Positions 1-64,000 of a DNA stretch of 64,000 nucleotides are shown here, in pieces. The translations under genes and the position numbers were made by a program. Source of the DNA: Oscillospiraceae bacterium (lineage in GTDB: Bacteria; Bacillota; Clostridia; Oscillospirales; Acutalibacteraceae); assembly GCA_910574995.1 (NCBI GenBank), contig CAJTCS010000003.1, positions 62,001 through 126,000 of the forward strand, given 5' to 3'. Positions within the stretch are counted from its first letter, which is position 1, and each line of letters opens with the position of its first letter. The notes under the pieces are model-generated. The model saw only the letters and a list, made by a program, of their open reading frames with translations, was not told where the DNA came from and searched no databases.

Positions 1-965
1 CAGTACGTCAGCGCGTCGCCGTCCGGATCGGTCGCCGCCGCGCAAGAAATATTAATATTGTTTCCGCTGTACGCCGTGGCGGGCGCTGTAATTCCGGAAG
101 GCGCTGTCGGCGCGGAATTGTAGATTATAGTATAATTGCCCGCGCTGTTCGTGGTATCAGATACCAAGATAGAAGATTTCAGATTACAAAGCGGGCGAAC
201 GCCGCTGTTCCCGCCGCAAGCGCTGTAGTAGTTCAACGCGCCGTCCGTGTAGACGCGGCGGACGCTGCAGGCGTTCGAGAAATAAGGCGTTCTAAGCCAC
301 CAATACCAGCCCTTCGTCGTTGCGAAGTTGCTGCTTGTGTATCCGTCCGCATTGCTCACGCATTCCGCCGTGGGATATGCGACGCGGGAAGCGTCGTTGC
401 TGAACAATGCCAGCCGTGAACCTTCGGCGATACTGTTTTCGTTTGCAAGTCCCACTTCGGTGGTGGACGCAAGAAACATTTTCGCGTTAAAGGTTTCGTA
501 ACTGCCGCCGTCCGTCGAAGATTTAACGACGGTCAGCGTTGTGGTTAAAAGCTCCGCAACGAACTTCGGATCAAGCATTGCAAGGAAGCCCGCCCACGCC
601 GTGTACGGATTATATGTAACGTGTGTGCTTTTCGTCGTCGGCGCTTGATCTGCGCTGTGCTTTGCGCTGTACCAATTTCCCGCCGTCGCGTTGCTGTTCA
701 GCCATTGCAAAAGGTTTGAATGAATGTGTCTGTTGTTGCCGTAGCTCTTCCGGTTACTGTCGCTGTTGTTCGGCTCTTTTGCGTCCGAAGCCATGATTTG
801 AATAATCTTTTCAGCGATCAGCGTTACCGAATTCGCGGGGTAGCCGCTGTGGTTCATGTCTGCAACCTTGAAAACGATCTTCGCCCCGAACCGCGATTGA
901 TACGCGGAAAGAACCGGAACTTCGATCTTGTCGCCCACCGACAAGCTGCTTAATGCTTTTGACAT
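1..965 (-). CDS. DGR target protein with C-type-lectin-like (DUF6273-type) variable domain, partial
   Basis: The ATG is at 965-963, preceded by GGAGGAAAAG, and the reading frame stays open through position 1, so the C-terminus lies outside the window. The 321 visible residues begin MSKALSSLSVGDKIEVP. Around residues 219-227 there is a GWYWWLRTP motif, followed by a GVRPL motif near 255-259. This W-W-L-R ... G-V-R-P pattern is typical of DUF6273/formylglycine-enzyme-like C-type lectin folds used as DGR targets. The variable repeat encodes about residues 226-259. After it come roughly 60 residues resembling an Ig/fibronectin-type domain (APTAPSGITAP, DPDGDALTY), so the variable domain is internal. 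In a phage this would be a receptor-binding or virion surface protein; that role is inferred. It lies 20 bp downstream of the reverse transcriptase on the same strand. Confidence 0.85.
   Translation of the reverse strand, partial: MSKALSSLSVGDKIEVPVLSAYQSRFGAKIVFKVADMNHSGYPANSVTLIAEKIIQIMASDAKEPNNSDSNRKSYGNNRHIHSNLLQWLNSNATAGNWYSAKHSADQAPTTKSTHVTYNPYTAWAGFLAMLDPKFVAELLTTTLTVVKSSTDGGSYETFNAKMFLASTTEVGLANENSIAEGSRLALFSNDASRVAYPTAECVSNADGYTSSNFATTKGWYWWLRTPYFSNACSVRRVYTDGALNYYSACGGNSGVRPLCNLKSSILVSDTTNSAGNYTIIYNSAPTAPSGITAPATAYSGNNINISCAAATDPDGDALTY
152..166. other. Short hairpin downstream of VR
   Basis: TGGTATC-A-GATACCA is a perfect 7-bp palindrome with a 1-nt centre, or 5 bp with a 5-nt loop. 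It lies 22 bp beyond the 3' (initiation) end of the VR on the coding strand. Some DGRs use a DNA hairpin just downstream of the VR for target recognition; whether this one serves that role is inference. Confidence 0.4.
189..290 (-). repeat. DGR variable repeat (VR)
   Basis: This 102-bp segment aligns without gaps to the template repeat at 2324-2425 (constant offset 2135). Of 15 differences, all 15 are at positions that are A in the template on the minus (coding) strand; no C, G or T of the template is changed. The changes alter 13 codons, mostly AAC/AAT (Asn) codons becoming Tyr, Ser, Arg or Gly, and Tyr becoming Cys. This is the established mark of DGR mutagenic retrohoming. Homology stops abruptly at both ends. 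Confidence 0.95.
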
Positions 966-985
966 TTCTTTTCCTCCTTCGGTTT

Positions 986-2152
986 TTAGTGATTTTCAAA
1001 ACTGCCGAATACGTCGCAATACTCCGATATATACCCGCAAAAATAGCTTTTGTGGTAGTACGGGCATTCCCTGCACGGTATTTCGCCGCAAGGCAAGATC
1101 GGCGGCGCGTCGTTTTCCTTTTCTTCAATCCCGAAAAGGCTTTTGTAATATTGATCCGTTCGCCGTATCAAGTGATAGCAATTCCCCTTTGAAGCGTGTC
1201 CTCTCCAGCTTTGATAGGATTGTTCGATCGTCTTTTGGTCGATCTTTCCCGCCGCTTTCAGTCCGGCAAATTTCTTCAACTTCCGCTTCATGTTGTTTTT
1301 GCTGCGGCGGCGCACCTTCCGGATCACTTTTCCCGTTTCCGTCAAGTACGTGTGAAAGCCAAGAAAATCAATGCCGTTCTTCAATGGGTAGATATTTGTT
1401 TTCGCGTTCAGCGAAAGCCCGCGCGCTGCGACGAACGCTTCAATTTCCTTCCGGCAATGCCGCAAGTATTCTTTATCCTCATGGATCAAGAAGAAGTCGT
1501 CCATATAGCGCCCGTAATATTTGATACCCAGCTTTTCCTTGATGAAATGATCCAGCCCGTCAAGGTAGAGAAGGGCGAAAAGCTGTGAAGTTTGATTTCC
1601 GATCGGTATTCCGACGTTTCCTTCCGTGCTGTCGATGATAAGATCGACAAGCCACAAAACGTCCGGATCGGTTATCTTCTCGCGGATTAAGGTTTTCAGA
1701 ACGTCATGCCGGATCGAATAGAAGTATTTTGAAATATCGCCCTTCAAAATCCAGCCGTCAACGCCGTTCTTCCTGTAAAACCTCCGCAAGAACTCTTGAA
1801 GCCGCCCCAGCCCGTCGTGCGTACCTTTCCCCACCTGTGAAGCGTAATTGTCGCGTATGAACGATCGCGTCAAGATCGGTTCAAGCACATTGTCGCAAAG
1901 CGCGTGTTGAACCACTTTATCCTTGTAGCTGTTCGACATAACGACGCGCTTCTTCGGTTCGTAAACCTCGAACGTGTTATACGGGGACATGGTGTATTTC
2001 TTCGTGCGTAGCTGATAGCTTAATAGGTTCAGCGCTTCAAGAAGGTTTACTTCAAACTTTGCCGCCGCTCCCTTCCACCTCTTGCCTTGCCGCGCCTTTC
2101 GGTAGGCTCTGTACAGGCTTTCAAAACTGTATATCTTTTCAAACTCTGTCAT
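986..2152 (-). CDS. DGR reverse transcriptase
   Basis: 388-residue reverse transcriptase starting MTEFEKIYSFESLYRAY; the longer open frame upstream merely reads into the TR. Visible RT motifs are GDISKYF (residues 138-144), IPIGNQTSQ (about 182-190) and YMDDF (216-220). The IGNxTSQ form of motif 4 is typical of DGR RTs and differs from the group II intron type. The protein would copy the TR RNA with errors at adenines and write the cDNA into the VR. The last 40 residues contain five cysteines (C-x4-C-x2-C, then two more), suggesting a small metal-binding tail. No maturase or HNH domain is seen. The TR lies 172 bp upstream and the target gene 20 bp downstream on the same strand. Confidence 0.95.
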   Translation of the reverse strand: MTEFEKIYSFESLYRAYRKARQGKRWKGAAAKFEVNLLEALNLLSYQLRTKKYTMSPYNTFEVYEPKKRVVMSNSYKDKVVQHALCDNVLEPILTRSFIRDNYASQVGKGTHDGLGRLQEFLRRFYRKNGVDGWILKGDISKYFYSIRHDVLKTLIREKITDPDVLWLVDLIIDSTEGNVGIPIGNQTSQLFALLYLDGLDHFIKEKLGIKYYGRYMDDFFLIHEDKEYLRHCRKEIEAFVAARGLSLNAKTNIYPLKNGIDFLGFHTYLTETGKVIRKVRRRSKNNMKRKLKKFAGLKAAGKIDQKTIEQSYQSWRGHASKGNCYHLIRRTDQYYKSLFGIEEKENDAPPILPCGEIPCRECPYYHKSYFCGYISEYCDVFGSFENH

Positions 2153-2323
2153 AATAAAAATATCCTCGCTGTTTCGTAACCTTTGCCAGCCGCTTTCGCG
2201 GTATGCTCCGGTATCGGCGATCCTGTATTTGTCCCCGCCGTGGATAGCGGCGACGGGATACACCTTCCTTTGATGATGGTATTCTGCTTTCGCCTTTCGG
2301 CTACTCGATCGCGTTATCCATCG

Positions 2324-2425
2324 AAGCGGGTGAACGCCGTTGTTCCCGTTGTAAGCGTTGTTGTTGTTCAACGTGCCGTCCGTGTTGACGTTGCGGACGT
2401 TGTAGGCGTTCGAGAAATTAGGCGT
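2324..2425 (-). repeat. DGR template repeat (TR)
   Basis: This is the invariant donor repeat for the VR at 189-290. Read on the minus strand it is rich in AAC/AAT codons (it would encode stretches such as NVRNVN and LNNNNAYNGNNG). That arrangement lets adenine mutagenesis sample many residues without creating stops. About 31 of its bases are adenines on that strand, and 15 of these differ in the VR. It sits between the avd-like remnant and the RT gene, the usual place for a TR. Confidence 0.95.
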
Positions 2426-2450
2426 AACAAGATGTACCCCGAAACGGTTT

Positions 2451-2662
2451 TCAAGCCCTCGTTTTGTCCCGCTTCTTCCACGCGGTCGTCATGTACTTCA
2501 CGTCAAGAACAAGTTTGCTCCAATATTCGCAACTGTTCATTGATATAAAGCCCATTTCCTGCGAAAGCTCTATGAAAAATAGAAGCTCCTTGCATTTCCC
2601 AAAGCCACGAAGCCGCGCTTGAAATGCCTTCCCACAATCCGTGAAGCAGATTTGCGCCCGCG
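2451..2662 (-). pseudogene. 3' remnant of avd-like four-helix-bundle gene
   Basis: In the frame ending with TGA at 2453-2451, the last ~55 residues contain CKELLFFIELSQEMGFIS, CEYWSKLVLDVKYM and TAWKKRDKTRA. This helical pattern resembles the C-terminus of the small four-helix-bundle (Avd/bAvd) proteins that accompany DGR RTs, and the position just upstream of the TR fits. No start codon or N-terminal half is present. Upstream the sequence is tape-measure gene in another frame, so the first part of avd seems to have been deleted. The family call is from memory of typical Avd C-termini. Confidence 0.55.
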
Positions 2663-4878
2663 TTGACAAGCTCACCGCCCAGCGACGCGAAGGCTTGCAC
2701 AATGCCGGAAACAATCTGCGGAACTGCCTTCACGATTTCAATAATGATCGTCGGCAAATTCTCGATCAGCGCCACGAATAGCTGAACGCCCGCCATGATA
2801 ATTTGGTCGATGTTCCCGATCAGCGCGTTTACAATTCCGCTGATAATCTGCGGGATCGCCTGTACAATCGTAACGATAATTTCCGGTAAAGCCTGTATCA
2901 GCGCGACAAGAAGATCAATGCCCGCTTGAATGATAAGCGGTATATTCTCCATAAGCGCCGTTACGATCCCGTTTATGATTTGCGGGATTGCTTCAACGAT
3001 CGCCGTTATGATTTCCGGAAGCGCCGCGACAAGGGAAACAAGCAGATCAATTCCGGCTTGAATGATCTGCGGGATTGCGGAAAGCAAGCCGTCGATCAAG
3101 CTGGTTATTAGCTGTGGAAGCGCCGCCACCAGAACAGGGATCGCGTTTATGATACCCTGCGCCAGCCCTGTGATAAGCTGCAACGCCGCGTCGATCAGCA
3201 TAGGGATATTGTCTATCAGCACTTGCACAACGTCCACTATAAGCTGAACAAGCGACGGAATAAGCGTCGGGAACGACTGCGCTATTCCCGTTGCTATGTT
3301 CGCGATCATCTGTATCGCAAATTCAAGGAATTTCGGCAACATTTCGGTTAATTTCTCGATTGCAAGCGTCACCATTCCCATAATCCCGTCCGTGAATTGC
3401 TGTGCCGCCCCTTCTGCGCCCGAAAGCGCACCCGTTAGCCCTTCACCAATCAAAGCGACAAACGGCGTTATTTGTTGTAAAAGCTCCGCCGCAAGCTGCT
3501 TTAATCTTGTTATGATCGGCTCTGCGATTGCGCCCAGCTCCGCCATAGCATTGTTCAAATTCGCCGTTGCTTTCTGCGCGTCGATAATATCGCCGTTTAC
3601 TTCCCTGTATTTATTCGCTGCTTCTGAATATAGCCCGTTCAGCGTTGAAGTAATAAGAGCTTGCCGCTCTTGTTCAGACGTGCAAGCGTCAAGTTTAGCT
3701 TGAAAATCATCTTCCGAAACGCCCGCCCAATTCAGCGCGTCCGCAAGATTTCCCGTAATCGCTCCCGTTTTTGCTGTTTCGTTTGCTGCTTCCGTCAAGC
3801 CTTCAATCGGCAAGCTGTCGCCGAATGTTGCATATACACCCGTACAAATATTAGTCCAGTCTGAAAGCTCTTTTTCGTTTGTCGTCAATTTTGCAAGGTG
3901 TGCCGCCGCTTCGGTCGCTTGTCCATCGTCACCAAGAACCCCGTACAATTCCGTATAAGTATTCTTTGCGTCCTCTGCTGAATGTCCCGCTGTGGTGAAG
4001 CTGGTTTCAAGTTTACCCATGTTTTCGCGGGCTTCCCGCGTTTCCTCTGCAAGTCCTAAAAAAGCAGCGCCCGCCGCCGCGATCGCTGCCCCCATAGCTG
4101 CACAAGCTGTTCCGATTGCCTTTCCCGCTTTTCCAGCCACTTCGCCGAATTTCGCCCAGCTTCCGCTTGAATTTTTGAGCGCGTCAGACGTTTTTTTGAC
4201 TTGCGTTCCGGTGCTTTTCATTTCTGCCTTGCATTCATTTAGGCTTTTTTCAAGCTCCAAGGCTTCGTCCGAATTTTCGCCGTATTCGCTCTTTGCAGCG
4301 TTTAGGGCTTTTTCAAGTGACTGTACCTTCTTTTCCTGCTCCGAATATGTCCTTTGCAGAACAGACAATTTCGCTTTAAGCGCGTCGGCGCTTCCGGCGT
4401 TTTCCTCATATTCTGCGGATACAAGTTTCATTTCCGAAGCCAAAATCCCCAACTGTTTGTCTATGCTTGCGGCTGCGGCTGTGAACTGTTCTGAAGCTGG
4501 CGTTGTCTGATTTAGGCTTTCTGTTATCCCGTTGATCTGTTGTTCTGTTTTCAGCATTTCAGCTTTTGTATTGTTTAGGTTCGTTTGCATTTTCTGAAAT
4601 GCCGTATCGGTGGGATCAATGCCCGCTTCGCGCATTTTGCGAAGGGCGGCTTCTGCCGCTTCCGCTTTCTTTGCCTGTTCTGCAAGCTGCTTTTGCAAGA
4701 CTTCTTGTTTCCGCGTCAGCGCTTCGGAACTGCTGGCGTTGTTTGCGAACTCCGCCGTCGCCAGCTTCATTTCTGAATTGATTTCGCGAAGGGAAGTATT
4801 TATGCTTTTACAAGCTGCGCGATACTCTTTTTCGCCTGTCAAGGCGATTGACGTTTTGATCTGCTCTTCTTTAGCCAT
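2503..4878 (-). CDS. Phage tape measure protein, 3' end replaced by a deletion junction
   Basis: 791 residues. Residues 1-230 are charged and coiled-coil-like (repeated S-L-x-E-I-N-S-E-M-K-L-A patterns). A hydrophobic segment follows near 260-280. From about residue 520 there are tandem ~40-residue repeats of the type AGIDLLVxLIxALPEII...IPQIIxGI, typical of tape measure proteins, which set tail length and are threaded through the tail tube. The start is directly after the chaperone frameshift stop (TAA then ATG). The protein loses family character after GLWEGISSAASWLW. The last ~30 residues come from the avd-like remnant read in the wrong frame, so the normal C-terminus and the genes beyond it are missing. 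Confidence 0.85.
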   Translation of the reverse strand: MAKEEQIKTSIALTGEKEYRAACKSINTSLREINSEMKLATAEFANNASSSEALTRKQEVLQKQLAEQAKKAEAAEAALRKMREAGIDPTDTAFQKMQTNLNNTKAEMLKTEQQINGITESLNQTTPASEQFTAAAASIDKQLGILASEMKLVSAEYEENAGSADALKAKLSVLQRTYSEQEKKVQSLEKALNAAKSEYGENSDEALELEKSLNECKAEMKSTGTQVKKTSDALKNSSGSWAKFGEVAGKAGKAIGTACAAMGAAIAAAGAAFLGLAEETREARENMGKLETSFTTAGHSAEDAKNTYTELYGVLGDDGQATEAAAHLAKLTTNEKELSDWTNICTGVYATFGDSLPIEGLTEAANETAKTGAITGNLADALNWAGVSEDDFQAKLDACTSEQERQALITSTLNGLYSEAANKYREVNGDIIDAQKATANLNNAMAELGAIAEPIITRLKQLAAELLQQITPFVALIGEGLTGALSGAEGAAQQFTDGIMGMVTLAIEKLTEMLPKFLEFAIQMIANIATGIAQSFPTLIPSLVQLIVDVVQVLIDNIPMLIDAALQLITGLAQGIINAIPVLVAALPQLITSLIDGLLSAIPQIIQAGIDLLVSLVAALPEIITAIVEAIPQIINGIVTALMENIPLIIQAGIDLLVALIQALPEIIVTIVQAIPQIISGIVNALIGNIDQIIMAGVQLFVALIENLPTIIIEIVKAVPQIVSGIVQAFASLGGELVNAGANLLHGLWEGISSAASWLWEMQGASIFHRAFAGNGLYINEQLRILEQTCS

Positions 4879-5453
4879 TTACAACCCTCCCAACACGTCG
4901 TCAATATCAACTTCTTTCGGATCGGGCTTGAACCGATCCGGATTGAATTCACGGTGAATTCTGAAAAGCGTTAAAATTTTGTACGGTGTCATGCGCCATA
5001 CTTCGGCTTCGCTCCACCGTAAAAGCGTTACGCCGATATAAAGAAGGCGGGCAAGGTCGATTATTCCTTGCCCGCCGCTGCGTTTTTTCCCTCTGTGCTG
5101 TCCTCTTCGTCGTCCTCTTCATCGTCGCGGGCGGGCGGCTCTTCCGTGCCGTTGTTGCCCATCGAAAACGCCTTGAAGATCGCGTCCTTTACCTCTGCAA
5201 AATTTCCGGTATGGATCAGCCTTCCCACCTGTTTTTCGGAAAGCTCCGGTTCGCCCTCTTCCGCGCCCTCGTTCAAAAGCACGGTCAGAAGCCAGCGAAG
5301 ATTTTTAATGCTGTCCCGTCCGGAAAGCACTTCGTCAAGGCGATCAAAGCCGCCGAATTTGTCTTGCATTTCGTCGATCGCGTTCAGACTGAAAAGAAGG
5401 TGTCTTTCCTTGTCCAGCATGATCGGAAAACGCCCGTCCTTAATTGCGCTCAT
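4879..5453 (-). CDS. Tail assembly chaperone, -1 frameshift product (gpGT-like)
   Basis: The short product (5453-5061, 130 residues, MSAIKDGRFPIML...) ends in an acidic stretch. Before its stop lies A AAA AAC at 5088-5082 in the correct register (G GGA AAA AAC). Slipping back one base there gives an uninterrupted frame to TAA at 4881-4879, for a 191-residue product ending DIDDVLGGL. The second frame reads LARLLYIGVTLLRWSEAEVW..., like the T domain of tail chaperones. The pair would coat the tape measure protein during tail assembly. The stop abuts the tape measure ATG with no gap. The start is weak: a hairpin precedes it and no clear ribosome-binding site is seen. Confidence 0.8.
5061..5453 (-). 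CDS. Tail assembly chaperone, non-frameshifted product (gpG-like)
   Basis: 130-residue zero-frame protein. The folded part (residues 1-100) contains FSLNAIDEMQDKFGG and LRWLLTVLLNEGAE, a pattern common to tail chaperone G proteins of Firmicutes phages. The tail (about residues 103-130) is nearly all Asp, Glu and Ala. It is made when ribosomes do not slip at 5088-5082. Confidence 0.75.
   Translation of the reverse strand: MSAIKDGRFPIMLDKERHLLFSLNAIDEMQDKFGGFDRLDEVLSGRDSIKNLRWLLTVLLNEGAEEGEPELSEKQVGRLIHTGNFAEVKDAIFKAFSMGNNGTEEPPARDDEEDDEEDSTEGKNAAAGKE
5082..5088 (-). promoter_or_regulatory. Programmed -1 ribosomal frameshift heptamer
   Basis: A AAA AAC fits X XXY YYZ and is in phase with the 130-residue reading frame (codons GGA AAA AAC). 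The -1 frame after it is open to 4879. Tail chaperone genes of most long-tailed phages use such a slip. Confidence 0.75.
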
Positions 5454-5460
5454 AAAGTAA

Positions 5461-5491
5461 TAAGGCGGGAAGCTCTGTTCCGCTTCCCGCC
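5461..5491 (-). terminator. Hairpin between major tail protein and chaperone genes
   Basis: GGCGGGAAGC (5491-5482) pairs perfectly with GCTTCCCGCC (5473-5464) around an 8-nt loop, followed by TTATTACTTT on the minus strand. It lies directly before the chaperone ATG. It may be a partial terminator that makes major tail protein transcripts more abundant than downstream ones. Confidence 0.6.
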
Positions 5492-5516
5492 TTTGCCCCC
5501 TTTCTGTATTCCGTTG

Positions 5517-5923
5517 TTATCCTGCGTTGTTGTTCGGTTCGCGAACCGCCGTAAACCATGCCTTCGCAACGTCGTTCGTCGGTTCGGAAACGTGTTCCGC
5601 CTTCCACAAGCCATCGTCGCGCTTGACGAACTGCCCGACGATTTCCGGCGTGGAAAATTCGATCCCGTCGCCCTTCGTGTTGTAGGTTTCGTCCGGAACG
5701 GAAAACTTGACTTTGTAAAGCCAAATGTATTTATACGTTCCGCCCGCCTTCCTTGCGCGGAAGCCGATTGCGAAGTACGGCGCTTCATCGTCGCCGGAAG
5801 CGTAAACCACGTTGTCGCTGTCCTGCGTCTGCCCCAGCAGCGCGGCAAGGTCAGCCGGAAGCAGATCGTTCACGCCCAGCTTTATCTCTCCCTTCACGAA
5901 ATGCCTGTCGGCTGGGAACTGCC
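5517..5923 (-). pseudogene. 5'-truncated phi13-type major tail protein
   Basis: The frame matches the C-terminal two thirds of phi13-family major tail proteins: KGEIKLGVNDLLPADLAALLG, then APYFAIGFRARKAGG, VKFSVPDETYNTKGDGIEF and a TPEIVGQFVKRDDGLW segment. About 60 N-terminal residues expected of this family are absent. The only possible start is a GTG at 5897 lying inside the capsid frame. It overlaps the end of the capsid gene fragment in another frame, which points to a deletion joining the two genes. Confidence 0.75.
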
Positions 5924-6637
5924 CGTTCCATTGATAAGTAAATCTTCGACTTTGCGGGCGATCGCTTCCGCCAGCATATCGACGATCCAGCTTTCAAACG
6001 CCGCAATGCTCATTGTCATAACGCTGTCGGAAATCTGAACCAGCTTGATGATCTCATAGCCGGAAAGCTGAACGGTGGTCAGCGTGTCGGCGGCTGCAGT
6101 AATAGCCGCGTTTTCTGTGTGGATCGCGGCGGCGTTGTTCGTACCCTCGACGGCGAATTTCACCGCGCCTTTGACGTGAAGAAGGGTAACTTCGTTCAGC
6201 ATGGGCGCAAGCGTCTTTACCTTGCTGATAATCTCGTTCGCGGTCTGCGTGGGGATAACCTCCGCACCCGTGCCGCTGGCGTTCGCATACGCGCGCGCTT
6301 CCATGAAGGCGCGGTTCTCCGCTTCGGTCAGCGGAAGGCGGCGAAGCTGCTTCAACCACGCGGAACGGTATTCGGGCGTACCGAAGGGATCGTCCGGCTT
6401 CTCTTCCTGCTGCCCTCTCTGCTCGAAGGAACGGGAAACAGCGCCTGCGCCCTTCGAGATACTGTCAAGAATGCCGTTGCGCTTCTCGGCGGCGGCAATC
6501 AGTCCGGCGCGCTCTTCGGTAAGCTGCGTGGTTTCCTGCTCCAGCGCGTCGATCTCGGCGGCGGTCATATCCGTGCCGCGTGTTTCGATTTCCTGCTTGA
6601 TAGCCGCAAGGCGGGCTTCGATTTCTTTAATTCTCAT
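5894..6637 (-). pseudogene. Truncated HK97-family major capsid protein
   Basis: 247 residues beginning MRIKEIEARLAAIKQEIE. The N-terminal ~70 residues are the coiled-coil scaffold (delta) region. Then EKPDDPFGTPEYRSAWLKQL and IPTQTANEIISKVKTLAPMLNEV mark the start of the HK97 capsid fold. It stops after the motif LLINGTGSSQPTGI, which lies near the middle of normal ~390-400-residue capsid proteins, so roughly the last 150 residues are missing. The ATG has a good AGGTT-type site (GGAGGTTTAACACA). The frame ends at the junction with major tail protein sequence. A functional capsid is unlikely. Confidence 0.85.
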
Positions 6638-6641
6638 TGTG

Positions 6642-7247
6642 TTAAACCTCCATCATAAGTTTGATTTTTAGAATTTGTTTCCGGCGCTCCAGCCGCTCCT
6701 GCTGCTCCCTCTCGATCACTCCGTCGAAATAAGAGCGCGCCGAAATTTCGGTATCGCCGTTCGCCGGAATGGATACCGCCGAAACGTCGTAAACCTTCGC
6801 AACCTTTAGGATCGTCCGCGTCCGCGTGTCCCTGTCGTAGCTATCTTCCGTTACACGGAACGCCCACGACATTTTCGTAATAAGTCCGTTTTTGATTTCC
6901 TCGAACATATCTTGCGCGGCGCGGGATTTCGACAAGTCCGCGAACGTGAAAAGCCCGCTTTCGGTCACTTCAACGCCCAGCGTCTTGTTGGAAAGGCGGG
7001 CAAGCACCTTCCCCGAATGATCGTACTGCATAATCACGTCAGACATATCCGCGCCCACAAGCGCGTTTCTGTCGATCCGCTCGAAGTATTTTTGCCCGTC
7101 GTACTCATAGAGTAAATACGGCTTGTCGAACGTCGTGGCGTAGCCTTCCACGTAAAAGTCCGTGTCAATCCTCTTTTCCTTCGTCCCTTGCGGGATCAGC
7201 AGTGGCTGGATCATTGTTCTGTATTCCCGATCCTTCATCATCGGCAT
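6642..7247 (-). CDS. HK97-family prohead protease
   Basis: 201 residues from the ATG at 7247, chosen because AAGGAGG lies 9 nt upstream. The family pattern is visible: FYVEGYATTFDKPY near the N-terminus, MQYDHSGKVLARL (catalytic His region), then LITKMSWAFRV (Ser region) and VYDVSAVSIPAN. This serine protease removes the scaffold domain of the capsid protein during head maturation. It overlaps the 3' end of the portal gene by about 80 bp and is followed after 4 bp by the capsid gene. Confidence 0.9.
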   Translation of the reverse strand: MPMMKDREYRTMIQPLLIPQGTKEKRIDTDFYVEGYATTFDKPYLLYEYDGQKYFERIDRNALVGADMSDVIMQYDHSGKVLARLSNKTLGVEVTESGLFTFADLSKSRAAQDMFEEIKNGLITKMSWAFRVTEDSYDRDTRTRTILKVAKVYDVSAVSIPANGDTEISARSYFDGVIEREQQERLERRKQILKIKLMMEV

Positions 7248-8400
7248 TCGGTACAACCTCCTTTCCTAATTCTGAAACTTCCGTGTACTCTTTGCGTATA
7301 TAATACTTGTCGCCGCCTTCAACGTGCGCCATGTTCCAAATATCCATAACGCCGTTACGGTTCAACAAGCCACGGTCAAAAAGCTGTGTGCTGATATTTA
7401 GCTTCGTCGCGTTTGAAGCGTATTGAAGCCTGTTTGCGGTAAATGTGATCGCATTCCCGAAGGACAATTCCCGATCGCTGAACGTCATATTCGATAATAC
7501 AAGGGAAAGCTGGATCGCGAAAGGCTCGATTTTGCCTTCATAGTAGGCGTTCCATTCGTCCTCTGTATATCGGTTTTGCAGAATGCCCGCATTCGTCCCG
7601 AAGTAGTTAAAAACATTTTCGTTGATCTGCGCCATCTGCGCCGCGTTCACGGTGAACGGCTTGCTTTCGATCGGCTTCACGTCCGCGAACTTCGCGTCAT
7701 AAATCACCATGCCGGATTGATTGTCCGCCGAAAGGTTATCCGCCGTAAAGCGCTTTCGCTCTTTCGTTATATCCTCCGGCTTTAACATATTTGCGACTTT
7801 CGCAAGGAAGCGAACCGAAGCCGAATTCTTCACGCCGTTTATAATTCCTTGATTTTGCGTGTGGATTAGCTGCATTGTCGGACGAAGCGCGGCGTTGCTT
7901 TCGCCGAAGAAGTCGTCCTTGTACTGAAAGTTTGTCAGTACGCCGACGCGCTCGAATTCGATTGCCGCCTTCTGCCCGCTGGCGAAGGTATAGCGCAAAA
8001 ACGGCGCGCCGCCAAACTCGACAACTTCGCACCGCTGGGGAAGAAGGGGATAATACCCGATCAATTCCCCGAAATCATCTTCAATCGGCACAATGAAACA
8101 AGTGTTGTTCACCGAAAGGATCGTCGCGATCCTGTATATGAATTTCGATGTATCCATAAACGGATTTGGCTTGAATTGCAAAGTCCGTTCAAGGTGCTTT
8201 TTCGCTGCGCCGCTGATTTCCGGTTTCAGCTTCGACGCAAAGGAAGCGAAGGAATGTATCGCCGCCCGCGTAAGCTCCATTTCGTAAAGGCTTTCCGGCG
8301 CGTTCGTAAAAACGGGCGTGTACCCGTTTAGCATTTTGAAGTATCCTTCCGCTTTCAAGTCCGCTTTCGGTCTTTTGAAGATCGTTTCAAATACTCCCAT
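7165..8400 (-). CDS. Phage portal protein
   Basis: 411 residues from the ATG at 8400 (GGGGTGA six bases upstream); a GTG at 8409 overlapping the terminase stop is possible. It resembles HK97-type portals: MGVFETIFKRP at the start, IATILSVNNTCFIVP, then MLKPEDITKERKRF and NYFGTNAGILQNRYTEDEWNAYYEGKIEPFAIQLS, the region forming the wing/stem. It forms the dodecameric ring through which DNA enters the head. The gene appears intact. Confidence 0.9.
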   Translation of the reverse strand: MGVFETIFKRPKADLKAEGYFKMLNGYTPVFTNAPESLYEMELTRAAIHSFASFASKLKPEISGAAKKHLERTLQFKPNPFMDTSKFIYRIATILSVNNTCFIVPIEDDFGELIGYYPLLPQRCEVVEFGGAPFLRYTFASGQKAAIEFERVGVLTNFQYKDDFFGESNAALRPTMQLIHTQNQGIINGVKNSASVRFLAKVANMLKPEDITKERKRFTADNLSADNQSGMVIYDAKFADVKPIESKPFTVNAAQMAQINENVFNYFGTNAGILQNRYTEDEWNAYYEGKIEPFAIQLSLVLSNMTFSDRELSFGNAITFTANRLQYASNATKLNISTQLFDRGLLNRNGVMDIWNMAHVEGGDKYYIRKEYTEVSELGKEVVPNADDEGSGIQNNDPATADPARDEGKED

Positions 8401-8405
8401 TTTTA

Positions 8406-10058
8406 TCACCCCGCATTTTTAAGCATTTCGCCTATTTCGTTATAATATTTCTGCCGCACGGTCAGCGCGTCGATCACGGAAACGAAGCCGTCAATCCGCG
8501 CCCGCTGTTCGATCTTGACCGGACGGAATTTCCGCGTTTCCATGTTGTGCTTCAAGGCGACGTTCAAGAAATGCGCCTTCAACAAATTATTGTCGGCGAT
8601 CTTGAAGTTTCCGTCTTTGATAATTCCTTCAAACTCGCGGATCACGGGCGCAAGGTTTTCACCTTGAAACACGTCGTCCGTTTGGAAGCCCGCCGCTTTC
8701 AAGTCGTCGATCAGATATTGCGCGCTATAACGGTCGTATCCGACCTTCAAGATGTAAATTCCGTACTTGTCCCGAAGCTCTGCGAACCACTCGAAAACGT
8801 CTTTGTAATCGACGTGGTTTTCGCCGGATAGCTTCAAGATACCTTGCTTCGCGAATATGTCATACGGTACACCGTCGATCGCTTGCGCGGTTTCAAGCCT
8901 GTTTGCTGGCATAAAGAATTTTGCGAAAGCGTACAAAACGCCGTCCCGCTCGATCACGATTGAAGCCGCTGTCAAGTCCGTTGTTTGCGAAAGGTCTATT
9001 CCGCCCACCGCGTAGCTGTCTTTGAATTCCTCCAGCTTCGCGTGAATTCCTGCGCCGTCCACGACGCTGTAATCAAGCCAAGCGACGGAAGAATTCTGCT
9101 TGATATTGCAATACTTCGTCAAGAATTCTATGCGCTTCGATATGCTCATTTCGGCGACGGCGATTTCCTCTTTGAAGAAGTCCGGCGATACCGAAACGCC
9201 CATATTCGGATTTGCTTTTTTAAGCTCTTCAAGGTCGTTCCATTTCTCCACGTCGTCGATCATGTAGAGAAGGGGAAGAAGGCGGCGTTCCTTGCTGCCG
9301 CCCTTCAAAAACGCCGTTGAACGCTTCATCAATTCGTCGAAGATACCGTCGTTTTCGTAGCCCGCCGTGCTGATAGAAAGGATCATCGGCTGGCGGCGCG
9401 CGCCCAGCGCGGATTTCATAACTTCATACTGTTTCAATCCGCCGTCGCCGCGCCACGACGCGACTTCATCGTTTACGACTAAATGCGGATTGAAGCCGTC
9501 TGATTTCTTCGCATTGAACGCCAGCGGCTTTATTGCCGTGTTGCTCTCTTCGACGTAAATATCGGAACGGCGCTTTTTCGATAGCTCGGAAAGCTCCGGT
9601 TCTTTTTTTATCATCTGATAGAAGTTATCGTAAACGATGTTTGCTTGTTCCAGCTTCGGCGCAAGGCAATATATTTTCGCGCCGTATTCGCCGTCAAGAT
9701 ACGCCATATACGCGATAACGGCGGACGCAAAAAGCGTTTTGCCGTTCTTTCGCCCGATCACAATAAAGACTTCACGAAATACGCGCGTTCCGTCCGGCTC
9801 GACGATCCCGAACATAACCGAAACGGCGGCTTTCTGCCATAGCTCCAATTTCAAAAGGTCTGTGCGCCCCTCGCAATGGTGGCAAAAGTTTTCGATAAAC
9901 CGGATCGCTTTATTTGCCTTCTTTGCGTCGAAGGTGAAAAGCCCGTCTTGAAGCCCCTGCACGATGTATTCATACAAAAGCCGAACCCACTTGCCGACAA
10001 CGATTTTTCCCGAAGAAATCCCGTCGAAATATTCGTAAATGTAATTTGAAAACGGCAT
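8406..10058 (-). CDS. Terminase large subunit
   Basis: 550 residues from MPFSNYIYEYFDGISSGK, directly after the small-subunit stop. The Walker A-like motif GRKNGKT is at residues 102-108. The ATPase region continues with APKLEQANIVYDNFYQM and a Walker B-like LVVNDEVASW. The C-terminal nuclease half has VGGIDLSQTTDLTAASIV and YDRYSAQYLIDDLKAAG. It powers DNA packaging and cuts the concatemer. It overlaps the portal frame by a few bases. No disruption is seen. Confidence 0.93.
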   Translation of the reverse strand: MPFSNYIYEYFDGISSGKIVVGKWVRLLYEYIVQGLQDGLFTFDAKKANKAIRFIENFCHHCEGRTDLLKLELWQKAAVSVMFGIVEPDGTRVFREVFIVIGRKNGKTLFASAVIAYMAYLDGEYGAKIYCLAPKLEQANIVYDNFYQMIKKEPELSELSKKRRSDIYVEESNTAIKPLAFNAKKSDGFNPHLVVNDEVASWRGDGGLKQYEVMKSALGARRQPMILSISTAGYENDGIFDELMKRSTAFLKGGSKERRLLPLLYMIDDVEKWNDLEELKKANPNMGVSVSPDFFKEEIAVAEMSISKRIEFLTKYCNIKQNSSVAWLDYSVVDGAGIHAKLEEFKDSYAVGGIDLSQTTDLTAASIVIERDGVLYAFAKFFMPANRLETAQAIDGVPYDIFAKQGILKLSGENHVDYKDVFEWFAELRDKYGIYILKVGYDRYSAQYLIDDLKAAGFQTDDVFQGENLAPVIREFEGIIKDGNFKIADNNLLKAHFLNVALKHNMETRKFRPVKIEQRARIDGFVSVIDALTVRQKYYNEIGEMLKNAG

Positions 10059-10060
10059 TT

Positions 10061-10414
10061 TTATTCGTCCCTTAATGCCTGTAATCGGCTTTCTTTCTTC
10101 TTTTCGGGCGGTACAAGATCGCAAAGCTGCTTGATAATGGCGGCGTGATTTTTCGTCATTGCGATATGCGTTTTCACCGCGTCGCTTTGCTTTGTCCCGC
10201 TCTGATTTGCCCCGTTTTGATATTCGACGGTGTATCCCTCTTCGTTTATGATTTCCTGCAATTCTTCAAGGCTCACCGCCATAAACGCGGCGTTCCGGAT
10301 AAGGCTTTCGACGGTCTGCAACTTGTTTTTATCCAAGTCTTTGAAAACCCGCTTTAATCGCGTGATCTCCCGCTTGATTTTCTGTTCTTTCGTCAAGTCC
10401 TTTTTTGTCGCCAT
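10061..10414 (-). CDS. Terminase small subunit (P27-like)
   Basis: 117 residues from MATKKDLTKEQKIKREITRL; GGGGGCG lies 7 bases before this ATG. The protein is highly charged and helical, and fits P27-family small terminases by size and position (KTHIAMTKNHAAIIKQLCDLVPPEKKKE is characteristic of the C-terminus). It would recognise the packaging site and load the large subunit, whose gene begins 3 bases beyond the stop. Confidence 0.8.
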   Translation of the reverse strand: MATKKDLTKEQKIKREITRLKRVFKDLDKNKLQTVESLIRNAAFMAVSLEELQEIINEEGYTVEYQNGANQSGTKQSDAVKTHIAMTKNHAAIIKQLCDLVPPEKKKESRLQALRDE

Positions 10415-10490
10415 AAATATCGCCCCCTTTCCGGTTCTACCACACCCCCCTAACACGTACACCCGTTATGCGCGCGCCTGCGGAGTAAAT

Positions 10491-10838
10491 TTAATCTCCC
10501 GCCCTCGGTGTTGAACCCTCCCTAAACTTTCGGCGAATAGGGGGGGATACAAGGTTTCCTTCTTCGTCGAAATCGTAACGCCGCCGATCGTCGTTCCGGT
10601 GGTGTTCCTTGTTGTGGCAATCTTGACAAAGCGCTTCGAGATTATCCCACGAAAGCGTAATCGCCGGATCGTTTATATTTTTCTTCGTCAAGTAGGTTTT
10701 GTGATGTGCGATCTTTGCGACAACCGGATCGCTTGGCGTTGAACAGCGTTCGCACAAATAGCCCTTCGACTTCAAGAACCCGTCGCGGCAAGCCCGCCAC
10801 GCTTCGCTGTTGTAAAACCTTTCTGCCCACGGCTTCAT
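10491..10838 (-). CDS. Phage HNH endonuclease
   Basis: 115 residues starting MKPWAERFYNSEAWRACRD. Zinc ligands and catalytic motif are visible: CERC, AHHKTYLTKKNINDP (the HH pair), then LEALCQDCHNKEH. HNH nucleases just upstream of terS/terL are usual in HK97-like phages, where they work with the terminase in packaging. A G-rich ribosome-binding site precedes the ATG. Confidence 0.9.
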   Translation of the reverse strand: MKPWAERFYNSEAWRACRDGFLKSKGYLCERCSTPSDPVVAKIAHHKTYLTKKNINDPAITLSWDNLEALCQDCHNKEHHRNDDRRRYDFDEEGNLVSPPIRRKFREGSTPRAGD

Positions 10839-10866
10839 GTGCTGCGCCCCCTTTCCGCGCAAAAGA

Positions 10867-10903
10867 AAAAGCCCTCTGCGGATCGTCCCCGTAGAAGGCT
10901 TTA
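10867..10903 (-). terminator. Rho-independent terminator or attenuator before the HNH gene
   Basis: On the minus strand AAAGCC...CGG pairs with CCG...GGCTTT (one internal mismatch), then CTTTTTCTTTT. It lies only about 35 bp downstream of the start expected from the promoter at 10943-10971, so it would either end the regulator transcript or attenuate the packaging genes. Confidence 0.6.
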
Positions 10904-10942
10904 AGTCTGCGCTATTTCGTTTCGCAAAAATTCATCGTAAAT

Positions 10943-10971
10943 ATTATACCTCTTGAAGAGGGTATGCACAA
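10943..10971 (-). promoter_or_regulatory. Probable phage late promoter with dyad in the spacer
   Basis: On the minus strand TTGTGC (10971-10966), a 17-bp spacer and TATAAT (10948-10943). The spacer contains the perfect palindrome CCTCTT-C-AAGAGG (10961-10949), a possible regulator site. It points toward the HNH-terS-terL genes and lies between them and the putative late regulator. Confidence 0.55.
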
Positions 10972-10995
10972 GGGCGGCTTTTGGTCGCCTTTTGG

Positions 10996-11478
10996 TCATT
11001 TGTCAATATCCCGCTTCCTGTATGTTCCGGCGCTCACCGCCGCCGCGATCCCGAAGATACAGACGGACATATCGTTGACAATCTTATTCCGCCAGCGGCG
11101 CGCCGTCTTTATCTCTTTGAGAATGCCCGCTTCTTCAAGCTCTGCGACAACCTCTTCCCACGTTGCCGTCTTGCCGCCCTCGCGGGGATCGCCGTTTATA
11201 TCCTCCCCGAAATAGTACAGCCGGATCACGACGAATTCTTTTTGCCCCTCGAACAGCGAAACAGCCCGCTTCAATTTCTCGAAGCCGAACTTCGTTTCCC
11301 GATATTGCCGCCGCTTTTCTTCCTGCATTTCCTCGACAATATCTTCTTCGGTTTTCTGCTCATAGTATCCCGCGCTTTTGCTGCCCGCCGAAAAGGTCTT
11401 GCGCCCCGCGTGATACTCGACTTCGCAATATGCTTCTTCGTCTGCGACAAGCGCCGCCAGCTTCTTGTAGTTATACAA
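10996..11478 (-). CDS. Putative phage late transcription regulator (ArpU/sigma-region-4-like)
   Basis: 160 residues (MYNYKKLAALVADEEAYCEVEYH). The C-terminal half contains KTATWEEVVAELEEAGILKEIKTARRWRNKIV, a likely helix-turn-helix similar to the small activators that precede HNH and terminase genes in Firmicutes phages. Such proteins switch on late genes; the dyad promoter at 10943-10971 is a candidate target. The specific family is not certain. It is the rightmost identifiable prophage gene; no lysogeny or replication genes lie beyond it. Confidence 0.55.
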   Translation of the reverse strand: MYNYKKLAALVADEEAYCEVEYHAGRKTFSAGSKSAGYYEQKTEEDIVEEMQEEKRRQYRETKFGFEKLKRAVSLFEGQKEFVVIRLYYFGEDINGDPREGGKTATWEEVVAELEEAGILKEIKTARRWRNKIVNDMSVCIFGIAAAVSAGTYRKRDIDK

Positions 11479-11521
11479 ATGTTACTCTCTTCAAAAAGAG
11501 GGAGAGCGATAAAAATGCCTG

Positions 11522-11550
11522 TTGAAAATTTTTCCGAAACATGGTATCAT
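11522..11550 (+). promoter_or_regulatory. Promoter of the serine recombinase gene
   Basis: TTGAAA (11522-11527), 17-bp spacer, TATCAT (11545-11550), 37 bp before the recombinase ATG, which has AAGGAGA in front of it. Confidence 0.65.
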
Positions 11551-11587
11551 GATCGTATCGTGTCCCTGTTCATTAAGGAGATCACCA

Positions 11588-13240
11588 ATGAACAGGAAGA
11601 ATAAACTTACCACCTCTGTCACCGCCCTGTACTGCCGCCTCTCCATTGAGGACGGACGGGAAAACGAGAGCATGAGCATCAGCAATCAAAAGGCTCTGCT
11701 TCGTGACTTTGCTGAGAAAAACGGCCTGCTAGACTACGAATTTTATGTTGATGACGGTTACACAGGCCGTAATTTCAACCGTCCTTCGTTCCAGAGGATG
11801 ATTGCCGACATTGAGGCCGGGAAGGTCAAATGTGTAATCACGAAAGACCTCTCACGGCTGGGCCGGAACTACATTGAAGCTGGCAGCTATATCGAAATCT
11901 TCTTCCCGCGTCACAACGTCCGCTATATCGCTGTTACTGACGGCGTGGACAGTCTGAACCGGCAGGAGATGGACATTACCCCCTTCAAAAATATCCTGAA
12001 CGATATGTATAGCCGGGATATTTCCAAGAAGGTGCTGGCGGGCTGGATGGCCCGCTCCCGGCAGGGGAAGTTTTTGGGTGGGCCTACTCCTTACGGCCTT
12101 ATGCGTGACCCCAACGACTGCGGCCACCTGATTATCGACCCGGAGACAGCCCCCACCGTCAAGCTGGTTTTCGACTTGGCAGCAAACGGATACGGCATGA
12201 TGCGGATTGCAAAATATCTGCTGGAACGCAAGATTCCCATTACCCGCGTCAAAGGCCCGATAGAATCCGAAGTGCGCTATTATTCTTGGGGCAATTCCGT
12301 AATCAGTAAAATGCTCCGCAATCCGGTCTACAAAGGCGATCATGTGGTCTGCAAATGCCACCAGAAGGCTATTCGCTCTAACACCTACAATTTTGTTCCC
12401 CGTGACGAGTGGGAGATCATTGAGAACTGCCATGAGGCGATTGTCAGCCGGGAGCAGTGGGATAGGGTGCAAAAGCTGATTGACCGCCGTCCTACCGTTT
12501 CGGGAGAAAACAGGTGTCCATTTTATAATCTGTTTCACGGCCTTATCTACTGTGCTACTTGCGGAAAATCCATGCAGGTGCGCTATGAGAAGGTGGGCCG
12601 GACGGATATTGACCGCAGCACCAAGAAGAAGCGGGAGCCGATTGACAGGGCATATTATATCTGCCAGACCTATAACCGGCTGGGAAAGAACGCTTGCACC
12701 AGCCATAAGATTGAGGCCCGCGACCTTTACAATCTCGTGCTGTCGGATATTATAGAGCATGGCAAAATGGCCTTGCAGGATTCCGAGGCATTCTATGGGC
12801 GATTGACCTATCGGCTGGAACAGCGGTACACCATGGACGAAGGGGCCTTGAAGAAAGAGTTGGATGCCTTGGCGAAGCGCAATCAGGAAATTGACGAGAT
12901 GTTTATGAGCCTGTACGCTGATAAGACCAAGGGTATTCTGACGGAGCAGCGGTTCTTCCGCATGACTGAAACGCTGGAGCAGGAACAGGCGGACAACAAG
13001 GTACGGATGCAGGCGAGCACGGACGAGTTACGAACCGCCAACGAAACGGAAGATGATGTGCGCCGGTTCATCGGAGAAATCCGGGAATATGCGTCCATCA
13101 CCGAATTGGACGAGGCAATCTTGAACCGGCTGATTGATAAAATCATCATTAGCGCAGTCGAAGTCATTGACAGCGAAAAGGTGCAGAAAGTCCGTATTGT
13201 TTATAACTTTGTGGGCGAAATTGCCACAATAGACGAATAG
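11588..13240 (+). CDS. Large serine recombinase (TndX/Tn4451-type integrase)
   Basis: 550 residues. The N-terminal resolvase domain has YCRLSIEDG with the likely nucleophile Ser19, then SISNQK, DGYTGRNFNRPSFQRM and DLSRLGRNYIE. The recombinase domain follows (GGPTPYGL). A zinc-ribbon region has YCATCGKS and CTSHKIE, then a coiled coil and a DUF4368-like end (TELDEAILNRLIDKI, VRIVYNFVGEI). It inserts and excises mobile elements by site-specific recombination. The gene is complete. Its composition is less G+C-rich than the core genes. It is read away from the prophage, so it more likely belongs to a separate integrative element than to the phage. Confidence 0.93.
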   Translation: MNRKNKLTTSVTALYCRLSIEDGRENESMSISNQKALLRDFAEKNGLLDYEFYVDDGYTGRNFNRPSFQRMIADIEAGKVKCVITKDLSRLGRNYIEAGSYIEIFFPRHNVRYIAVTDGVDSLNRQEMDITPFKNILNDMYSRDISKKVLAGWMARSRQGKFLGGPTPYGLMRDPNDCGHLIIDPETAPTVKLVFDLAANGYGMMRIAKYLLERKIPITRVKGPIESEVRYYSWGNSVISKMLRNPVYKGDHVVCKCHQKAIRSNTYNFVPRDEWEIIENCHEAIVSREQWDRVQKLIDRRPTVSGENRCPFYNLFHGLIYCATCGKSMQVRYEKVGRTDIDRSTKKKREPIDRAYYICQTYNRLGKNACTSHKIEARDLYNLVLSDIIEHGKMALQDSEAFYGRLTYRLEQRYTMDEGALKKELDALAKRNQEIDEMFMSLYADKTKGILTEQRFFRMTETLEQEQADNKVRMQASTDELRTANETEDDVRRFIGEIREYASITELDEAILNRLIDKIIISAVEVIDSEKVQKVRIVYNFVGEIATIDE

Positions 13241-13247
13241 TGTTTTG

Positions 13248-13282
13248 CAGTGACCCCTTTCTTTTATAGAGAGGGGTCACTG
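13248..13282. terminator. Inverted repeat after the recombinase gene
   Basis: CAGTGACCCCT (13248-13258) and AGGGGTCACTG (13272-13282) are perfect 11-bp arms around a 13-nt loop, 7 bp after the recombinase stop. No U-run follows, so it may be a weak terminator or a recombination-related structure. Confidence 0.5.
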
Positions 13283-13348
13283 TGAAGTTGCATGCGGACT
13301 GCGTAGAAATCAGAAATAACCAAATTTTTAATGAAATTGGGAGTAATA

Positions 13349-14620
13349 ATGCAAATGCAAGATTTTTTTAAAGATGCAAGATATAAAAGAGCCTATTCCA
13401 CCATATCCTTTGCTTTCTTTGTTTTTTTGGTTGAGATTTCAATATATGAAATGTTGAGAAAGTTTGAGATCAAACAGTATTGGCTGCTATTACCACTTGG
13501 CATGTATATACTAGGGGCCACATTTGCAAAGCATATTAAAATTGTTCGAATTGTTATGGGGGCCCTGGAAATCAGCAGCATCTTATCTTTTGTACTTTTG
13601 TGTATCGGAATACGAAACGAATACATAGCTGAATTGTTAAAAAACCATTTCGAAATAATCGCAATTATTGCTATTATAGCTCTTTTTATTAATCTATATA
13701 TTAGTCGAAATTCTACGACCAAAAATGTTGACACGAAAATAGAACCTAACTCGATACAGTTATTCAATCTATTCTATTTGAATACTTCCAAGGCGCATGA
13801 AATAGCCATGCTGATAGACAATAAAATTATGAAAACTATTGAGCGCGAGCAGGTTTCGGAGGAGCTTTTAAAATACAATGCATCATCCACTTTGGGATTA
13901 AAGGATGTAGCATCTGCTGATATAGATTACGCTATGGAGGATAATTCTAAAAAGAGAGTCTATGAAAACTTTGACGTTAAGACAACAAAATCGATTATGC
14001 TTCGGACAATATATGAAACTGCTAAAAAAAAGGACAGTGGGACAGATTCTTTAAAAATCGGAGATTTGGTACTATTTAAAAGTATTGAATTACAGCAACG
14101 TAACATCGAAGATACTGTAATGATTTTGAATATATTACAAGATAGCAAAATAAAAAATCAAGCGAATGGTGCAATAGAAGTCAATGTGAATAAAATGATG
14201 GGCAAAATGTTGGATGATTTCACAATCGATTATACATTTGAATATGTGTGCAAGTCTACGGAAGAAGATTCCAGCACTTTTATCATCCAAATACCTTATA
14301 AAGCCACAGATAATTTTGAAAATGGCTATCAACACAATGATTTACAGTTAGGTAGATTGAGTTTAATTGGAATTTATCGTGGTAAAATTGATTTTTCAAA
14401 ACGAGAAAGCATTTCTTCTAAGTTCTTAGAAATGATTTCAGATTCCTACAATCAAGTGAATAAACGCAAAGCAAAGCCAACTGAAATGAAACTCAGCTCA
14501 AGTGGTACTACTTCCCATGATATTCAATTTGAGTTTCACCATGAGAAATTGACAGATGAAATGCACTTAATTGACGTTATTGCAATTATTCAAGAGTTGA
14601 ACTTTGATAGGGATGAATGA
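13349..14620 (+). CDS. DUF6414-like membrane-anchored protein of unknown function
   Basis: 423 residues from the ATG at 13349 (GGGAG 5 nt upstream). Three or four hydrophobic segments occupy residues ~15-115 (FAFFVFLVEISIY, LLLPLGMYILGATF, ILSFVLLCIGI, IIAIIAIIALFINLYI). A soluble C-terminal part of about 300 residues follows, beginning NSIQLFNLFYLNTSKAHEIAMLIDNKI, which resembles DUF6414 proteins. No catalytic motif is seen. The gene is very AT-rich compared with the flanks. It sits immediately before an AAA+ ATPase gene and is probably co-transcribed with it, so the two may form one system. Defence or stress sensing is possible but unproven. Confidence 0.6.
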   Translation: MQMQDFFKDARYKRAYSTISFAFFVFLVEISIYEMLRKFEIKQYWLLLPLGMYILGATFAKHIKIVRIVMGALEISSILSFVLLCIGIRNEYIAELLKNHFEIIAIIAIIALFINLYISRNSTTKNVDTKIEPNSIQLFNLFYLNTSKAHEIAMLIDNKIMKTIEREQVSEELLKYNASSTLGLKDVASADIDYAMEDNSKKRVYENFDVKTTKSIMLRTIYETAKKKDSGTDSLKIGDLVLFKSIELQQRNIEDTVMILNILQDSKIKNQANGAIEVNVNKMMGKMLDDFTIDYTFEYVCKSTEEDSSTFIIQIPYKATDNFENGYQHNDLQLGRLSLIGIYRGKIDFSKRESISSKFLEMISDSYNQVNKRKAKPTEMKLSSSGTTSHDIQFEFHHEKLTDEMHLIDVIAIIQELNFDRDE

Positions 14621-14621
14621 C

Positions 14622-16064
14622 ATGAATTCAACGCTATACATCTATGATGGAAAAAATCTTAACGGTTTAAAAAGCACCCTAAATGAATATAAATTTTTCA
14701 GTATTGCTTATCTTTTCCATATGTGCGATACTTTGCCAGAGCTTAGCGACATAATTGCAGATACTTTTGATAAAACTGTTATCGATATAACAAATTTAAT
14801 AACAGATGGGAATTACTATAGGATCTTTTCTGAACGGTATTTATATATATTGTCAGAAAACATTCCCGATCTCCATTTTTGCATAAACTATAAGGTATTT
14901 GATAAGTTTACTGAGCGATTTCCGTTTTTTTTTGAAGAGACAAATACAAATTGGGATTTTCATGATTTTGAAGGTGTTGAAGAACAAGTTGAGCCCTTTA
15001 CGATATCTAATCTGAATAGTAATTCCATAATATATACTTACAACGAAATATCTGCTGCAAAGGGGCTGCATGAGGCGGGAACTCTTATTTCCCTGTCAGA
15101 TTTAATTGATCAATGTGAAGGAATATCGTTTCAGTATAATCTCGGAAAGATTTCTAAAATACTTGAATCGCAACAGATAGAATATGTAGACCTTTCATCA
15201 ATTGTAAGAATGCTTAGACTTAGGCCAGACCTTATTTTCCCATTCGAAATCCTTATGCATCGCATTACCTCAATTAGAAAGGTGAAATATTGTGTAGAAT
15301 ATGCTCGCATATCAGACGTGGATGGCATTTTCCCATTGTGCTTTTCAGAAAAAGTTCCCATTGATAGTGCGGAAGACTTAGCCGAAACAGTAAGCGAGGA
15401 ACCGACCACAATAAATATCCAGAACATAACTACGCTCGCAACAGAAATCTGTGAGAAACTTAGAGGGCACGATGCTTTTAAATCAGACTTTCAACATAAT
15501 TTATTAAAGTTTTCTTTTTTAAACGGAATGGGAGAAAGAAAAATACTATCCATCATGTTGTGTGGTGATTCAGGTATTGGTAAAACACAGTTTGCTAAAT
15601 TTGTGTCGCAAGTAATATTTCCTGGGGAACCGCTTATTAAAATTAACTTTGGCAATTATTCCACCGAAGGGGTTTTAAATAGCTTAATTGGCTCCCCTCT
15701 GGGATATATTGGAAGTGAAGAAGGCGGCGAGTTAATCAATAAAATAGACACGTCGAAGTCTAAGGTCATTCTTATTGACGAATTTGAGAAGGCTACTCCC
15801 AGCGTGTATAATTTTTTCTATGAGTTACTTGAAGATGGTGTATTTACTGACCGCCATGGCATTGCTCATAATCTTGATGGATATTTAATTATATTTACTT
15901 CCAACATGACGGAAGCTATGTATCATGAAAAAATCCCGGATTCATTGAAATCCCGATTTGATATGGTCTACCATTTTGTTGGCCTGCCAGCAGAAGAAAA
16001 GCAACGCTATATACAGAACACAGCAATAGATTTAATTGAAAATTTGGAGAAACATTTTAGATGA
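14622..16064 (+). CDS. Clp-like AAA+ ATPase, ended by a premature in-frame TGA
   Basis: 480 residues from the ATG at 14622 (alternatives at 14613 or the TTG at 14604). The first ~300 residues match nothing I recognise. The AAA+ module has Walker A GDSGIGKT (315-322), a pore-type segment SPLGYIGSEEGG, Walker B VILIDEFEKA (382-391), sensor 1 IIFTSNM and an arginine-finger region SLKSRFDMVYHF, as in the second ring of ClpA/ClpB. The stop TGA at 16062-16064 is followed in the same frame by 42 more codons to TAA (16191-16193) that look like the family's C-terminal helical lid, so the gene is probably interrupted. It is AT-rich like its partner gene. Confidence 0.8.
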   Translation: MNSTLYIYDGKNLNGLKSTLNEYKFFSIAYLFHMCDTLPELSDIIADTFDKTVIDITNLITDGNYYRIFSERYLYILSENIPDLHFCINYKVFDKFTERFPFFFEETNTNWDFHDFEGVEEQVEPFTISNLNSNSIIYTYNEISAAKGLHEAGTLISLSDLIDQCEGISFQYNLGKISKILESQQIEYVDLSSIVRMLRLRPDLIFPFEILMHRITSIRKVKYCVEYARISDVDGIFPLCFSEKVPIDSAEDLAETVSEEPTTINIQNITTLATEICEKLRGHDAFKSDFQHNLLKFSFLNGMGERKILSIMLCGDSGIGKTQFAKFVSQVIFPGEPLIKINFGNYSTEGVLNSLIGSPLGYIGSEEGGELINKIDTSKSKVILIDEFEKATPSVYNFFYELLEDGVFTDRHGIAHNLDGYLIIFTSNMTEAMYHEKIPDSLKSRFDMVYHFVGLPAEEKQRYIQNTAIDLIENLEKHFR

Positions 16065-16193
16065 AAAGTTGAAATTCATAAAATTCAAAACGAATTAAAT
16101 GAGTTGTGTGAGTATGATAATTTGCGCGACATAAAAAGGAATGTAGAAGATATTGTGTTCAACAGTTTCTTGGAATGTTATAAACAGGAATAA
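16065..16193 (+). pseudogene. C-terminal lid of the AAA+ ATPase beyond the in-frame TGA
   Basis: In the frame of the preceding gene, 42 codons read KVEIHKIQNELNELCEYDNL then RDIKRNVEDIVFNSFLECYK and end in TAA. RDIKRNVEDIVF resembles the sensor-2/small-lid helix of Clp ATPases, so this is the detached end of the upstream protein. There is no start codon or ribosome-binding site. Confidence 0.65.
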
Positions 16194-16212
16194 CAATTTA
16201 ATCACATTTTGC

Positions 16213-16254
16213 TATATCCCCCTGCCTCGATAACCGAGATAGGGGGATATTTTT
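16213..16254 (+). terminator. Rho-independent terminator after the ATPase gene
   Basis: ATATCCCCCT pairs with AGGGGGATAT around an inner CTCG/CGAG helix, followed by TTTTG. Confidence 0.8.
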
Positions 16255-16288
16255 GTGTTATTCTGAATTTACCACTTGACAATGTTGC

Positions 16289-16576
16289 AGTGAGTTGATG
16301 TCCCAAGACGAAATCGCCGTGATGGACGGCGGAAAGTGTATTTTGCAGGTGCGGGGTGTGCGTCCCTTTTTCAGTGAGAAATACGACATCACCCGGCATC
16401 CGCAGTACAGATACCTTTCCGACGCCGACAAGAAAAACGCTTTTGACGTGGACGGGTATCTTGCCGCCATGCGCCGCAGGCAGCGGCAGGTGGTGACGCA
16501 GGAGGAAGTCTTTGACTTCTACGAAATCGACCTGTCGGACGAAGAAACCGGCGAAGCCGACGCCGCCGAGGAATGA
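16289..16576 (+). pseudogene. C-terminal fragment of VirD4/TraG-type conjugative coupling protein
   Basis: About 95 residues (ELMSQDEIAVMDGGKCILQV, then RGVRPFFSEKYDITRHPQYR, YLSDADKKNAFDVDGYLAAM). This is the typical end of coupling-protein ATPases from Tn916/CTn-like elements; the ATPase core is missing. The frame is closed upstream by TGA at 16277-16279, so the 5' part was lost. Composition is G+C-rich again, unlike the preceding cargo genes. The next fragment is a Maff2 gene, as in intact conjugative elements. Confidence 0.75.
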
Positions 16577-16621
16577 GGCGGCAATCCAACAACAACATTT
16601 TGAAATTATGGAGGTAAATTT

Positions 16622-16762
16622 ATGGAGTTTTTTAACAGCGCGATCGAAGTTTTGCAGACCCTCGTTGTCGCCCTGGGCGGCGGCCTGTGCGTGTGGGGCG
16701 GCATCAATCTCCTGGAGGGCTACGGGCAGGACAACCCCGGTTCCAATGCTCATGTACGGTAA
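16622..16762 (+). pseudogene. Truncated Maff2-family membrane protein of a conjugative element
   Basis: 46 codons from an ATG preceded by GGAGGTAAATTT: MEFFNSAIEVLQTLVVALGG then CVWGGINLLEGYGQDNPG. Maff2 proteins are about 70 residues and continue with a second hydrophobic helix. Here the sequence changes after DNPG to SNAHVR and stops, so the 3' part has been lost at a junction near 16740. Confidence 0.7.
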
Positions 16763-16834
16763 AGAAGCAAGCAACCGAAAACAAGAGATAGACCGCCAGC
16801 ACCACACTATTCCGAACAAAAGACTAAAAGACAA

Positions 16835-16983
16835 GCATTGTGGAAATGTGCATAACTGGCTATGGAATCATGGATAACTCTATTCACAGGACATGGAAAA
16901 GCTAAAGTGCAGCTTTCCCATGTCCTGCAAACAGAGTTACCCACAACTCCATAAGACAGCCAGTTATACACATTCCCACAATG
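16835..16983. repeat. Long imperfect inverted repeat (149 bp)
   Basis: The two arms start and end with GCATTGTGG(A/G)AATGTG and pair along about 65 bp with few mismatches and one small gap, including AACTGGCT/AGCCAGTT and GGACATGG/CCATGTCC. Several TGTGNATAAC-like words, similar to DnaA boxes, occur in the arms. It lies between the Maff2 fragment and the TetR gene. It could be a replication-related element, a MITE or an RNA hairpin; the sequence alone does not decide. Confidence 0.75.
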
Positions 16984-17023
16984 CCGACTACTGCTGAATC
17001 CCTCTCATTCATTCAAAATTATC

Positions 17024-17052
17024 TTGACAAGCTCCTTAATTATGGATATACT
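17024..17052 (+). promoter_or_regulatory. Promoter of the tetR-family gene
   Basis: TTGACA (17024-17029), 17-bp spacer and TATACT (17047-17052). The operator-like repeat at 17057-17076 covers the expected start site. Confidence 0.8.
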
Positions 17053-17056
17053 TATA

Positions 17057-17076
17057 CATACCGAATAAATGTATGT
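17057..17076 (+). promoter_or_regulatory. Predicted TetR-family operator 1
   Basis: CATACCGAATAAATGTATGT has ATAC/GTAT half-sites and matches the site before the ABC operon (17783-17802, opposite strand) at 18 of 20 positions. Its position just after the -10 box suggests autorepression. Confidence 0.7.
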
Positions 17077-17089
17077 GGAGGTGATATCT

Positions 17090-17740
17090 ATGGCACGAAA
17101 CAAATACCCGGAAGTAACCGTTGAAAAAATATTAGAAGTATCGCAGCGGCTATTTCTTACAAATGGATATGACAATACTACAATTCAAGATATTGTAGAA
17201 GAACTTGGAGGACTTACAAGAGGGGCGATTTATCATCACTTCAAATCAAAAGAGGAAATCATGGACGCTTTGACTAATAAGATGTTCCTTGAAAAAAATC
17301 CATTTGATATTGTGAAAAAACAAAAAAACTTAAATGGACTGCAAAAAATGAAAATGGCGATGGCATTAAACCAATCGGATAAAGAAACTATCGACCTATC
17401 ATTGCAAGCAATACCTATTCTGAAGAATCCCCGTATACTTGCAGGAATTTTTGAATCTAATAAGCAGTTGCTTAGTCCTCTGTGGTTTGAGCTTCTTACC
17501 GAGGGAAATAGAGATGGTTCTATCCATACTGAATATGCCAAAGAACTATCAGAGCTAATCCCTTTATTTGATTTATGGCTGACACCATCAATCTATCCAG
17601 CAACAACAGAAGAAATACATCACAAATTTATATTTATAAAAGAATTATTAGATAAAATGGGGCTTCCACTGATTGATGACGAAATCATGGAAGATGTTGA
17701 AAAAACCCTTTCCAATATGGGCGAAATCAAATCAGAGTAA
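17090..17740 (+). CDS. TetR/AcrR-family transcriptional regulator
   Basis: 216 residues from the ATG at 17090 (GGAGGTGATATCT upstream). The N-terminal DNA-binding domain is clear: ILEVSQRLFLTNGYDNTTIQDIVEELG then GAIYHHFKSKEEIMDAL. The ligand-binding half is not assigned to a subfamily. It lies next to an ABC exporter operon, and a matching operator stands before each of the two units, so it very likely represses itself and the exporter until an inducer binds. AT-rich cargo composition. Confidence 0.9.
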   Translation: MARNKYPEVTVEKILEVSQRLFLTNGYDNTTIQDIVEELGGLTRGAIYHHFKSKEEIMDALTNKMFLEKNPFDIVKKQKNLNGLQKMKMAMALNQSDKETIDLSLQAIPILKNPRILAGIFESNKQLLSPLWFELLTEGNRDGSIHTEYAKELSELIPLFDLWLTPSIYPATTEEIHHKFIFIKELLDKMGLPLIDDEIMEDVEKTLSNMGEIKSE

Positions 17741-17775
17741 AAATAAAACCGCCTTTTTAGGCAGTTTTATTTTTC
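17741..17775 (+). terminator. Terminator after the tetR-family gene
   Basis: AAAACCGCCT pairs with AGGCAGTTTT (one mismatch), followed by ATTTTT. Confidence 0.75.
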
Positions 17776-17782
17776 GACCAAT

Positions 17783-17802
17783 ACATACAATTAGTCGGTA
17801 TG
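17783..17802 (-). promoter_or_regulatory. Predicted TetR-family operator 2
   Basis: On the minus strand CATACCGACTAATTGTATGT, identical to operator 1 at 18 of 20 bases. It lies 17 bp before the ABC ATPase start codon. Its AGGAGG site follows immediately. Confidence 0.7.
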
Positions 17803-17818
17803 AAAAGGAGGATATTTT

Positions 17819-18553
17819 ATGAGTTACAAATTAGCCATATCAACAAAACGGCTGGTAAAAACTTTTAACGGAAAAGAGGTTATACGAAGTTGCAATATGT
17901 CAGTTGAAAAAGGGGCTATATATGGCTTTGTTGGGAAAAACGGGGCAGGAAAAACAACGGTCATAAAAATGTTGTTAGGATTGTTAAAGCCAACATCGGG
18001 AGAAGCAACTGTTTTGGGGCTTGATTCCATAAAAGACAATTTGGAAATATTAAGGCGTACAGGCAGTTTAGTTGAAACTCCTATCTTTTATGAACACCTA
18101 TCTGCTCTTGATAATCTTGAAATACATCTTGGCTATATGAATATGCAAGAAACAAACCTTGAAAATGTGATGGAAATAGTCGGTTTATCAAATGTCGGTG
18201 TACAACCTGTTTCCACATTTTCGTTAGGTATGCGCCAAAGGCTGGGAATTGCAAGAGCGCTGGTACATAAGCCGGAATTATTGATTTTAGACGAACCTAT
18301 AAATGGGCTTGACCCGGTTGGCATTAAAGAAATGAGGGAGCTTTTTTTACGCCTTGCAAAACAAAACGGTATTACTATTTTGTTGTCAAGCCATATATTG
18401 TCAGAAGTAGAGCAGATTGCGGACAAGATAGGATTTATTGTTGATGGGGCTATAAAATGTGAAGTAAGTCCTCTGGAAATCAAAATGAATTATCCGGCAG
18501 GAATCGAAGATTATTTCATGCAAATTGTAAATGGAGGGAAAGCAGATGAATAA
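17819..18553 (+). CDS. ABC transporter ATP-binding protein
   Basis: 244 residues. Walker A is GKNGAGKTT (about residues 38-46), the signature is FSLGMRQRLGIARAL, Walker B is LLILDEPINGLDP, and the switch His lies in LLSSHILSEVEQIADKIG. It resembles the bacitracin/lantibiotic-type export ATPases (BcrA-like). Its stop overlaps the permease start by 8 bp. It should energise export by the adjacent membrane protein. Control by the neighbouring TetR protein is inferred from the shared operator. Confidence 0.9.
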   Translation: MSYKLAISTKRLVKTFNGKEVIRSCNMSVEKGAIYGFVGKNGAGKTTVIKMLLGLLKPTSGEATVLGLDSIKDNLEILRRTGSLVETPIFYEHLSALDNLEIHLGYMNMQETNLENVMEIVGLSNVGVQPVSTFSLGMRQRLGIARALVHKPELLILDEPINGLDPVGIKEMRELFLRLAKQNGITILLSSHILSEVEQIADKIGFIVDGAIKCEVSPLEIKMNYPAGIEDYFMQIVNGGKADE

Positions 18554-18863
18554 ACTAATTAAATTTGAATTAAAAAGGAATAGTCTGAAAACCTATCATA
18601 TTGCAGTGGTTATTATCACAGTGGTTATATTGAGTTTTTTATATCTTTTGGCAGCAATCCCTCAAATTGATGCGGCAGATTCAGACACAGAAATGTTTAT
18701 GTCATACGATTTCATAATAGGGCTTGGCAATATTATAAGCATGGCTATTTTTTCTATAATGTCCTCTGTCATGGCTTCAAAATTTATTGTTGATGAATAC
18801 ACAGGGAAAAAGGCAATTTTACTTTTTTCTTATCCTGTTTACAGGAAAAAGATATTCATCTAA
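18546..18863 (+). pseudogene. ABC-2 type permease, N-terminal part (frameshifted gene)
   Basis: 105 codons: MNKLIKFELKRNSLKTYHIA, two hydrophobic helices, then YTGKKAILLFSYPVYRKKIF, which is typical of ABC-2 permeases related to BcrB. The frame ends at TAA 18861-18863. The continuing family sequence (KIIIVFFYTAISMLVCNGIA) is found in a shifted frame immediately after, so a one-base change near 18850-18870 appears to have broken the gene. Confidence 0.75.
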
Positions 18864-19252
18864 AAATAATTATAGTGTTTTTTTATACTGCTATCTCTAT
18901 GCTGGTTTGTAATGGAATAGCCACTACTGTTTTTTTATCAACTGAAAGTGTATTCCCCTTATGTCAAGATTCAATAGATATAACGCTGATAAGGAATTGC
19001 ATATTTTCGGTGCTTTGTTATTCGCTGATGTCAGCGTTGGTGTCGCTGGCTGCTGTTTGGTTTGGGTTTATGAAAAAGTCTATTATTGTTACGATTACTT
19101 CTGCATGTGTTATTGTATCAATTTTATGTCAGATTTTAGGTATGATACTTTTTATACGTCCTGTCATTATAGCCATTCTTGCTGTAATACTTATGATTGC
19201 AATAGCGGTGTGGATAAATTTACATAATCAAGTAGAAAAGATGGAGGTATAG
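18864..19252 (+). pseudogene. ABC-2 type permease, C-terminal part (frameshifted gene)
   Basis: About 125 residues with four hydrophobic helices (SALVSLAAVWFGF, IIVTITSACVIVSILCQ, IRPVIIAILAVILMIAIAVW). It continues the permease in another frame. The apparent GTG at 18875 has no ribosome-binding site, so it is unlikely to be translated alone. With the preceding part it adds up to a normal ~235-residue permease. Confidence 0.7.
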
Positions 19253-19260
19253 AATAACAT

Positions 19261-19881
19261 ATGGATTTAATTTTTCTTCATGGATTGGGGCAAAATCCCT
19301 CAAGCTGGAATGAAACATTATCTTTTCTGCCACAATGTATAAAAGCACACTGCCCAGACTTGCTTAATTTATGTGAAGATAAGACTTATGAAAAAATATA
19401 TCTTGCCTTTGAAAATTACGTTGACGATTTTTTAAATCCCATAAATCTTTGCGGAATCTCGTTAGGTGCAGTTTTGGCATTAAATTATACGTTGAATCAT
19501 GCTGATAAAGTTTCATCTTTAGTGTTGATTGCGCCACAGTACAAAATGCCGAAGCTATTATTAAGATTTCAAAATATAGTATTCCACATTATGCCAGACA
19601 GCCTTATTTCTAAAGATGGAATAGCAAAACAAGATATAATTCAATTAACAAATTCAATGAGGTTTTTGGATTTTGAGCAAGAGTTAAAAAGTGTCGTGTG
19701 TTCAACTTTAATTATATGCGGTCAAAAGGATACAGCAAATATTAAGGCGGCAAAGAAAATGGCAAATCTTATTTCTAATTCCAAATTATATTTAATTGAT
19801 AAATCAGGACATGAAATAAATATATTTGCTTCTAAAAAATTAGCAAATGCAATGAGTCTATTTTATAAGACAAATAATTAA
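19261..19881 (+). CDS. Alpha/beta-hydrolase of the ABC cargo operon
   Basis: 206 residues. The oxyanion segment HGLGQNPSSW is near the N-terminus, the nucleophile elbow is GISLG (Ser near residue 66), a likely acid lies in CGQKDTAN, and the His is in DKSGHEIN near residue 182. This forms a complete Ser-Asp-His triad pattern. It starts 8 bp after the permease stop, so it is probably co-transcribed. The substrate is unknown; detoxification or self-resistance linked with the exporter is a guess from context. Confidence 0.8.
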   Translation: MDLIFLHGLGQNPSSWNETLSFLPQCIKAHCPDLLNLCEDKTYEKIYLAFENYVDDFLNPINLCGISLGAVLALNYTLNHADKVSSLVLIAPQYKMPKLLLRFQNIVFHIMPDSLISKDGIAKQDIIQLTNSMRFLDFEQELKSVVCSTLIICGQKDTANIKAAKKMANLISNSKLYLIDKSGHEINIFASKKLANAMSLFYKTNN

Positions 19882-19974
19882 GGAGCAACAGACTAAGCAC
19901 TGCCTCACCTCTGAATTATAAATAAAACTGTAAACTACGCAATTCCCTTTAAGGGAGGAAAGGGGAAATTTCCT

Positions 19975-20634
19975 ATGGTTTTCACAGAAGCATACAAGGA
20001 GCATATCGAATATACATTTAATGCCTTTTGCAGAGTTGTCATACACTATGCCGCTATCAACGCATGGCGTGACAGAGATAAGCGGCGGCAAAGGGAAATA
20101 TCTTTTGAATACCTCACGGAAGAAAAGTTTTATCCATTCTGTACGTCAGACACATATTACATAGACCCCTACAAGCAATACCCGGTTATGATATGCGGTC
20201 AGAGGGTTATCTTCACAAACGGGGAGCTTGCCGAAGCCTTGTCTGCCTTGCCGGAGAAAAAGAGGGAAATCATTTATCTTTACTTTTTCGGACATTACAC
20301 ACAGCAGGAAATCGGGGAACTATACGGACGCTGCCGAAGTACGGCGTGGCATCACATACACAGCGCATTACAAAAGAAAACCAACGTCAGGAAGTTCATT
20401 TCCGTGGTGAAGAAGTACACGGACATGACCCAGCTTGACGCCACCATCCTGCGTGAGTTCGTGGAACAGATCAGGGTGTCCGAAACCTACACGACCGACG
20501 AACAGCAGAAGCAGGTGAAAATCCGGGAAATTGAAATCGTCTATAACTTCATTGGTGCGTTTGATTTTGAGGGAGCGCGGGAGCAATCCCAAACTGCCCA
20601 AGACAAAAATAATGCGAAAGTCGGCGCAGCTTGA
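19975..20634 (+). pseudogene. Chimera: element-type sigma-70-like regulator fused to serine recombinase C-terminus
   Basis: 219 residues. The first ~135 (EAYKEHIEYTFNAFCRVVIH, then ALPEKKREIIYLYFFGHYTQ, QEIGELYGRCRSTAWHHIHS) are a sigma region 4-like protein usual in conjugative elements. From about residue 140 the text changes to TNVRKFISVVKKYTDMTQLD, LREFVEQIRVSE and IEIVYNFIGAFDFEG, the DUF4368 end of large serine recombinases. A deletion joining the two genes in frame explains this best. The recombinase catalytic domain is absent, so it cannot act as an integrase. Expression is possible from the AGGGAGG site before the ATG. Confidence 0.75.
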
Positions 20635-20718
20635 CGCTACGCCGACCCTCGCTTAAAATGTTTTCTTACGTCACCGCCCTTTTGTGCCGGGGCTGTTTTG
20701 ACAATACCTGGCTTTATA

Positions 20719-20764
20719 CAAAAAAAGGAGGGCCTCTCGCAGCTGCCTGGGAGAGGCCCTTTCC
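20719..20764 (-). terminator. Terminator of ribU
   Basis: On the minus strand GGGCCTCTC pairs with GAGAGGCCC, followed by TCCTTTTTTT. It lies 16 bp after the ribU stop and marks the edge of the ordinary chromosome. Confidence 0.8.
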
Positions 20765-20779
20765 TGTCTTAGGAAAGCG

Positions 20780-21373
20780 TCAGGCTTTCCCCTTCAGGAT
20801 GGGGGAGATCTTCTTATAGATAACAAAGGTTATGGCCACACTGCATAGCCCCTTTACGAAGGTGAAGGGCGCGTTGAACCACAGCAGCGCCTGGAACAGG
20901 TTTTCAACAGCCGGGTTGATCAGCTGATAGGCGTTGATGATGGCTTCTTCCGGCATGAACACCATGTAGACGGGATAGGTGATGAAGTAATTGACAGGCA
21001 GGCTAATAAGCCCCATCACCGCCGCGCCCGCAAAAGAGCCGATGACCGCGCCTTTGCGGTTGTTCAGCTTTTTGTAAATAAGCCCGGCGGGCAGCACGAA
21101 AGCGGCCCCCAAAAGGAAATTGGAAAGCTCGCCCACGCACGAGGTGGTAGAAAAAGGCAGGTTCACCAGGTTTTTGATGAAGCAGACCGCCACGCCGGAC
21201 AAGGGCCCCAGGGAGAAAGAGGCAACAAGGGCGGGCAGCTCGGAGAAATCCAGCTTGATAAAGCTGGGCATGATGGGCACAGAGAAGCTGATGAACATCA
21301 GCAGGGCGGCAACCGCGCCCATGATGGCCGTAACGGCCAGTTTCCGGATGTCGAGCTTTTTGGTGGTAGGCAT
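20780..21373 (-). CDS. ribU: Riboflavin ECF transporter substrate-binding component RibU
   Basis: 197 residues with five to six membrane helices. ALLMFISFSVPIMPSFIKLDFSELP is the hallmark segment of RibU-type S components, followed by GPLSGVAVCFIKNLVN. The protein binds riboflavin and works with the shared ECF energising module, encoded elsewhere. It is preceded by an FMN riboswitch with its own terminator, so uptake should be shut off when FMN is plentiful. Confidence 0.92.
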   Translation of the reverse strand: MPTTKKLDIRKLAVTAIMGAVAALLMFISFSVPIMPSFIKLDFSELPALVASFSLGPLSGVAVCFIKNLVNLPFSTTSCVGELSNFLLGAAFVLPAGLIYKKLNNRKGAVIGSFAGAAVMGLISLPVNYFITYPVYMVFMPEEAIINAYQLINPAVENLFQALLWFNAPFTFVKGLCSVAITFVIYKKISPILKGKA

Positions 21374-21536
21374 AGACAGGTCAGTCCTTTCAAAAAAAGT
21401 TTAGTGTGAAAAATACGCAGAAAGGAACGATACCGGGCACAAAACGCTGCGTTTCCACGGCTTTTTGTGCGAATTCTGTATCGCATGGCGATTGATATGC
21501 AAAGACCAAAGGCAATTTTCACAGGGCGGCAAACGC

Positions 21537-21573
21537 AAAAACCCCCGGGCGCGCAAAAGCGGTCCCGGGGGGA
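21537..21573 (-). terminator. FMN riboswitch expression-platform terminator
   Basis: On the minus strand CCCCCCGGG (21572-21564) pairs with CCCGGGGG (21549-21542), followed by TTTTT. It lies between the aptamer and ribU, as expected for transcriptional control. Confidence 0.8.
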
Positions 21574-21620
21574 TGGACGCAAAGCAGGAACGCAGGCCAG
21601 CGGGTAACGCTGCCCTGTAA

Positions 21621-21760
21621 AATCTTCTTTCATCCGGACTGTACCGTCGGTACCGGAATTGCACCGGTTCGGCGGAGGGTTCGCCCTCCGTTCGCAGACT
21701 GTAGGGGGTTTAAGGCCCCTTTCACTGCCGGTCAGGAATTGCACCTTGCCCCGAAGATCA
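21621..21760 (-). ncRNA. FMN riboswitch (RFN element)
   Basis: The conserved boxes are present on the minus strand: ATCTTCGGGGCAAGGTG at the 5' end, CAATTCCTGACCGGCAGTG, then GAACCGGTGCAATTCCGG and a closing CGGATGAAAGAAGAT. The terminal GATCTTC/GAAGAT pairing closes the multi-branch aptamer. It is followed by a terminator and ribU. Confidence 0.95.
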
Positions 21761-21772
21761 TTTGCTGGTATC

Positions 21773-21802
21773 ATTGTAATACAAAGGGCTGGGCCTTGTC
21801 AA
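21773..21802 (-). promoter_or_regulatory. Promoter of the FMN riboswitch-ribU unit
   Basis: On the minus strand TTGACA (21802-21797), 18-bp spacer, TACAAT (21778-21773), 13 bp before the aptamer. Confidence 0.7.
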
Positions 21803-21937
21803 GGGCATATTTTTGGGGGGGATAGTAAACGCACTTGCGCGCGGTCCAGGGGTTGCGCCCCAAGAAGCCGCAAAGGAAGCGGCCGGCCTGGCTGCCGGGC
21901 TATCGGGACATATGGGGAAACAGGAAAGGAGACAACC

Positions 21938-23470
21938 ATGAAAATTTTTCAGAAGCAGGAGATAGAGCAGTTGGAGCAGGCCGGCGCCCAGGCGGGTGTG
22001 GCGCTTTCCTCGATGATGGAACAGGCCGGGCGGGCATTGGCCCTAGAGGTAGAAAGCCGCATGGGCGGCGTGGCGGACCAGCGCGTATGCCTGTTGTGCG
22101 GGGCTGGGAACAACGGCGGCGACGGCTTTGTGTGCGCGGGGCACTTAGCTATGCAGGGGGCGGTATGTACCGTGCTGCTGGTGCGGGGGGAACCCAAAGC
22201 GGCTTTGGCCCGGGGGGCGTTTGTACAGATGCCGGAGGCTGTCCGGCGCGTGCGCGCCGAGAGCCAACCGGCGGAAGCAGAACAGGCCCTGCGGGAGGCC
22301 GCCTGTATCGTAGATTGCGTTTTTGGCTTCGGTTTCCAAGGGGAACTGAAGGGGGATGCGGCCCGGTTCCTGTCCTTTAGCAACGGGCAAAGCTGCCTGC
22401 GGATAGCGGCCGACCTGCCCAGCGGCGTGGAGTGTGACACAGCCAGGGCAAGCGGCGGCGCGTTCCAGGCCCATGTTACAGTCGCCTTTACCGGGAAGAA
22501 GCCTGCCCACTGCTCTTACCCGGGCAAGGCCTTTTGCGGGGAGACTGTGGTGGCGCAGGTGGGCGTCCCGGAAGAACTGGTGGAAGCGGCCCGCACGGAG
22601 ATACAGGAGACAGGGAGCGGCTATATCCGGGCCTGCCTGCCCCAGCCGGACGCCCAAGCCAACAAAGGGAGCCAGGGCCGCCTGCTGCTGGTGTGCGGAA
22701 GCTACGGCATGTTGGGTGCGTGCAGTATGGCGGCCCGGGGCGCTTTGCGTACAGGCGTGGGGCTGGTGCACATCGCCATAGAGGAGCGGTCATACCCCAT
22801 CGTGGCCCAGGCCGTGCCCGAGGCGGTTTTCACAGTGTTGGACCTAACCTCCCCCGCCTGGCGGGAAAGCTTACAAGGCGCCCTGGAGGCGTGTACCGCC
22901 TGTGTCTTGGGCAGCGGGCTGGGGGCCTTGGCGGATACCCTGTGCCCCCCGGTGCTCTCCTACTTTGCCCACGCGCCCAAACCCCTGGTCATCGATGCCG
23001 ACGGCTTGAACTATTGTGCCCGCACCCCTGGCGCGCTGGAAAGCCCCTGCGGCCCGGTGGTAGCCACCCCGCACCCAGGGGAGATGGCCCGGCTGCTGCG
23101 CCGTACCGCGCAGGAGGTCCAGGCGGACCGGCTGGCGCTGGCCAGGCAGCTTGCCCAGGATACCGGGGCCGTCACAGTGCTTAAGGGCGCGGCTACCGTC
23201 ATCGTCGGGGAAGAAAGCGTGGCCTTGAACCCCAACGGCAACTGGGGCATGGCAAAGGGCGGCTCTGGGGACGTGCTGGCCGGTATGATCGGTTCCTTGT
23301 GCGCCCAGGGGGCGGGCGCTTACCAGGCGGCGGTAATGGGGGCGTACTTCCATGGTTTGGCAGGCGACCTTTGCAGGGAGCGGTTTACCGCCAGGGCCAT
23401 GCTGCCCACCGACCTGCCCGATATGCTGCCCGAGGCTTTCCGTCAAAGTGTGCCGGGCTTCCCCCTATAA
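21938..23470 (+). CDS. nnrD: Bifunctional NAD(P)H-hydrate epimerase/ADP-dependent dehydratase
   Basis: 510 residues from the ATG at 21938 (GGAAAGGAG upstream; the longer frame overlaps the riboswitch). The N-terminal epimerase domain (YjeF_N) has CGAGNNGGDGFVCAGHL and the Asp region VDCVFGFGF. The C-terminal kinase-like dehydratase has NKGSQGRLLLVCGSYGMLGA, ATPHPGEMARL and the nucleotide motif WGMAKGGSGDVLAGMIG. It repairs damaged NAD(P)HX, first by epimerisation and then by ADP-driven dehydration. A terminator follows directly. Confidence 0.93.
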   Translation: MKIFQKQEIEQLEQAGAQAGVALSSMMEQAGRALALEVESRMGGVADQRVCLLCGAGNNGGDGFVCAGHLAMQGAVCTVLLVRGEPKAALARGAFVQMPEAVRRVRAESQPAEAEQALREAACIVDCVFGFGFQGELKGDAARFLSFSNGQSCLRIAADLPSGVECDTARASGGAFQAHVTVAFTGKKPAHCSYPGKAFCGETVVAQVGVPEELVEAARTEIQETGSGYIRACLPQPDAQANKGSQGRLLLVCGSYGMLGACSMAARGALRTGVGLVHIAIEERSYPIVAQAVPEAVFTVLDLTSPAWRESLQGALEACTACVLGSGLGALADTLCPPVLSYFAHAPKPLVIDADGLNYCARTPGALESPCGPVVATPHPGEMARLLRRTAQEVQADRLALARQLAQDTGAVTVLKGAATVIVGEESVALNPNGNWGMAKGGSGDVLAGMIGSLCAQGAGAYQAAVMGAYFHGLAGDLCRERFTARAMLPTDLPDMLPEAFRQSVPGFPL

Positions 23471-23477
23471 GCCAAGA

Positions 23478-23514
23478 CAAAAAAGGCCCTGCCTACTGGC
23501 AGAGCCTTTTTGCA
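23478..23514 (+). terminator. Terminator after nnrD
   Basis: AAAAAGGCCCTGCC pairs with GGCAGAGCCTTTTT. The remaining ~300 bp before the next gene hold only a possible -10 box (TACAAT at 23753-23758) with no clear -35. Confidence 0.8.
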
Positions 23515-23817
23515 TAGCTTTTAAGAGGGTAAGGTGTTAGCAATATCCGTAGGACACAGCCACAGGTTCCCTGTTTTGGCAGGGGAAACCCTCATGGCCC
23601 ATCTATCCCAACAAGCAAAAATTTAGTTTTCAGCTTATTGGCTATAACGGAAAAGGTTTCCTTACATGCCACCATCATACCTCTTTTGGCCGGATTTGTC
23701 AAGAGACAAAGAGGTTACAAAAATATATATGGAAAGCGGCGGTACTTTGTGGTACAATATATAGATATTACCTGAGCGGCAGGGGAAAGGGGTGGGCCGG
23801 CCTGGTCCGGCAAAAGT

Positions 23818-25356
23818 ATGTATATTTACCTGTGGTGTTTTTTTGTGTTCGCCTTTTTGGGCTGGTGCGGCGAAGTGGCATATGCGGCCGCGCTGGAAAA
23901 GCGGTTTGTGAACCGGGGCTTTCTCAACGGCCCCCTGTGCCCTATCTATGGCCTGGGCGTGGTGGTTATAGACTTTGTCATGAGCCCTTTTGGCGGGAAC
24001 CTGGCGGTCCTTATCGTGGGCTCCATGATCCTGGGCACGGCTTTGGAGTATTTGGCCGGCTTCCTTCTGGAGAAGGTTTTCCGGCAGAAGTGGTGGGATT
24101 ACTCGGATAAACCCCACAATATCGGCGGCTATGTGTGCCTTAGCTTTTCTGTGGTGTGGGGGTTGGCGGGGGCGGCTGTAGTCCGCTTTATCATGCCCTT
24201 TGCCGGGCATCTAGCAGCCCGCATCCCCCGGCCTGTGGGCTGGATACTGCTTGCGGTGCTGTTGTCTTTGCTGGCGGCGGATTTCACCGTCACGGTGGTG
24301 TCTATTGTGGGGTTGAACCGCAAGCTGAAAAATTTGGAGTACGTTTCCAGCAAACTCCGGGCTGGGTCAGACCGGCTGGGCCAGGGCCTGTACGCCGGGG
24401 CCATGAGCGTGCAGGAGTTCGAGAAGGAATGGCAGAAGGAAGCCGCCCGCTTAAAGGCGAAATATGAGCGTGGGCTGCAGGCCAATTATCTCCACCAGCG
24501 CCTGCTAAAGGCTTTCCCCGACCTGCACTCCCTGCGGCACAATGAGGAGCTGGAGGCGCTGCGGCAGAACGTGCGCGTGTTCAGGCGTAAGTCCTCCGAG
24601 GCTATCCGCCGCCGCAACGAGAACGCGGTTGCGGTTTATGAGGAAAGGCTGCCCCAGGGCGCCGAAAAGCCTTTTGCCTTTGGCCTGTGCTACCCCAAGC
24701 TGTTCTGGATATTCATGATTGGCAATGTGGTGGGCTTTGCCCTGGAAACAGTTTATGCCCTTATCGTGCCGCCCCATCAGTTCCAGCTGCGGGTCAGCGT
24801 GGTATGCGGCCCCTTCATTTTGGTGTATGGCTTTGGCGCGGTGGCGGTAACCTTGTTCCTGTATAGGATGTATAACCAACGGGAGGTGCTCATCTTCATT
24901 GCCAGCATGTTCATTGGCGGGGCCTTTGAATACCTGTGCAGCTTTTTGCAGCAGTCTCTGTTCGGTACGGTATCCTGGGAGTACAGCGAATCGGTGCTGA
25001 ACATCAGCGGCCGCACAAACCTGATGTACGCGTTCTTTTGGGGCATCCTGGGCCTTGTTTGGGTAAAAGACCTGTACCCGTTGCTTTCCCGGGCTATCGA
25101 GCGCATCCCCAAACCGACGGGCAAGGCGTTGACTATTGGCGTCTCCGTCTTCATGGCGGTGGACGTCTTGCTGTCTGCCGGGGCGGTATACCGGCAGTCC
25201 GAACGGGTGAACAGCGTCCCGGCCCAAACCGGGGTACAAAAGTTTTTCGACCATTACTTCCCGGACGAATTTTTAGAGATCATCTATCCGGGCATGGAAT
25301 ATGTGGGCCGTCCGGATATCATCAAAAAACAGCTGCGCCTGCCCCCGGACGAATAA
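23818..25356 (+). CDS. Membrane protein with two CmpB-like (putative ABC type IV) domains
   Basis: 512 residues. The first domain (about 1-170) begins YLWCFFVFAFLGWCGEVAYA and has NRGFLNGPLCPIYGLG. A charged, coiled-coil-like middle (about 175-285) follows. A second related domain (about 290-460) has FMIGNVVGFALETVYAL and VVCGPFILVYGFGAVAV. The motif W/V-G-x-x-x-E-x-x-Y and G-P-x-x-P/L-x-Y-G-x-G occur in both halves, showing an internal duplication of the PF06541-type fold, usually found once. Function unknown; the family name implies transport, but no ATPase lies nearby. Confidence 0.75.
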   Translation: MYIYLWCFFVFAFLGWCGEVAYAAALEKRFVNRGFLNGPLCPIYGLGVVVIDFVMSPFGGNLAVLIVGSMILGTALEYLAGFLLEKVFRQKWWDYSDKPHNIGGYVCLSFSVVWGLAGAAVVRFIMPFAGHLAARIPRPVGWILLAVLLSLLAADFTVTVVSIVGLNRKLKNLEYVSSKLRAGSDRLGQGLYAGAMSVQEFEKEWQKEAARLKAKYERGLQANYLHQRLLKAFPDLHSLRHNEELEALRQNVRVFRRKSSEAIRRRNENAVAVYEERLPQGAEKPFAFGLCYPKLFWIFMIGNVVGFALETVYALIVPPHQFQLRVSVVCGPFILVYGFGAVAVTLFLYRMYNQREVLIFIASMFIGGAFEYLCSFLQQSLFGTVSWEYSESVLNISGRTNLMYAFFWGILGLVWVKDLYPLLSRAIERIPKPTGKALTIGVSVFMAVDVLLSAGAVYRQSERVNSVPAQTGVQKFFDHYFPDEFLEIIYPGMEYVGRPDIIKKQLRLPPDE

Positions 25357-25444
25357 CAGGGCAACTGCGTCTGGCGCGGCGGTACATGCGAAAGCCCCAA
25401 AGGGCAGCGCACGGTGTATGACGGCTTCTTGGAACAAGGGCTGA

Positions 25445-25483
25445 GAAGGGAGCGGCCAGGGGGGTTGCCTGGCCGCTCCCTTC
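25445..25483. terminator. Perfect 16-bp hairpin
   Basis: GAAGGGAGCGGCCAGG and CCTGGCCGCTCCCTTC form a perfect stem around a 7-nt loop, about 90 bp after the CmpB-like gene. There is no U-run on either strand, so termination is only a possibility. Confidence 0.6.
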
Positions 25484-25510
25484 TGTCGGGAAAGCGGTAT
25501 AGGATATACG

Positions 25511-25668
25511 GCCTGTTTGAAAAATCGCAAATACCATCTTTTTGTCCAAAATGGGCGGTTTCTGTGTTGGAAATCCTCGACATGCGACAGCATGTCTTGC
25601 GGTTTCCGCCTTGAAACCGCCTCGTTTTGTCTCAAAAATTCGGCGCTTCCTCTATTTTCAAACAAGCC
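25511..25668. repeat. MITE-like or structured intergenic element
   Basis: GCCTGTTTGAAAAAT at one end is answered by an imperfect inverted copy ATTTTCAAACAAGC at the other. Inside are GGCGGTTTC/GAAACCGCC arms and a perfect GACATGC-GACA-GCATGTC hairpin. No gene is visible in this stretch. Confidence 0.5.
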
Positions 25669-25709
25669 CTAGTTAACGCGGTTCAAAAGAGGTATACTGC
25701 TTTTAAACC

Positions 25710-25770
25710 GGGCGGCAAAGCCGCCCAGCTTGAAAATCGGCAGATACCGATTTTCAAGTGCGTTTACTAT
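25710..25770. repeat. Intergenic double-hairpin repeat, copy A
   Basis: GGGCGGC-AAA-GCCGCCC is followed by CTTGAAAATCGG/CCGATTTTCAAG (perfect 12-bp stem) and GTGCGTTTACTAT. Copy B at 33995-34055 matches 53 of 61 bases, and its changes in the second stem are compensatory. It lies 8 bp beyond the glnN stop. Confidence 0.75.
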
Positions 25771-25778
25771 AGCGCCGT

Positions 25779-27893
25779 TTACACACGGAACATCAGGTCG
25801 GCATAGGTGGGGAAGGGCCAGTACCCGGCGGAGACGTCCCCTTCCATTTTGTCCACGCTGGCCCGCAGGGCTTCCATGGCGGGGATGACCCTATCCTTAT
25901 AATAGGATGCCGCCGTAAGCACGTTGGGGCTGGAGGCCCGGGGGTCCAGCAGCGTCCGGTCTAAAGCTTCTACCTGGCCGAACGCCTGGTCCATCAGCCC
26001 GGAAAGCCCCTCCAGCAAGGCCGTTTCAGCCTGGCAGGGCAGCCCGGATATGGCGGCCCGTTTCGCGGTTATGGCAGAAGCCAGGCTTTGGGTATAGGCG
26101 CTTACAGCGGGCAGTATTTCCCGCCTGGCCATGCCGCTCATGGTCAGGGCCTCGATTTTCAGGGTCTTGACATATTCCTCCATGATCGTCTCATACCGGG
26201 CCTCCATCTCCGCCTCGGTATAAATCTTATGCCTGGAAAACAAGTCTATGTTTTTCTGGTCCAGGTACCGGGGCAGCGCGTCCACAGTGGTGGGCAGGTT
26301 CAAAAGCCCCCGCCGCTGGGCCTCCTCCAGCCATTCTTGGGAGTACCCGTCCCCATTGAAGATGATGCGCTTGTGTTCTTTCACGGCCTGGCGCACCAGG
26401 GCCAATACGGTAGCCTCCAGCCCGCTGGCCGACTCTAGGACTTCCGCAAATTGCCGCAGTTCCTCCGCCACAATGGTATTCAGCATGATGTTGGGGCAGG
26501 CGATGGAGATGGCGGAGCCCAAAGAGCGGAACTCGAACTTGTTCCCGGTAAAGGCAAAAGGGGAGGTGCGGTTGCGGTCGGTGGTGTCCATGTTCAGGTC
26601 TGGCAGCACGCGTACGCCGGTGTCCAGCTTTTTAGACTGGGTGCCCCCATAGGGCCTGTTTTCCTCAATGGCTTCCAAAATAGCGGTCAGCTCGTCCCCC
26701 AGGAACATGGAGATGATAGACGGGGGCGCTTCGTGCGCCCCCAGCCGGTGGTCGTTGCCCGCCGAGGCCACCGAGATGCGCAGCAGGTCCTGATACTCGT
26801 CCACGCCCTTGATGACCGCTGCCAGCAGCAGCAGGAAGACCAGGTTCTCTTCTGGCCGTTTCCCAGGGTCCAGCAGGTTTTTGCCCGTGTCGGTAGAAAG
26901 GGACCAGTTGTTGTGCTTGCCGCTGCCGTTTACCCCGGCAAAAGGCTTTTCGTGCAGCAGGCAGGCCAGGCCGTGGCGGGCGGCCACGTTTTTCATCACC
27001 TCCATGGCCAGCTGGTTGTGGTCGGTGGCGATGTTGGTGGTGCTGAAGATGGGGGCCAGCTCGTGCTGGGCGGGGGCCACCTCGTTGTGCTTGGTTTTGG
27101 CTAAAATACCCAGTTTCCACAGCTCTTCGTCCAACTCTTTCATAAAGGCCTGTACCCGCGGCTTGATGGCCCCGTAATAATGGTCTTCCAGCTCCTGCCC
27201 TTTGGGGGCCTGCGCCCCAAAAAGGGTGCGCCCGCAGAACCGTAGGTCGGCCCGCTTGTCAAAAAGGGCTTTGTCCACCAAAAAATATTCCTGTTCAGGC
27301 CCCACGGTGGTGACGACCTGTTTTACTTTGTCGTCCCCCAGAAGCCGCAAAATGCGCACCGCCTGGCGGCTGAGGCCTTCCATAGACCGCAGCAGAGGGG
27401 TTTTCTTGTCCAGCACCTCCCCGCTGTATGAGCAGAAGGCGGTAGGGATGTACAGCGACCCCCCTTTTACGAAAGCATAAGAGGTGGGGTCCCAGGCCGT
27501 GTAGCCCCGTGCCTCGAAGGTGGCCCGCAGCCCGCCGGAGGGGAACGAGGAAGCGTCCGGCTCGCCTTTTACCAGCTCTTTGCCGGAAAACTGCATAATC
27601 ACCCGGCCGTCGCTGGTGGGGGAGATGAAGCTGTCGTGCTTCTCGGCGGTAATGCCGTTTAAGGGCTGGAACCAGTGGGTATAGTGGGTGGCGCCTTGCT
27701 CCACTGCCCAGTCTTTCATGGCGGTGGCCACGGCGTTGGCCACCGCCAGGTCCAGGTCTTTCCCCTCGTCTATGGTTTTCCGCAGGGATTTGTACACATC
27801 CTTGGGCAGGCGTTCCTGCATCACGTCGTCGTTAAAGACCGAACTGCCAAACAGGGCGGGTATGCTTTTGCGGTTTTCCGAACAGGTTCCCAT
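25779..27893 (-). CDS. glnN: Glutamine synthetase type III
   Basis: 704 residues from the ATG at 27893 (AAAGGAG nine bases upstream; a second ATG at 27899 is too close to it). GSIII features are clear: [21 protein letters not shown] at the start, [11 protein letters not shown] (metal/glutamate site), [45 protein letters not shown] and [11 protein letters not shown]. It makes glutamine from glutamate and ammonia using ATP. The promoter lies at 27979-28007. The nearby intergenic repeat may serve as its 3' structure. Confidence 0.95.
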
Positions 27894-27978
27894 AACCATC
27901 CACTCCTTTGCCGGTATGCCTATATGCCAAAGGCGCTGACGGGCATCCCCGGTCAACGCCTTTCCCAATATAGTGCTA

Positions 27979-28007
27979 ATTTTAGGCCACCTTTCCCGGT
28001 TTGTCAA
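27979..28007 (-). promoter_or_regulatory. glnN promoter
   Basis: On the minus strand TTGACA (28007-28002), 17-bp spacer, TAAAAT (27984-27979), about 80 bp before the start codon. Confidence 0.8.
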
Positions 28008-28121
28008 TCTGTTTTTAGCCTGCGCCCCTGGATTTCTGCACGTTTACCAGTTTTCATGCGCCAACTGCGAACACATTTTGACACCGCACAGGCCCAAGGG
28101 GCAGGGCTGCGGCCCTTGCCC

Positions 28122-28150
28122 TTGACTTCGCCCGCCGGCTGTGTTAAGAT
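28122..28150 (+). promoter_or_regulatory. Promoter of the nucleoside phosphorylase-proB unit
   Basis: TTGACT (28122-28127), 17-bp spacer, TAAGAT (28145-28150); it diverges from the glnN promoter. Confidence 0.7.
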
Positions 28151-28191
28151 AAACGCCTATAAAATAAGTTTATACATAAGGAGTGAAGCAC

Positions 28192-28974
28192 ATGCGCTGG
28201 TATGCCCCAGAAGACGCCACAAGCCCGGTTTTTACCCCCGAAGGCCACATCCGCCGCAAATACCCGGAAGGGCAAGAACCCCGGCTGCCGCCCAAGGCCG
28301 TGATGTTCTGCTTGGGCCGCGGGCTCCCTGTCTTGCGGGAGCGTTTTTCGACAGAGGCCCTGTTGGAAGAATTGACAGGGTTTATCACCCACACGCCTGT
28401 CCTGCAGGTATCGGGCCATGGGGGCGTGTGCTTCCTCCACGGGGGCTACGGCGCGCCCCAGGCTGCCACAACGGTGGAGAGCATTCGTACACTGGGGGTG
28501 CGGGAGATCCTGCTGGTGGGGCTGTGCGGCGTATTTGCCGCCGGTATACAGGTGGGAGACGTGCTTGTCCCTTCCAAGATCTTAAGCGAGGAGGGGACCT
28601 CCCTTCATTATAAGGAGCAGCCCGGCTTCGCCCAGGTGGGCCGGCCTGACGCTTCCGGCCGGATAGAAGGGTGGCTGTGCGGCAAAGGCTTCCGGGTGGC
28701 AGAGGCGGACACCGTCACCACCGACGCGCCCTACCGCCAGACTTTCCGCAAGGAGGCCCTTTGGCGTGAGAAGGGCTGTGTGGGCGTGGATATGGAAGCC
28801 TCTGCCGTGGCGAACCTGTGCGGGTATTACGGCATGCTGTGCACCGTGGCCCTCATGGCTTCGGACAAACACCCAGAGTATCCAGGGGACAGGCCCTGGG
28901 CCTGGGGCAGCCGGGATTTCGCGGCCATGCGCGACGATTTTATCGAGGCTTGTATTGGCTTCAGCCTGCAATAA
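28192..28974 (+). CDS. Nucleoside phosphorylase (uridine phosphorylase-like)
   Basis: 260 residues from the ATG after AAGGAGTGAAGCAC. PNP/UDP-family signs are HGGYGAPQAATTVESIRTLGVREILLVGLCG (phosphate and fold region) and GVDMEASAVANLCGYYG (the D-M-E ribose/nucleobase site). It would split nucleosides with phosphate into base and ribose-1-phosphate; base preference cannot be read. It is 13 bp upstream of proB and shares its promoter. Confidence 0.85.
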   Translation: MRWYAPEDATSPVFTPEGHIRRKYPEGQEPRLPPKAVMFCLGRGLPVLRERFSTEALLEELTGFITHTPVLQVSGHGGVCFLHGGYGAPQAATTVESIRTLGVREILLVGLCGVFAAGIQVGDVLVPSKILSEEGTSLHYKEQPGFAQVGRPDASGRIEGWLCGKGFRVAEADTVTTDAPYRQTFRKEALWREKGCVGVDMEASAVANLCGYYGMLCTVALMASDKHPEYPGDRPWAWGSRDFAAMRDDFIEACIGFSLQ

Positions 28975-28987
28975 GGAGGATGGGGAA

Positions 28988-29764
28988 ATGGGAGAAGAGA
29001 TTTGGGTTATAAAAGTGGGGACCTCTACGCTTACGTATGAGAATGGCCGGGTAAACCTGCGCCGGATGGAAGAGCTGTGCCGGGCGTTGTCCGATTTGCG
29101 CAATGCCGGGAAGCGGCTGGTGCTGGTGTCTTCCGGCGCCATAGGCGTGGGCATGGGCAAGCTGGGCCTGCAAAGCCGCCCGGCGGAGACGGAGAAGAAG
29201 CAGGCCCTGGCGGCTGTGGGCCAGTGTGAGCTTATGTTCCTTTATGACAAATTTTTCGGCGAATATAACCAGACCGTGGCCCAGGTGCTCCTTACGGCCG
29301 GGGTGGTGCATGACGACCGGGGCCGCCGGAACGTGCAGAATACCTTCCGGGAGCTGCTGGATATGGGGGCTATCCCCATTGTCAACGAAAACGACACCGT
29401 AGAGACCAGCGAGCTGGAGGGCCAGAATTTTGGCGACAACGACACGTTGTCCGCCGTGGTGGCAGGGCTGGTGGAAGCGGACTTCCTTGTCATCCTTACG
29501 GACATAGACGGCCTGTACGACCGGGACCCCCGCCGGTACCCAGACGCCAAGCGGATCCCTCGGGTGGAGGAGATCACCCCGGAAATAGAGGCATTGGCCG
29601 GGGGAGCTGGGTCAGACCGGGGCACCGGGGGCATGGCCACCAAGCTGCGGGCCGCCCGGATGGCCAAAGAAAAGGGCATCCCCTGCGCGGTGGTCTCCGG
29701 CGGGGACATGGGGAACCTGTACCGCTTGCTGGACAAAGAGCCCGTTGGCACCCTTTTTGTGTGA
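28988..29764 (+). CDS. proB: Glutamate 5-kinase
   Basis: 258 residues. IKVGTSTLT opens the amino-acid kinase fold; LVLVSSGAIGVGMGKLG, IPIVNENDTVET, FGDNDTLSAVVAGLVEADFLVILTDIDGLYD and GTGGMATKLRAA are the family blocks. It is the first step of proline synthesis. The C-terminal PUA domain of longer ProB proteins is absent, as in many Firmicutes. proA is not next to it, which is unusual. A terminator follows. Confidence 0.95.
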   Translation: MGEEIWVIKVGTSTLTYENGRVNLRRMEELCRALSDLRNAGKRLVLVSSGAIGVGMGKLGLQSRPAETEKKQALAAVGQCELMFLYDKFFGEYNQTVAQVLLTAGVVHDDRGRRNVQNTFRELLDMGAIPIVNENDTVETSELEGQNFGDNDTLSAVVAGLVEADFLVILTDIDGLYDRDPRRYPDAKRIPRVEEITPEIEALAGGAGSDRGTGGMATKLRAARMAKEKGIPCAVVSGGDMGNLYRLLDKEPVGTLFV

Positions 29765-29787
29765 TTTTTTATTTTAGGAATATTTAC

Positions 29788-29825
29788 AGGGCCCCTCCCG
29801 CGCCTTGCGGGCGGGGCTTTCCTTT
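29788..29825 (+). terminator. Terminator after proB
   Basis: GGCCCCTCCCGC pairs with GCGGGCGGGGCTTTCCTTT. Confidence 0.65.
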
Positions 29826-29909
29826 GCCTGCGGAACGCCCGTCCACACCCTTGCATACTATAGGCAGGGAGGGGCAGCCCCCCATAAGCAGAGAAAGGAG
29901 GGAGACGCC

Positions 29910-30776
29910 ATGGCAGACTATGTGGCCAAGGGCATCGATATCTCGGAATTCAACGGGGATGTGGATATTGCCGGCCTGCGGGGCAAGGTGGATTTCATTA
30001 TCATCCGCTGCGGCTACGGCAGCAACTACACCTCCCAGGACGACGCGCAGTACTATAACAATGTGCGGAAGTGCCAGGCGGCGGGCATCCCCTATGGGGT
30101 ATACTTGTACTCCTATGCCCAGAATACAGACATGGCCCGCAGCGAGGCCCAGCATACCCTGCGGCTTTTGCAGGGCAAAAAGCCCCTGTATGGCGTATGG
30201 TATGATGTGGAGGACGTATCCCTGCCCAGCGGGGAACAGCTGATAGACAACTGTGTAACCTATTGTACCGAACTGGAGAAGGCGGGCTGTTATTGCGGGA
30301 TATACGCGTCCCTTAGCTGGTGGGATTCCCGTTTGGACAGCCCGCGCCTGGACCGCTTTGACAAGTGGGTGGCCCAGTGGAACGACACCCTGGACTACCA
30401 GGGGGCGGGCATGTGGCAATATTCGGACAACGGCGTGATAAACAACAGGCGCTTCGACATGGATGTGGCTTTTAAAGATTATCCCGCCATCACCCAAGGG
30501 AAGGAGGATACAGACATGACAAAAGAGGAGGTGGCCGCCCTGGCCCGCCAGGAGGCCCAGAAGGTATACGACAAGAACGAAAAGCTGTACCCACGCATCC
30601 CAGACCTGCCCGAGTGGGCCCGGGGCCCGGTGGAGGAAGTGTACAAAAGGCTGGGGCTGGTTGGTACGGGAGGCAAGGCGGACGAAACGCGCATCGACGC
30701 CAGCCAGACGTATGTGCGCGCCCTGCTGGTCATCAATAAGGTGCTGGACCTGATGGAGGGGCAACCCAAAGCTTAG
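29910..30776 (+). CDS. GH25-family lysozyme
   Basis: 288 residues with no signal peptide. The GH25 domain covers about residues 1-195: GIDISEFNGDVDIAG with the catalytic Asp, DFIIIRCGYG, YGVWYDVED (the D-x-E pair), then CGIYASLSWW and WQYSDNGVI. The last ~90 residues (KEEVAALARQEAQKV, PEWARGPVEEVYKRLGLVG) look like a helical wall-associated module. It should cut the peptidoglycan glycan chain. Lack of a signal sequence suggests phage-type holin-dependent release or a prophage origin, but no phage genes are nearby. Confidence 0.9.
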   Translation: MADYVAKGIDISEFNGDVDIAGLRGKVDFIIIRCGYGSNYTSQDDAQYYNNVRKCQAAGIPYGVYLYSYAQNTDMARSEAQHTLRLLQGKKPLYGVWYDVEDVSLPSGEQLIDNCVTYCTELEKAGCYCGIYASLSWWDSRLDSPRLDRFDKWVAQWNDTLDYQGAGMWQYSDNGVINNRRFDMDVAFKDYPAITQGKEDTDMTKEEVAALARQEAQKVYDKNEKLYPRIPDLPEWARGPVEEVYKRLGLVGTGGKADETRIDASQTYVRALLVINKVLDLMEGQPKA

Positions 30777-30785
30777 GACAGCCAC

Positions 30786-30820
30786 GCCCTGGGGGGTACG
30801 CCCCCCAGGGTTCTTTTTTG
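30786..30820 (+). terminator. Terminator after the GH25 gene
   Basis: CCCTGGGGGG-TACG-CCCCCCAGGG followed by TTCTTTTTT. Confidence 0.92.
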
Positions 30821-30974
30821 CGGGGCTTGTTTTCCTGGGCAGGGTGTAGTAAAATGTCCATAAAGCCGGCACGCCGGGAAAAAGATGTTTGGGCATGGGC
30901 GCGGCGGGGCTTTGGACGATTTACAGATCTTTCCGTTATAAGGGAAGCGCGGGAAAAACCAGGAGGGGATAGCG

Positions 30975-32480
30975 ATGGGACAGACCGATATACATGCTGA
31001 GATCAGCAGCCTTTTACAGTATGGTGTGGAGAAGGGCCTTTTGCAGGAAGAGGACCGGGCTTATTGCGCCAACCGGCTGCTGGCCGTGCTGGGGGCTTCT
31101 TCCTTCATGCCCCAAGAGGCCGCGGGGCGGCTGGAAAGCCCGGCCGGGCCCTTGGGGCGGCTGTGCGACTGGGCCGTGGGGCGGGGCATGTTGGAGGATA
31201 CCCTGGACAGCCGGGACCAGTTTGACACCGAGCTGATGGCCTGCCTGGCCCCCAGGCCCTCTGAAGTGCGCCGGGAATTTTACCGGCTGTATGAAAAAGA
31301 CCGGGAAGCGGCCACCGGTTATTATTACGGCCTTAGCCAGGCCACCAACTACATCCGTACCGACCGGGTGAAGAAGGACCGCAGCTGGACGGCCCCCACG
31401 CCTTATGGGGACATGGTGGTCACCATCAACCTGTCCAAGCCTGAGAAAGACCCCAAGGCCATTGCCGCCGCCAAAAACGCGCCCCAGTCCGGTTATCCCA
31501 AGTGCGCCCTGTGCCGGGAGAACGAAGGCTATAAGGGCAGCGCCAACCAGGCGGCCCGGGGCAGCCACCGGCTCGTCCCGCTGCAGCTGTGCGGGGAGCC
31601 CTGGTTTTTGCAGTATTCCCCCTATGTGTATTACAACGAGCACTGCATCGTCTTCAGCGGGCAGCACCGCCCCATGCGTATCTACAGGGAGACTTTCCGC
31701 AGGCTGCTGGCCTTTGTGGAATTTTTGCCCCATTATTTCCTGGGCTCTAACGCGGACCTGCCCATCGTAGGCGGCTCTATTTTATCCCACGACCACTTCC
31801 AGGGCGGGCGGTACGAATTCCCCATGGCCAAGGCCCCCTTGCGGGAGGAAGCGCGCTTCCCCGGGTTCCCCCAGGTACAGGCGGGGGTAGTCAACTGGCC
31901 CATGTCGGTGCTCCGCCTCCGCTCGGCGGACCAGGAAGCCCTGGTGGAACTGGCGGACCGGGTCTTAGGGAAATGGCGCGGCTGGTCGGACGCAAGCGCG
32001 GGCATCCTGGCCTATACAGGGGATACCCCCCACAACACCATTACCCCTATCGCCCGCCGCCGGGGCGGGGACTTCGAACTGGACCTGGTGCTGCGGAACA
32101 ACCGCACCACCCCAGAGCATCCCCTGGGCCTGTTCCACCCTCACAGCCAATACCACCATGTGAAAAAAGAGAACATTGGCCTTATCGAGGTCATGGGTTT
32201 GGCGATTTTGCCCCCCCGCTTGCTGGGGGAGGTAGAGCTGCTGAAACAGGCTTTGTCCAACCCCGCCCAGGCCCCGGCCGTCTTGGCCCGGCCAGAGATG
32301 GAAAAGCACCGGGCCTGGTATGAGGGGCTGCGCGGCAAGGGCGTAACAGCCGAAAACGCCCAGACGGCGGTAGAACACGACGTGGGCCGCATCTTCCAAG
32401 AGATTTTGGGCAACGCCGGGGTATATAAGGACGACGGCCCGGGCCGGGAGGCCTTCCGGCGGTTCCTGGAGGCTGTATGA
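30975..32480 (+). CDS. galT: UDP-glucose--hexose-1-phosphate uridylyltransferase, class II
   Basis: 501 residues, the length of Gram-positive class II GalT. Key parts are CALCRENEGYKGS, YYNEHCIVFSGQHRPM, GGSILSHDHFQGG (the catalytic H-x-H region) and GLFHPHSQYHHVKKENIGLIEVMG. It exchanges galactose-1-phosphate and UDP-glucose in the Leloir pathway. galK and galE are not adjacent. The ATG has AGGAGGGG upstream, and the stop overlaps the next gene (ATGA). Confidence 0.95.
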   Translation: MGQTDIHAEISSLLQYGVEKGLLQEEDRAYCANRLLAVLGASSFMPQEAAGRLESPAGPLGRLCDWAVGRGMLEDTLDSRDQFDTELMACLAPRPSEVRREFYRLYEKDREAATGYYYGLSQATNYIRTDRVKKDRSWTAPTPYGDMVVTINLSKPEKDPKAIAAAKNAPQSGYPKCALCRENEGYKGSANQAARGSHRLVPLQLCGEPWFLQYSPYVYYNEHCIVFSGQHRPMRIYRETFRRLLAFVEFLPHYFLGSNADLPIVGGSILSHDHFQGGRYEFPMAKAPLREEARFPGFPQVQAGVVNWPMSVLRLRSADQEALVELADRVLGKWRGWSDASAGILAYTGDTPHNTITPIARRRGGDFELDLVLRNNRTTPEHPLGLFHPHSQYHHVKKENIGLIEVMGLAILPPRLLGEVELLKQALSNPAQAPAVLARPEMEKHRAWYEGLRGKGVTAENAQTAVEHDVGRIFQEILGNAGVYKDDGPGREAFRRFLEAV

Positions 32481-33157
32481 GGACGGAGGGGGTAGGCGCG
32501 CCCTGCCTGGGGGAGCGCCTGCTGTTTTGGCTGTTCCCGGCCCGGTGCCTGGGCTGCGGCGAGGCGGTGGGGCCCCAGGGGTTTTTCTGCCCTTCCTGCG
32601 GGGCGGCCCTGCCCCGCGCCTGCCGCCGGCGGTTTTCCCTGCCTGGCACGGGCCAAACGTTAGAGGCGCTTGCCCCCATGCCCTATGCCGGGGGCTGCCG
32701 CAGAACCCTGCACCGGTATAAGTTCCAGGGCGAACGGGGCCTGGCCGGGCAAATGGGCCGGCTGCTGGCGGCCACGGCGTTAGGGTATGGCGTGGGTTTC
32801 CAGGGGGCGGCCTATGTCCCCCTGTCCCGGGCCGGGAAACGGCGCCGGGGTTATGACCAAAGCCGGCTGCTGGCCAAAAGCCTGGCCAAGGCCTTGGGCA
32901 TCCCTTTGCTGGACATATTGGAGAAAGCCCGGGAGACGGAGATCCAGCACAGCCTGGGCCGGGCGGCGCGCCTGGAAAACGTGAAGGGGGCCTACCGCGC
33001 CAAGGGGGGCGCGGAGGGCAAGGACGTGCTGTTGGTAGACGACATTGTTACGACCGGGGCCACGCTGTGCCAATGCGCCGGGGCCCTGTACCAGGCAGGG
33101 GCAAAGAGGGTATATGGGCTGTGCGCGGCCAGCGCGGGCAGGGGGCAGGAGGCGTAA
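32477..33157 (+). CDS. ComF-family phosphoribosyltransferase-like protein
   Basis: 226 residues. An N-terminal four-cysteine zinc motif (CLGCGEAV, CPSCGAAL) is followed by the PRT domain with YVPLSRAGKRRRGYDQSRLLAKSLAKALG and the PRPP loop VLLVDDIVTTGATL. ComF proteins take part in DNA uptake in competent bacteria, though many have unknown roles. It overlaps galT by 4 bp and is followed at once by tcdA. Confidence 0.9.
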   Translation: MRTEGVGAPCLGERLLFWLFPARCLGCGEAVGPQGFFCPSCGAALPRACRRRFSLPGTGQTLEALAPMPYAGGCRRTLHRYKFQGERGLAGQMGRLLAATALGYGVGFQGAAYVPLSRAGKRRRGYDQSRLLAKSLAKALGIPLLDILEKARETEIQHSLGRAARLENVKGAYRAKGGAEGKDVLLVDDIVTTGATLCQCAGALYQAGAKRVYGLCAASAGRGQEA

Positions 33158-33158
33158 C

Positions 33159-33878
33159 ATGGAACAACGGTTTGGTAGGGAAGAACAGCTGATCGGCCCA
33201 GAGGGCCTTGCGCGCCTGTCACGGGCCCGGGTGGCGGTGTTCGGCGCAGGCGGCGTGGGGGGGTATGTAATCGAAGCCCTGGCCCGCAGCGGCATTGGCG
33301 CCTTGGATATCATCGACGGGGACGTAGTCGCCCTCTCCAACTGCAACCGCCAGCTGTTGGCGCTGGAAAGCACCCTGGGCGTCCCTAAGGTACAGGCGGC
33401 AAAGGCCAGGGTGCTGGATATCAACCCTGCCTGCCAGGTGCGCGCGGTAGAGCTGTTTTTCACGGCGGGGAATGCCGCGGAGGTGGACTTTTCCGTATAT
33501 GACTATGTGGCGGACGCCATCGATACCGTAGCCTCCAAGCTGGAGCTTATCGGCCGCTGCAAACGGGCCGGGGTGCCGGTCATCAGCTGCATGGGCGCGG
33601 GCAACAAGCTGGACCCCACGGCGTTCCGGGTGGCGGACATGGAAAAGACCAGCGTGTGCCCTTTGGCGCGGGTCATGCGCCGGGAACTGAAAAAGCGGGG
33701 CGTTTCTGGGGTCAAGGCGGTCTATTCCACCGAGCCCCCCCTTGCGCCGCACCCTTCGGCACAGATGGGGGAAAAAGGGGGCGCGCGCCGCCCTGCCCCT
33801 GGCAGCATGGCATTTGCGCCCGCGGCCGCCGGCCTGGTGTTGGCTTCCGCAATCGTACAGGATCTGCTCGGGCTTTGA
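33159..33878 (+). CDS. tcdA: tRNA threonylcarbamoyladenosine dehydratase
   Basis: 239 residues of the ThiF/E1 superfamily. The ATP site is VAVFGAGGVGGYVIEALARSG, and SNCNRQLLALESTLGVPKVQAA carries the conserved Asn-Arg. YVADAIDTVASKLELI and SCMGAGNKLDPTAFRVADMEKT are typical of TcdA (CsdL). It forms cyclic t6A in tRNA using ATP. It starts 1 bp after the ComF gene stop. Confidence 0.93.
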   Translation: MEQRFGREEQLIGPEGLARLSRARVAVFGAGGVGGYVIEALARSGIGALDIIDGDVVALSNCNRQLLALESTLGVPKVQAAKARVLDINPACQVRAVELFFTAGNAAEVDFSVYDYVADAIDTVASKLELIGRCKRAGVPVISCMGAGNKLDPTAFRVADMEKTSVCPLARVMRRELKKRGVSGVKAVYSTEPPLAPHPSAQMGEKGGARRPAPGSMAFAPAAAGLVLASAIVQDLLGL

Positions 33879-33883
33879 ACGTC

Positions 33884-33932
33884 TAAAAAAGTGCGGCCCC
33901 CTGCCCATCACAGGCGGGGGGCCGCACTTTGC
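33884..33932 (+). terminator. Strong terminator after tcdA
   Basis: AAAGTGCGGCCCCCTGCC pairs perfectly with GGCGGGGGGCCGCACTTT; A- and T-rich flanks make it usable on both strands. Confidence 0.88.
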
Positions 33933-33994
33933 TAATTCATTTTTGGGGGGGCTATAGTTCATGTGGATCAAAAGAGGAATTCCTCTTTTGAACA

Positions 33995-34055
33995 GGGCGG
34001 CAAAGCCGCCCTGCCTGAAAATCAGTGGATACCGATTTTCAGGTGCGTTTATTAC
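33995..34055. repeat. Intergenic double-hairpin repeat, copy B
   Basis: It matches copy A (25710-25770) at 53 of 61 bases. The first hairpin is identical; the second, CCTGAAAATC/GATTTTCAGG, keeps pairing through compensating changes. The last codons and TGA of the GH31 gene lie within it. Confidence 0.75.
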
Positions 34056-36372
34056 ACGCCAAAGTAAAAGAGACAGGCCCCAGCCCAGGGCTTACCAGCA
34101 GCCGCAGGCCCAAGGGGGTATCCTCAGCCTGGGCGCCGGAAAGCCCGGTGACGGCATGCACGTTGCGCAGCACCAGGGTCAAGCCCTCCGCCCGGCCCTG
34201 GAAGGTGACAGTGACCTTGCCATTCTCGTTTACCGCCTCCGCGTCCAGCATGTCCTGGCCGTTCATATCCTGTACGCTGGCGCGGGCCCGGGCTTTCAGG
34301 CAGAACATATGAAGGGAAAGGCCCTTGCCATAATCGTATTCCACATTCTGGTCGTCTGCGCCCACGGGCAGCAAGGTGTTTTCCCGCACCATCACGGGCA
34401 GGCTCAGGTAGTCATGTATCTCGTGTAGCCACCGGCCCCCTTCCACCATGCGGTTATCCAGCAGGTTTGTCCACGTGCCGGCCGGCAGATAGTAGTCCAC
34501 GTCGCCGGAATCGGTGAATACAGGGGCCACCAGCAGGCTTTCCCCCAGCATATACTGCCTGTCCAGGTCAAGGCTGGGGATATCCGCCGGGAATTCCAGC
34601 ATCATGGCCCGCATGGTGGGCAGGCCGGTCTTGTGGGTGCGCACGGCGCAAGAGTATAGGTAGGGCATCAGGGTGCATTTCAGGCAGGTGAACTTCCGCA
34701 CCACGTCTACGGCCTCTTCTCCAAAGAGCCACGGCACCCGGTAAGACTGGCTGCCATGCAGCCGGGAATGGGTGGACAAAAGCCCGAAAGCGGCCCAGCG
34801 TTTGTAAACGCCGGCCGGGGCCGTGCCCTCGAAGCCGCTGATGTCGTGGCTCCAGAAACCAAAGCCGGACAGGCACAGGGAAAGCCCCGCCCGCAGGGAT
34901 TCCGCCATGGACAGGTAGTTGGAGGTGCAGTCGCCGCCCCAGTGCACGGGGAATTTCTGCCCGCCCACAGTGGCGCTGCGGGCAAACAGGCAGGCCTGGT
35001 TTTTGCCCTTGTATCCTTCCAGCAGCTGGAAAACGCATTTGTTATATAAATAGGTATAATAGTTGTGCATCAGTTCCGGGTCGCTGCCGTCAAAGTAAGC
35101 CACATCGGTGGGGATGCGCTCGCCAAAGTCGGTCTTGAAGCAATCTACCCCCATGTCCAGCAGGGCCCGCAGCTTGCCTTGGTACCATTGCCACGCGCCG
35201 GGGTTGGTAAAATCTACCAGGCCCATGCCCGCCTGCCACAGGTCCCACTGCCACACGTCCCCGTTGGGCCGCTTCAGCAGGAAGCCCTTGCCCATAGCCT
35301 CCTGGAACAGGGGCGACTTCTGCCCGATGTAGGGGTTGATCCACACGCAGACCTTCAGGCCCTTTTCCTCCTTCATGCGCCGCAGCATGGCAGGGGCGTC
35401 GTCGAACATGGCGCTGTCCCATTGGAAATTGCACCACTCGTTCTCCTTCATCCAATAACAGTCAAAGTGGAACACATGCAGGGGGATGCGCCTTTCCCGC
35501 ATGCCGTCTACAAAGCTGGAGACAGTCTTTTCGTCATAGCTGGTGGTGAACGAGGTGGAAAGCCACAGGCCGAAGGTCCAGGCCGGGGGCAGGGCCGGGC
35601 GGCCGGCCAGGGCGGTATAGTTCTGTAAAACCTTCTTCCCAACGCCGCCGCCAATGAGCATGAAGTCCAGCTTTTCCCCAGGCACCGAGAACTGTACCCG
35701 GGTTACGGCCTCTGAACATACCTCATAAGAGACTTTGCCGCTGGAATTGACCAGCACCCCGTAGCCCCGGTTGGTCATATAGAAGGGGATGTTCTTATAC
35801 GCGATCTCCGAACTGGTGCCGCCGTCCTCGTTCCACATGTCTATGGCCTGGCCGTTTTTCACAAAGGGGGTAAACCGTTCCCCCAGGCCGTACACCCGTT
35901 CGCCGATGGACAGGTCGAACTGGCAGCGCATAAAGGGGCCTTCCGGGGTCTTCATGTAGCTTAGCATGGCATGGCCGAAGCGGTCGCCGATGCGGGTGAG
36001 GAACCGCCCGTCATAGGTATATACGAAAGCGGCCGGGTTTTTGGTGATGTGCAGCCGGGTCTTGCCGCTGCGCACCACCAGGCCGCCCTTTGTTTCCTGT
36101 ACGTCCAAGGGCAGGTCTTCCATGTCCAGCTCGAACGCGGGCTCTTTTTTGGCGCTGCCCATAAAGTGGAACGCCTGGGTGCGGATTATGTCCTCTTTGG
36201 GGGAAGAGATGAAGATTTCCAACACCGGGCCGCCCATGCCCCGCTCGTCCTGGGGGTACGGCACGGCGTAAAGGTACACTTCCTTATCCGTCACTTTCAC
36301 TTCCCGTATCTGTACGCAGTCGGCGTTTTCCACGCCAGGCAGGTTGAGCCAGTAGCCTTTTGTGAATTTCAT
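34039..36372 (-). CDS. yicI: GH31 alpha-glycosidase (YicI-like alpha-xylosidase)
   Basis: 777 residues. GH31 blocks: YGLGERFTPF, WTFGLWLSTSFTTSYDE, VFHFDCYWMKENEWCNFQWD, the nucleophile in VDCFKTDFGERIPTD, ARSATVGGQKFPVHWGGD with the acid/base Asp, and SGFGFWSHDISGFEG. The F-x-x-D-x-F-x-W-K-E-N-type loop and overall length favour YicI-like alpha-xylosidase over alpha-glucosidase. It has no signal peptide, so it acts on imported oligosaccharides. The stop codon falls inside an intergenic repeat, so the last five residues are repeat-encoded. Confidence 0.9.
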   Translation of the reverse strand: MKFTKGYWLNLPGVENADCVQIREVKVTDKEVYLYAVPYPQDERGMGGPVLEIFISSPKEDIIRTQAFHFMGSAKKEPAFELDMEDLPLDVQETKGGLVVRSGKTRLHITKNPAAFVYTYDGRFLTRIGDRFGHAMLSYMKTPEGPFMRCQFDLSIGERVYGLGERFTPFVKNGQAIDMWNEDGGTSSEIAYKNIPFYMTNRGYGVLVNSSGKVSYEVCSEAVTRVQFSVPGEKLDFMLIGGGVGKKVLQNYTALAGRPALPPAWTFGLWLSTSFTTSYDEKTVSSFVDGMRERRIPLHVFHFDCYWMKENEWCNFQWDSAMFDDAPAMLRRMKEEKGLKVCVWINPYIGQKSPLFQEAMGKGFLLKRPNGDVWQWDLWQAGMGLVDFTNPGAWQWYQGKLRALLDMGVDCFKTDFGERIPTDVAYFDGSDPELMHNYYTYLYNKCVFQLLEGYKGKNQACLFARSATVGGQKFPVHWGGDCTSNYLSMAESLRAGLSLCLSGFGFWSHDISGFEGTAPAGVYKRWAAFGLLSTHSRLHGSQSYRVPWLFGEEAVDVVRKFTCLKCTLMPYLYSCAVRTHKTGLPTMRAMMLEFPADIPSLDLDRQYMLGESLLVAPVFTDSGDVDYYLPAGTWTNLLDNRMVEGGRWLHEIHDYLSLPVMVRENTLLPVGADDQNVEYDYGKGLSLHMFCLKARARASVQDMNGQDMLDAEAVNENGKVTVTFQGRAEGLTLVLRNVHAVTGLSGAQAEDTPLGLRLLVSPGLGPVSFTLACNKRT

Positions 36373-36591
36373 AAGGCTGCTCCTTTCTGAAATCGAAGGT
36401 AGGTTGCCTGCCCAAAAAATTTCCGGGGGCAGGGCGCGGGCGGTTGCAAAAAGCGGCAGGATGCGCTATAGTATACATGCGGCGCGGCCCGCCCAAGCAT
36501 ACCCTTATTATAATCCTTGAGGGCCAGGGCCGCAAGGCGGGCGGGGAAGAATCGCGGAAAATATTTTGTGGCACACCGGAGGTCTTTGTTT

Positions 36592-37512
36592 ATGGGATGG
36601 TGGATTGTATTGGCTGCTGCGGCCTTTGCGCTGGCATGCTTCCTGGTATGGCTGTGGGCCATTGCCCCGGCGGGCGGGAAGCCGGATTTTACGGAATTTA
36701 AAAAGTATGACTATGCCCACCGGGGCTTGCACAATTTAGAAAACAAGGTCCCGGAAAATTCCGCCACGGCCTTCTCCTTGGCAGTGCTGGGGGGCTTTGG
36801 CATGGAGTTCGACTTGCAGCTGACGAAGGATAAACAGGTGGTGGTCCACCACGACCACACCATCAAGCGCACCTGCGGGGTAGACAGGCTTGTCTCGGAC
36901 ATGTCCTTTGCAGAGCTGCAGGGCTACAGGCTTTTTGGCACAGAGGAGAAGGTGCCCCTGTTCCGCGACGTGCTGAGGCTGGTGGATGGGAAGACGCCTT
37001 TGATCATTGAACTTAAAGGCTATGGGGACCCGGCCGAGCTGTGCGCCTTGGCCATGCAGGAGCTGGATGGGTACAAGGGCCTGTACTGCGTGGAATCCTT
37101 CGACCCCCGCATCGTAAAGTGGTTCAAGGATTCCCGGCCGGAGATTGTCCGGGGGCAGCTGATGTACCGCATGAAGGCTGGCAGCGAGGGGCTTTCCGCC
37201 GCCGGCGCGTTCTTTGCCCGGAACATGCTTACCAACTGGTATAACCGCCCCCATTTCGAGGCATACGATTTCAAGGGCCGGGATTTCTTGGCGCTGCAAA
37301 CGGCCCGCAGCCTTTTCGGGATGCAGGAGGTCAGCTGGACGCTGCGTAAAAAAGAAGACTATGAAAAAGCCCGTTCTTTGGGCAGCCTGTGTATCTTCGA
37401 AAATTTTTTGCCCGCCGGGGTAGAGGAAAAGCATAAGAACGGCAGCTTCGAGCAGCTGCTGGCCCAAGCGAAAGCCCCAGTGTGCAACGCCACGGTACAA
37501 ACGCGGGAATGA
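36592..37512 (+). CDS. Membrane-anchored glycerophosphodiester phosphodiesterase
   Basis: 306 residues from the ATG at 36592 (CGGAGG upstream). One N-terminal helix (WIVLAAAAFALACFLVWLWA) is followed by the GDPD domain: YDYAHRGLHN (first His), PENSATAFSLAVLGGFGMEFDLQLTKDKQVVVHHDHTIKRTCG, then PLIIELKGY and YCVESFDPRIVKW. It releases glycerol-3-phosphate from glycerophosphodiesters. It stands alone. Confidence 0.9.
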   Translation: MGWWIVLAAAAFALACFLVWLWAIAPAGGKPDFTEFKKYDYAHRGLHNLENKVPENSATAFSLAVLGGFGMEFDLQLTKDKQVVVHHDHTIKRTCGVDRLVSDMSFAELQGYRLFGTEEKVPLFRDVLRLVDGKTPLIIELKGYGDPAELCALAMQELDGYKGLYCVESFDPRIVKWFKDSRPEIVRGQLMYRMKAGSEGLSAAGAFFARNMLTNWYNRPHFEAYDFKGRDFLALQTARSLFGMQEVSWTLRKKEDYEKARSLGSLCIFENFLPAGVEEKHKNGSFEQLLAQAKAPVCNATVQTRE

Positions 37513-37628
37513 GGGCCAGGCCCTGGGCGGCGGGCCGGTAGGGGCCGGGGCTTTGGGCCCCCAAAGGCATGTAAAGCAAAGCCGCGGGGCCTTTAGGCCA
37601 GGCGCTGCAAAAAGCAGAAAAAATTTGC

Positions 37629-37660
37629 GCATACCCCTTGCAATTGGGCAAGGGGTATGC
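37629..37660. promoter_or_regulatory. Perfect 13-bp dyad overlapping the ribosomal operon promoter
   Basis: GCATACCCCTTGC (37629-37641) and GCAAGGGGTATGC (37648-37660) are perfect inverted arms around 6 nt. They cover the -35 box and spacer of the promoter at 37638-37666. It could act as an operator or as a terminator hairpin for upstream transcripts. Confidence 0.7.
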
Positions 37661-37666
37661 TATTAT
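37638..37666 (+). promoter_or_regulatory. Promoter of the S10-spc-alpha operon
   Basis: TTGCAA (37638-37643), 17-bp spacer, TATTAT (37661-37666); an overlapping TATAAT lies at 37664-37669. A leader of roughly 310 nt, with no visible gene, separates it from rpsJ. Confidence 0.65.
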
Positions 37667-37982
37667 AATGAAGCGTGACTGCATGATATGCGATGAAGCG
37701 GGAGGTTGCGGCTGGTACAGCCGGTTTTTCCGTGGAGTATGTCCGATTTTAAACCGGGCGAAAGAATTTGTGCGGCTGGAACCACCGGGGCGCCCCGGCA
37801 GGCCAATTGGATTTTTGCCGCATAGAGGATTTTATGGGTTTCGGCTCAATCCCCGGGGGTCCGCTTGGGCGGATTTCCGGTTTTTCTATACCAAGGGTGG
37901 AAACACCCGGCTGAGTGTTGAAAGAAAACCCAAAAAACAAGCGCCCGCCGCGAAGAAATTTTTCAAGGAGGCGATCTACAAA

Positions 37983-38294
37983 ATGGCAGTCAAGGAAAAG
38001 ATCAGGATCCGTATAAAGGGGTACGACCATCAGCTGGTGGACCAGTCGTCTGAAAAGATCGTGGCCACCGCCAAGCGCACAGGCGCCCGGGTATCCGGCC
38101 CGGTGCCCCTGCCCACCGAAAAGCAGATCATCACCATCCTGCGCGCCGTCCATAAATATAAGGACAGCCGTGAGCAGTTCGAGATGCGCACCCACAAGCG
38201 GCTGATCGACATCCTCAGGCCCAGCAACAAGACTGTAGAGGCCTTGATGGGCCTGGAGCTCCCCGCCGGCGTTGAGATCGAGATCAAGCTGTAA
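37983..38294 (+). CDS. rpsJ: 30S ribosomal protein S10
   Basis: 103 residues from ATG after AAGGAGG ([20 protein letters not shown]). Full length and typical, with the [13 protein letters not shown] loop that contacts 16S rRNA; S10 also serves in NusB antitermination. First gene of the operon. Confidence 0.97.
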
Positions 38295-38338
38295 CAGGCT
38301 TTGAACCCGTTCCCAACCTACCGAGTTCGGAGGGTCAT

Positions 38339-38384
38339 GTCGGGGCAACCCGACCAATAACCTAAGGGGAGGGCTTCCTCCCAG
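38339..38384 (+). promoter_or_regulatory. Hairpins in the rpsJ-rplC spacer
   Basis: GTCGGG-GCAA-CCCGAC with a GNRA-type loop (38339-38354) and GGGAGG-GCTT-CCTCCC about 12 nt later lie in the 113-bp spacer before rplC. They may be a ribosomal-protein leader structure; no known family was recognised. Confidence 0.45.
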
Positions 38385-38407
38385 GAGTAGAAAGGAAAGG
38401 CAAAAGC

Positions 38408-39040
38408 ATGAAAAAAGGCATCATTGGCAAGAAGGTCGGCATGACGCAGATCTTCGACGACAAGGGCAAGGTCATCCCCGTAACGGTAGTAGAGGCCGGC
38501 CCCTGCGTGGTAACGCAGAAGAAGACCGTGGAGAACGATGGGTATGAGGCCGTGCAGGTAGGCTTCGGCGACCAAAAGCCCCAACGGGTATCCAAGCCCC
38601 TGACGGGCCATTTCAAAAAGGGCGACGTGGCCCCCAAGAAGACCCTGCGGGAGCTGCGCCTGGAAGATATCAGCGGCCTGAATGTAGGCGACCTGATCAA
38701 AGCGGACGTGTTTGAGGCAGGCGAAAAAGTGGACGTGACCGGCACCAGCAAGGGTAAGGGCTATGCCGGCGTTATCAAGCGTTGGAACTTCCACCGGCTG
38801 AAGGAATCCCACGGTTCCGGCCCTGTGGTGCGCCACGGCGGCTCCAGCGGCGCGTGCTCCAGCCCCTCCCGCGTATGGAAGGGCCTGAAAATGGCGGGCC
38901 ATTTGGGCGCGGAAACCGTTACGGTACAGAATCTGACGGTTGCGAAAGTGGACGCGGAAAACAACCTGATCGCCATCAAGGGCGCCATCCCCGGCCCCAA
39001 CGGCGGCATCGTGGTAGTCCGCAACAGCGTGAAAGCGTAA
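38408..39040 (+). CDS. rplC: 50S ribosomal protein L3
   Basis: 210 residues ([20 protein letters not shown]). The segment [32 protein letters not shown] is the extension that reaches the peptidyl transferase centre. Complete; starts after AAAGGAAAGG. Confidence 0.97.
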
Positions 39041-39058
39041 GGGAAGGAGGAAATCAGA

Positions 39059-39682
39059 ATGCCTACTATCGCAGTATTGAATATGCAGGGGCAGGAAGTT
39101 GGCAAGCAAGAGCTCAGCGAAGCCGTTTTTGGCATCGAGCCCAACGTCTCTGTCATGAACGACATGGTCAAGTGCTACCTTGCCAACCAGCGCCAGGGCA
39201 CTCAATCCGCCCTGACCCGTTCCGAGGTCTCCGGCGGCGGCAGGAAGCCCTGGAGGCAGAAGGGTACCGGCCATGCCCGCCAGGGCAGCACCCGGTCTCC
39301 CCAGTGGACCCATGGCGGCATTGTGTTTGCGCCCAAGCCCCGGAGCTACCGCTATACCCTGAATAAAAAGGTAAGAAGGCTGGCTATGCAGTCTGCCCTC
39401 TCCTCTAAGGTGCAGGACGGTGAGATGGTGGTCATCGACCAGATTGGCTGCGCCGAATATAAGACCAAGGCCATTGCCGCCATGCTGAAGGCTGTGGGCA
39501 GCCAGAAGAAGGCCCTCATTGTGCTGGACAGCGTGGACGAAAAGGTCATCGCTTCCGCCCGGAACATCCCCGGCGTGAAGACCGCCCAGGTGAACACCCT
39601 GAACGTGTACGACATCCTGGGGGCGGATAAGTTCATCGTGGTCAAGGGCGCGGTGGAGAAAATCGAGGAGGTGTACGCATAA
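39059..39682 (+). CDS. rplD: 50S ribosomal protein L4
   Basis: 207 residues. [29 protein letters not shown] is the loop lining the exit tunnel. L4 also controls S10 operons in some bacteria. The stop overlaps the rplW start (TAATG). Confidence 0.97.
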
Positions 39683-39972
39683 TGACGGCACAGGATATCG
39701 TGATCCGCCCCATCATCACAGAAAAGACGATGAGCGGCACCGCGGAGAAGAAATACACCTTTGAGGTTGACAAGAATTCCACCAAAATCGACATCAAAAG
39801 GGCTGTGGAAGAACTGTTTGGCGTGAAGGTAAGCAAGGTGAACACCCTGCATGTGCGGGGCAGGCTGCGCCGTCAGGGCCGGTATGAGGGCTATACCCGC
39901 AGCTGGAAAAAGGCGGTCGTCACCCTGACGGAGGACAGCAAGACCATCGAATTCTTCGAGAGCATGGTCTAA
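39682..39972 (+). CDS. rplW: 50S ribosomal protein L23
   Basis: 96 residues ([20 protein letters not shown]) with [19 protein letters not shown], the tunnel-exit protein that docks SRP and trigger factor. Followed by an unusual 339-bp gap before rplB. Confidence 0.97.
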
Positions 39973-39973
39973 C

Positions 39974-40229
39974 AGACGCGGGGACGCCCGCGACGCATTC
40001 GCTGCTCGCTGTACGGTGGTGTCGGTTCGCCGCGCCACGCAGTGGCGCGCTTACGTGAGCCAGCGCGTTCCCGGGGCGCTTCCGGGAATGCCCTTATTTT
40101 GAGCAGTATGGTTTTGAATATGATTTCGGAAGCCGCGCGGAGAACGCGTGGAGCAGCGTGGGCGCGTCATCGCCATGACGCGCAGGCCCTTTCGCGGAAG
40201 CAGTGAGCGGAGCGAACGGCCCCGCGTCT
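39974..40229. repeat. Palindromic insert inside the ribosomal operon (structured RNA or MITE-like)
   Basis: The ends AGACGCGGGG (39974-39983) and CCCCGCGTCT (40220-40229) pair perfectly, and the pairing extends imperfectly inward (ATTCGCTGCTCGCTG with CAGTGAGCGGAGCGAAC). Inside are perfect hairpins GCGCCAC-GCA-GTGGCGC and GCGCGTCAT-CGCC-ATGACGCGC, plus GTTCCCGG/CCGGGAAT. There is no start codon-bearing gene of note. Neighbouring genes in this operon are usually 0-30 bp apart, so the insert is out of place. Confidence 0.75.
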
Positions 40230-40311
40230 TGAAAGCAGCGTCACGCTGCGGCATGAATGGGGGGCGCCAATCCCCCCGCAAAGCCAATATAGTAGGAGAG
40301 TGAAAAACGAA

Positions 40312-41145
40312 ATGGCAATTAAGAATTACAAGCCGACCACGGCGGCAAGGCGGAATATGTCCGTAACGGACTATACCACCCTTTCCAAGAACGGGCCGGA
40401 GAAGAGCCTGCTGGCTTCCTTGAGCAACAAGGCTGGCCGCAACAGCTACGGCCGCATCACGGTGCGCCACCGGGGCGGCGGCAACCGCAAAAAGTACCGC
40501 ATTATCGATTTTAAGCGCCAAAAGCACGGCGTGAGCGCCACCGTGCTGGGCATTGAGTACGACCCCAACCGTTCCGCTTTCATCGCCCTGGTAGAATATG
40601 AAGACGGCGAAAAGCGTTATATCCTGGCCCCCCATGGCCTGAAAGCCGGGGACAAGGTGGTTTCCGGCGCGGACGCCGACATCAAGCCCGGCAACGCCCT
40701 GCCCCTGAAGAACATCCCTGTGGGCACCTTCATCCACAACGTAGAGCTGTACCCCGGCAAGGGCGCCCAGCTGGCCAGGGCCGCGGGCATCATGGCACAG
40801 CTGATGGCCAAGGAGAACGGGATGGCTTTGCTGCGGCTGCCTTCTGGCGAGCTGCGTAATGTGCCCGAGACCTGCATGGCCTCTATCGGCCAGGTCTCCA
40901 ACATCGACCATGAGAATGTTAAGATCGGCAAAGCCGGCCGCAAGCGCCACATGGGCTGGCGCCCGACGGTGCGCGGCTCGGTCATGAACCCCAACGACCA
41001 CCCCCACGGCGGCGGCGAGGGCAAAAGCCCGGTGGGCCGTCCCGGCCCTGTTACTCCCTGGGGCAAGCCTGCTCTGGGTTACAAGACCCGCAAGAACCAT
41101 AACCGCAGCGATAAGTTCATCGTGCGGCGCAGAAACGGCAAGTAA
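40312..41145 (+). CDS. rplB: 50S ribosomal protein L2
   Basis: 277 residues ([20 protein letters not shown]). [16 protein letters not shown] and the C-terminal [24 protein letters not shown] with the peptidyl-transferase-associated His are present. The ATG follows AGGAGAGTGAAAAACGA. Confidence 0.97.
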
Positions 41146-41169
41146 GCACGGGAAAGGAGCTAACAGAAT

Positions 41170-41442
41170 ATGAGCAGAAGTCTGAAGAAGGGACCTTTTG
41201 TACAGCCCGTGCTGCTGAAAAGAGTCCAGGCCATGAACGAGGCCGGCGAGAAGAAGATTGTGAAGACCTGGAGCCGCGCCTCTATGATCTTCCCGGATTT
41301 TGTCGGCCACACCATCGCCGTGCACGACGGCCGCAAGCATGTCCCGGTCTATATCACCGAGGACATGGTGGGGCACAAGCTGGGGGAGTTCGCCCCCACC
41401 CGCACCTTTAAAGGCCACGCCGGTTCGAAGACCAGCAAATAA
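41170..41442 (+). CDS. rpsS: 30S ribosomal protein S19
   Basis: 90 residues ([20 protein letters not shown]), with [33 protein letters not shown]; full length. Confidence 0.97.
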
Positions 41443-41462
41443 GGAAAGGAGAAGAGATAGAC

Positions 41463-41798
41463 ATGGAAGCGAAAGCAACTCTCAATTATACCCGTATCTC
41501 TCCCCGCAAGGTCTCGATCGTGCTGGATCTGATCCGAAACAAGCCGGTGGACCTTGCCGCCGCTATCTTGAAGCATACGCCCAAGGCCGCCTGTGAAGAC
41601 CTGGAAAAGCTTTTGAAGTCTGCCGTGGCCAACGCGGAAAACAACTTCAACATGGACAAGGGCAGCCTGTATGTGTCCAAATGCTATGTAACGCCCGGCC
41701 CCATCCTCAAGCGGATCCGGCCCAGCGCCCATGGCAGGGCTTTCCGGGTGTTGAAGAGGACCTCTCATATCACCATTGTGGTGAAGGAAAAAGAGTAA
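41463..41798 (+). CDS. rplV: 50S ribosomal protein L22
   Basis: 111 residues ([20 protein letters not shown]). The C-terminal beta-hairpin ([21 protein letters not shown]) that lines the exit tunnel is intact. Confidence 0.97.
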
Positions 41799-41817
41799 GC
41801 GGTAAGGAGGCAAAGTT

Positions 41818-42555
41818 ATGGGTCAAAAAGTAAATCCCCACGGTTTGCGCGTGGGCGTTATTAAAGACTGGGATTCCCGCTGGTTTGCCAAGGACAACGT
41901 CTTCGGCGACACCCTTGTTGAGGATTATAACCTGCGCAAGACGCTGAAGAAGCAGCTGTATTCCGCCGGTATCCCCAAAATAGAGATCGAGCGCGACGCC
42001 TCTAAGGTGCGCATCCACATCCACTGCGCCAAGCCCGGCATGGTCATCGGCAAGGGCGGCGCGGAGATCGAGAAGCTGCGCCAGCAGTGCGAAAAGATGC
42101 TGCATAAGCCCGTGGTCATCAACATTGTAGAGGTGCGCCAGCCCGACCTGGACGCCCAGCTGGTGGCGGAGAACATCGCCTCCCAGTTAGAGCGCCGCAT
42201 CTCGTTCCGCCGGGCCATGAAGGGCTGCATCGGCCGCAGCATGCGCCTGGGCGCCAAGGGCATTAAGACAAAGGTCTCCGGCCGGTTAAACGGCGCGGAC
42301 ATTGCCCGCAGCGAGGAGTACCATGACGGCACCATCCCCCTGCAGACCCTGCGGGCCGACATCGACTATGGCTTCGCGGAGGCCGCCACCACCTATGGCC
42401 GCGTAGGCGTAAAGGTGTGGCTGTATAAGGGCGAGGTTTTGAACGACAACCGGGGCGACCGCCCGGAAAGGCCCCGGCGTGAGGACCGCCGCGACCGGCG
42501 CGACCGCCGGGACGACCGCCGCCGGCCTGAGAAAAGGGAAGGAGGGCGCAGATAA
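41818..42555 (+). CDS. rpsC: 30S ribosomal protein S3
   Basis: 245 residues ([20 protein letters not shown]) with KH-domain [15 protein letters not shown]. The C-terminus has an Arg/Asp-rich tail of about 35 residues, longer than usual. The stop overlaps rplP. Confidence 0.97.
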
Positions 42556-42971
42556 TGTTACTTCCAAAGCGCGTTAAATACCGCCGCGTGCAGCGGGGCC
42601 GCATGAAGGGCAAGGCCCTGCGCGGCAACACCGTCACCTATGGCGATTTCGGCCTGCAGGCCCTGGAGCCCGCCTGGATCACTTCCAACCAGATAGAGGC
42701 CGCCCGTGTGGCCATGACACGTTACTGCAAGCGTTTCGGCAAGGTCTGGATCAAGATCTTCCCCGACAAGCCCGTTACCCAAAAGCCCGCCGAAACCCGC
42801 ATGGGTTCCGGTAAAGGCTCGCCGGAATACTGGGTTGCCGTGGTGAAGCCCGGCCGCGTGATGTTCGAGCTGGGCGGCGTGCCCGAAGCAACCGCAAGAG
42901 AGGCCCTCCGCCTTGCAGCCAACAAGCTGCCGGTCAAGTGCAAATTCGTAGCTAAAGAAACGGAGGCGTAA
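42555..42971 (+). CDS. rplP: 50S ribosomal protein L16
   Basis: 138 residues ([20 protein letters not shown]), typical length, with [18 protein letters not shown]. Start overlaps the rpsC stop (TAATG), implying coupled translation. Confidence 0.97.
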
Positions 42972-42973
42972 AG

Positions 42974-43177
42974 ATGAAAGCTTCAGAAATCAGAGAATTG
43001 ACAGCTGACGAGCTGAACAGCAAGCTTCAGGACCTGAAGGCCGAGCTTTTCAACCTGCGCTTCCAGCTCGCTATCAATCAGCTCGACAACCCCATGCGTA
43101 TCTCCGCCGTAAAGCGGGACATTGCCCGGGTGAAAACCGTCATCCGCGAGAACGAGCTTAGCGCCGGGAACGCATAA
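42974..43177 (+). CDS. rpmC: 50S ribosomal protein L29
   Basis: 67 residues ([36 protein letters not shown]). Two helices, complete. Confidence 0.97.
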
Positions 43178-43197
43178 GGGAAGGGAGGATAATTGAC

Positions 43198-43458
43198 GTG
43201 AGCGAAGCTAGGAACATGAGAAAAACAGCTGTGGGGCGCGTGGTCAGCAACAAGATGGACAAGACCGTGGTCGTGGCTATCCAAGACAGCGTGAAGCACC
43301 CCATTTATAATAAGGTCATCAAGCGCACCGTGAAGCGCAAGGCCCACGACGAAGAGAACCAGTGCTCGGTAGGGGACCGCGTACGCATCATGGAGACCCG
43401 CCCCCTGTCCAAGGATAAGAGATGGCGGCTGGTGGAGATCATCGAGAAGGCCAAATGA
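43198..43458 (+). CDS. rpsQ: 30S ribosomal protein S17
   Basis: 86 residues with a GTG start after GGGAGGATAATTGAC. OB-fold motifs [14 protein letters not shown] and [19 protein letters not shown] are present. Confidence 0.96.
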
Positions 43459-43505
43459 GGCCCAAATATTCTGTCTGGCTTTTTTAAGCAAAGGAGGAAC
43501 GCACT

Positions 43506-43874
43506 GTGATTCAACAGCAGTCTTACCTCAAGGTGGCCGACAACACCGGCGCGAAAGAGCTTATGTGCATTCGCGTGTTGGGCGGCACCGGCAGGAGGTA
43601 TGCCAATATCGGCGACGTGGTGGTGGCTTCTGTAAAGAAAGCGGCCCCCGGCGGCGTTGTGAAAAAGGGCGACGTGGTAAAGGCCGTTATCGTTCGGTCC
43701 GCTTCCGGCGTGCGCCGTGACGACGGCACCTATATCCGCTTCGACGAAAACGCCGCCGTCATCATCCGAGACGACAAGAACCCCCGGGGCACCCGTATCT
43801 TTGGGCCCGTGGCCCGCGAGCTGCGCGACAAGGACTATCTCCGTATCCTGTCGCTGGCCCCGGAAGTGCTTTGA
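43506..43874 (+). CDS. rplN: 50S ribosomal protein L14
   Basis: 122 residues with a GTG start after AAAGGAGG ([20 protein letters not shown]). Typical ends in [19 protein letters not shown]. Confidence 0.97.
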
Positions 43875-43889
43875 TGGAGGTGCATCGAG

Positions 43890-44210
43890 ATGAATAAGAA
43901 GATGCATGTAAAAAGCGGTGACACCGTTATGATCATCAGCGGCAAAGACCGCGGCAAAAAGGGCAAGGTCATGCAGGTCAGCCCCAAAGAGGGCAAGGTC
44001 ATCGTGGAAAACGCCAACTTCGTGCAGAAGCATGTGAAGCCCCGCAGGATGGGTGAGCCCGGCGGCATTATCAAGGCCGAAAGCGCCATCTATGCCTGCA
44101 AGGTGCAGGTTGTCTGCCCCCGCTGCGGGAAGCCCACCCGTGTGGGCCACAAGATCTCGCAGGACGGCACCAAAGAGCGCATTTGCAGGAAATGCGGCGA
44201 GTCGCTGTAA
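43890..44210 (+). CDS. rplX: 50S ribosomal protein L24
   Basis: 106 residues. KOW motif [14 protein letters not shown] at the start, and a zinc-ribbon-like [11 protein letters not shown] ... CRKCGESL at the end, as in Clostridia. Confidence 0.97.
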
Positions 44211-44227
44211 GGGAGGGAGAAGAACAC

Positions 44228-44767
44228 ATGGCAAGAATGAAGGATTTCTACAAGGCAGAGGTAGCCCCCGCCTTGATGAAGAAGTTTGGCTATAAAAGCG
44301 TCATGCAGATCCCCAAACTGGACAAGATCGTCATCAACGTGGGCGCCGGCGAGGCCAAGGACAACGCCAAGGCCATTGACGCCATCAGCGGCGACCTGAT
44401 GAAGATTACCGGCCAGAAGCCTGTGGTTTGCAAGGCCAAAAAGTCTGTGGCAAACTTTAAGCTGCGGGAAGGCATGCCCATCGGCGTGAAGGTTACCCTG
44501 CGCGGCGAGAGGATGTACGAGTTTTTGGACCGCCTTTTCAACGCGGCCCTGCCCCGCGTCCGCGACTTCCGCGGCATCAACCCCAATTCCTTTGACGGCC
44601 GGGGCAACTATAACATGGGTATCCGCGAGCAGCTGATTTTCCCCGAGATCGATTACGATAAGGTAGACAAGGTGCGGGGCATGGATATCTGCTTTGTCAC
44701 CACCGCCCATACGGACGAAGAGGCCCGGGAGTTCCTGACCTTGATGGGCGCCCCGTTTACAAGATAA
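44228..44767 (+). CDS. rplE: 50S ribosomal protein L5
   Basis: 179 residues ([20 protein letters not shown]) with [30 protein letters not shown]; binds 5S rRNA. Complete. Confidence 0.97.
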
Positions 44768-44779
44768 GGAGGGATCATT

Positions 44780-44965
44780 GTGGCCAAGACTTCTATGAAA
44801 ATCAAGCAGCAGCGGGGCCAGAAATTCTCCACCCGGGAATATAACCGCTGCAAGATCTGCGGCAGGCCGCATGCCTACCTTCGGAAATTCGGTATTTGCC
44901 GCATCTGCTTCCGGGAACTTGCCTATAAGGGCGAGATCCCTGGGGTGAAGAAGGCAAGCTGGTAA
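44780..44965 (+). CDS. rpsN: 30S ribosomal protein S14, zinc-binding type Z
   Basis: 61 residues with a GTG start. CKIC...CRIC supply the zinc ligands; this short C+ type is usual in Firmicutes. Confidence 0.96.
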
Positions 44966-44985
44966 AGATTAGGGAGGTATAAGCC

Positions 44986-45384
44986 ATGCAAGTTACAGAT
45001 ACGATCGCCGATCTGCTGACCCGCATCCGCAACGCACAGGCGGCAAAGCATGACACGGTAGAGGTGCCTGCCTCTAACATGAAAAAGGCCATCTGCCAAA
45101 TATTGGTGGACGAAGGCTATATCAAGAACTTCACCGTAGCGGAAGACGGCAAGCAGGGCATCATCACCGTCACCCTGAAATATGCCGCCGGCCGGACCCC
45201 CGTCATCAAGGGGCTTAAGCGCGTTTCGAAGCCCGGCCTGCGCATTTACAGCGGCGTGGAAGACCTGCCCAAGGTCATGAAGGGCCTGGGCGTGGCCATC
45301 ATCTCCACTTCCCAGGGTATCATGACAGACCGTGCCGCCCGGAAAGCCAACATCGGCGGCGAAGTGATGGCATTTATTTGGTAA
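44986..45384 (+). CDS. rpsH: 30S ribosomal protein S8
   Basis: 132 residues ([20 protein letters not shown]) ending [15 protein letters not shown]; full length. S8 can autoregulate spc operons. Confidence 0.97.
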
Positions 45385-45402
45385 AAGAGGGGGTGCACGA
45401 AT

Positions 45403-45951
45403 ATGTCGAGAATTGGAAGAAAACCCATAAATATTCCCGCCGGCGTCGAAGTGAAGATCGACGGCAGCGTTGTGACCGTGAAGGGCCCCAAGGGGGCCCT
45501 GACCCAGGCCTTTAACCCCACGATCACCATCCAGCAGGAGGGCAGCGAGATATTGGTTACCCGGCCTGACGACGAGAAGCAGTCCCGTTCCCTTCATGGC
45601 CTGACGCGCACGTTGGTGCACAACATGGTGCAGGGCGTGACAGAGGGCTTCTCGAAGACGCTGGAGGTACAGGGCGTTGGCTACCGTGTGCAGAAGCAGG
45701 GCAAAGACTTGGTCATGAACCTGGGCTTTTCCCATCAGGTGGTCGTCTCGGAAAATGAGGATATCAAGATCGAGGCCCCTAACGCCAACACCATCGTCAT
45801 TTCCGGCATCGATAAGCAGAAGGTGGGCCAGTTTGCCGCAGAAGTGCGGGAGAAGCGCCCCCCCGAGCCTTATAAGGGCAAGGGCATCCGCTATCAGGGC
45901 GAGTATGTACGCCATAAGGAAGGCAAGGCCGGTAAAGGCGCAAAAGGTTAA
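45403..45951 (+). CDS. rplF: 50S ribosomal protein L6
   Basis: 182 residues ([20 protein letters not shown]) with [25 protein letters not shown] at the C-terminus; complete. Confidence 0.97.
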
Positions 45952-45972
45952 TGGTTAAGGAGTTGAGAAGAA

Positions 45973-46332
45973 ATGGTCAATAAGCCGGATACAAACAAGG
46001 CGCGCCTGCGGCGCCATAAGAGGGTCCGCGGCAAGATCTCGGGCACGGCCGAACGGCCCCGCCTGAACGTGTTCCGCTCCTCTACAAACATTTACGCCCA
46101 GATCATCGACGATGTGGCGGGCCACACCCTGTGCGCCGCCTCTACCCTGGAAAAGGGTTTCGAGGGCAAGGGGTCTAACAAAGAGGCTGCCCGGAAGGTG
46201 GGCAAGCTGATTGCCCAGAAGGCAGCAGAAAAAGGTATTACCAACGTGGTCTTCGACCGCGGCGGGTATATCTTCCACGGCCGCGTCAAAGAGCTGGCCG
46301 AAGGCGCCCGCGAGGGCGGCCTCAACTTCTAA
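45973..46332 (+). CDS. rplR: 50S ribosomal protein L18
   Basis: 119 residues; [18 protein letters not shown] and [25 protein letters not shown] are diagnostic. Binds 5S rRNA. Confidence 0.97.
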
Positions 46333-46349
46333 GAAGGAGGGAAACGATT

Positions 46350-46850
46350 TTGGCTAGTAACATCGACGCAACAACACTGGATATGCAAGAGCGCGTGGTT
46401 TCCATCAACCGCGTTGCCAAGACCGTGAAGGGCGGCCGCGTGATGAAGTTCTCCGCCCTCGTTGTAGTGGGCGACGGCCAGGGCACCGTGGGCTTTGGCA
46501 TAGGCAAGGCCGCTGAAGTGCCCGACGCCATCCGCAAGGGCATTGAAGACGCCAAGAAAAATTTGACGAAGATCGCCCTGCGGGGCAGCACCATCCCCCA
46601 TGAGATTGTAGGCGAGTTTGGCGCGGGCAAGGTCATCTTGAAGCCCGCCGCCCCCGGTACCGGCGTTATCGCCGGCGGCCCTGTGCGCGCCGTGGTAGAA
46701 AGCGCCGGTATCAAGGACATCCGTACCAAGGCGTTGCGGTCTAACAACCCCTGCAATGTGGTGCGCGCCACGCTGGCCGGCCTTACCCAGCTGCGCACAG
46801 TGGAAGAGGTGGCCGCTATCCGGGGCAAATCCCCCAAGGAAATTCTGTAA
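46350..46850 (+). CDS. rpsE: 30S ribosomal protein S5
   Basis: 166 residues with a TTG start after [43 protein letters not shown] and the loop [17 protein letters not shown] are present. Confidence 0.96.
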
Positions 46851-46868
46851 AAAAGGGAGGCGCAAGCT

Positions 46869-47036
46869 GTGAAAATCACGTTGATCAAAAGCCTAATCGG
46901 CTGCAAAAAAGACCAGATTGCGACCGCTCTGTCCCTGGGCCTGAAAAAGGTGGGCGACTGTACGGAGCAGCCCGACAACCCCCAGACCCAAGGGAAGGTC
47001 CGGAAGATCGGCCATCTGGTACAGGTCGTTAAGTAA
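46869..47036 (+). CDS. rpmD: 50S ribosomal protein L30
   Basis: 55 residues with a GTG start (KITLIKSLIGCKKDQIATAL ... QTQGKVRKIGHLVQVVK). Short but complete for the family, and in its usual place between rpsE and rplO. Confidence 0.95.
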   Translation: MKITLIKSLIGCKKDQIATALSLGLKKVGDCTEQPDNPQTQGKVRKIGHLVQVVK

Positions 47037-47058
47037 GCGATAGAGGAGGTGCGTGACA

Positions 47059-47499
47059 ATGAAGCTCAATCAGCTGACAGCTACGCCTGGCGCGACGAAA
47101 GAGCGCAAGCGTATAGGCCGGGGCTATGGCTCTGGCACCGGCAAAACCGCCGGTAAAGGCCACAAAGGCCAGAAGGCCCGTTCTGGCCACGGACAGCGCC
47201 CCGGTTTCGAGGGCGGCCAGATGCCCCTGCAACGGCGTATCCCTAAGCGTGGCTTTAACAACATTTTTGCCAAAGAAATTGTTTCTGTAAACGTGGGCAG
47301 CCTGAACGGCTTTGAAGACGGGGCGGCAGTGGACGCCGCCGCCCTTATCCAGGCTGGTATTATCAAAAAGAGCGGCGACGGCGTGAAGATCCTTGCCAAT
47401 GGCGAGCTGAAGAAGAAGCTTACCATCAAGGCCAGTGCTTTTTCCCAGGCGGCGAAAGCCAAAATCGAAGCCGCTGGCGGGAAGGCCGAGGTGATCTGA
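47059..47499 (+). CDS. rplO: 50S ribosomal protein L15
   Basis: 146 residues from the ATG at 47059 (GAGGAGGTGCGTGAC upstream). Gly-rich N-terminus [22 protein letters not shown] is typical. secY follows 1 bp after the stop. Confidence 0.97.
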
Positions 47500-47500
47500 T

Positions 47501-48811
47501 TTGCTGAACACGATCAAGAATGCCTGGCGGATCCCGGATCTCAGGAAGAAGATGCTTTTTACCCTGTTGATCATTGTGGTCTTCCGCTTTGGCTCTGTCA
47601 TCCCCGTGCCTTTCCTGGAGGCCTCTGCGCTGGCAAACCTGATGCAGGACAGCGCGAACTCGGCCCTGGGCTATATCAACATGCTGACAGGCGGCGCGTT
47701 CTCGTACGCTTCCCTGTTCGCCATGGGCATCACGCCCTATATCAACAGTTCTATCATCATGCAGCTGCTGACCATTGCTATCCCCGCTTTAGAGCGCCTG
47801 CAAAAGGAAGGCGAGGAGGGCCGCAAGAAAATTGCCACCATCACCCGGTATGTTACGGTGGGCCTGGGCCTTATCCAGGGCGTGGCCTATTATTTCTACT
47901 TGCGTAACTCTGGCATCGTCAAATATACCGCTGGATTCGGCGGCGTGTTCGTGGGCTTCGTCATTGTACTGGCGTTTACCGCCGGTACGGCCCTGATCAT
48001 GTGGATGGGCGAACAGATCAATGACAAGGGCATTGGCAACGGCATCTCCATGATCCTCTTCGCGGGCATCGTGGCCCGCCTGCCCGTCACCTTCGGGATG
48101 GTGTGGCAGTTCTTCAGCCTGGGCCTGGCAGACCCCTCCGGCAGCGGCCGGTTCTTGGTGCTGGCCCCCCTGTTTATCGTCCTGTTCTTGGTTGTCATCT
48201 GGGTCATCGTTTTCATGAACGAGGCCGAACGGCGCATCCCGGTGCAATATGCCAAGAAAGTGGTGGGCCGTAAGATGTACGGCGGCCAGAGCACGCACCT
48301 GCCTGTCAAGGTAGCCATGAGCGGCGTTATGCCGGTGATCTTTGCCAGTTCCATCCTGCAGATCCCCCAGTTCATCCAGTTCTTTGCGAACCCGGCGGAG
48401 GGCACCTTCTGGGCGTCATTCTTGAACGCCTTTACCCAGACCGGCTGGGTCTATATCGTGCTTTATTTCCTGCTTATCGTCATGTTCGCATATTTCTATA
48501 TGTCCGTCCAGTATAATCCACTGGAAATGGCCAATAATCTCCGCCAAAGCAACGGCACTGTCCCGGGTATCCGCCCTGGCAAGCCCACGGCGGATTTCAT
48601 CGCCAAGATCCTCTCGAAAGTTACCCTCATCGGCGCGCTGTTCCTGGCCTTTGTGGCCCTGATCCCCATCATCTATACCATGGTGACCGGGATGACAGGC
48701 CTCAGTTTGGGCGGCACCTCGGTTATCATCATCGTGGGCGTTGCCCTGGAGACCGTGAAGCAGCTGGAGAGCCAGATGATGATGCGCCATTACAAGGGCT
48801 TCCTGGATTAA
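47501..48811 (+). CDS. secY: Protein translocase subunit SecY
   Basis: 436 residues, ten membrane helices, TTG start. FRFGSVIPVPF, the periplasmic plug-containing ALGYINMLTGGA, RIPVQYAKKVVGRKMYGGQSTHLPVKV and the late cytoplasmic loop NLRQSNGTVPGIRPGKPT are all present. It forms the SecYEG pore. Confidence 0.97.
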   Translation: MLNTIKNAWRIPDLRKKMLFTLLIIVVFRFGSVIPVPFLEASALANLMQDSANSALGYINMLTGGAFSYASLFAMGITPYINSSIIMQLLTIAIPALERLQKEGEEGRKKIATITRYVTVGLGLIQGVAYYFYLRNSGIVKYTAGFGGVFVGFVIVLAFTAGTALIMWMGEQINDKGIGNGISMILFAGIVARLPVTFGMVWQFFSLGLADPSGSGRFLVLAPLFIVLFLVVIWVIVFMNEAERRIPVQYAKKVVGRKMYGGQSTHLPVKVAMSGVMPVIFASSILQIPQFIQFFANPAEGTFWASFLNAFTQTGWVYIVLYFLLIVMFAYFYMSVQYNPLEMANNLRQSNGTVPGIRPGKPTADFIAKILSKVTLIGALFLAFVALIPIIYTMVTGMTGLSLGGTSVIIIVGVALETVKQLESQMMMRHYKGFLD

Positions 48812-48947
48812 GGCAGCGCCCTACAGTTTTGAGAACGCGGGGCGTTGCTGGCGCCCCGGAAAACGCGGGAGGCCCCCATGCCAGGGCAGCAGGTATGCGC
48901 CAGGCCAGGGGGGCGGCTCCGGCGGGTTTTTGGAAAGGATGTTTGCT

Positions 48948-49586
48948 ATGAAGCTGATTCTTTTAGGTGCGCCGGGAGCCGGAAAGGGCACCCAAGCGGA
49001 AATTATTTGCCAGAAAAACCATATACCCACTATCTCCACGGGGAATATCCTCCGTGAAGCGTTGAAGAGCGGCACAGAGATGGGCCTGAAAGCCAAGACC
49101 TTTATGGAAAGCGGCCAGCTGGTGCCCGACGAGATCCTCATCGGCATCATTAAAGACCGCCTGCAGGAGGATGACTGCAAAAACGGCTTCATCCTGGATG
49201 GCTTCCCACGCACCATCCCCCAGGCCGAGGCTCTGGACGGAATGGGCATTAAGATCGACGCGGTACTGGACATCGAAGTGCCAGACGAGGAGATCGTGGC
49301 CCGTATGTCCGGACGCCGTGTCTGCGAAAGCTGCGGCGCCTCTTACCATGTGCTGTATAAGCAGCCTAAGGAAGACGGCAAGTGCGACAGCTGCGCAGGC
49401 GCCCTCGTCCAACGCAAGGACGACCACCCGGATACAGTGAAAGAACGCCTGGCAGTCTACCATACCCAGACAGAGCCCTTGAAGGAATATTATAGCAAGC
49501 AAGGGAAGCTGCTGGTGGTGCATGGCCAGGATGCCGTTGAGGCAACGACAAAGCTGGTATTGGAGGCTTTGGAGGACCTCACATGA
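48948..49586 (+). CDS. adk: Adenylate kinase
   Basis: 212 residues from the ATG at 48948. The P-loop is GAPGAGKGTQ; FILDGFPRTIPQAEAL and the long LID with zinc ligands CESC ... CDSC (Gram-positive type) follow. It interconverts ATP+AMP and 2 ADP. It overlaps map by 4 bp. Confidence 0.97.
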   Translation: MKLILLGAPGAGKGTQAEIICQKNHIPTISTGNILREALKSGTEMGLKAKTFMESGQLVPDEILIGIIKDRLQEDDCKNGFILDGFPRTIPQAEALDGMGIKIDAVLDIEVPDEEIVARMSGRRVCESCGASYHVLYKQPKEDGKCDSCAGALVQRKDDHPDTVKERLAVYHTQTEPLKEYYSKQGKLLVVHGQDAVEATTKLVLEALEDLT

Positions 49587-50335
49587 TCGTGCTGAAAACG
49601 AGCCGCGAGCTTTCCATTATGCGGAAAGCCGGGAAAATCTCGCAGACAGCACTGCGCCTGGCAGGCGAGGCCGTAGAGCCAGGGGTCTCCACCTGGGAGA
49701 TTGACAAGATAGTGCACGATTATATCATCAAGATGGGGGCTACCCCCAGCTTCCTACACTATAACGGCTTTCCCGCCAGTGCTTGTATTTCTGTAAACGA
49801 CGTGGTAATCCACGGCATACCCCACAAGCGCCAGCTTCTGAGGCAGGGCGATATTGTCAGCATAGACGTGGGCGCCTGTTACGAAGGCTTCCACGGCGAC
49901 AATGCCTGGACATTCCCCTGTGGGCAGATCGACCCGGAAGCCCGGGCGTTGCTGGACGCTACTGAACAGGCACTGTACCGCGGCATCGAACAGGCCCGCC
50001 CCGGCAACCGGCTGGGGGATATCGGCCACGCGGTGCAGGCGTATGCCGAAGCTCGCAAGTACTCGGTGGTACGAGACTTCGTCGGCCACGGAGTAGGTGC
50101 GAAGCTGCACGAAGACCCAAGCGTCCCCAATTACGGCACACCCGGCAGGGGTGTGCGGCTGCAGGCCGGCATGACCATCGCCATCGAGCCCATGGTCAAC
50201 CAAGGCAGGCACGAAATAGAGGTTTTGAAAGACGGCTGGACCATTATGACAAAGGACCATTCCCTGGCAGCCCATTTCGAGCATACCGTGGCCATCACGC
50301 CCGATGGCCCCGTCGTCCTGACGCGGTTAGATTGA
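49583..50335 (+). CDS. map: Methionine aminopeptidase, type I
   Basis: 250 residues. Metal ligands lie in SIDVGACYEGFHGDNAWTF (two Asp), the His in VGHGVGAKLHEDP, and the Glu residues in IAIEPMVN and HFEHTVAITPDG. It removes the initiator Met. Translationally coupled to adk (ATGA). Confidence 0.97.
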   Translation: MIVLKTSRELSIMRKAGKISQTALRLAGEAVEPGVSTWEIDKIVHDYIIKMGATPSFLHYNGFPASACISVNDVVIHGIPHKRQLLRQGDIVSIDVGACYEGFHGDNAWTFPCGQIDPEARALLDATEQALYRGIEQARPGNRLGDIGHAVQAYAEARKYSVVRDFVGHGVGAKLHEDPSVPNYGTPGRGVRLQAGMTIAIEPMVNQGRHEIEVLKDGWTIMTKDHSLAAHFEHTVAITPDGPVVLTRLD

Positions 50336-50345
50336 GGGCTGTGCC

Positions 50346-50600
50346 ATGGAAGTGAAACGCGGCCAGGTGGTCAGGTCGTTGGCCGGCCATGATAAAGGCG
50401 GCTTTCTGGTGGTGCTGCAAACAGAACCACCTTATGCCCTGGTATGCGACGGCAAACGCCGCCCGCTAGAGCGCCCCAAGCGCAAGAAATTGATACACAT
50501 GGCCCCAACGGCCACTGTGCTGGGGGAAGAGCCGCTAAGAACCAATCGACAAATACGGACCGCCCTCAGCCCCTTTGGGGGCCGGGCGGGGAAAACGTAA
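50346..50600 (+). CDS. KOW-domain RNA-binding protein
   Basis: 84 residues; [22 protein letters not shown] is a KOW motif and [22 protein letters not shown] resembles the L14e-like proteins found between map and infA in Clostridia. Likely ribosome-associated; exact role unknown. Confidence 0.85.
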
Positions 50601-50620
50601 CGCACGGAGGTTTTTACCCT

Positions 50621-50839
50621 ATGTCAAAGCAGGACGTAATTGAAGTACAGGGCGTGGTAAAAGAGGCCCTGCCCAACGCGACGTTCCAGGTCGAGCTGCA
50701 AAACGGCCACACAGTGCTGGCCCATATCTCCGGTAAGCTGCGCATGAATTTCATCCGCATCCTTCCGGGAGACAAGGTAACCATGGAGATGTCCCCTTAT
50801 GACCTGACAAAAGGGCGCATTACCTGGCGGTCGAAGTAA
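50621..50839 (+). CDS. infA: Translation initiation factor IF-1
   Basis: 72 residues from the ATG at 50621 (CGGAGG upstream): [20 protein letters not shown] and [20 protein letters not shown]. Complete OB-fold. Confidence 0.97.
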
Positions 50840-50977
50840 CCGGGGCGCGGTCTCAGCCGCCGCTTCGGCCGGCGCCCCGGGACCCCACCAGAAACCTGAC
50901 GTTTCTGGGCTTTGCCTTGGGGGAAAGCCCGGGACACCGGCGGGGGGGATGGGGCGCGTCGGAAAAGCTTATTGGCA

Positions 50978-51042
50978 GTACCTTTTTTACAAAAAAGGTA
51001 CGAGAGTTCTTTTGGATACTTTCTCCCTAAAGTAAGTATCCT
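50978..51042. repeat. Two AT-rich hairpins before rpmJ
   Basis: GTACCTTTTTT-AC-AAAAAAGGTAC (50978-51001) and GGATACTT...AAGTATCC (51015-51042) lie in the 232-bp gap between infA and rpmJ. Such hairpins are out of keeping with the G+C-rich surroundings and may be a repeat element or an internal regulatory structure. Confidence 0.6.
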
Positions 51043-51071
51043 ATTGACCCGAACAAAGGAGGGTACGCAAC

Positions 51072-51185
51072 ATGAAAGTAAGGCCTTCTGTGAAAAAGAT
51101 GTGCGAGAAATGCAAGATTATAAAGCGCAAGGGCAAGGTCATGGTCATCTGTGACAACCCCAAGCATAAGCAGCGCCAGGGCTAA
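51072..51185 (+). CDS. rpmJ: 50S ribosomal protein L36
   Basis: 37 residues ([20 protein letters not shown]) with the four zinc ligands C-x2-C ... C-x4-H (CEKC, CDNPKH). AAAGGAGGGTACGCAAC precedes the ATG. Confidence 0.97.
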
Positions 51186-51204
51186 AATTTTGGAGGTGTA
51201 ACAA

Positions 51205-51573
51205 ATGGCTCGTATTTCCGGTATCGACCTGCCCCGAGACAAGCGTATCGAGATCGCGCTTACCTATATTTATGGCATCGGCCGCAAAACTGCAACCAAT
51301 ATCTGTGCCCAGACCGGCGTCAACCCCGATATCCGCGTGCGGGACCTTTCTGAGGACGACACGGCCAAGCTAAGGGATTATATCGATAAGAACTGCCATG
51401 TAGAGGGCGACCTGCGCCGCGACGTGGCGTTTGACATCAAGCGCCTCATCGAAATCGGCTGCTATCGCGGCGTGCGCCACCGCAAGGGCCTGCCCGTACA
51501 CGGCCAGCGCACCAAGACCAATGCCCGGACCCGGAAGGGCCCCCGCAAAACCATGGCTAACAAGAAGAAGTAA
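51205..51573 (+). CDS. rpsM: 30S ribosomal protein S13
   Basis: 122 residues ([20 protein letters not shown]) with the H2TH-type YGIGRKTA and C-terminal [21 protein letters not shown]. Complete. Confidence 0.97.
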
Positions 51574-51588
51574 GGAGGGGTTTCATAA

Positions 51589-51990
51589 ATGGCAGCACAA
51601 AAGGGGACGAAAGGTACGGTGCGCCGCCGCCGCGAACGCAAGAATATCGAGCGTGGCGCCGCCCATATCCAGTCCACATTTAACAATACCATTGTCACCA
51701 TCACCGACACCCAGGGCAACGCGATCTCCTGGGCAAGCTCTGGCGAGCTGGGCTTCCGGGGCTCTCGGAAGTCTACCCCCTTCGCCGCGCAGACCGCTGC
51801 TGAAACAGCCGCCCGCCTGGCTATGGAACACGGCATGAAGTCCGTTGAGGTGTATGTAAAGGGCCCCGGCGCCGGCCGTGAAGCCGCTATCCGCGCCCTG
51901 CAGGCCGCCGGCCTGGACGTCTCCATGATCAAAGACGTTACCCCTATCCCTCACAACGGGTGCCGTCCTCCCAAGAGAAGACGCGTGTAA
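51589..51990 (+). CDS. rpsK: 30S ribosomal protein S11
   Basis: 133 residues; [20 protein letters not shown] and [17 protein letters not shown] are characteristic. Complete. Confidence 0.97.
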
Positions 51991-52022
51991 AAGTACCGAA
52001 TCATTAGGAGGTTACTCAGAAT

Positions 52023-52649
52023 ATGGCAAGATATACAGAAGCCGTGTGCAAGCTGTGCCGCCGCGAGGGCCAGAAGCTGTTTTTGAAGGGCGAGCGGTGC
52101 TACACAGATAAATGTGCGATCAACCGCAGGGCATATGCCCCCGGCCAGCATGGCCAGGGACGCAAGAAGACCTCTGAGTACGGCCTGCAGCTGCGCGCCA
52201 AGCAGATGACCCGCCGGTTCTACGGCGTACTGGAAGGGCAGTTCCATCATTATTACGAGATGGCCACCAAAATGCCCGGCAAGGCCGGCGACAACCTGCT
52301 GATTTTGCTGGAGTCCCGCCTGGACAATGTGGTATACCGCTGCGGCTGGGCCAGCTCCCGGGCGGAGGCCCGCCAGCTGGTGGTGCACGGCCATTACACC
52401 GTCAACGGCAAAAAGGTGGACATCCCCTCTTACCTGGTAAAGCCCGGTGAGACGGTCGCGATTAAAGATGGCAGCCGCCAAAGCGACAAGTTCAAGGCTG
52501 TGCTGGAATCCAATTCCGCCCGCCCCACCCCCCAATGGCTGGATGTGGACGCCGCCAACGCGCAGGCAAAAATGGCCCAGATGCCCACCCGTGAAGAAAT
52601 CGACCTGGAAGTGGACGAGACGCTTATTGTCGAGTTGTACTCCAAGTAA
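52023..52649 (+). CDS. rpsD: 30S ribosomal protein S4
   Basis: 208 residues; N-terminal [28 protein letters not shown] keeps the zinc-binding Cys set, and the S4 RNA-binding domain is [25 protein letters not shown]. Confidence 0.97.
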
Positions 52650-52718
52650 ATCCCTTCCCGTGGGATTCAGGCATCGTAACCGTGGCAATTTTTGCGCTGT
52701 GTAAAAGGAGGATCGCGG

Positions 52719-53672
52719 ATGATTGAGATAGAAAGACCCAAAATTGAAATAGCGGAAATACTCGAAAACGGCACGTATGGGAAGTTTGTAGTCGAGCCTC
52801 TGGAAAGGGGCTTTGGCACCACCCTGGGCAACTCCCTGCGCCGGGTGTTGCTTTCCAGCTTGCCGGGCATTGCTGTGAAGTCTATGAAGATCGACGGCGT
52901 GCTGCACGAGTTTTCCACCATCCCGGGTGTAAAAGAAGACGTCACCGAGATCGTGCTGAACATCAAGGGCCTGGTGGCAAAGCTCCACTGCGACGGCCCT
53001 AAGACGGTCGAGATTTCTGCCGAGGGCCCCTGCGTGGTCACGGCGGATTCCATCAAAAGTGACAGCGAGGTAGAGGTCCTGAACCCGGACCTGCACATCG
53101 CCACCCTGGGGGACGGGGCCAAGCTTTATATGGAGCTGACCCTGGATAAGGGAAGGGGTTATGTCTCGAACGAACGCAACAAGCAGAACCTGCCGGAAGG
53201 CGTAATCGGGGAGATTGCGGTCGATTCTATTTACACACCTGTGCTCAAGGTCAATTTCAACGTGGAAAGCACCCGCGTGGGCCAAAGCATCGACTATGAC
53301 AAGCTGACGCTGGAAGTCTGGACCAACGGTGTTATCAACGCGCAAGAGGCGGTTTCTCTTGCGGCCAAGGTCCTCACCGACCACCTGAACCTCTTCGTAG
53401 ACCTGTCTGACAAGGGCAAGAGTACGGAGATCATGGTGGAAAAGGACGAGGGCGGGAAGGAAAAAGTCCTTGAAATGACCATAGAAGAGCTGGACCTGTC
53501 GGTCCGCTCCTTTAACTGCCTCAAGCGCGCGGGCATCAATACGGTAGAAGACTTGATCAACAAGTCTGAGGAGGACATGATGAAGGTGCGCAACCTGGGG
53601 CGGAAGTCGCTGGAAGAGGTCATATGGAAGCTGGCTTCCCTGGGCTTCAGCCTGCGTAAGGATGACGAATAA
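52719..53672 (+). CDS. rpoA: RNA polymerase alpha subunit
   Basis: 317 residues from the ATG at 52719 (AAAAGGAGG upstream). The NTD has [23 protein letters not shown]; the CTD, which binds UP elements and activators, has [19 protein letters not shown] and [11 protein letters not shown]. Confidence 0.97.
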
Positions 53673-53699
53673 GCTATTTTGACGATAGGAGGGAATATC

Positions 53700-54041
53700 A
53701 TGCCGGGAACCAGAAAATTGGGCAGGACCACCGCCCACAGGACGGCTATGCTGCGCGGCCTGGTGACGTTCTTCTTTGAAAACGGCAAGATTGAAACGAC
53801 CGTTACAAGGGCCAAGGAAGTGCGGTCTTTGGCCGAGAAGATGATTACCATCGCCAAGGACGGCAGCCTGCACAACAAACGCCTGGTCATGAGCTTCATC
53901 ACCAAGGAGAGCGTGACGAACAAGCTGTTCACGGAGATCGCCCCCAAGTATGCGGACCGCAACGGCGGTTATACCCGCATTACCAAGCTGGGCCCCCGCC
54001 GGGGCGACGCGGCTGAGATGGCGGTCATCGAACTGCTGTAA
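53700..54041 (+). CDS. rplQ: 50S ribosomal protein L17
   Basis: 113 residues ([20 protein letters not shown]), last gene of the ribosomal operon, followed by a strong terminator. Confidence 0.97.
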
Positions 54042-54064
54042 TCGCTGGGATTCAGTATATATGG

Positions 54065-54105
54065 AAAGGGCGGCACAGGCTGAAAAGCTGTGCCGCCCTT
54101 TTTTG
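54065..54105 (+). terminator. Terminator of the ribosomal operon
   Basis: AAGGGCGGCACAG pairs with CTGTGCCGCCCTT, followed by TTTTTTG; it may also serve the opposing CBS gene. Confidence 0.9.
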
Positions 54106-54111
54106 TCTGCT

Positions 54112-54837
54112 TCAGTCCAAGTCGCCCAGCACGTCCCAAGGGGTCAGGACGCCCAGCAGCCGTTGATCCTGCTTCCCGTCTTCTGTGATGAAAATGACGG
54201 AGATGCGCTGGTTGCGGCCCTTCACGGTCTCGAACATGCCCCGCACGGTCAGGTAACCGGTGTCACGGGGGACGAAAGCGTAATTCTCCGTGTGTTTTGC
54301 CAGGGATATATATTCATGCAGGTCTGCCACCGTGGTCTCCGGCGTAATGCCTTTCCCCCGGCTGGCCAGTAGGTAACGCATCATGGCGCCCGCGCTGAAA
54401 ACCCCTTGAAAGCTACCGCTTTCCATTACCGGAACATGGGAGAAGCCGTTCTTGTCCATAACCTCCATAACCCGCAGGACCTTCTGATGGGGGGCGGCTT
54501 TCATTACCTGCTCGCCCCGGGTGGCAAATTCTATGGCCAACGGGGGCCTGCGCACATAATCCAATACCTCCTGCATAGCTTCCATCAAGGGTACGGAAGG
54601 CTCCGCTACCGGGATCCCCTGCAGATTCGCATTGTGCGTCAACAGGTTGCGCAGTTCCCGGCATACGTTCAGTTTGTCCCGGATGGGCGCGCTCTCCTGG
54701 TCTTTTGTAAACTCGAACACCACGCTGGAGCACCGCCGGCGGGCCGCTTTGTATTTATCCTCCAGCGCCTCTTCCAGCCTTTTGTACATGTCCAGGAATT
54801 CGTGCACCCGGCTCTCGCTCCGTCCCATTCCCCACAT
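54112..54837 (-). CDS. CBS-domain protein
   Basis: 241 residues. The N-terminal ~100 residues are helical with VCRELRNLLTHNANLQG (an R-N-x-x-x-H-N motif also seen in HEPN/DUF4145-like helical domains; weak resemblance). Two CBS motifs follow (LRVMEVMDKNGFSHVPVMESGSFQGVFSA and FVPRDTGYLTVRGMFETV ... LLGVLTPWDVL), which usually bind adenyl nucleotides. Probably a sensor; its partner is unknown. Confidence 0.8.
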   Translation of the reverse strand: MWGMGRSESRVHEFLDMYKRLEEALEDKYKAARRRCSSVVFEFTKDQESAPIRDKLNVCRELRNLLTHNANLQGIPVAEPSVPLMEAMQEVLDYVRRPPLAIEFATRGEQVMKAAPHQKVLRVMEVMDKNGFSHVPVMESGSFQGVFSAGAMMRYLLASRGKGITPETTVADLHEYISLAKHTENYAFVPRDTGYLTVRGMFETVKGRNQRISVIFITEDGKQDQRLLGVLTPWDVLGDLD

Positions 54838-54913
54838 CTCCTTTCCAAAATCCTATCGCGTCCTAAGCCCTCCCTGGGGAAACGGCCCCCAACAAAAACC
54901 TATCCAAAGTCTT

Positions 54914-55861
54914 TCAATGGTTTATCCCTGGCTTTGGCCCTTCCAATATGAAAGGCTGCAGCCAGTCAAGTACGTCGGCATAAACCCGCTCTTTGCCCCG
55001 CTCGTTTAACACCTCGTGGCGCATGCCAGGGTATAGCTTCAGCTGGACCTGGGCGCAGCCCGCGTCCATAAGGGCCTGGGCAACCTGGCGCGGGCCCGCG
55101 CCGTAATTGCCCACAGGGTCTTCTTCCCCGGCAATAAGGAAGACCGGGAGGCCCTTTGGCACCTTTTGGGCCCATTGGGGGGAAGTTACCTCGGTAAGGC
55201 CGGTGAATAAGTCAAAATAGCCAGAGGCGGTGAAGAGGAAGCCGCACATGGCGTCCGCGTCGAAGTCCAGGCAGACCTGGTCTACGGAGGAAAGCCAGGC
55301 GGATTTGCTCACAGGGTCCTGGATACGTTTGTTATAGCCGGCTGTGGCAATTTTATCCAGCAGCCTGCCGGAAGACCGGGGCCCCCGCAGCCTGCACTGC
55401 ATGGCGGCCATAGCCTTGCCGGCCCGGATAGCCGGGTTCTCCCCCATGGTGCCGCACAAAACGCATCCCCGCAGGCGTTGGCCGAAACGGGTAAGGTAGG
55501 AGCGGGACAGGAAAGAGCCCATGCTGTGGCCGAAGAGGAACAGGGGCAGGCCGGGGTTGCTTTCCGCAGCCTGGTCCATCAGGGCGTTTATATCCTGGAC
55601 AACGTACTCCCACCCGTTGCGGGCGGCAAAGTACCCCTGCTGCCGGGCGGACATGCCATGGCCCGCATGGTCGTTGGCGTAGACCGCAAAGCCATGGCCT
55701 GCCAAGAAACGGGCAAAGAGGTCGTAGCGGCCGCTGTGCTCGGCCATGCCGTGTACCAGCTCTATCACCGCCTGGGGCTTTTCCGGCTGCCAGCTGCGGG
55801 AGAAGATCTCCCCTTCGCCGCTGGAGGCCGGACGGGTCCATTCCGTATAAGAAACAGCCAT
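54914..55861 (-). CDS. Alpha/beta-hydrolase, monoacylglycerol-lipase-like
   Basis: 315 residues from the ATG at 55861 (GGAGGAGAGATGCAGC upstream). VIELVHGMAEHSGRYDLFARFLAGHGFAVYANDHAGHG, the nucleophile elbow FLFGHSMGSF, IAGEEDPVGNYG and the His in YPGMRHEVLNE form the lysophospholipase/MGLL pattern (Hydrolase_4). No signal peptide. Confidence 0.9.
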   Translation of the reverse strand: MAVSYTEWTRPASSGEGEIFSRSWQPEKPQAVIELVHGMAEHSGRYDLFARFLAGHGFAVYANDHAGHGMSARQQGYFAARNGWEYVVQDINALMDQAAESNPGLPLFLFGHSMGSFLSRSYLTRFGQRLRGCVLCGTMGENPAIRAGKAMAAMQCRLRGPRSSGRLLDKIATAGYNKRIQDPVSKSAWLSSVDQVCLDFDADAMCGFLFTASGYFDLFTGLTEVTSPQWAQKVPKGLPVFLIAGEEDPVGNYGAGPRQVAQALMDAGCAQVQLKLYPGMRHEVLNERGKERVYADVLDWLQPFILEGPKPGINH

Positions 55862-56033
55862 GCTGCATCTCTCCTCCTTTTGTGTCCTGAAATGGGCGGC
55901 GCGCCGCCCGCCGCTGTCTCTATGATAGCGCAAATCAGAGGCAAATGCAACTGGTTTTTTGTTGCATTTGCCAGGGCGCTATGGTATACTAAGAAAGAAC
56001 ATCACAAAAAGGATGGAGGTGCGCGCGAAGGCG

Positions 56034-56501
56034 ATGAACCGTGAAAACAAACGCCGGCGATACGAAAAGGGGTACTATAAAACCCATGACTGCCAGGAGG
56101 TGTTCACCTGCAAGGTATGCGGCCGGGAGGTAGTGCCCGGAGGCGCGGGCAGCGGCCACCGCAACCATTGTCCCAACTGCCTTTCCAGCCTGCATGTAGA
56201 CATGGAACCCGGGGATAGGGCTTCAGACTGCGGGGGCGTGATGGAGCCTATCGCGGTATGGGTGCGCCACAACGGTGAGTGGGCCATTGTACACCGGTGC
56301 AAGCGGTGCGGGGCGTTAAGCTCGAACCGGGTGCTGGCAGACGACAACCCCATGAAACTGATGTCTATTGCCCTGAAGCCCCTGGCGTGCCCGCCTTTCC
56401 CGTTGGAGCGGATTGAGGAGCTGACCGCCCTTATGGGCGGCGAGGGCAGCCTGCCCCAGCGGCCACAGGAAGAGGAAGGGCGGGAAACCGGCAGTTCTTA
56501 A
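56034..56501 (+). CDS. RNHCP-domain protein
   Basis: 155 residues from the ATG at 56034; an in-frame GTG at 56019 is also possible given GGAGGT just before. Cysteine motifs FTCKVCGREV, SGHRNHCPNCLSSLH and RCKRCGALSSNR match the RNHCP family (named after its motif), predicted to bind zinc and possibly RNA. Function unknown. Confidence 0.85.
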   Translation: MNRENKRRRYEKGYYKTHDCQEVFTCKVCGREVVPGGAGSGHRNHCPNCLSSLHVDMEPGDRASDCGGVMEPIAVWVRHNGEWAIVHRCKRCGALSSNRVLADDNPMKLMSIALKPLACPPFPLERIEELTALMGGEGSLPQRPQEEEGRETGSS

Positions 56502-56566
56502 AAAGCCGGTTTCCCGCAAAAGGGGCCTAGGAGTCTGGGGATGTAATTTTTGGAGGGATGGGACCG

Positions 56567-57862
56567 ATGAAAAAGAGGATCGTTTCGATCGTGTTGGCGT
56601 TGTGCGTGGCGCTGACAGCAGCCCCCGCGTGGGCGGCGAAGGAGAACGTGGACCGCCACAAGGCGGTCAAAGCGGAATGGGCCGACGTAGTAAGGCGCTG
56701 CAGCGGCCACACCGAGTATCTGGATAAATTCGGCGTGACCAGGGCCAAGCTGGTGCAAGAGCTTTCCTCACACGAGCATGACAGCTATTACCTGGGCACC
56801 CCCGTTATAGGGGGCGACTGGCAGTCTCCCAACGGGGACTGCTCTTATAATGGCTGGCCGGGCATGAACTGCGCGGGCTTTGTGGGCTATGTGCTGCGCA
56901 AAAGCGGCCTGGACGCCAGCGCCGCCCTGAACACCATTTTCAAAAGCCCTACCTGGACCCGGTGGGGCAGCGGCCTGCCCTGGGACGGCCTTTCCAGCGC
57001 CAGCAATTATATCAGTTTGGTAGAATACGGCAACCTGGTCTCCTATGTCTATCCCACCCGGGACGCCATGCTGGCTGGGGGCAAGGCGGAGAAGGGGGAC
57101 CTGGTACTGCGTTTCTGGACAGACGTTTTTGAGGGGGGGTATAACGACAACCACCTGATGATCTTCTGGGGGGACAGGGCCAACGAGAACAAGGTGTGGC
57201 AAAGCTCCGCGGGCAGCAACCATATAGGCCCCATGACAAACGACGACGCCTCTTTTTTCATCCTGATCAAGTTCGCCCCAGAAAAGCCTAAGCCAAAGCC
57301 TACCTTTGCCGGGTTCACAGATGTAAAGAAAAGCGACTGGTTTTCAGGCGCGGTGCAGTTCGTGAAGGACAATGGGCACATGTCTGGTATTGGGGATTCC
57401 CTTTTTGCCCCAGAAGCGGCCGTTACCCGGGCCCAGGCGGCCCAGGTGCTGTACAACATGGCGGGCCGTCCCGGCCTAAACGGGGATACCGCCCCTTTCC
57501 GGGATATCCAGGGCCATTGGGGACAGGATGCCGTCATATGGGCCTATAAGGCCGGGGTGGCCAGGGGCACGGCGGAGGACCAGTTTTCCCCAGACAGCCC
57601 CGTTACCCGGGAACAGATGGCGCTTTTTTTCAGGCAGTTCAAGTACTTTGCCTCCGGGGCCAGTGAACCGGTCGATATTTCCAGCTTGGAAAATTATTTC
57701 GACGCCGGTTATATCAGCCCTTGGGCTTTGGAGGGCATGGCCTGGGCCCTGCAATGCGGCCTGCTTTCGGGGAAAGGGGACCGGGTGTTGGATCCCCAGG
57801 GGCTGTGTACCCGCGCCCAGCTGGCCCAGCTTATCTGGAATTTTTCCACAAAGTGCCTGTAA
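56567..57862 (+). CDS. Secreted NlpC/P60-like protein with SLH domains
   Basis: 431 residues from the ATG at 56567 (the ATG at 56558 touches GGAGGG). The signal peptide is MKKRIVSIVLALCVALTAAPAWA. The middle domain has NGWPGMNCAGFVGYVLRKSG (likely catalytic Cys) and YNDNHLMIFWGD (His), a cysteine-peptidase arrangement. From about residue 245 three SLH repeats anchor it to wall polymer (FTDVKKSDWFSGAVQFVKDN, FRDIQGHWGQDAVIWAYKAG, SPWALEGMAWALQCGL). Probably cuts or remodels peptidoglycan. Confidence 0.85.
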   Translation: MKKRIVSIVLALCVALTAAPAWAAKENVDRHKAVKAEWADVVRRCSGHTEYLDKFGVTRAKLVQELSSHEHDSYYLGTPVIGGDWQSPNGDCSYNGWPGMNCAGFVGYVLRKSGLDASAALNTIFKSPTWTRWGSGLPWDGLSSASNYISLVEYGNLVSYVYPTRDAMLAGGKAEKGDLVLRFWTDVFEGGYNDNHLMIFWGDRANENKVWQSSAGSNHIGPMTNDDASFFILIKFAPEKPKPKPTFAGFTDVKKSDWFSGAVQFVKDNGHMSGIGDSLFAPEAAVTRAQAAQVLYNMAGRPGLNGDTAPFRDIQGHWGQDAVIWAYKAGVARGTAEDQFSPDSPVTREQMALFFRQFKYFASGASEPVDISSLENYFDAGYISPWALEGMAWALQCGLLSGKGDRVLDPQGLCTRAQLAQLIWNFSTKCL

Positions 57863-57915
57863 AGGATATAAAGAAAACGTGAAGCTCTGCACATATTCCC
57901 CGATCCTTCCCCGGC

Positions 57916-57944
57916 TTGACGGGTTTCACAAAAACCACTATAAT
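57916..57944 (+). promoter_or_regulatory. Promoter of rnr
   Basis: TTGACG (57916-57921), 17-bp spacer, TATAAT (57939-57944). Confidence 0.75.
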
Positions 57945-58035
57945 TGTATAGATGTAAAAGAAAAACGTGGGGGATGAGCGCGGCATGGCCGGCGGCCCCC
58001 GCCGCAGCGGGGAGAGGCCCCGGGAAAGAGATGTT

Positions 58036-60231
58036 ATGGAACGGAGAAGATTTGGGAACCGGAAAATCCGGGGTGGGGGCAGAAGCCTTGCCTCTGCCCA
58101 GACTTACGAGCTGCCCAGCGCGGCGAAAACGATTGAAGAGCGGCTGGTGGTACAGGCATTAAAGCGGTGCGGGGGCGACGGCGTACCCTCTAAATCCTTG
58201 ATGCGGGAAGCGGGCGTCTCAGACAAATATGCCTTTTACGAGGCGCTGCACGCGCTGAAGGAAGCCGGGGAGGTTACAGTGGACAAGGACCACTGGGTGA
58301 AGCTAGCGTCCCGCTCGGGGGATATGGAGGCTACGCTGGTGTCCCTGTCGGAAAAATTCGGCTTTGCCAAGCCGAAGGTGGGCGCAGAGGACATTTTTAT
58401 CCCTGGCAGTGCCCTGAACGGCGCTTTTGTAGGGGATGAGATCATCGTGGGCGACCTGCAGAAACGGGACCGGGGACCCAGCGGCCGGGTGAAGCGCATT
58501 GTTTCCCGCAGCCAGAACCCGATGACCGGCACCGTGCATGTGGATGAACACGGCGCGCGGGTGACCCCTGACGGGGCCGTGCGGTTCGATATGCAGGTGG
58601 CCCCAGGCAAGCTGCAGGGGGCCAAGGACGGGGACAAGGTGCTTATCGCCCCGAAAATGGACGGCCGGGGGGACTGGTCCTTGTGCGAGGTGCGGAATAT
58701 TTTTGGCAGCGGCGGCCGGGCCCGGGTGTGCGCCGACGCCATCATCGAGCGGTGCGGCATCCCCACCGTGTTCCCCCCAGAGGTATTGGCCCAGGCGGAG
58801 GGGATCTCCAACATGGCGGTGACCGAGGAGGACATTGCCAGCCGCCTGGACCTGCGGGACTGGCCCATCTTCACCATAGACAGCGCCGACGCCAAAGACC
58901 TGGACGACGCAGTGTCCGCGGAAAAGACGGAATATGGCTATCAATTGGGGGTGCACATTGCCGACGTATCCCACTATGTGAAAGCCAAGACGCCCATTGA
59001 CGGGGAAGCGTATAAGCGGGGCACTTCTGTTTATTTTGCAGACCGGGTTATCCCCATGCTGCCCGAGGCCCTCTCCAACGGGGTGTGCTCTTTGAACGCG
59101 GGGACGGACAAGCTGACTTTTTCCGCCTTGATGGAGTTCGACTTCGAAGGCAACATGACTGGGTATGCTTTCCACAAGTCCGTTATCAATTCCAAGGTGC
59201 GGGGCGTATATAGCGAGGTAAACCAGATATTGGCGGGCACGGCCGGGCCGGAGCTGTTGGAAAAATACGCGCCTGTCCAGGAGAGCCTGGCCTGTACGAA
59301 AGAGCTGGCCGACCTGCTGGGCCAGCGGGCCAAGGCACGGGGCGAGATGGATCTTTCCAGCGACGAGACCAAGTTCGTGCTGGACGAAAACGGCGTGTGT
59401 ATCGACCTGCTGCCCCGCACTACCGGGGAGGCTGAGCAGCTTATCGAACAGCTGATGATCGCAGCCAATATCGCCGCCGCCAAGGCTTCCCTGGACGCGG
59501 AGGTGCCGTTCCTGTACCGGGTGCACGAGCGGCCCCAGCCCGACCGGGTGGTAGAGTTGTACGAGCTGCTGGACAAGCTGGGCATCCCCTGTAAGGAACT
59601 GAAAAAGGGTGAGCCAACCACGCTGGACTTTGCCGCCGTATTGGACCGGGTGAAGGGCAGCCCCCGGGGGCCGCTGGTAAACCAGCGCATCTTGCGTACC
59701 ATGGAAAAGGCCAAGTATAACCATAAAGAACTGGGCCATTTCGGCCTGGCCCTGGGGGAATACAGCCACTTCACCTCCCCCATCCGCCGCTATCCGGACA
59801 CCTCGATCCACCGCATCCTCACCGACCTGGTGGGCGGCGTGGACAAGGAAACAATCCGCAGGCGCTACCGGGTGTTCGCTGAGGAATCGGCGGCGGAGTC
59901 TTCTAAAAACGAGGTGCGGGCCGTTACCGGCGAACGGGACGCGGAAGACTGCTATATGGCGGAATATATGCGGGCCCACCTGGGGGAGCACCACGTGGGG
60001 GTTATCAGCGGGGTGACGCCCAAGGGGGTGTTCGTCAAGCTGCAGAATAACGCGGAGGGTTTTATCAGCCTCAGCGATTTTGAAAACTGTGACTTTGAGT
60101 TTGACGGGGAGATTTGCCACAAGGACCACCGTTCGGGGCGGGTGCTGATGATGGGGGACGAGCTGGCAATCATCGTAGCGGCGGCAGACGTGGCCACCGG
60201 GCGCATCGACTTTATGCCTGAAGAGGCATAA
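58036..60231 (+). CDS. rnr: Ribonuclease R
   Basis: 731 residues from ATG 58036; a GTG at 57967 gives a longer form. An N-terminal winged-helix region (LVVQALKRCGGDGVPSKSLM), cold-shock domains with FVGDEIIVGDLQKRDRG, the RNB catalytic core with TIDSADAKDLDDAV (four Asp metal ligands), HIADVSHYV and SHFTSPIRRYPDTSIHR, and a C-terminal S1 domain (GVISGVTPKGVFVKLQNNAEGFISL) are in order. It is a 3'-5' exoribonuclease of structured RNA. smpB, often a neighbour, is not here. Confidence 0.95.
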   Translation: MERRRFGNRKIRGGGRSLASAQTYELPSAAKTIEERLVVQALKRCGGDGVPSKSLMREAGVSDKYAFYEALHALKEAGEVTVDKDHWVKLASRSGDMEATLVSLSEKFGFAKPKVGAEDIFIPGSALNGAFVGDEIIVGDLQKRDRGPSGRVKRIVSRSQNPMTGTVHVDEHGARVTPDGAVRFDMQVAPGKLQGAKDGDKVLIAPKMDGRGDWSLCEVRNIFGSGGRARVCADAIIERCGIPTVFPPEVLAQAEGISNMAVTEEDIASRLDLRDWPIFTIDSADAKDLDDAVSAEKTEYGYQLGVHIADVSHYVKAKTPIDGEAYKRGTSVYFADRVIPMLPEALSNGVCSLNAGTDKLTFSALMEFDFEGNMTGYAFHKSVINSKVRGVYSEVNQILAGTAGPELLEKYAPVQESLACTKELADLLGQRAKARGEMDLSSDETKFVLDENGVCIDLLPRTTGEAEQLIEQLMIAANIAAAKASLDAEVPFLYRVHERPQPDRVVELYELLDKLGIPCKELKKGEPTTLDFAAVLDRVKGSPRGPLVNQRILRTMEKAKYNHKELGHFGLALGEYSHFTSPIRRYPDTSIHRILTDLVGGVDKETIRRRYRVFAEESAAESSKNEVRAVTGERDAEDCYMAEYMRAHLGEHHVGVISGVTPKGVFVKLQNNAEGFISLSDFENCDFEFDGEICHKDHRSGRVLMMGDELAIIVAAADVATGRIDFMPEEA

Positions 60232-60294
60232 AGCGCGGGGGCTTGTTCATATTATAGGACTGACCATAATCTGGAAAAGGAAAGGGCAGTCCGT

Positions 60295-60471
60295 ATGAAA
60301 AGCTTTGTGCTGTCCGCGCTGTTGGGCCTGGGGGCCCTGGCGCTGGTGAACCTGTGTGGGGCGTACACAGGGGTGTTCGTGCCGGTGAACCGCCTCAGCC
60401 TGCTCATGTCCGGCCTGCTGGGCATTCCTGGGGTGACGCTGCTGGTGATCGCCGATACGTTCCTGCTATAG
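60295..60471 (+). CDS. bofA: BofA-family sporulation protein
   Basis: 58 residues in two hydrophobic helices (MKSFVLSALLGLGALALVNL; VFVPVNRLSLLMSGLLGIPG; VTLLVIADTFLL). N-x-L-S-x-L-x-x-G-x-L-G-I-P-G-V is the BofA motif. In Bacillus, BofA holds the SpoIVFB protease inactive until sigma-K is needed, so this suggests an endospore former. A terminator follows. Confidence 0.8.
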   Translation: MKSFVLSALLGLGALALVNLCGAYTGVFVPVNRLSLLMSGLLGIPGVTLLVIADTFLL

Positions 60472-60507
60472 AAAGAAAGGGCGGCCTGCTGGGCTGCCCT
60501 TTTCTTT
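60472..60507 (+). terminator. Terminator after bofA
   Basis: AAAGAAAGGGCGGCC pairs with GGCTGCCCTTTTCTTT. The ~130 bp beyond hold nothing clear until the next promoter. Confidence 0.75.
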
Positions 60508-60636
60508 AAATTTCTTGCAACCCGTTACTTTTTGGCCGCCTGCGCCGTCTAATCGGGTGAGAAGGAACTGTAAGGGGTGGTTTTCGAACAGCCCCTGGCC
60601 AGGGATGTAAAACTTTTTGTACGCGCCCCCTTTGTC

Positions 60637-60666
60637 TTGACTTCCTTTTTGCCACTGTGATATCAT
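60637..60666 (+). promoter_or_regulatory. Promoter of the SLH-transglutaminase gene
   Basis: TTGACT (60637-60642), 18-bp spacer, TATCAT (60661-60666). It is nearly the same sequence as the promoter at 62428-62457 (25 of 30 bases identical). Confidence 0.75.
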
Positions 60667-60851
60667 AAAGTGGTCAAGCCTTGGGACGCCCTTCCCGTCG
60701 GGCCCCGGAAGGGGGCGGCCTTGCAATATAGAAGCCTGCACCCGCAGCCATCGCGCACGGCTCTGAAGTTTTTTGCGCCGGCGGTTATTGCATTTGCTTA
60801 ACAGGCTATGCAGAGGCAGGTTTGGATACCTTGAATGGAGGACATTGGGAT

Positions 60852-62387
60852 ATGGAAAAGTGGAAAAAACTGGTAATCGGGCTGCTGGCGGCAGTCCTGC
60901 TTTTGTCTGTAATGCCTTTTTCCGCAGTGGCGGCAGAGGGGATGGATATGCCTGCCCCGGAAGAGGGGGTACAGGAACTGGATGGGGCGTTTCCAGAACC
61001 CGGCGCGGATGATCCCGGCGCAGACATGCCGGATAATGGCGCGCCTGTTGGCCCAAACCCTGACGAGGGGCCGGGAGAGGCCCCAGAAGAACCTGGGGAA
61101 GGTCTGGAGGAATCGGATCCTATCGAGCCCGCCCCAGAGGGGCGGCCGCAGTTGGAGACGGAGGCGCATCGGGTATACATACGGGGCAGCGGGGACCAGG
61201 TCAACCCCGACCAGGCGTTGACCCGCGCAGAGGCGGCGCAGGTTGTCTATTCCCTGCTGCGGGAACCCCCGGAAAAAGTTCCAGGGAGCCGTTTCCCGGA
61301 TGTGGCCGAGGGCCAGTGGTACGCGGGCGTAGTCAACGCTATGACGGACACGGGCCTGCTGTACGGCTATGACAACGGTAATTTCGGCCCTATGGACCAT
61401 ATTTCCCGGGCGGAGTTTGTGGCCATCCTTGCCCGGTGCGTAGAGCCGGAAGAGGCCGTGCTGGATTTCCCAGACGTTTCCCCAGACCACTGGGCCTATA
61501 AGCAGTTGGCGACCGCTGTGGCCAAGGGCTGGCTGTTCGGCAAGGACGGCGGCACCCTGCAGCCGGACGCGGACGTCACCCGGGCCGAGGCGGTGTCCAT
61601 CTGTAACCGCGCCATGGGCCGCGGCAAGGGTTCGCGGGACGCATTGACCCGGGAAGGGGACGTCCTGCAATTCCTGGACCTGCCCCCTACCCACTGGGCC
61701 TATTACGATATTATGGAGGCGTCGCTGCCCCACGCCCCTGAAATCACGGAGGCAGGGGAGAGGTGGCTTTCCTACCAGGTGCCGGCCGCACAGCGCGCCC
61801 CAGGCTATTATAACCTGGACGGGGAACTGTATTGCGTGGACAGCAGCGGGCACTATGTCCATAGCGCGTCCATCGGCTTGCTGCAATTTGACAGCCGGGG
61901 GCGCTATACCAGCGGCAATGTTTTACTGGACCAGCGTTTAACCGCCATTGTGCAGCGGGAGGGCGTGGAAGGGGACAGCCAGTACAACAACCTGCGCCGG
62001 ATGTACCAGTATGTCATGAACCGCTGCTCGTACCGGGCGAACAGCTTTGTGGCCGAGGGTTCTGCCGGCTGGGAGCCCCAGCGGGCCTTGGATATGCTGG
62101 GGCGCCAAGGGCGGGGGAATTGCTACGACTATGCGGCCTTGTTTACCATGCTGGCCCGGAAGCTGGGCTACCAGGCCCGGGGGCAGTCTGGGTGGATACG
62201 TACAGCTGATTGGGATTGGGATGAGCATGGCTGGACCGAGATCACCTTAAACGGCCGCGCCTATTTTTGCGACCCGGAATTCCAGGGGGTGTATGTGCGC
62301 AGCCATGGGCTGGATTGGGATCTTTTTATGAAGCAATACGGTTCTACCCCCACTGGGTACCAGGTCCTCGGGCAAATTCTGCGCTGA
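60852..62387 (+). CDS. Secreted SLH-domain transglutaminase-like protein
   Basis: 511 residues from the ATG at 60852 (GGAGG about 11 nt upstream). Signal peptide KLVIGLLAAVLLLSVMPFSAVAA; an acidic Pro/Glu/Gly-rich linker to about residue 105; three SLH repeats (FPDVAEGQWYAGVVNAMTDT, FPDVSPDHWAYKQLATAVAK, FLDLPPTHWAYYDIMEAS). The C-terminal transglutaminase-like fold has GNCYDYAALFTMLARKLGY (Cys), DEHGWTEI (His) and FCDPEFQGVY (Asp), a full triad. Wall-bound; protease or cross-linking activity is possible. Confidence 0.87.
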   Translation: MEKWKKLVIGLLAAVLLLSVMPFSAVAAEGMDMPAPEEGVQELDGAFPEPGADDPGADMPDNGAPVGPNPDEGPGEAPEEPGEGLEESDPIEPAPEGRPQLETEAHRVYIRGSGDQVNPDQALTRAEAAQVVYSLLREPPEKVPGSRFPDVAEGQWYAGVVNAMTDTGLLYGYDNGNFGPMDHISRAEFVAILARCVEPEEAVLDFPDVSPDHWAYKQLATAVAKGWLFGKDGGTLQPDADVTRAEAVSICNRAMGRGKGSRDALTREGDVLQFLDLPPTHWAYYDIMEASLPHAPEITEAGERWLSYQVPAAQRAPGYYNLDGELYCVDSSGHYVHSASIGLLQFDSRGRYTSGNVLLDQRLTAIVQREGVEGDSQYNNLRRMYQYVMNRCSYRANSFVAEGSAGWEPQRALDMLGRQGRGNCYDYAALFTMLARKLGYQARGQSGWIRTADWDWDEHGWTEITLNGRAYFCDPEFQGVYVRSHGLDWDLFMKQYGSTPTGYQVLGQILR

Positions 62388-62427
62388 CAGGTTCCGGCAA
62401 AAAGCGGGTTCTTGCGCCTTTGCGCGC

Positions 62428-62457
62428 TTGACTTCCCTTTTCCCTCTGTGGTATGAT
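62428..62457 (+). promoter_or_regulatory. Promoter of the lipoprotein gene
   Basis: TTGACT (62428-62433), 18-bp spacer, TATGAT (62452-62457). Confidence 0.75.
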
Positions 62458-62584
62458 TAAAAAGCCCTATATATGAGGAAAGGGGCCATTTGAAGCTTTA
62501 AGAAGGACGTAAGCCCAATGGACACGGGAAATGAAGACGCGGGCTAGGCGTACAGCCGGCTTTGCAAGGAAAGGAATGGGTAAA

Positions 62585-63175
62585 ATGGAAACAGGTAAAA
62601 AATTTTCGTTAATGCTGCTGGCAGCTTTGCTGGCGCTTTCTTTGTGGGCGTGCGGCGGGGACAAGAAGGAGGAGGGCGCCCCCTCCCCCAGCCCAAGCCC
62701 CAGCGCCACGCCTACGGCGGCGCCCAGCCCAAGCCCCTCCGCAAAGCCAAAGGCCAGCCCTTCGGTGAAGCCAAGGGCCACCAAGAAGCCCAGCAGCACC
62801 GTTTCGAAGGAAGAGGAGAAGGAAGAGGCATCTTCTTCGGAAGAGGAAAGCCAGCCGGTATCCTCTGACGAGGACGAGGGCTATAAGGATTACCAGGCGG
62901 ACGGGACCCCGCCCCCCAACGAGACGATCGAGCCTGCCGAAGGGGACGAGCCCCCTGTTTCCTCCAAACAAGAGGAAGAAGAGCCCTCTGCCAGCCCTTA
63001 TGATTTTGTTGGCAGCGACGTAAACGCCCTGTACGGGGCCTTTGGCTATCCTGGCAGCACCAGCTATGCCAGCAGCTGCATGGGCCCAGGTGAAGACGGT
63101 ATCCTGTATTACGACGGCTTTACCGTGTATACCTATCGGGAGGACGGCGTGGAGACGATCCAAAGCGTAGAGTAA
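62585..63175 (+). CDS. Ser/Pro/Glu-rich lipoprotein
   Basis: 196 residues. The signal peptide ends in a lipobox ALSLWAC (Cys at residue 23). Residues ~30-140 are low-complexity (PSPSPSA, KPKASPSVKP, EEEKEEASSSEEE), probably an extended wall-spanning linker. The final ~60 residues form a small domain (DVNALYGAFGYPGSTSYASSC, DGILYYDGFTVYTYREDGVE) that may be the functional part. No family assigned. Confidence 0.8.
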   Translation: METGKKFSLMLLAALLALSLWACGGDKKEEGAPSPSPSPSATPTAAPSPSPSAKPKASPSVKPRATKKPSSTVSKEEEKEEASSSEEESQPVSSDEDEGYKDYQADGTPPPNETIEPAEGDEPPVSSKQEEEEPSASPYDFVGSDVNALYGAFGYPGSTSYASSCMGPGEDGILYYDGFTVYTYREDGVETIQSVE

Positions 63176-63182
63176 CAGCCTG

Positions 63183-63232
63183 TTGCCCCGCCCTGCGGCG
63201 CGCCATGCGCGGGGGCGGGGCATGTTTGTTTA
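63183..63232 (+). terminator. Terminator after the lipoprotein gene
   Basis: TGCCCCGCC ... GGCGGGGCA stem followed by TGTTTGTTT. Confidence 0.7.
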
Positions 63233-63254
63233 TATGGGGGAAGGGGGACAAGAT

Positions 63255-64000
63255 ATGGTGTTCAGTTCAGCCGGGTTTCTGTTTGTGTTCCTGCCGGCGG
63301 TGTTCTGCTTGTCCCGGGTCGTACCGGGGCTAAAAGGGAAAAATGCCTTGCTGGCCCTGTGCAGCCTGGCCTTTTATGGTTTTGGCGAGCCGGCGTATGT
63401 GCTGCTGTTGCTGGGGTCTGTGGTGGTGAATTACGCCGCGGGGCTGCTGCTGGCTGGGACGGCGCGCCATAAAAGGCTGGCAACAGCCGTGGCTGTGGCG
63501 CTGAACCTGGGCCTTTTGTGCGTGTTTAAGTATACGGATTTTGCCATTGGCACGCTGAACCTTTTGCCCGGCGTTGACCTGCAGCCTACAGGTATCCTGC
63601 TGCCCGCAGGCATTTCCTTTTTTACGTTCCAGGGCCTTTCTTATGTGATCGACGTCTACCGGGACCCCTCCCAGGTTAGCAAAAGCCTGGTAGGCCTGAC
63701 GTTGTACATAGCCTTTTTCCCCCAGCTTATCGCCGGGCCTATTGTAAAATACCACGATGTAAGCCAACAGATACAGGGCCGGGCCATGTCCCCCGCCCTG
63801 ACGGCCGACGGGGTGCGCCGGTTTATTACCGGCCTTTCCAAAAAGCTGCTCCTTTCCAACACGGTAGGCCGCATGGCCGACGCGGTCTTTACCGCCCAGG
63901 CCCAGCAGCTGGACGCGCGGGTGGCCTGGCTGGGGGCCGTGTGCTATATGATGCAGATCTATTTTGATTTTTCTGGCTACAGCGACATGGCCATTGGCCT
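63255..64000 (+). CDS. MBOAT-family O-acyltransferase (AlgI/DltB-like), partial
   Basis: The ATG at 63255 opens a frame running off the window (about 248 residues seen). Several membrane helices and FYGFGEPAYVLLLLGSVVVNY, GISFFTFQGLSYVIDVYR and FPQLIAGPIVKYHDV are typical of AlgI-type MBOAT proteins. MQIYFDFSGYSDMAIGL near the end precedes the catalytic His region expected beyond 64000. It would transfer acyl groups to an extracellular polymer. Confidence 0.9.
   Translation, partial: MVFSSAGFLFVFLPAVFCLSRVVPGLKGKNALLALCSLAFYGFGEPAYVLLLLGSVVVNYAAGLLLAGTARHKRLATAVAVALNLGLLCVFKYTDFAIGTLNLLPGVDLQPTGILLPAGISFFTFQGLSYVIDVYRDPSQVSKSLVGLTLYIAFFPQLIAGPIVKYHDVSQQIQGRAMSPALTADGVRRFITGLSKKLLLSNTVGRMADAVFTAQAQQLDARVAWLGAVCYMMQIYFDFSGYSDMAIG

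What the first reader, a model, noticed from the sequence alone, without database searches (positions are those of the whole stretch)
189..2425. DGR with an adenine-only TR/VR difference pattern
TR (2324-2425) and VR (189-290) align over 102 bp without gaps. All 15 substitutions are at template A on the coding strand (15 of about 31 A's changed, 0 of about 70 other bases). Together with an IGNQTSQ/YMDD reverse transcriptase between them, this is direct evidence that the element has diversified its target at least once.
Basis: partly seen in the sequence, partly recalled or inferred. Interest (0 to 1): 0.9.

Follow-up and report, generated by a model that had tools for sequence, protein, structure and literature searches.

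The report
Phage protein mutator missing its helper
A damaged virus sleeping in a bacterial genome carries a known kind of gene-mutating cassette that has rewritten part of one of its own surface-type proteins, but a deletion appears to have removed the helper protein that such cassettes are thought to need.

Summary
In detail: TR 2425..2324(-) and VR 290..189(-) align over 102 bp without gaps and 15 of 15 mismatches fall on the 31 TR adenines (p 9e-10). It is a diversity-generating retroelement (DGR) in a prophage. The RT groups with the BPP-1 RT, apart from four other RT proteins of the genome. The target is a 579-aa 'tentaclin' (DUF6273 plus Ig-like domains), as published for phage nd12. 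The sharpest proof of past diversification: contig L005 matches the window over 7,094 aligned columns except for 20 VR changes, all on template adenines, and one TR change. Two corrections. One of the 15 mismatches is a private TR change, so 14 are DGR-like. And a ~4.4-kb deletion ending 169 bp before the TR leaves 47 of about 134 codons of avd, a gene found upstream of the RT in 82 of 88 related loci; no other clear Avd of that type was found in the genome. The copy is therefore probably frozen. A spacer RNA with strong covariation lies between TR and RT. New member of a known kind.

The parts
1..965 (-). target gene (tentaclin), N-terminal part; the whole gene has 579 codons and runs on left of the window (L004:1226-2965 -)
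   Evidence: DUF6273 4.3e-33; AlphaFold2 mean pLDDT 88.2
189..290 (-). variable repeat (VR), at the C-terminal end of the DUF6273 domain
986..2152 (-). DGR reverse transcriptase, 388 aa, open; 100% identical to that of L005
2166..2322 (-). structured spacer RNA between TR and RT (helix 2322-2318 with 2279-2275, stem between 2220 and 2166, and inner helices; positions counted by me from alignment A1)
   Evidence: 95.7% of 670 cells paired, 16 of 26 pairs with two-sided changes, 26 sequences
2324..2425 (-). template repeat (TR); private change at 2331
2451..2594 (-). remnant of avd: last 47 codons of about 134, not in frame with the tape-measure ORF
2594..2597 (.). junction of a ~4.39-kb deletion (tape-measure 3' part to avd)
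   Evidence: against L006, L067, L093; sequences; no shared word over 7 bases at the breakpoints
2503..4878 (-). tape-measure gene, cut short by the deletion
5891..5900 (.). junction of a second, ~2.0-kb deletion relative to nd12 (end of capsid gene to start of major tail gene)
   Evidence: against L093 only

Best explanation
A phage DGR of the nd12/tentaclin type. TR RNA with its folded spacer is copied by the RT (in intact relatives with Avd) into cDNA with random bases opposite adenines, and the cDNA replaces the VR, which codes for a hairpin of the C-lectin-like domain of the tentaclin. This mechanism is inferred from BPP-1. Shown here: the TR/VR pattern, the RT family, VR divergence between near-identical copies, avd upstream of the RT in relatives, the covarying spacer fold. 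Inferred: the cassette worked in this lineage before the deletion; after loss of most of avd and of head and tail genes the prophage is defective and its VR frozen, and the TR is free to drift.
For: TR/VR. L005 against window: 20 VR, 1 TR, 0 other differences over 7,094 columns, 20 of 20 at TR adenines. Ten groups of loci share one TR but hold different VRs. RT: phrog_1423 1.2e-135; best PDB sequence 8ub7_A 2.3e-45, next a group II RT 2.6e-18; tree. Avd upstream in 82 of 88 loci; family matches of that protein; only a remnant in the own genome. Deletions; lost stretches not found elsewhere in the genome. Avd needed in BPP-1: passages of PMC12875486. Spacer. Target; PMC10743442.
Against: The deletions rest on one assembly; neither junction was found in viral contigs (0 matches each; records very near the window's genome may be left out there). 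The need for Avd is shown in BPP-1, not in this clade. A weak Avd-like ORF of a second DGR (C9, L106:6949-7365, E 0.004 to my profile, no Pfam match) might act in trans, though BLASTP with the L005 Avd gives only chance-level hits. phrog_3206 also gave a weak hit on C6 (E 0.07). The inverted repeat after VR that BPP-1 needs is in the window but not conserved among relatives. bAvd scores 30 bits against a cut-off of 40.
Confidence: 0.8

Rival explanations
1. The DGR in the window is intact and active; the deletion is an assembly or binning artefact.
For: L005 shows that a full avd exists beside an otherwise identical cassette. The junctions were not seen in viral contigs.
Against: The contig is 344 kb and continuous. 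In the relatives the breakpoint neighbourhoods share no word longer than 7 bases within 60 bases on each side, so there is no long repeat to mislead an assembler; the window's own lost sequence cannot be checked. The parts of the lost sequence that relatives supply (L005:1-3578, L093:8201-10220) match nowhere in the genome (no positive control). Two losses in one prophage fit decay.
Confidence: 0.13
2. The VR differences come from ordinary mutation or selection, with no DGR.
For: None found.
Against: 15 of 15 at A; 20 of 21 differences to L005 lie in 102 of 7,094 columns, 20 of 20 at template A; 916 of 1,894 A but 16 of 4,507 other bases changed over 64 pairs (the finder penalises non-A changes, so this contrast is inflated).
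Confidence: 0.01
3. The RT belongs to a group II intron or a defence RT.
For: TIGR04416 matches at 122.8 bits, below its cut-off of 300, and DRT models match weakly.
Against: The tree puts it with BPP-1 bRT and the C9 DGR RT, apart from four other RT proteins of the genome (97/97; midpoint root, few outgroups, long branches flagged); IGNQTSQ motif; adjacent TR/VR and avd.
Confidence: 0.01

Closest known systems
DGR of phage nd12 (OR777946.1), tentaclin paper PMC10743442
   Same: RT 88.7% identical over 345 residues; order avd-TR-RT-tentaclin; target 579 aa in both (for nd12); VR in the first half of the gene
   Different: nd12 has a full avd and, by the paper, a second target; in the window avd is a remnant, no second VR was found, and the prophage has two deletions relative to nd12
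Near-identical copy, contig IMGVR_UViG_3300005461_000156 (L005)
   Same: RT 100% identical; 0 differences outside VR and TR in 7,094 aligned columns
   Different: Full 134-aa Avd; VR differs at 20 bases, TR at one
Bordetella phage BPP-1 DGR (NC_005357)
   Same: avd-TR-RT order; RT 33% identical over 334 aa
   Different: Target lies upstream of avd with its VR at the 3' end; here the target follows the RT with the VR in its first half; BLASTP finds no match between BPP-1 Avd and the L005 Avd
N-terminal domain of Thomasclavelia ramosa IgA peptidase (9qa6)
   Different: Part of a bacterial peptidase; dispensable for IgA cleavage by that paper, so the likeness says nothing about what the tentaclin binds

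Membership tests
Diversity-generating retroelement | TR/VR pair differing at template adenines | tested here: met
Diversity-generating retroelement | RT of the DGR clade | tested here: met
   the tree has few outgroups and flagged long branches
Diversity-generating retroelement | Target with a C-type lectin-like fold that carries the VR (usual, not universal; recalled) | tested here: met
Diversity-generating retroelement | Adenine mutagenesis and retrohoming in the cell | not testable with these tools
   needs cells or reads
Complete nd12- or BPP-1-type DGR cassette | Full avd upstream of TR | tested here: not met
   47 of about 134 codons remain. So it is filed as a DGR with RT, TR, VR and target, not as a complete cassette of this type
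Complete nd12- or BPP-1-type DGR cassette | Structured spacer RNA 3' of TR | tested here: met
   described for BPP-1 in PMC12875486
Complete nd12- or BPP-1-type DGR cassette | Hairpin or cruciform just after VR | tested here: inconclusive
   6-bp stem in the window; a stem of 6 bp or more after VR in 34 of 68 sequences, after TR in 12 of 68, in 16% of random stretches; no covariation seen by eye
Tentaclins (PMC10743442) | N-terminal C-lectin domain with VR, then Ig-like domains | tested here: met
   residues 283-478 match FnIII tandems; exposure of the VR hairpin not measured
Group II intron RT | TIGR04416 above its cut-off | tested here: not met
   122.8 bits against 300

The most novel reading that the evidence does not exclude
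A DGR split from its Avd: TR RNA, spacer, RT and target remain whole, and the cassette fires only when an nd12-like phage infecting or living in the same cell supplies a matching Avd, so that a dead prophage still diversifies a surface-type protein that an incoming phage could pick up by recombination.
Probability: 0.05. Interest if true: 0.65.

Novelty: new member of a known kind. Interest (0 to 1): 0.35.

Why it matters
The kind is published. What it adds is (1) an unusually clean natural pair, window against L005, in which 20 of 21 differences are in the VR; (2) an apparent natural loss of avd in an otherwise whole cassette, where drift of the TR and stasis of the VR could be watched; (3) covariation support for a folded spacer RNA in a DGR clade whose RT is 33% identical to that of BPP-1. 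The Arg codon near the TR 3' end, free of A in 63 of 63 other TRs, gained an A only in the copy that has lost avd; this is a single case and only suggestive.

Tried and rejected
A second VR in the genome: none. Cruciform after the VR as a conserved part: not supported. Rfam: no match at the gathering score in window 1-14000. The same deletions elsewhere: none in viral contigs. Relatives: 7 of 60 genomes, own genome included, matched window 986-2640, all of one genus; not followed. Spacer alignment: 49 of the 88 loci plus the window went in, 31 were left after dropping near-copies, and I then dropped L031, L033, L078, L079 and L066 as badly aligned, leaving 26; the loci with RTs of about 50% identity were not used. 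Of the RNAalifold pairs (29) I left out 7 and added 4 by eye before counting. Of 68 loci with enough flank the finder reported a pair in 66; for L066 that is a 50-bp repeat more than 4 kb from the RT, not a DGR pair, so 65 of 68; L079 has a weak VR-like BLASTN match and L091 is partial. Foldseek and VIA lists for the whole target are filled by its Ig part; in the VIA list only 9qa6 covers residues 2-284.

Papers: PMC10743442 abstract, passages and section 2.6; PMC11792537, PMC12875486, PMC8144416, PMC3240598, PMC12237041 and PMC12402451 passages only; all others as search listings. That PDB entry 8ub7 is the BPP-1 RT is recalled; the call says only 'Reverse transcriptase'.

Full report
OBSERVATION. 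On the minus strand TR 2425..2324 and VR 290..189 align over 102 bp without gaps. All 15 mismatches are at TR adenines (31 A of 102; hypergeometric p 8.6e-10). The repeat finder lists the same pair as family D1, its longest. In the whole genome (3,448,047 bases, 54 contigs, unnamed) the VR matches only itself and the TR.

ANATOMY. In transcription order on the minus strand: tape-measure gene cut short (4878..2503), avd remnant (2594..2451), TR (2425..2324), spacer (2323..2153), RT (2152..986), target (965 to beyond the window start). The target has 579 codons, DUF6273 at 45-264, and after it Ig/FnIII-like domains. PHROGs matches it to 'Hoc-like head decoration' (621 bits). Neighbouring genes are phage: terminase, portal, capsid and a large serine recombinase, major tail and tail protein, holin and endolysin.

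RT. PHROGs phrog_1423, reverse transcriptase, 1.2e-135. Of 7 PDB sequences matched, 8ub7_A is best (2.3e-45), then a group II RT (2.6e-18). In a 29-row tree the RT sits with its DGR relatives, BPP-1 bRT and the RT of a second DGR of the same genome, apart from four other RT proteins of the genome (C10, C5, C8, C6), at 97/97; the root is the midpoint, C5 is a fragment, and BPP-1, C9 and L081 are long branches about which the tool warns.

RELATED COPIES. RT searches gave 62 viral and 26 genome loci; records very near the window's genome may be left out of them. A finder for A-biased repeats was run on these 88 loci plus the window. 68 of 89 gave a suitable pair and 21 did not, 18 of them apparently for want of flank and the others L066, L079 and L081 (the reason for each was judged from locus ends, not tested). 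Four of the 68 were identical in TR and VR to another locus and were dropped, leaving 64: 916 of 1,894 TR adenines and 16 of 4,507 other bases differ in the VR. The finder penalises non-A changes, so the contrast is inflated. After that drop ten groups of two to five loci share one TR and differ in VR; the four dropped loci share both.

THE DECISIVE PAIR. L005 (IMG/VR, 12.3-kb contig) against the window and its left flank: 7,094 aligned columns, 21 differences, of which 20 in the VR, 1 in the TR and 0 elsewhere. All 20 VR differences are at template adenines. Of the 30 shared template adenines 14 are changed in the window and 15 in L005, 6 in both and 3 of these to the same base. So the VRs diverged after the two copies parted, by at least one event in one of them. 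The more distant L006 and L067 have 20 and 18 VR differences, 3 and 8 TR differences, and 246 and 251 substitutions elsewhere in their aligned parts; the L006 pair includes 2 mismatches not at A.

TR CHANGE. At 2331 the window TR has A where 63 of 63 other distinct TRs have G in a CGC or CGT codon. The window VR has G. So the fifteenth mismatch arose in the TR. It is the only difference to L005 outside the VR.

LOSS OF AVD. Against L006, L067 and nd12 the window jumps about 4.39 kb near 2594-2597: L006 1174 to 5562, L067 378 to 4766, nd12 13174 to 17564. In L006 and nd12 this stretch holds the end of the tape-measure gene, further ORFs and an ORF of 134-154 aa; the 134-aa form in L005 and nd12 matches 'Avd protein of DGR' (1.1e-29 and 9.5e-29) and bAvd (8e-7 and 2.7e-6, under the curated cut-off). 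The window keeps the last 47 codons, in another frame than the tape-measure ORF. Relative to nd12 alone, a second jump of about 2.0 kb (8200 to 10221) lies between the capsid and major tail genes; the capsid ORF left matches only the first 127 of 280 Pfam positions. The parts of the lost stretches that relatives supply were not found elsewhere in the genome (L005:1-3578, L093:8201-10220; the tool warns that an empty answer without a positive control shows nothing). An Avd profile made here hits upstream of the RT in 82 of 88 loci; the other six (L037, L045, L061, L064, L065, L091) have 0 to 684 bases before the RT match. Of the 82, L018 is split by a stop and L084 is cut by its contig end. In the own genome the L005 Avd finds only the remnant and phrog_3206 finds the remnant (3.9e-11) and a weak hit on C6 (E 0.07). 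In reconstituted BPP-1, inactivating Avd lowers repair to about 1e-9 (PMC12875486, passages). I infer that the copy here is inactive in cis.

SPACER RNA. 26 sequences, RNAalifold, and counts for a 26-pair structure edited from it by me: 95.7% of 670 cells paired, against 82.8% in shuffles and 34-47% in slid versions; 16 pairs and 93 cells with changes on both sides against 10.4 and 29.0; covariation score 0.403 against 0.181. One measure, further pair types, did not exceed the shuffles (30 against 30.2; 325 of 500). The structure was derived from this alignment, which favours it. PMC12875486 says that the BPP-1 spacer folds and recruits bRT-Avd. I saw no description of this clade's spacer in the listings, a narrow search. 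The window spacer is identical to that of L005.

KNOWN OR NEW. [quoted passage not shown] DUF6273 targets in Faecalibacterium prophages are in PMC11792537 (passages). The window is a new member, set apart by its broken state.

Noticed in passing
L108:4874-7756(-) and L109:5387-8266(+), own genome contigs C8 and C6: Two copies of a ~960-aa protein joining an ExoIII/APE-type endonuclease domain to a group II-like RT with maturase domain (Exo_endo_phos, RVT_N, RVT_1, GIIM, weak DUF7662). Endonuclease-then-RT order as in LINE elements (recalled).
   Followed up: partly
L106 (own genome contig C9), TR 6784-6907, VR 7446-7569, minus strand: A second DGR in the same genome: 18 A and 2 other mismatches over 124 bp, DUF6273 target of 410 aa, and a weak Avd-like ORF 6949-7365 (E 0.004 to my profile, no Pfam match).
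   Followed up: partly
L066 (IMGVR_UViG_2889778758_000005), 5198-6161: A related prophage in which the RT match stops after residue 84; avd and the TR-spacer region remain, and the two next ORFs tested are not DUF6273 targets (SPOR and PG_binding_1). Possibly a second DGR broken by deletion.
   Followed up: partly
L018, about 730 to 299 bases before the RT: avd in two pieces on either side of a stop codon.
   Followed up: no
L081, 4668-4745, 5297-5348 and 5334-5385: VR-like copies upstream of avd in a Tyzzerella MAG, a target-first layout.
   Followed up: no
window 2331: The only difference to L005 outside the VR falls inside the 102-bp TR, in a codon without A in 63 of 63 other TRs.
   Followed up: partly
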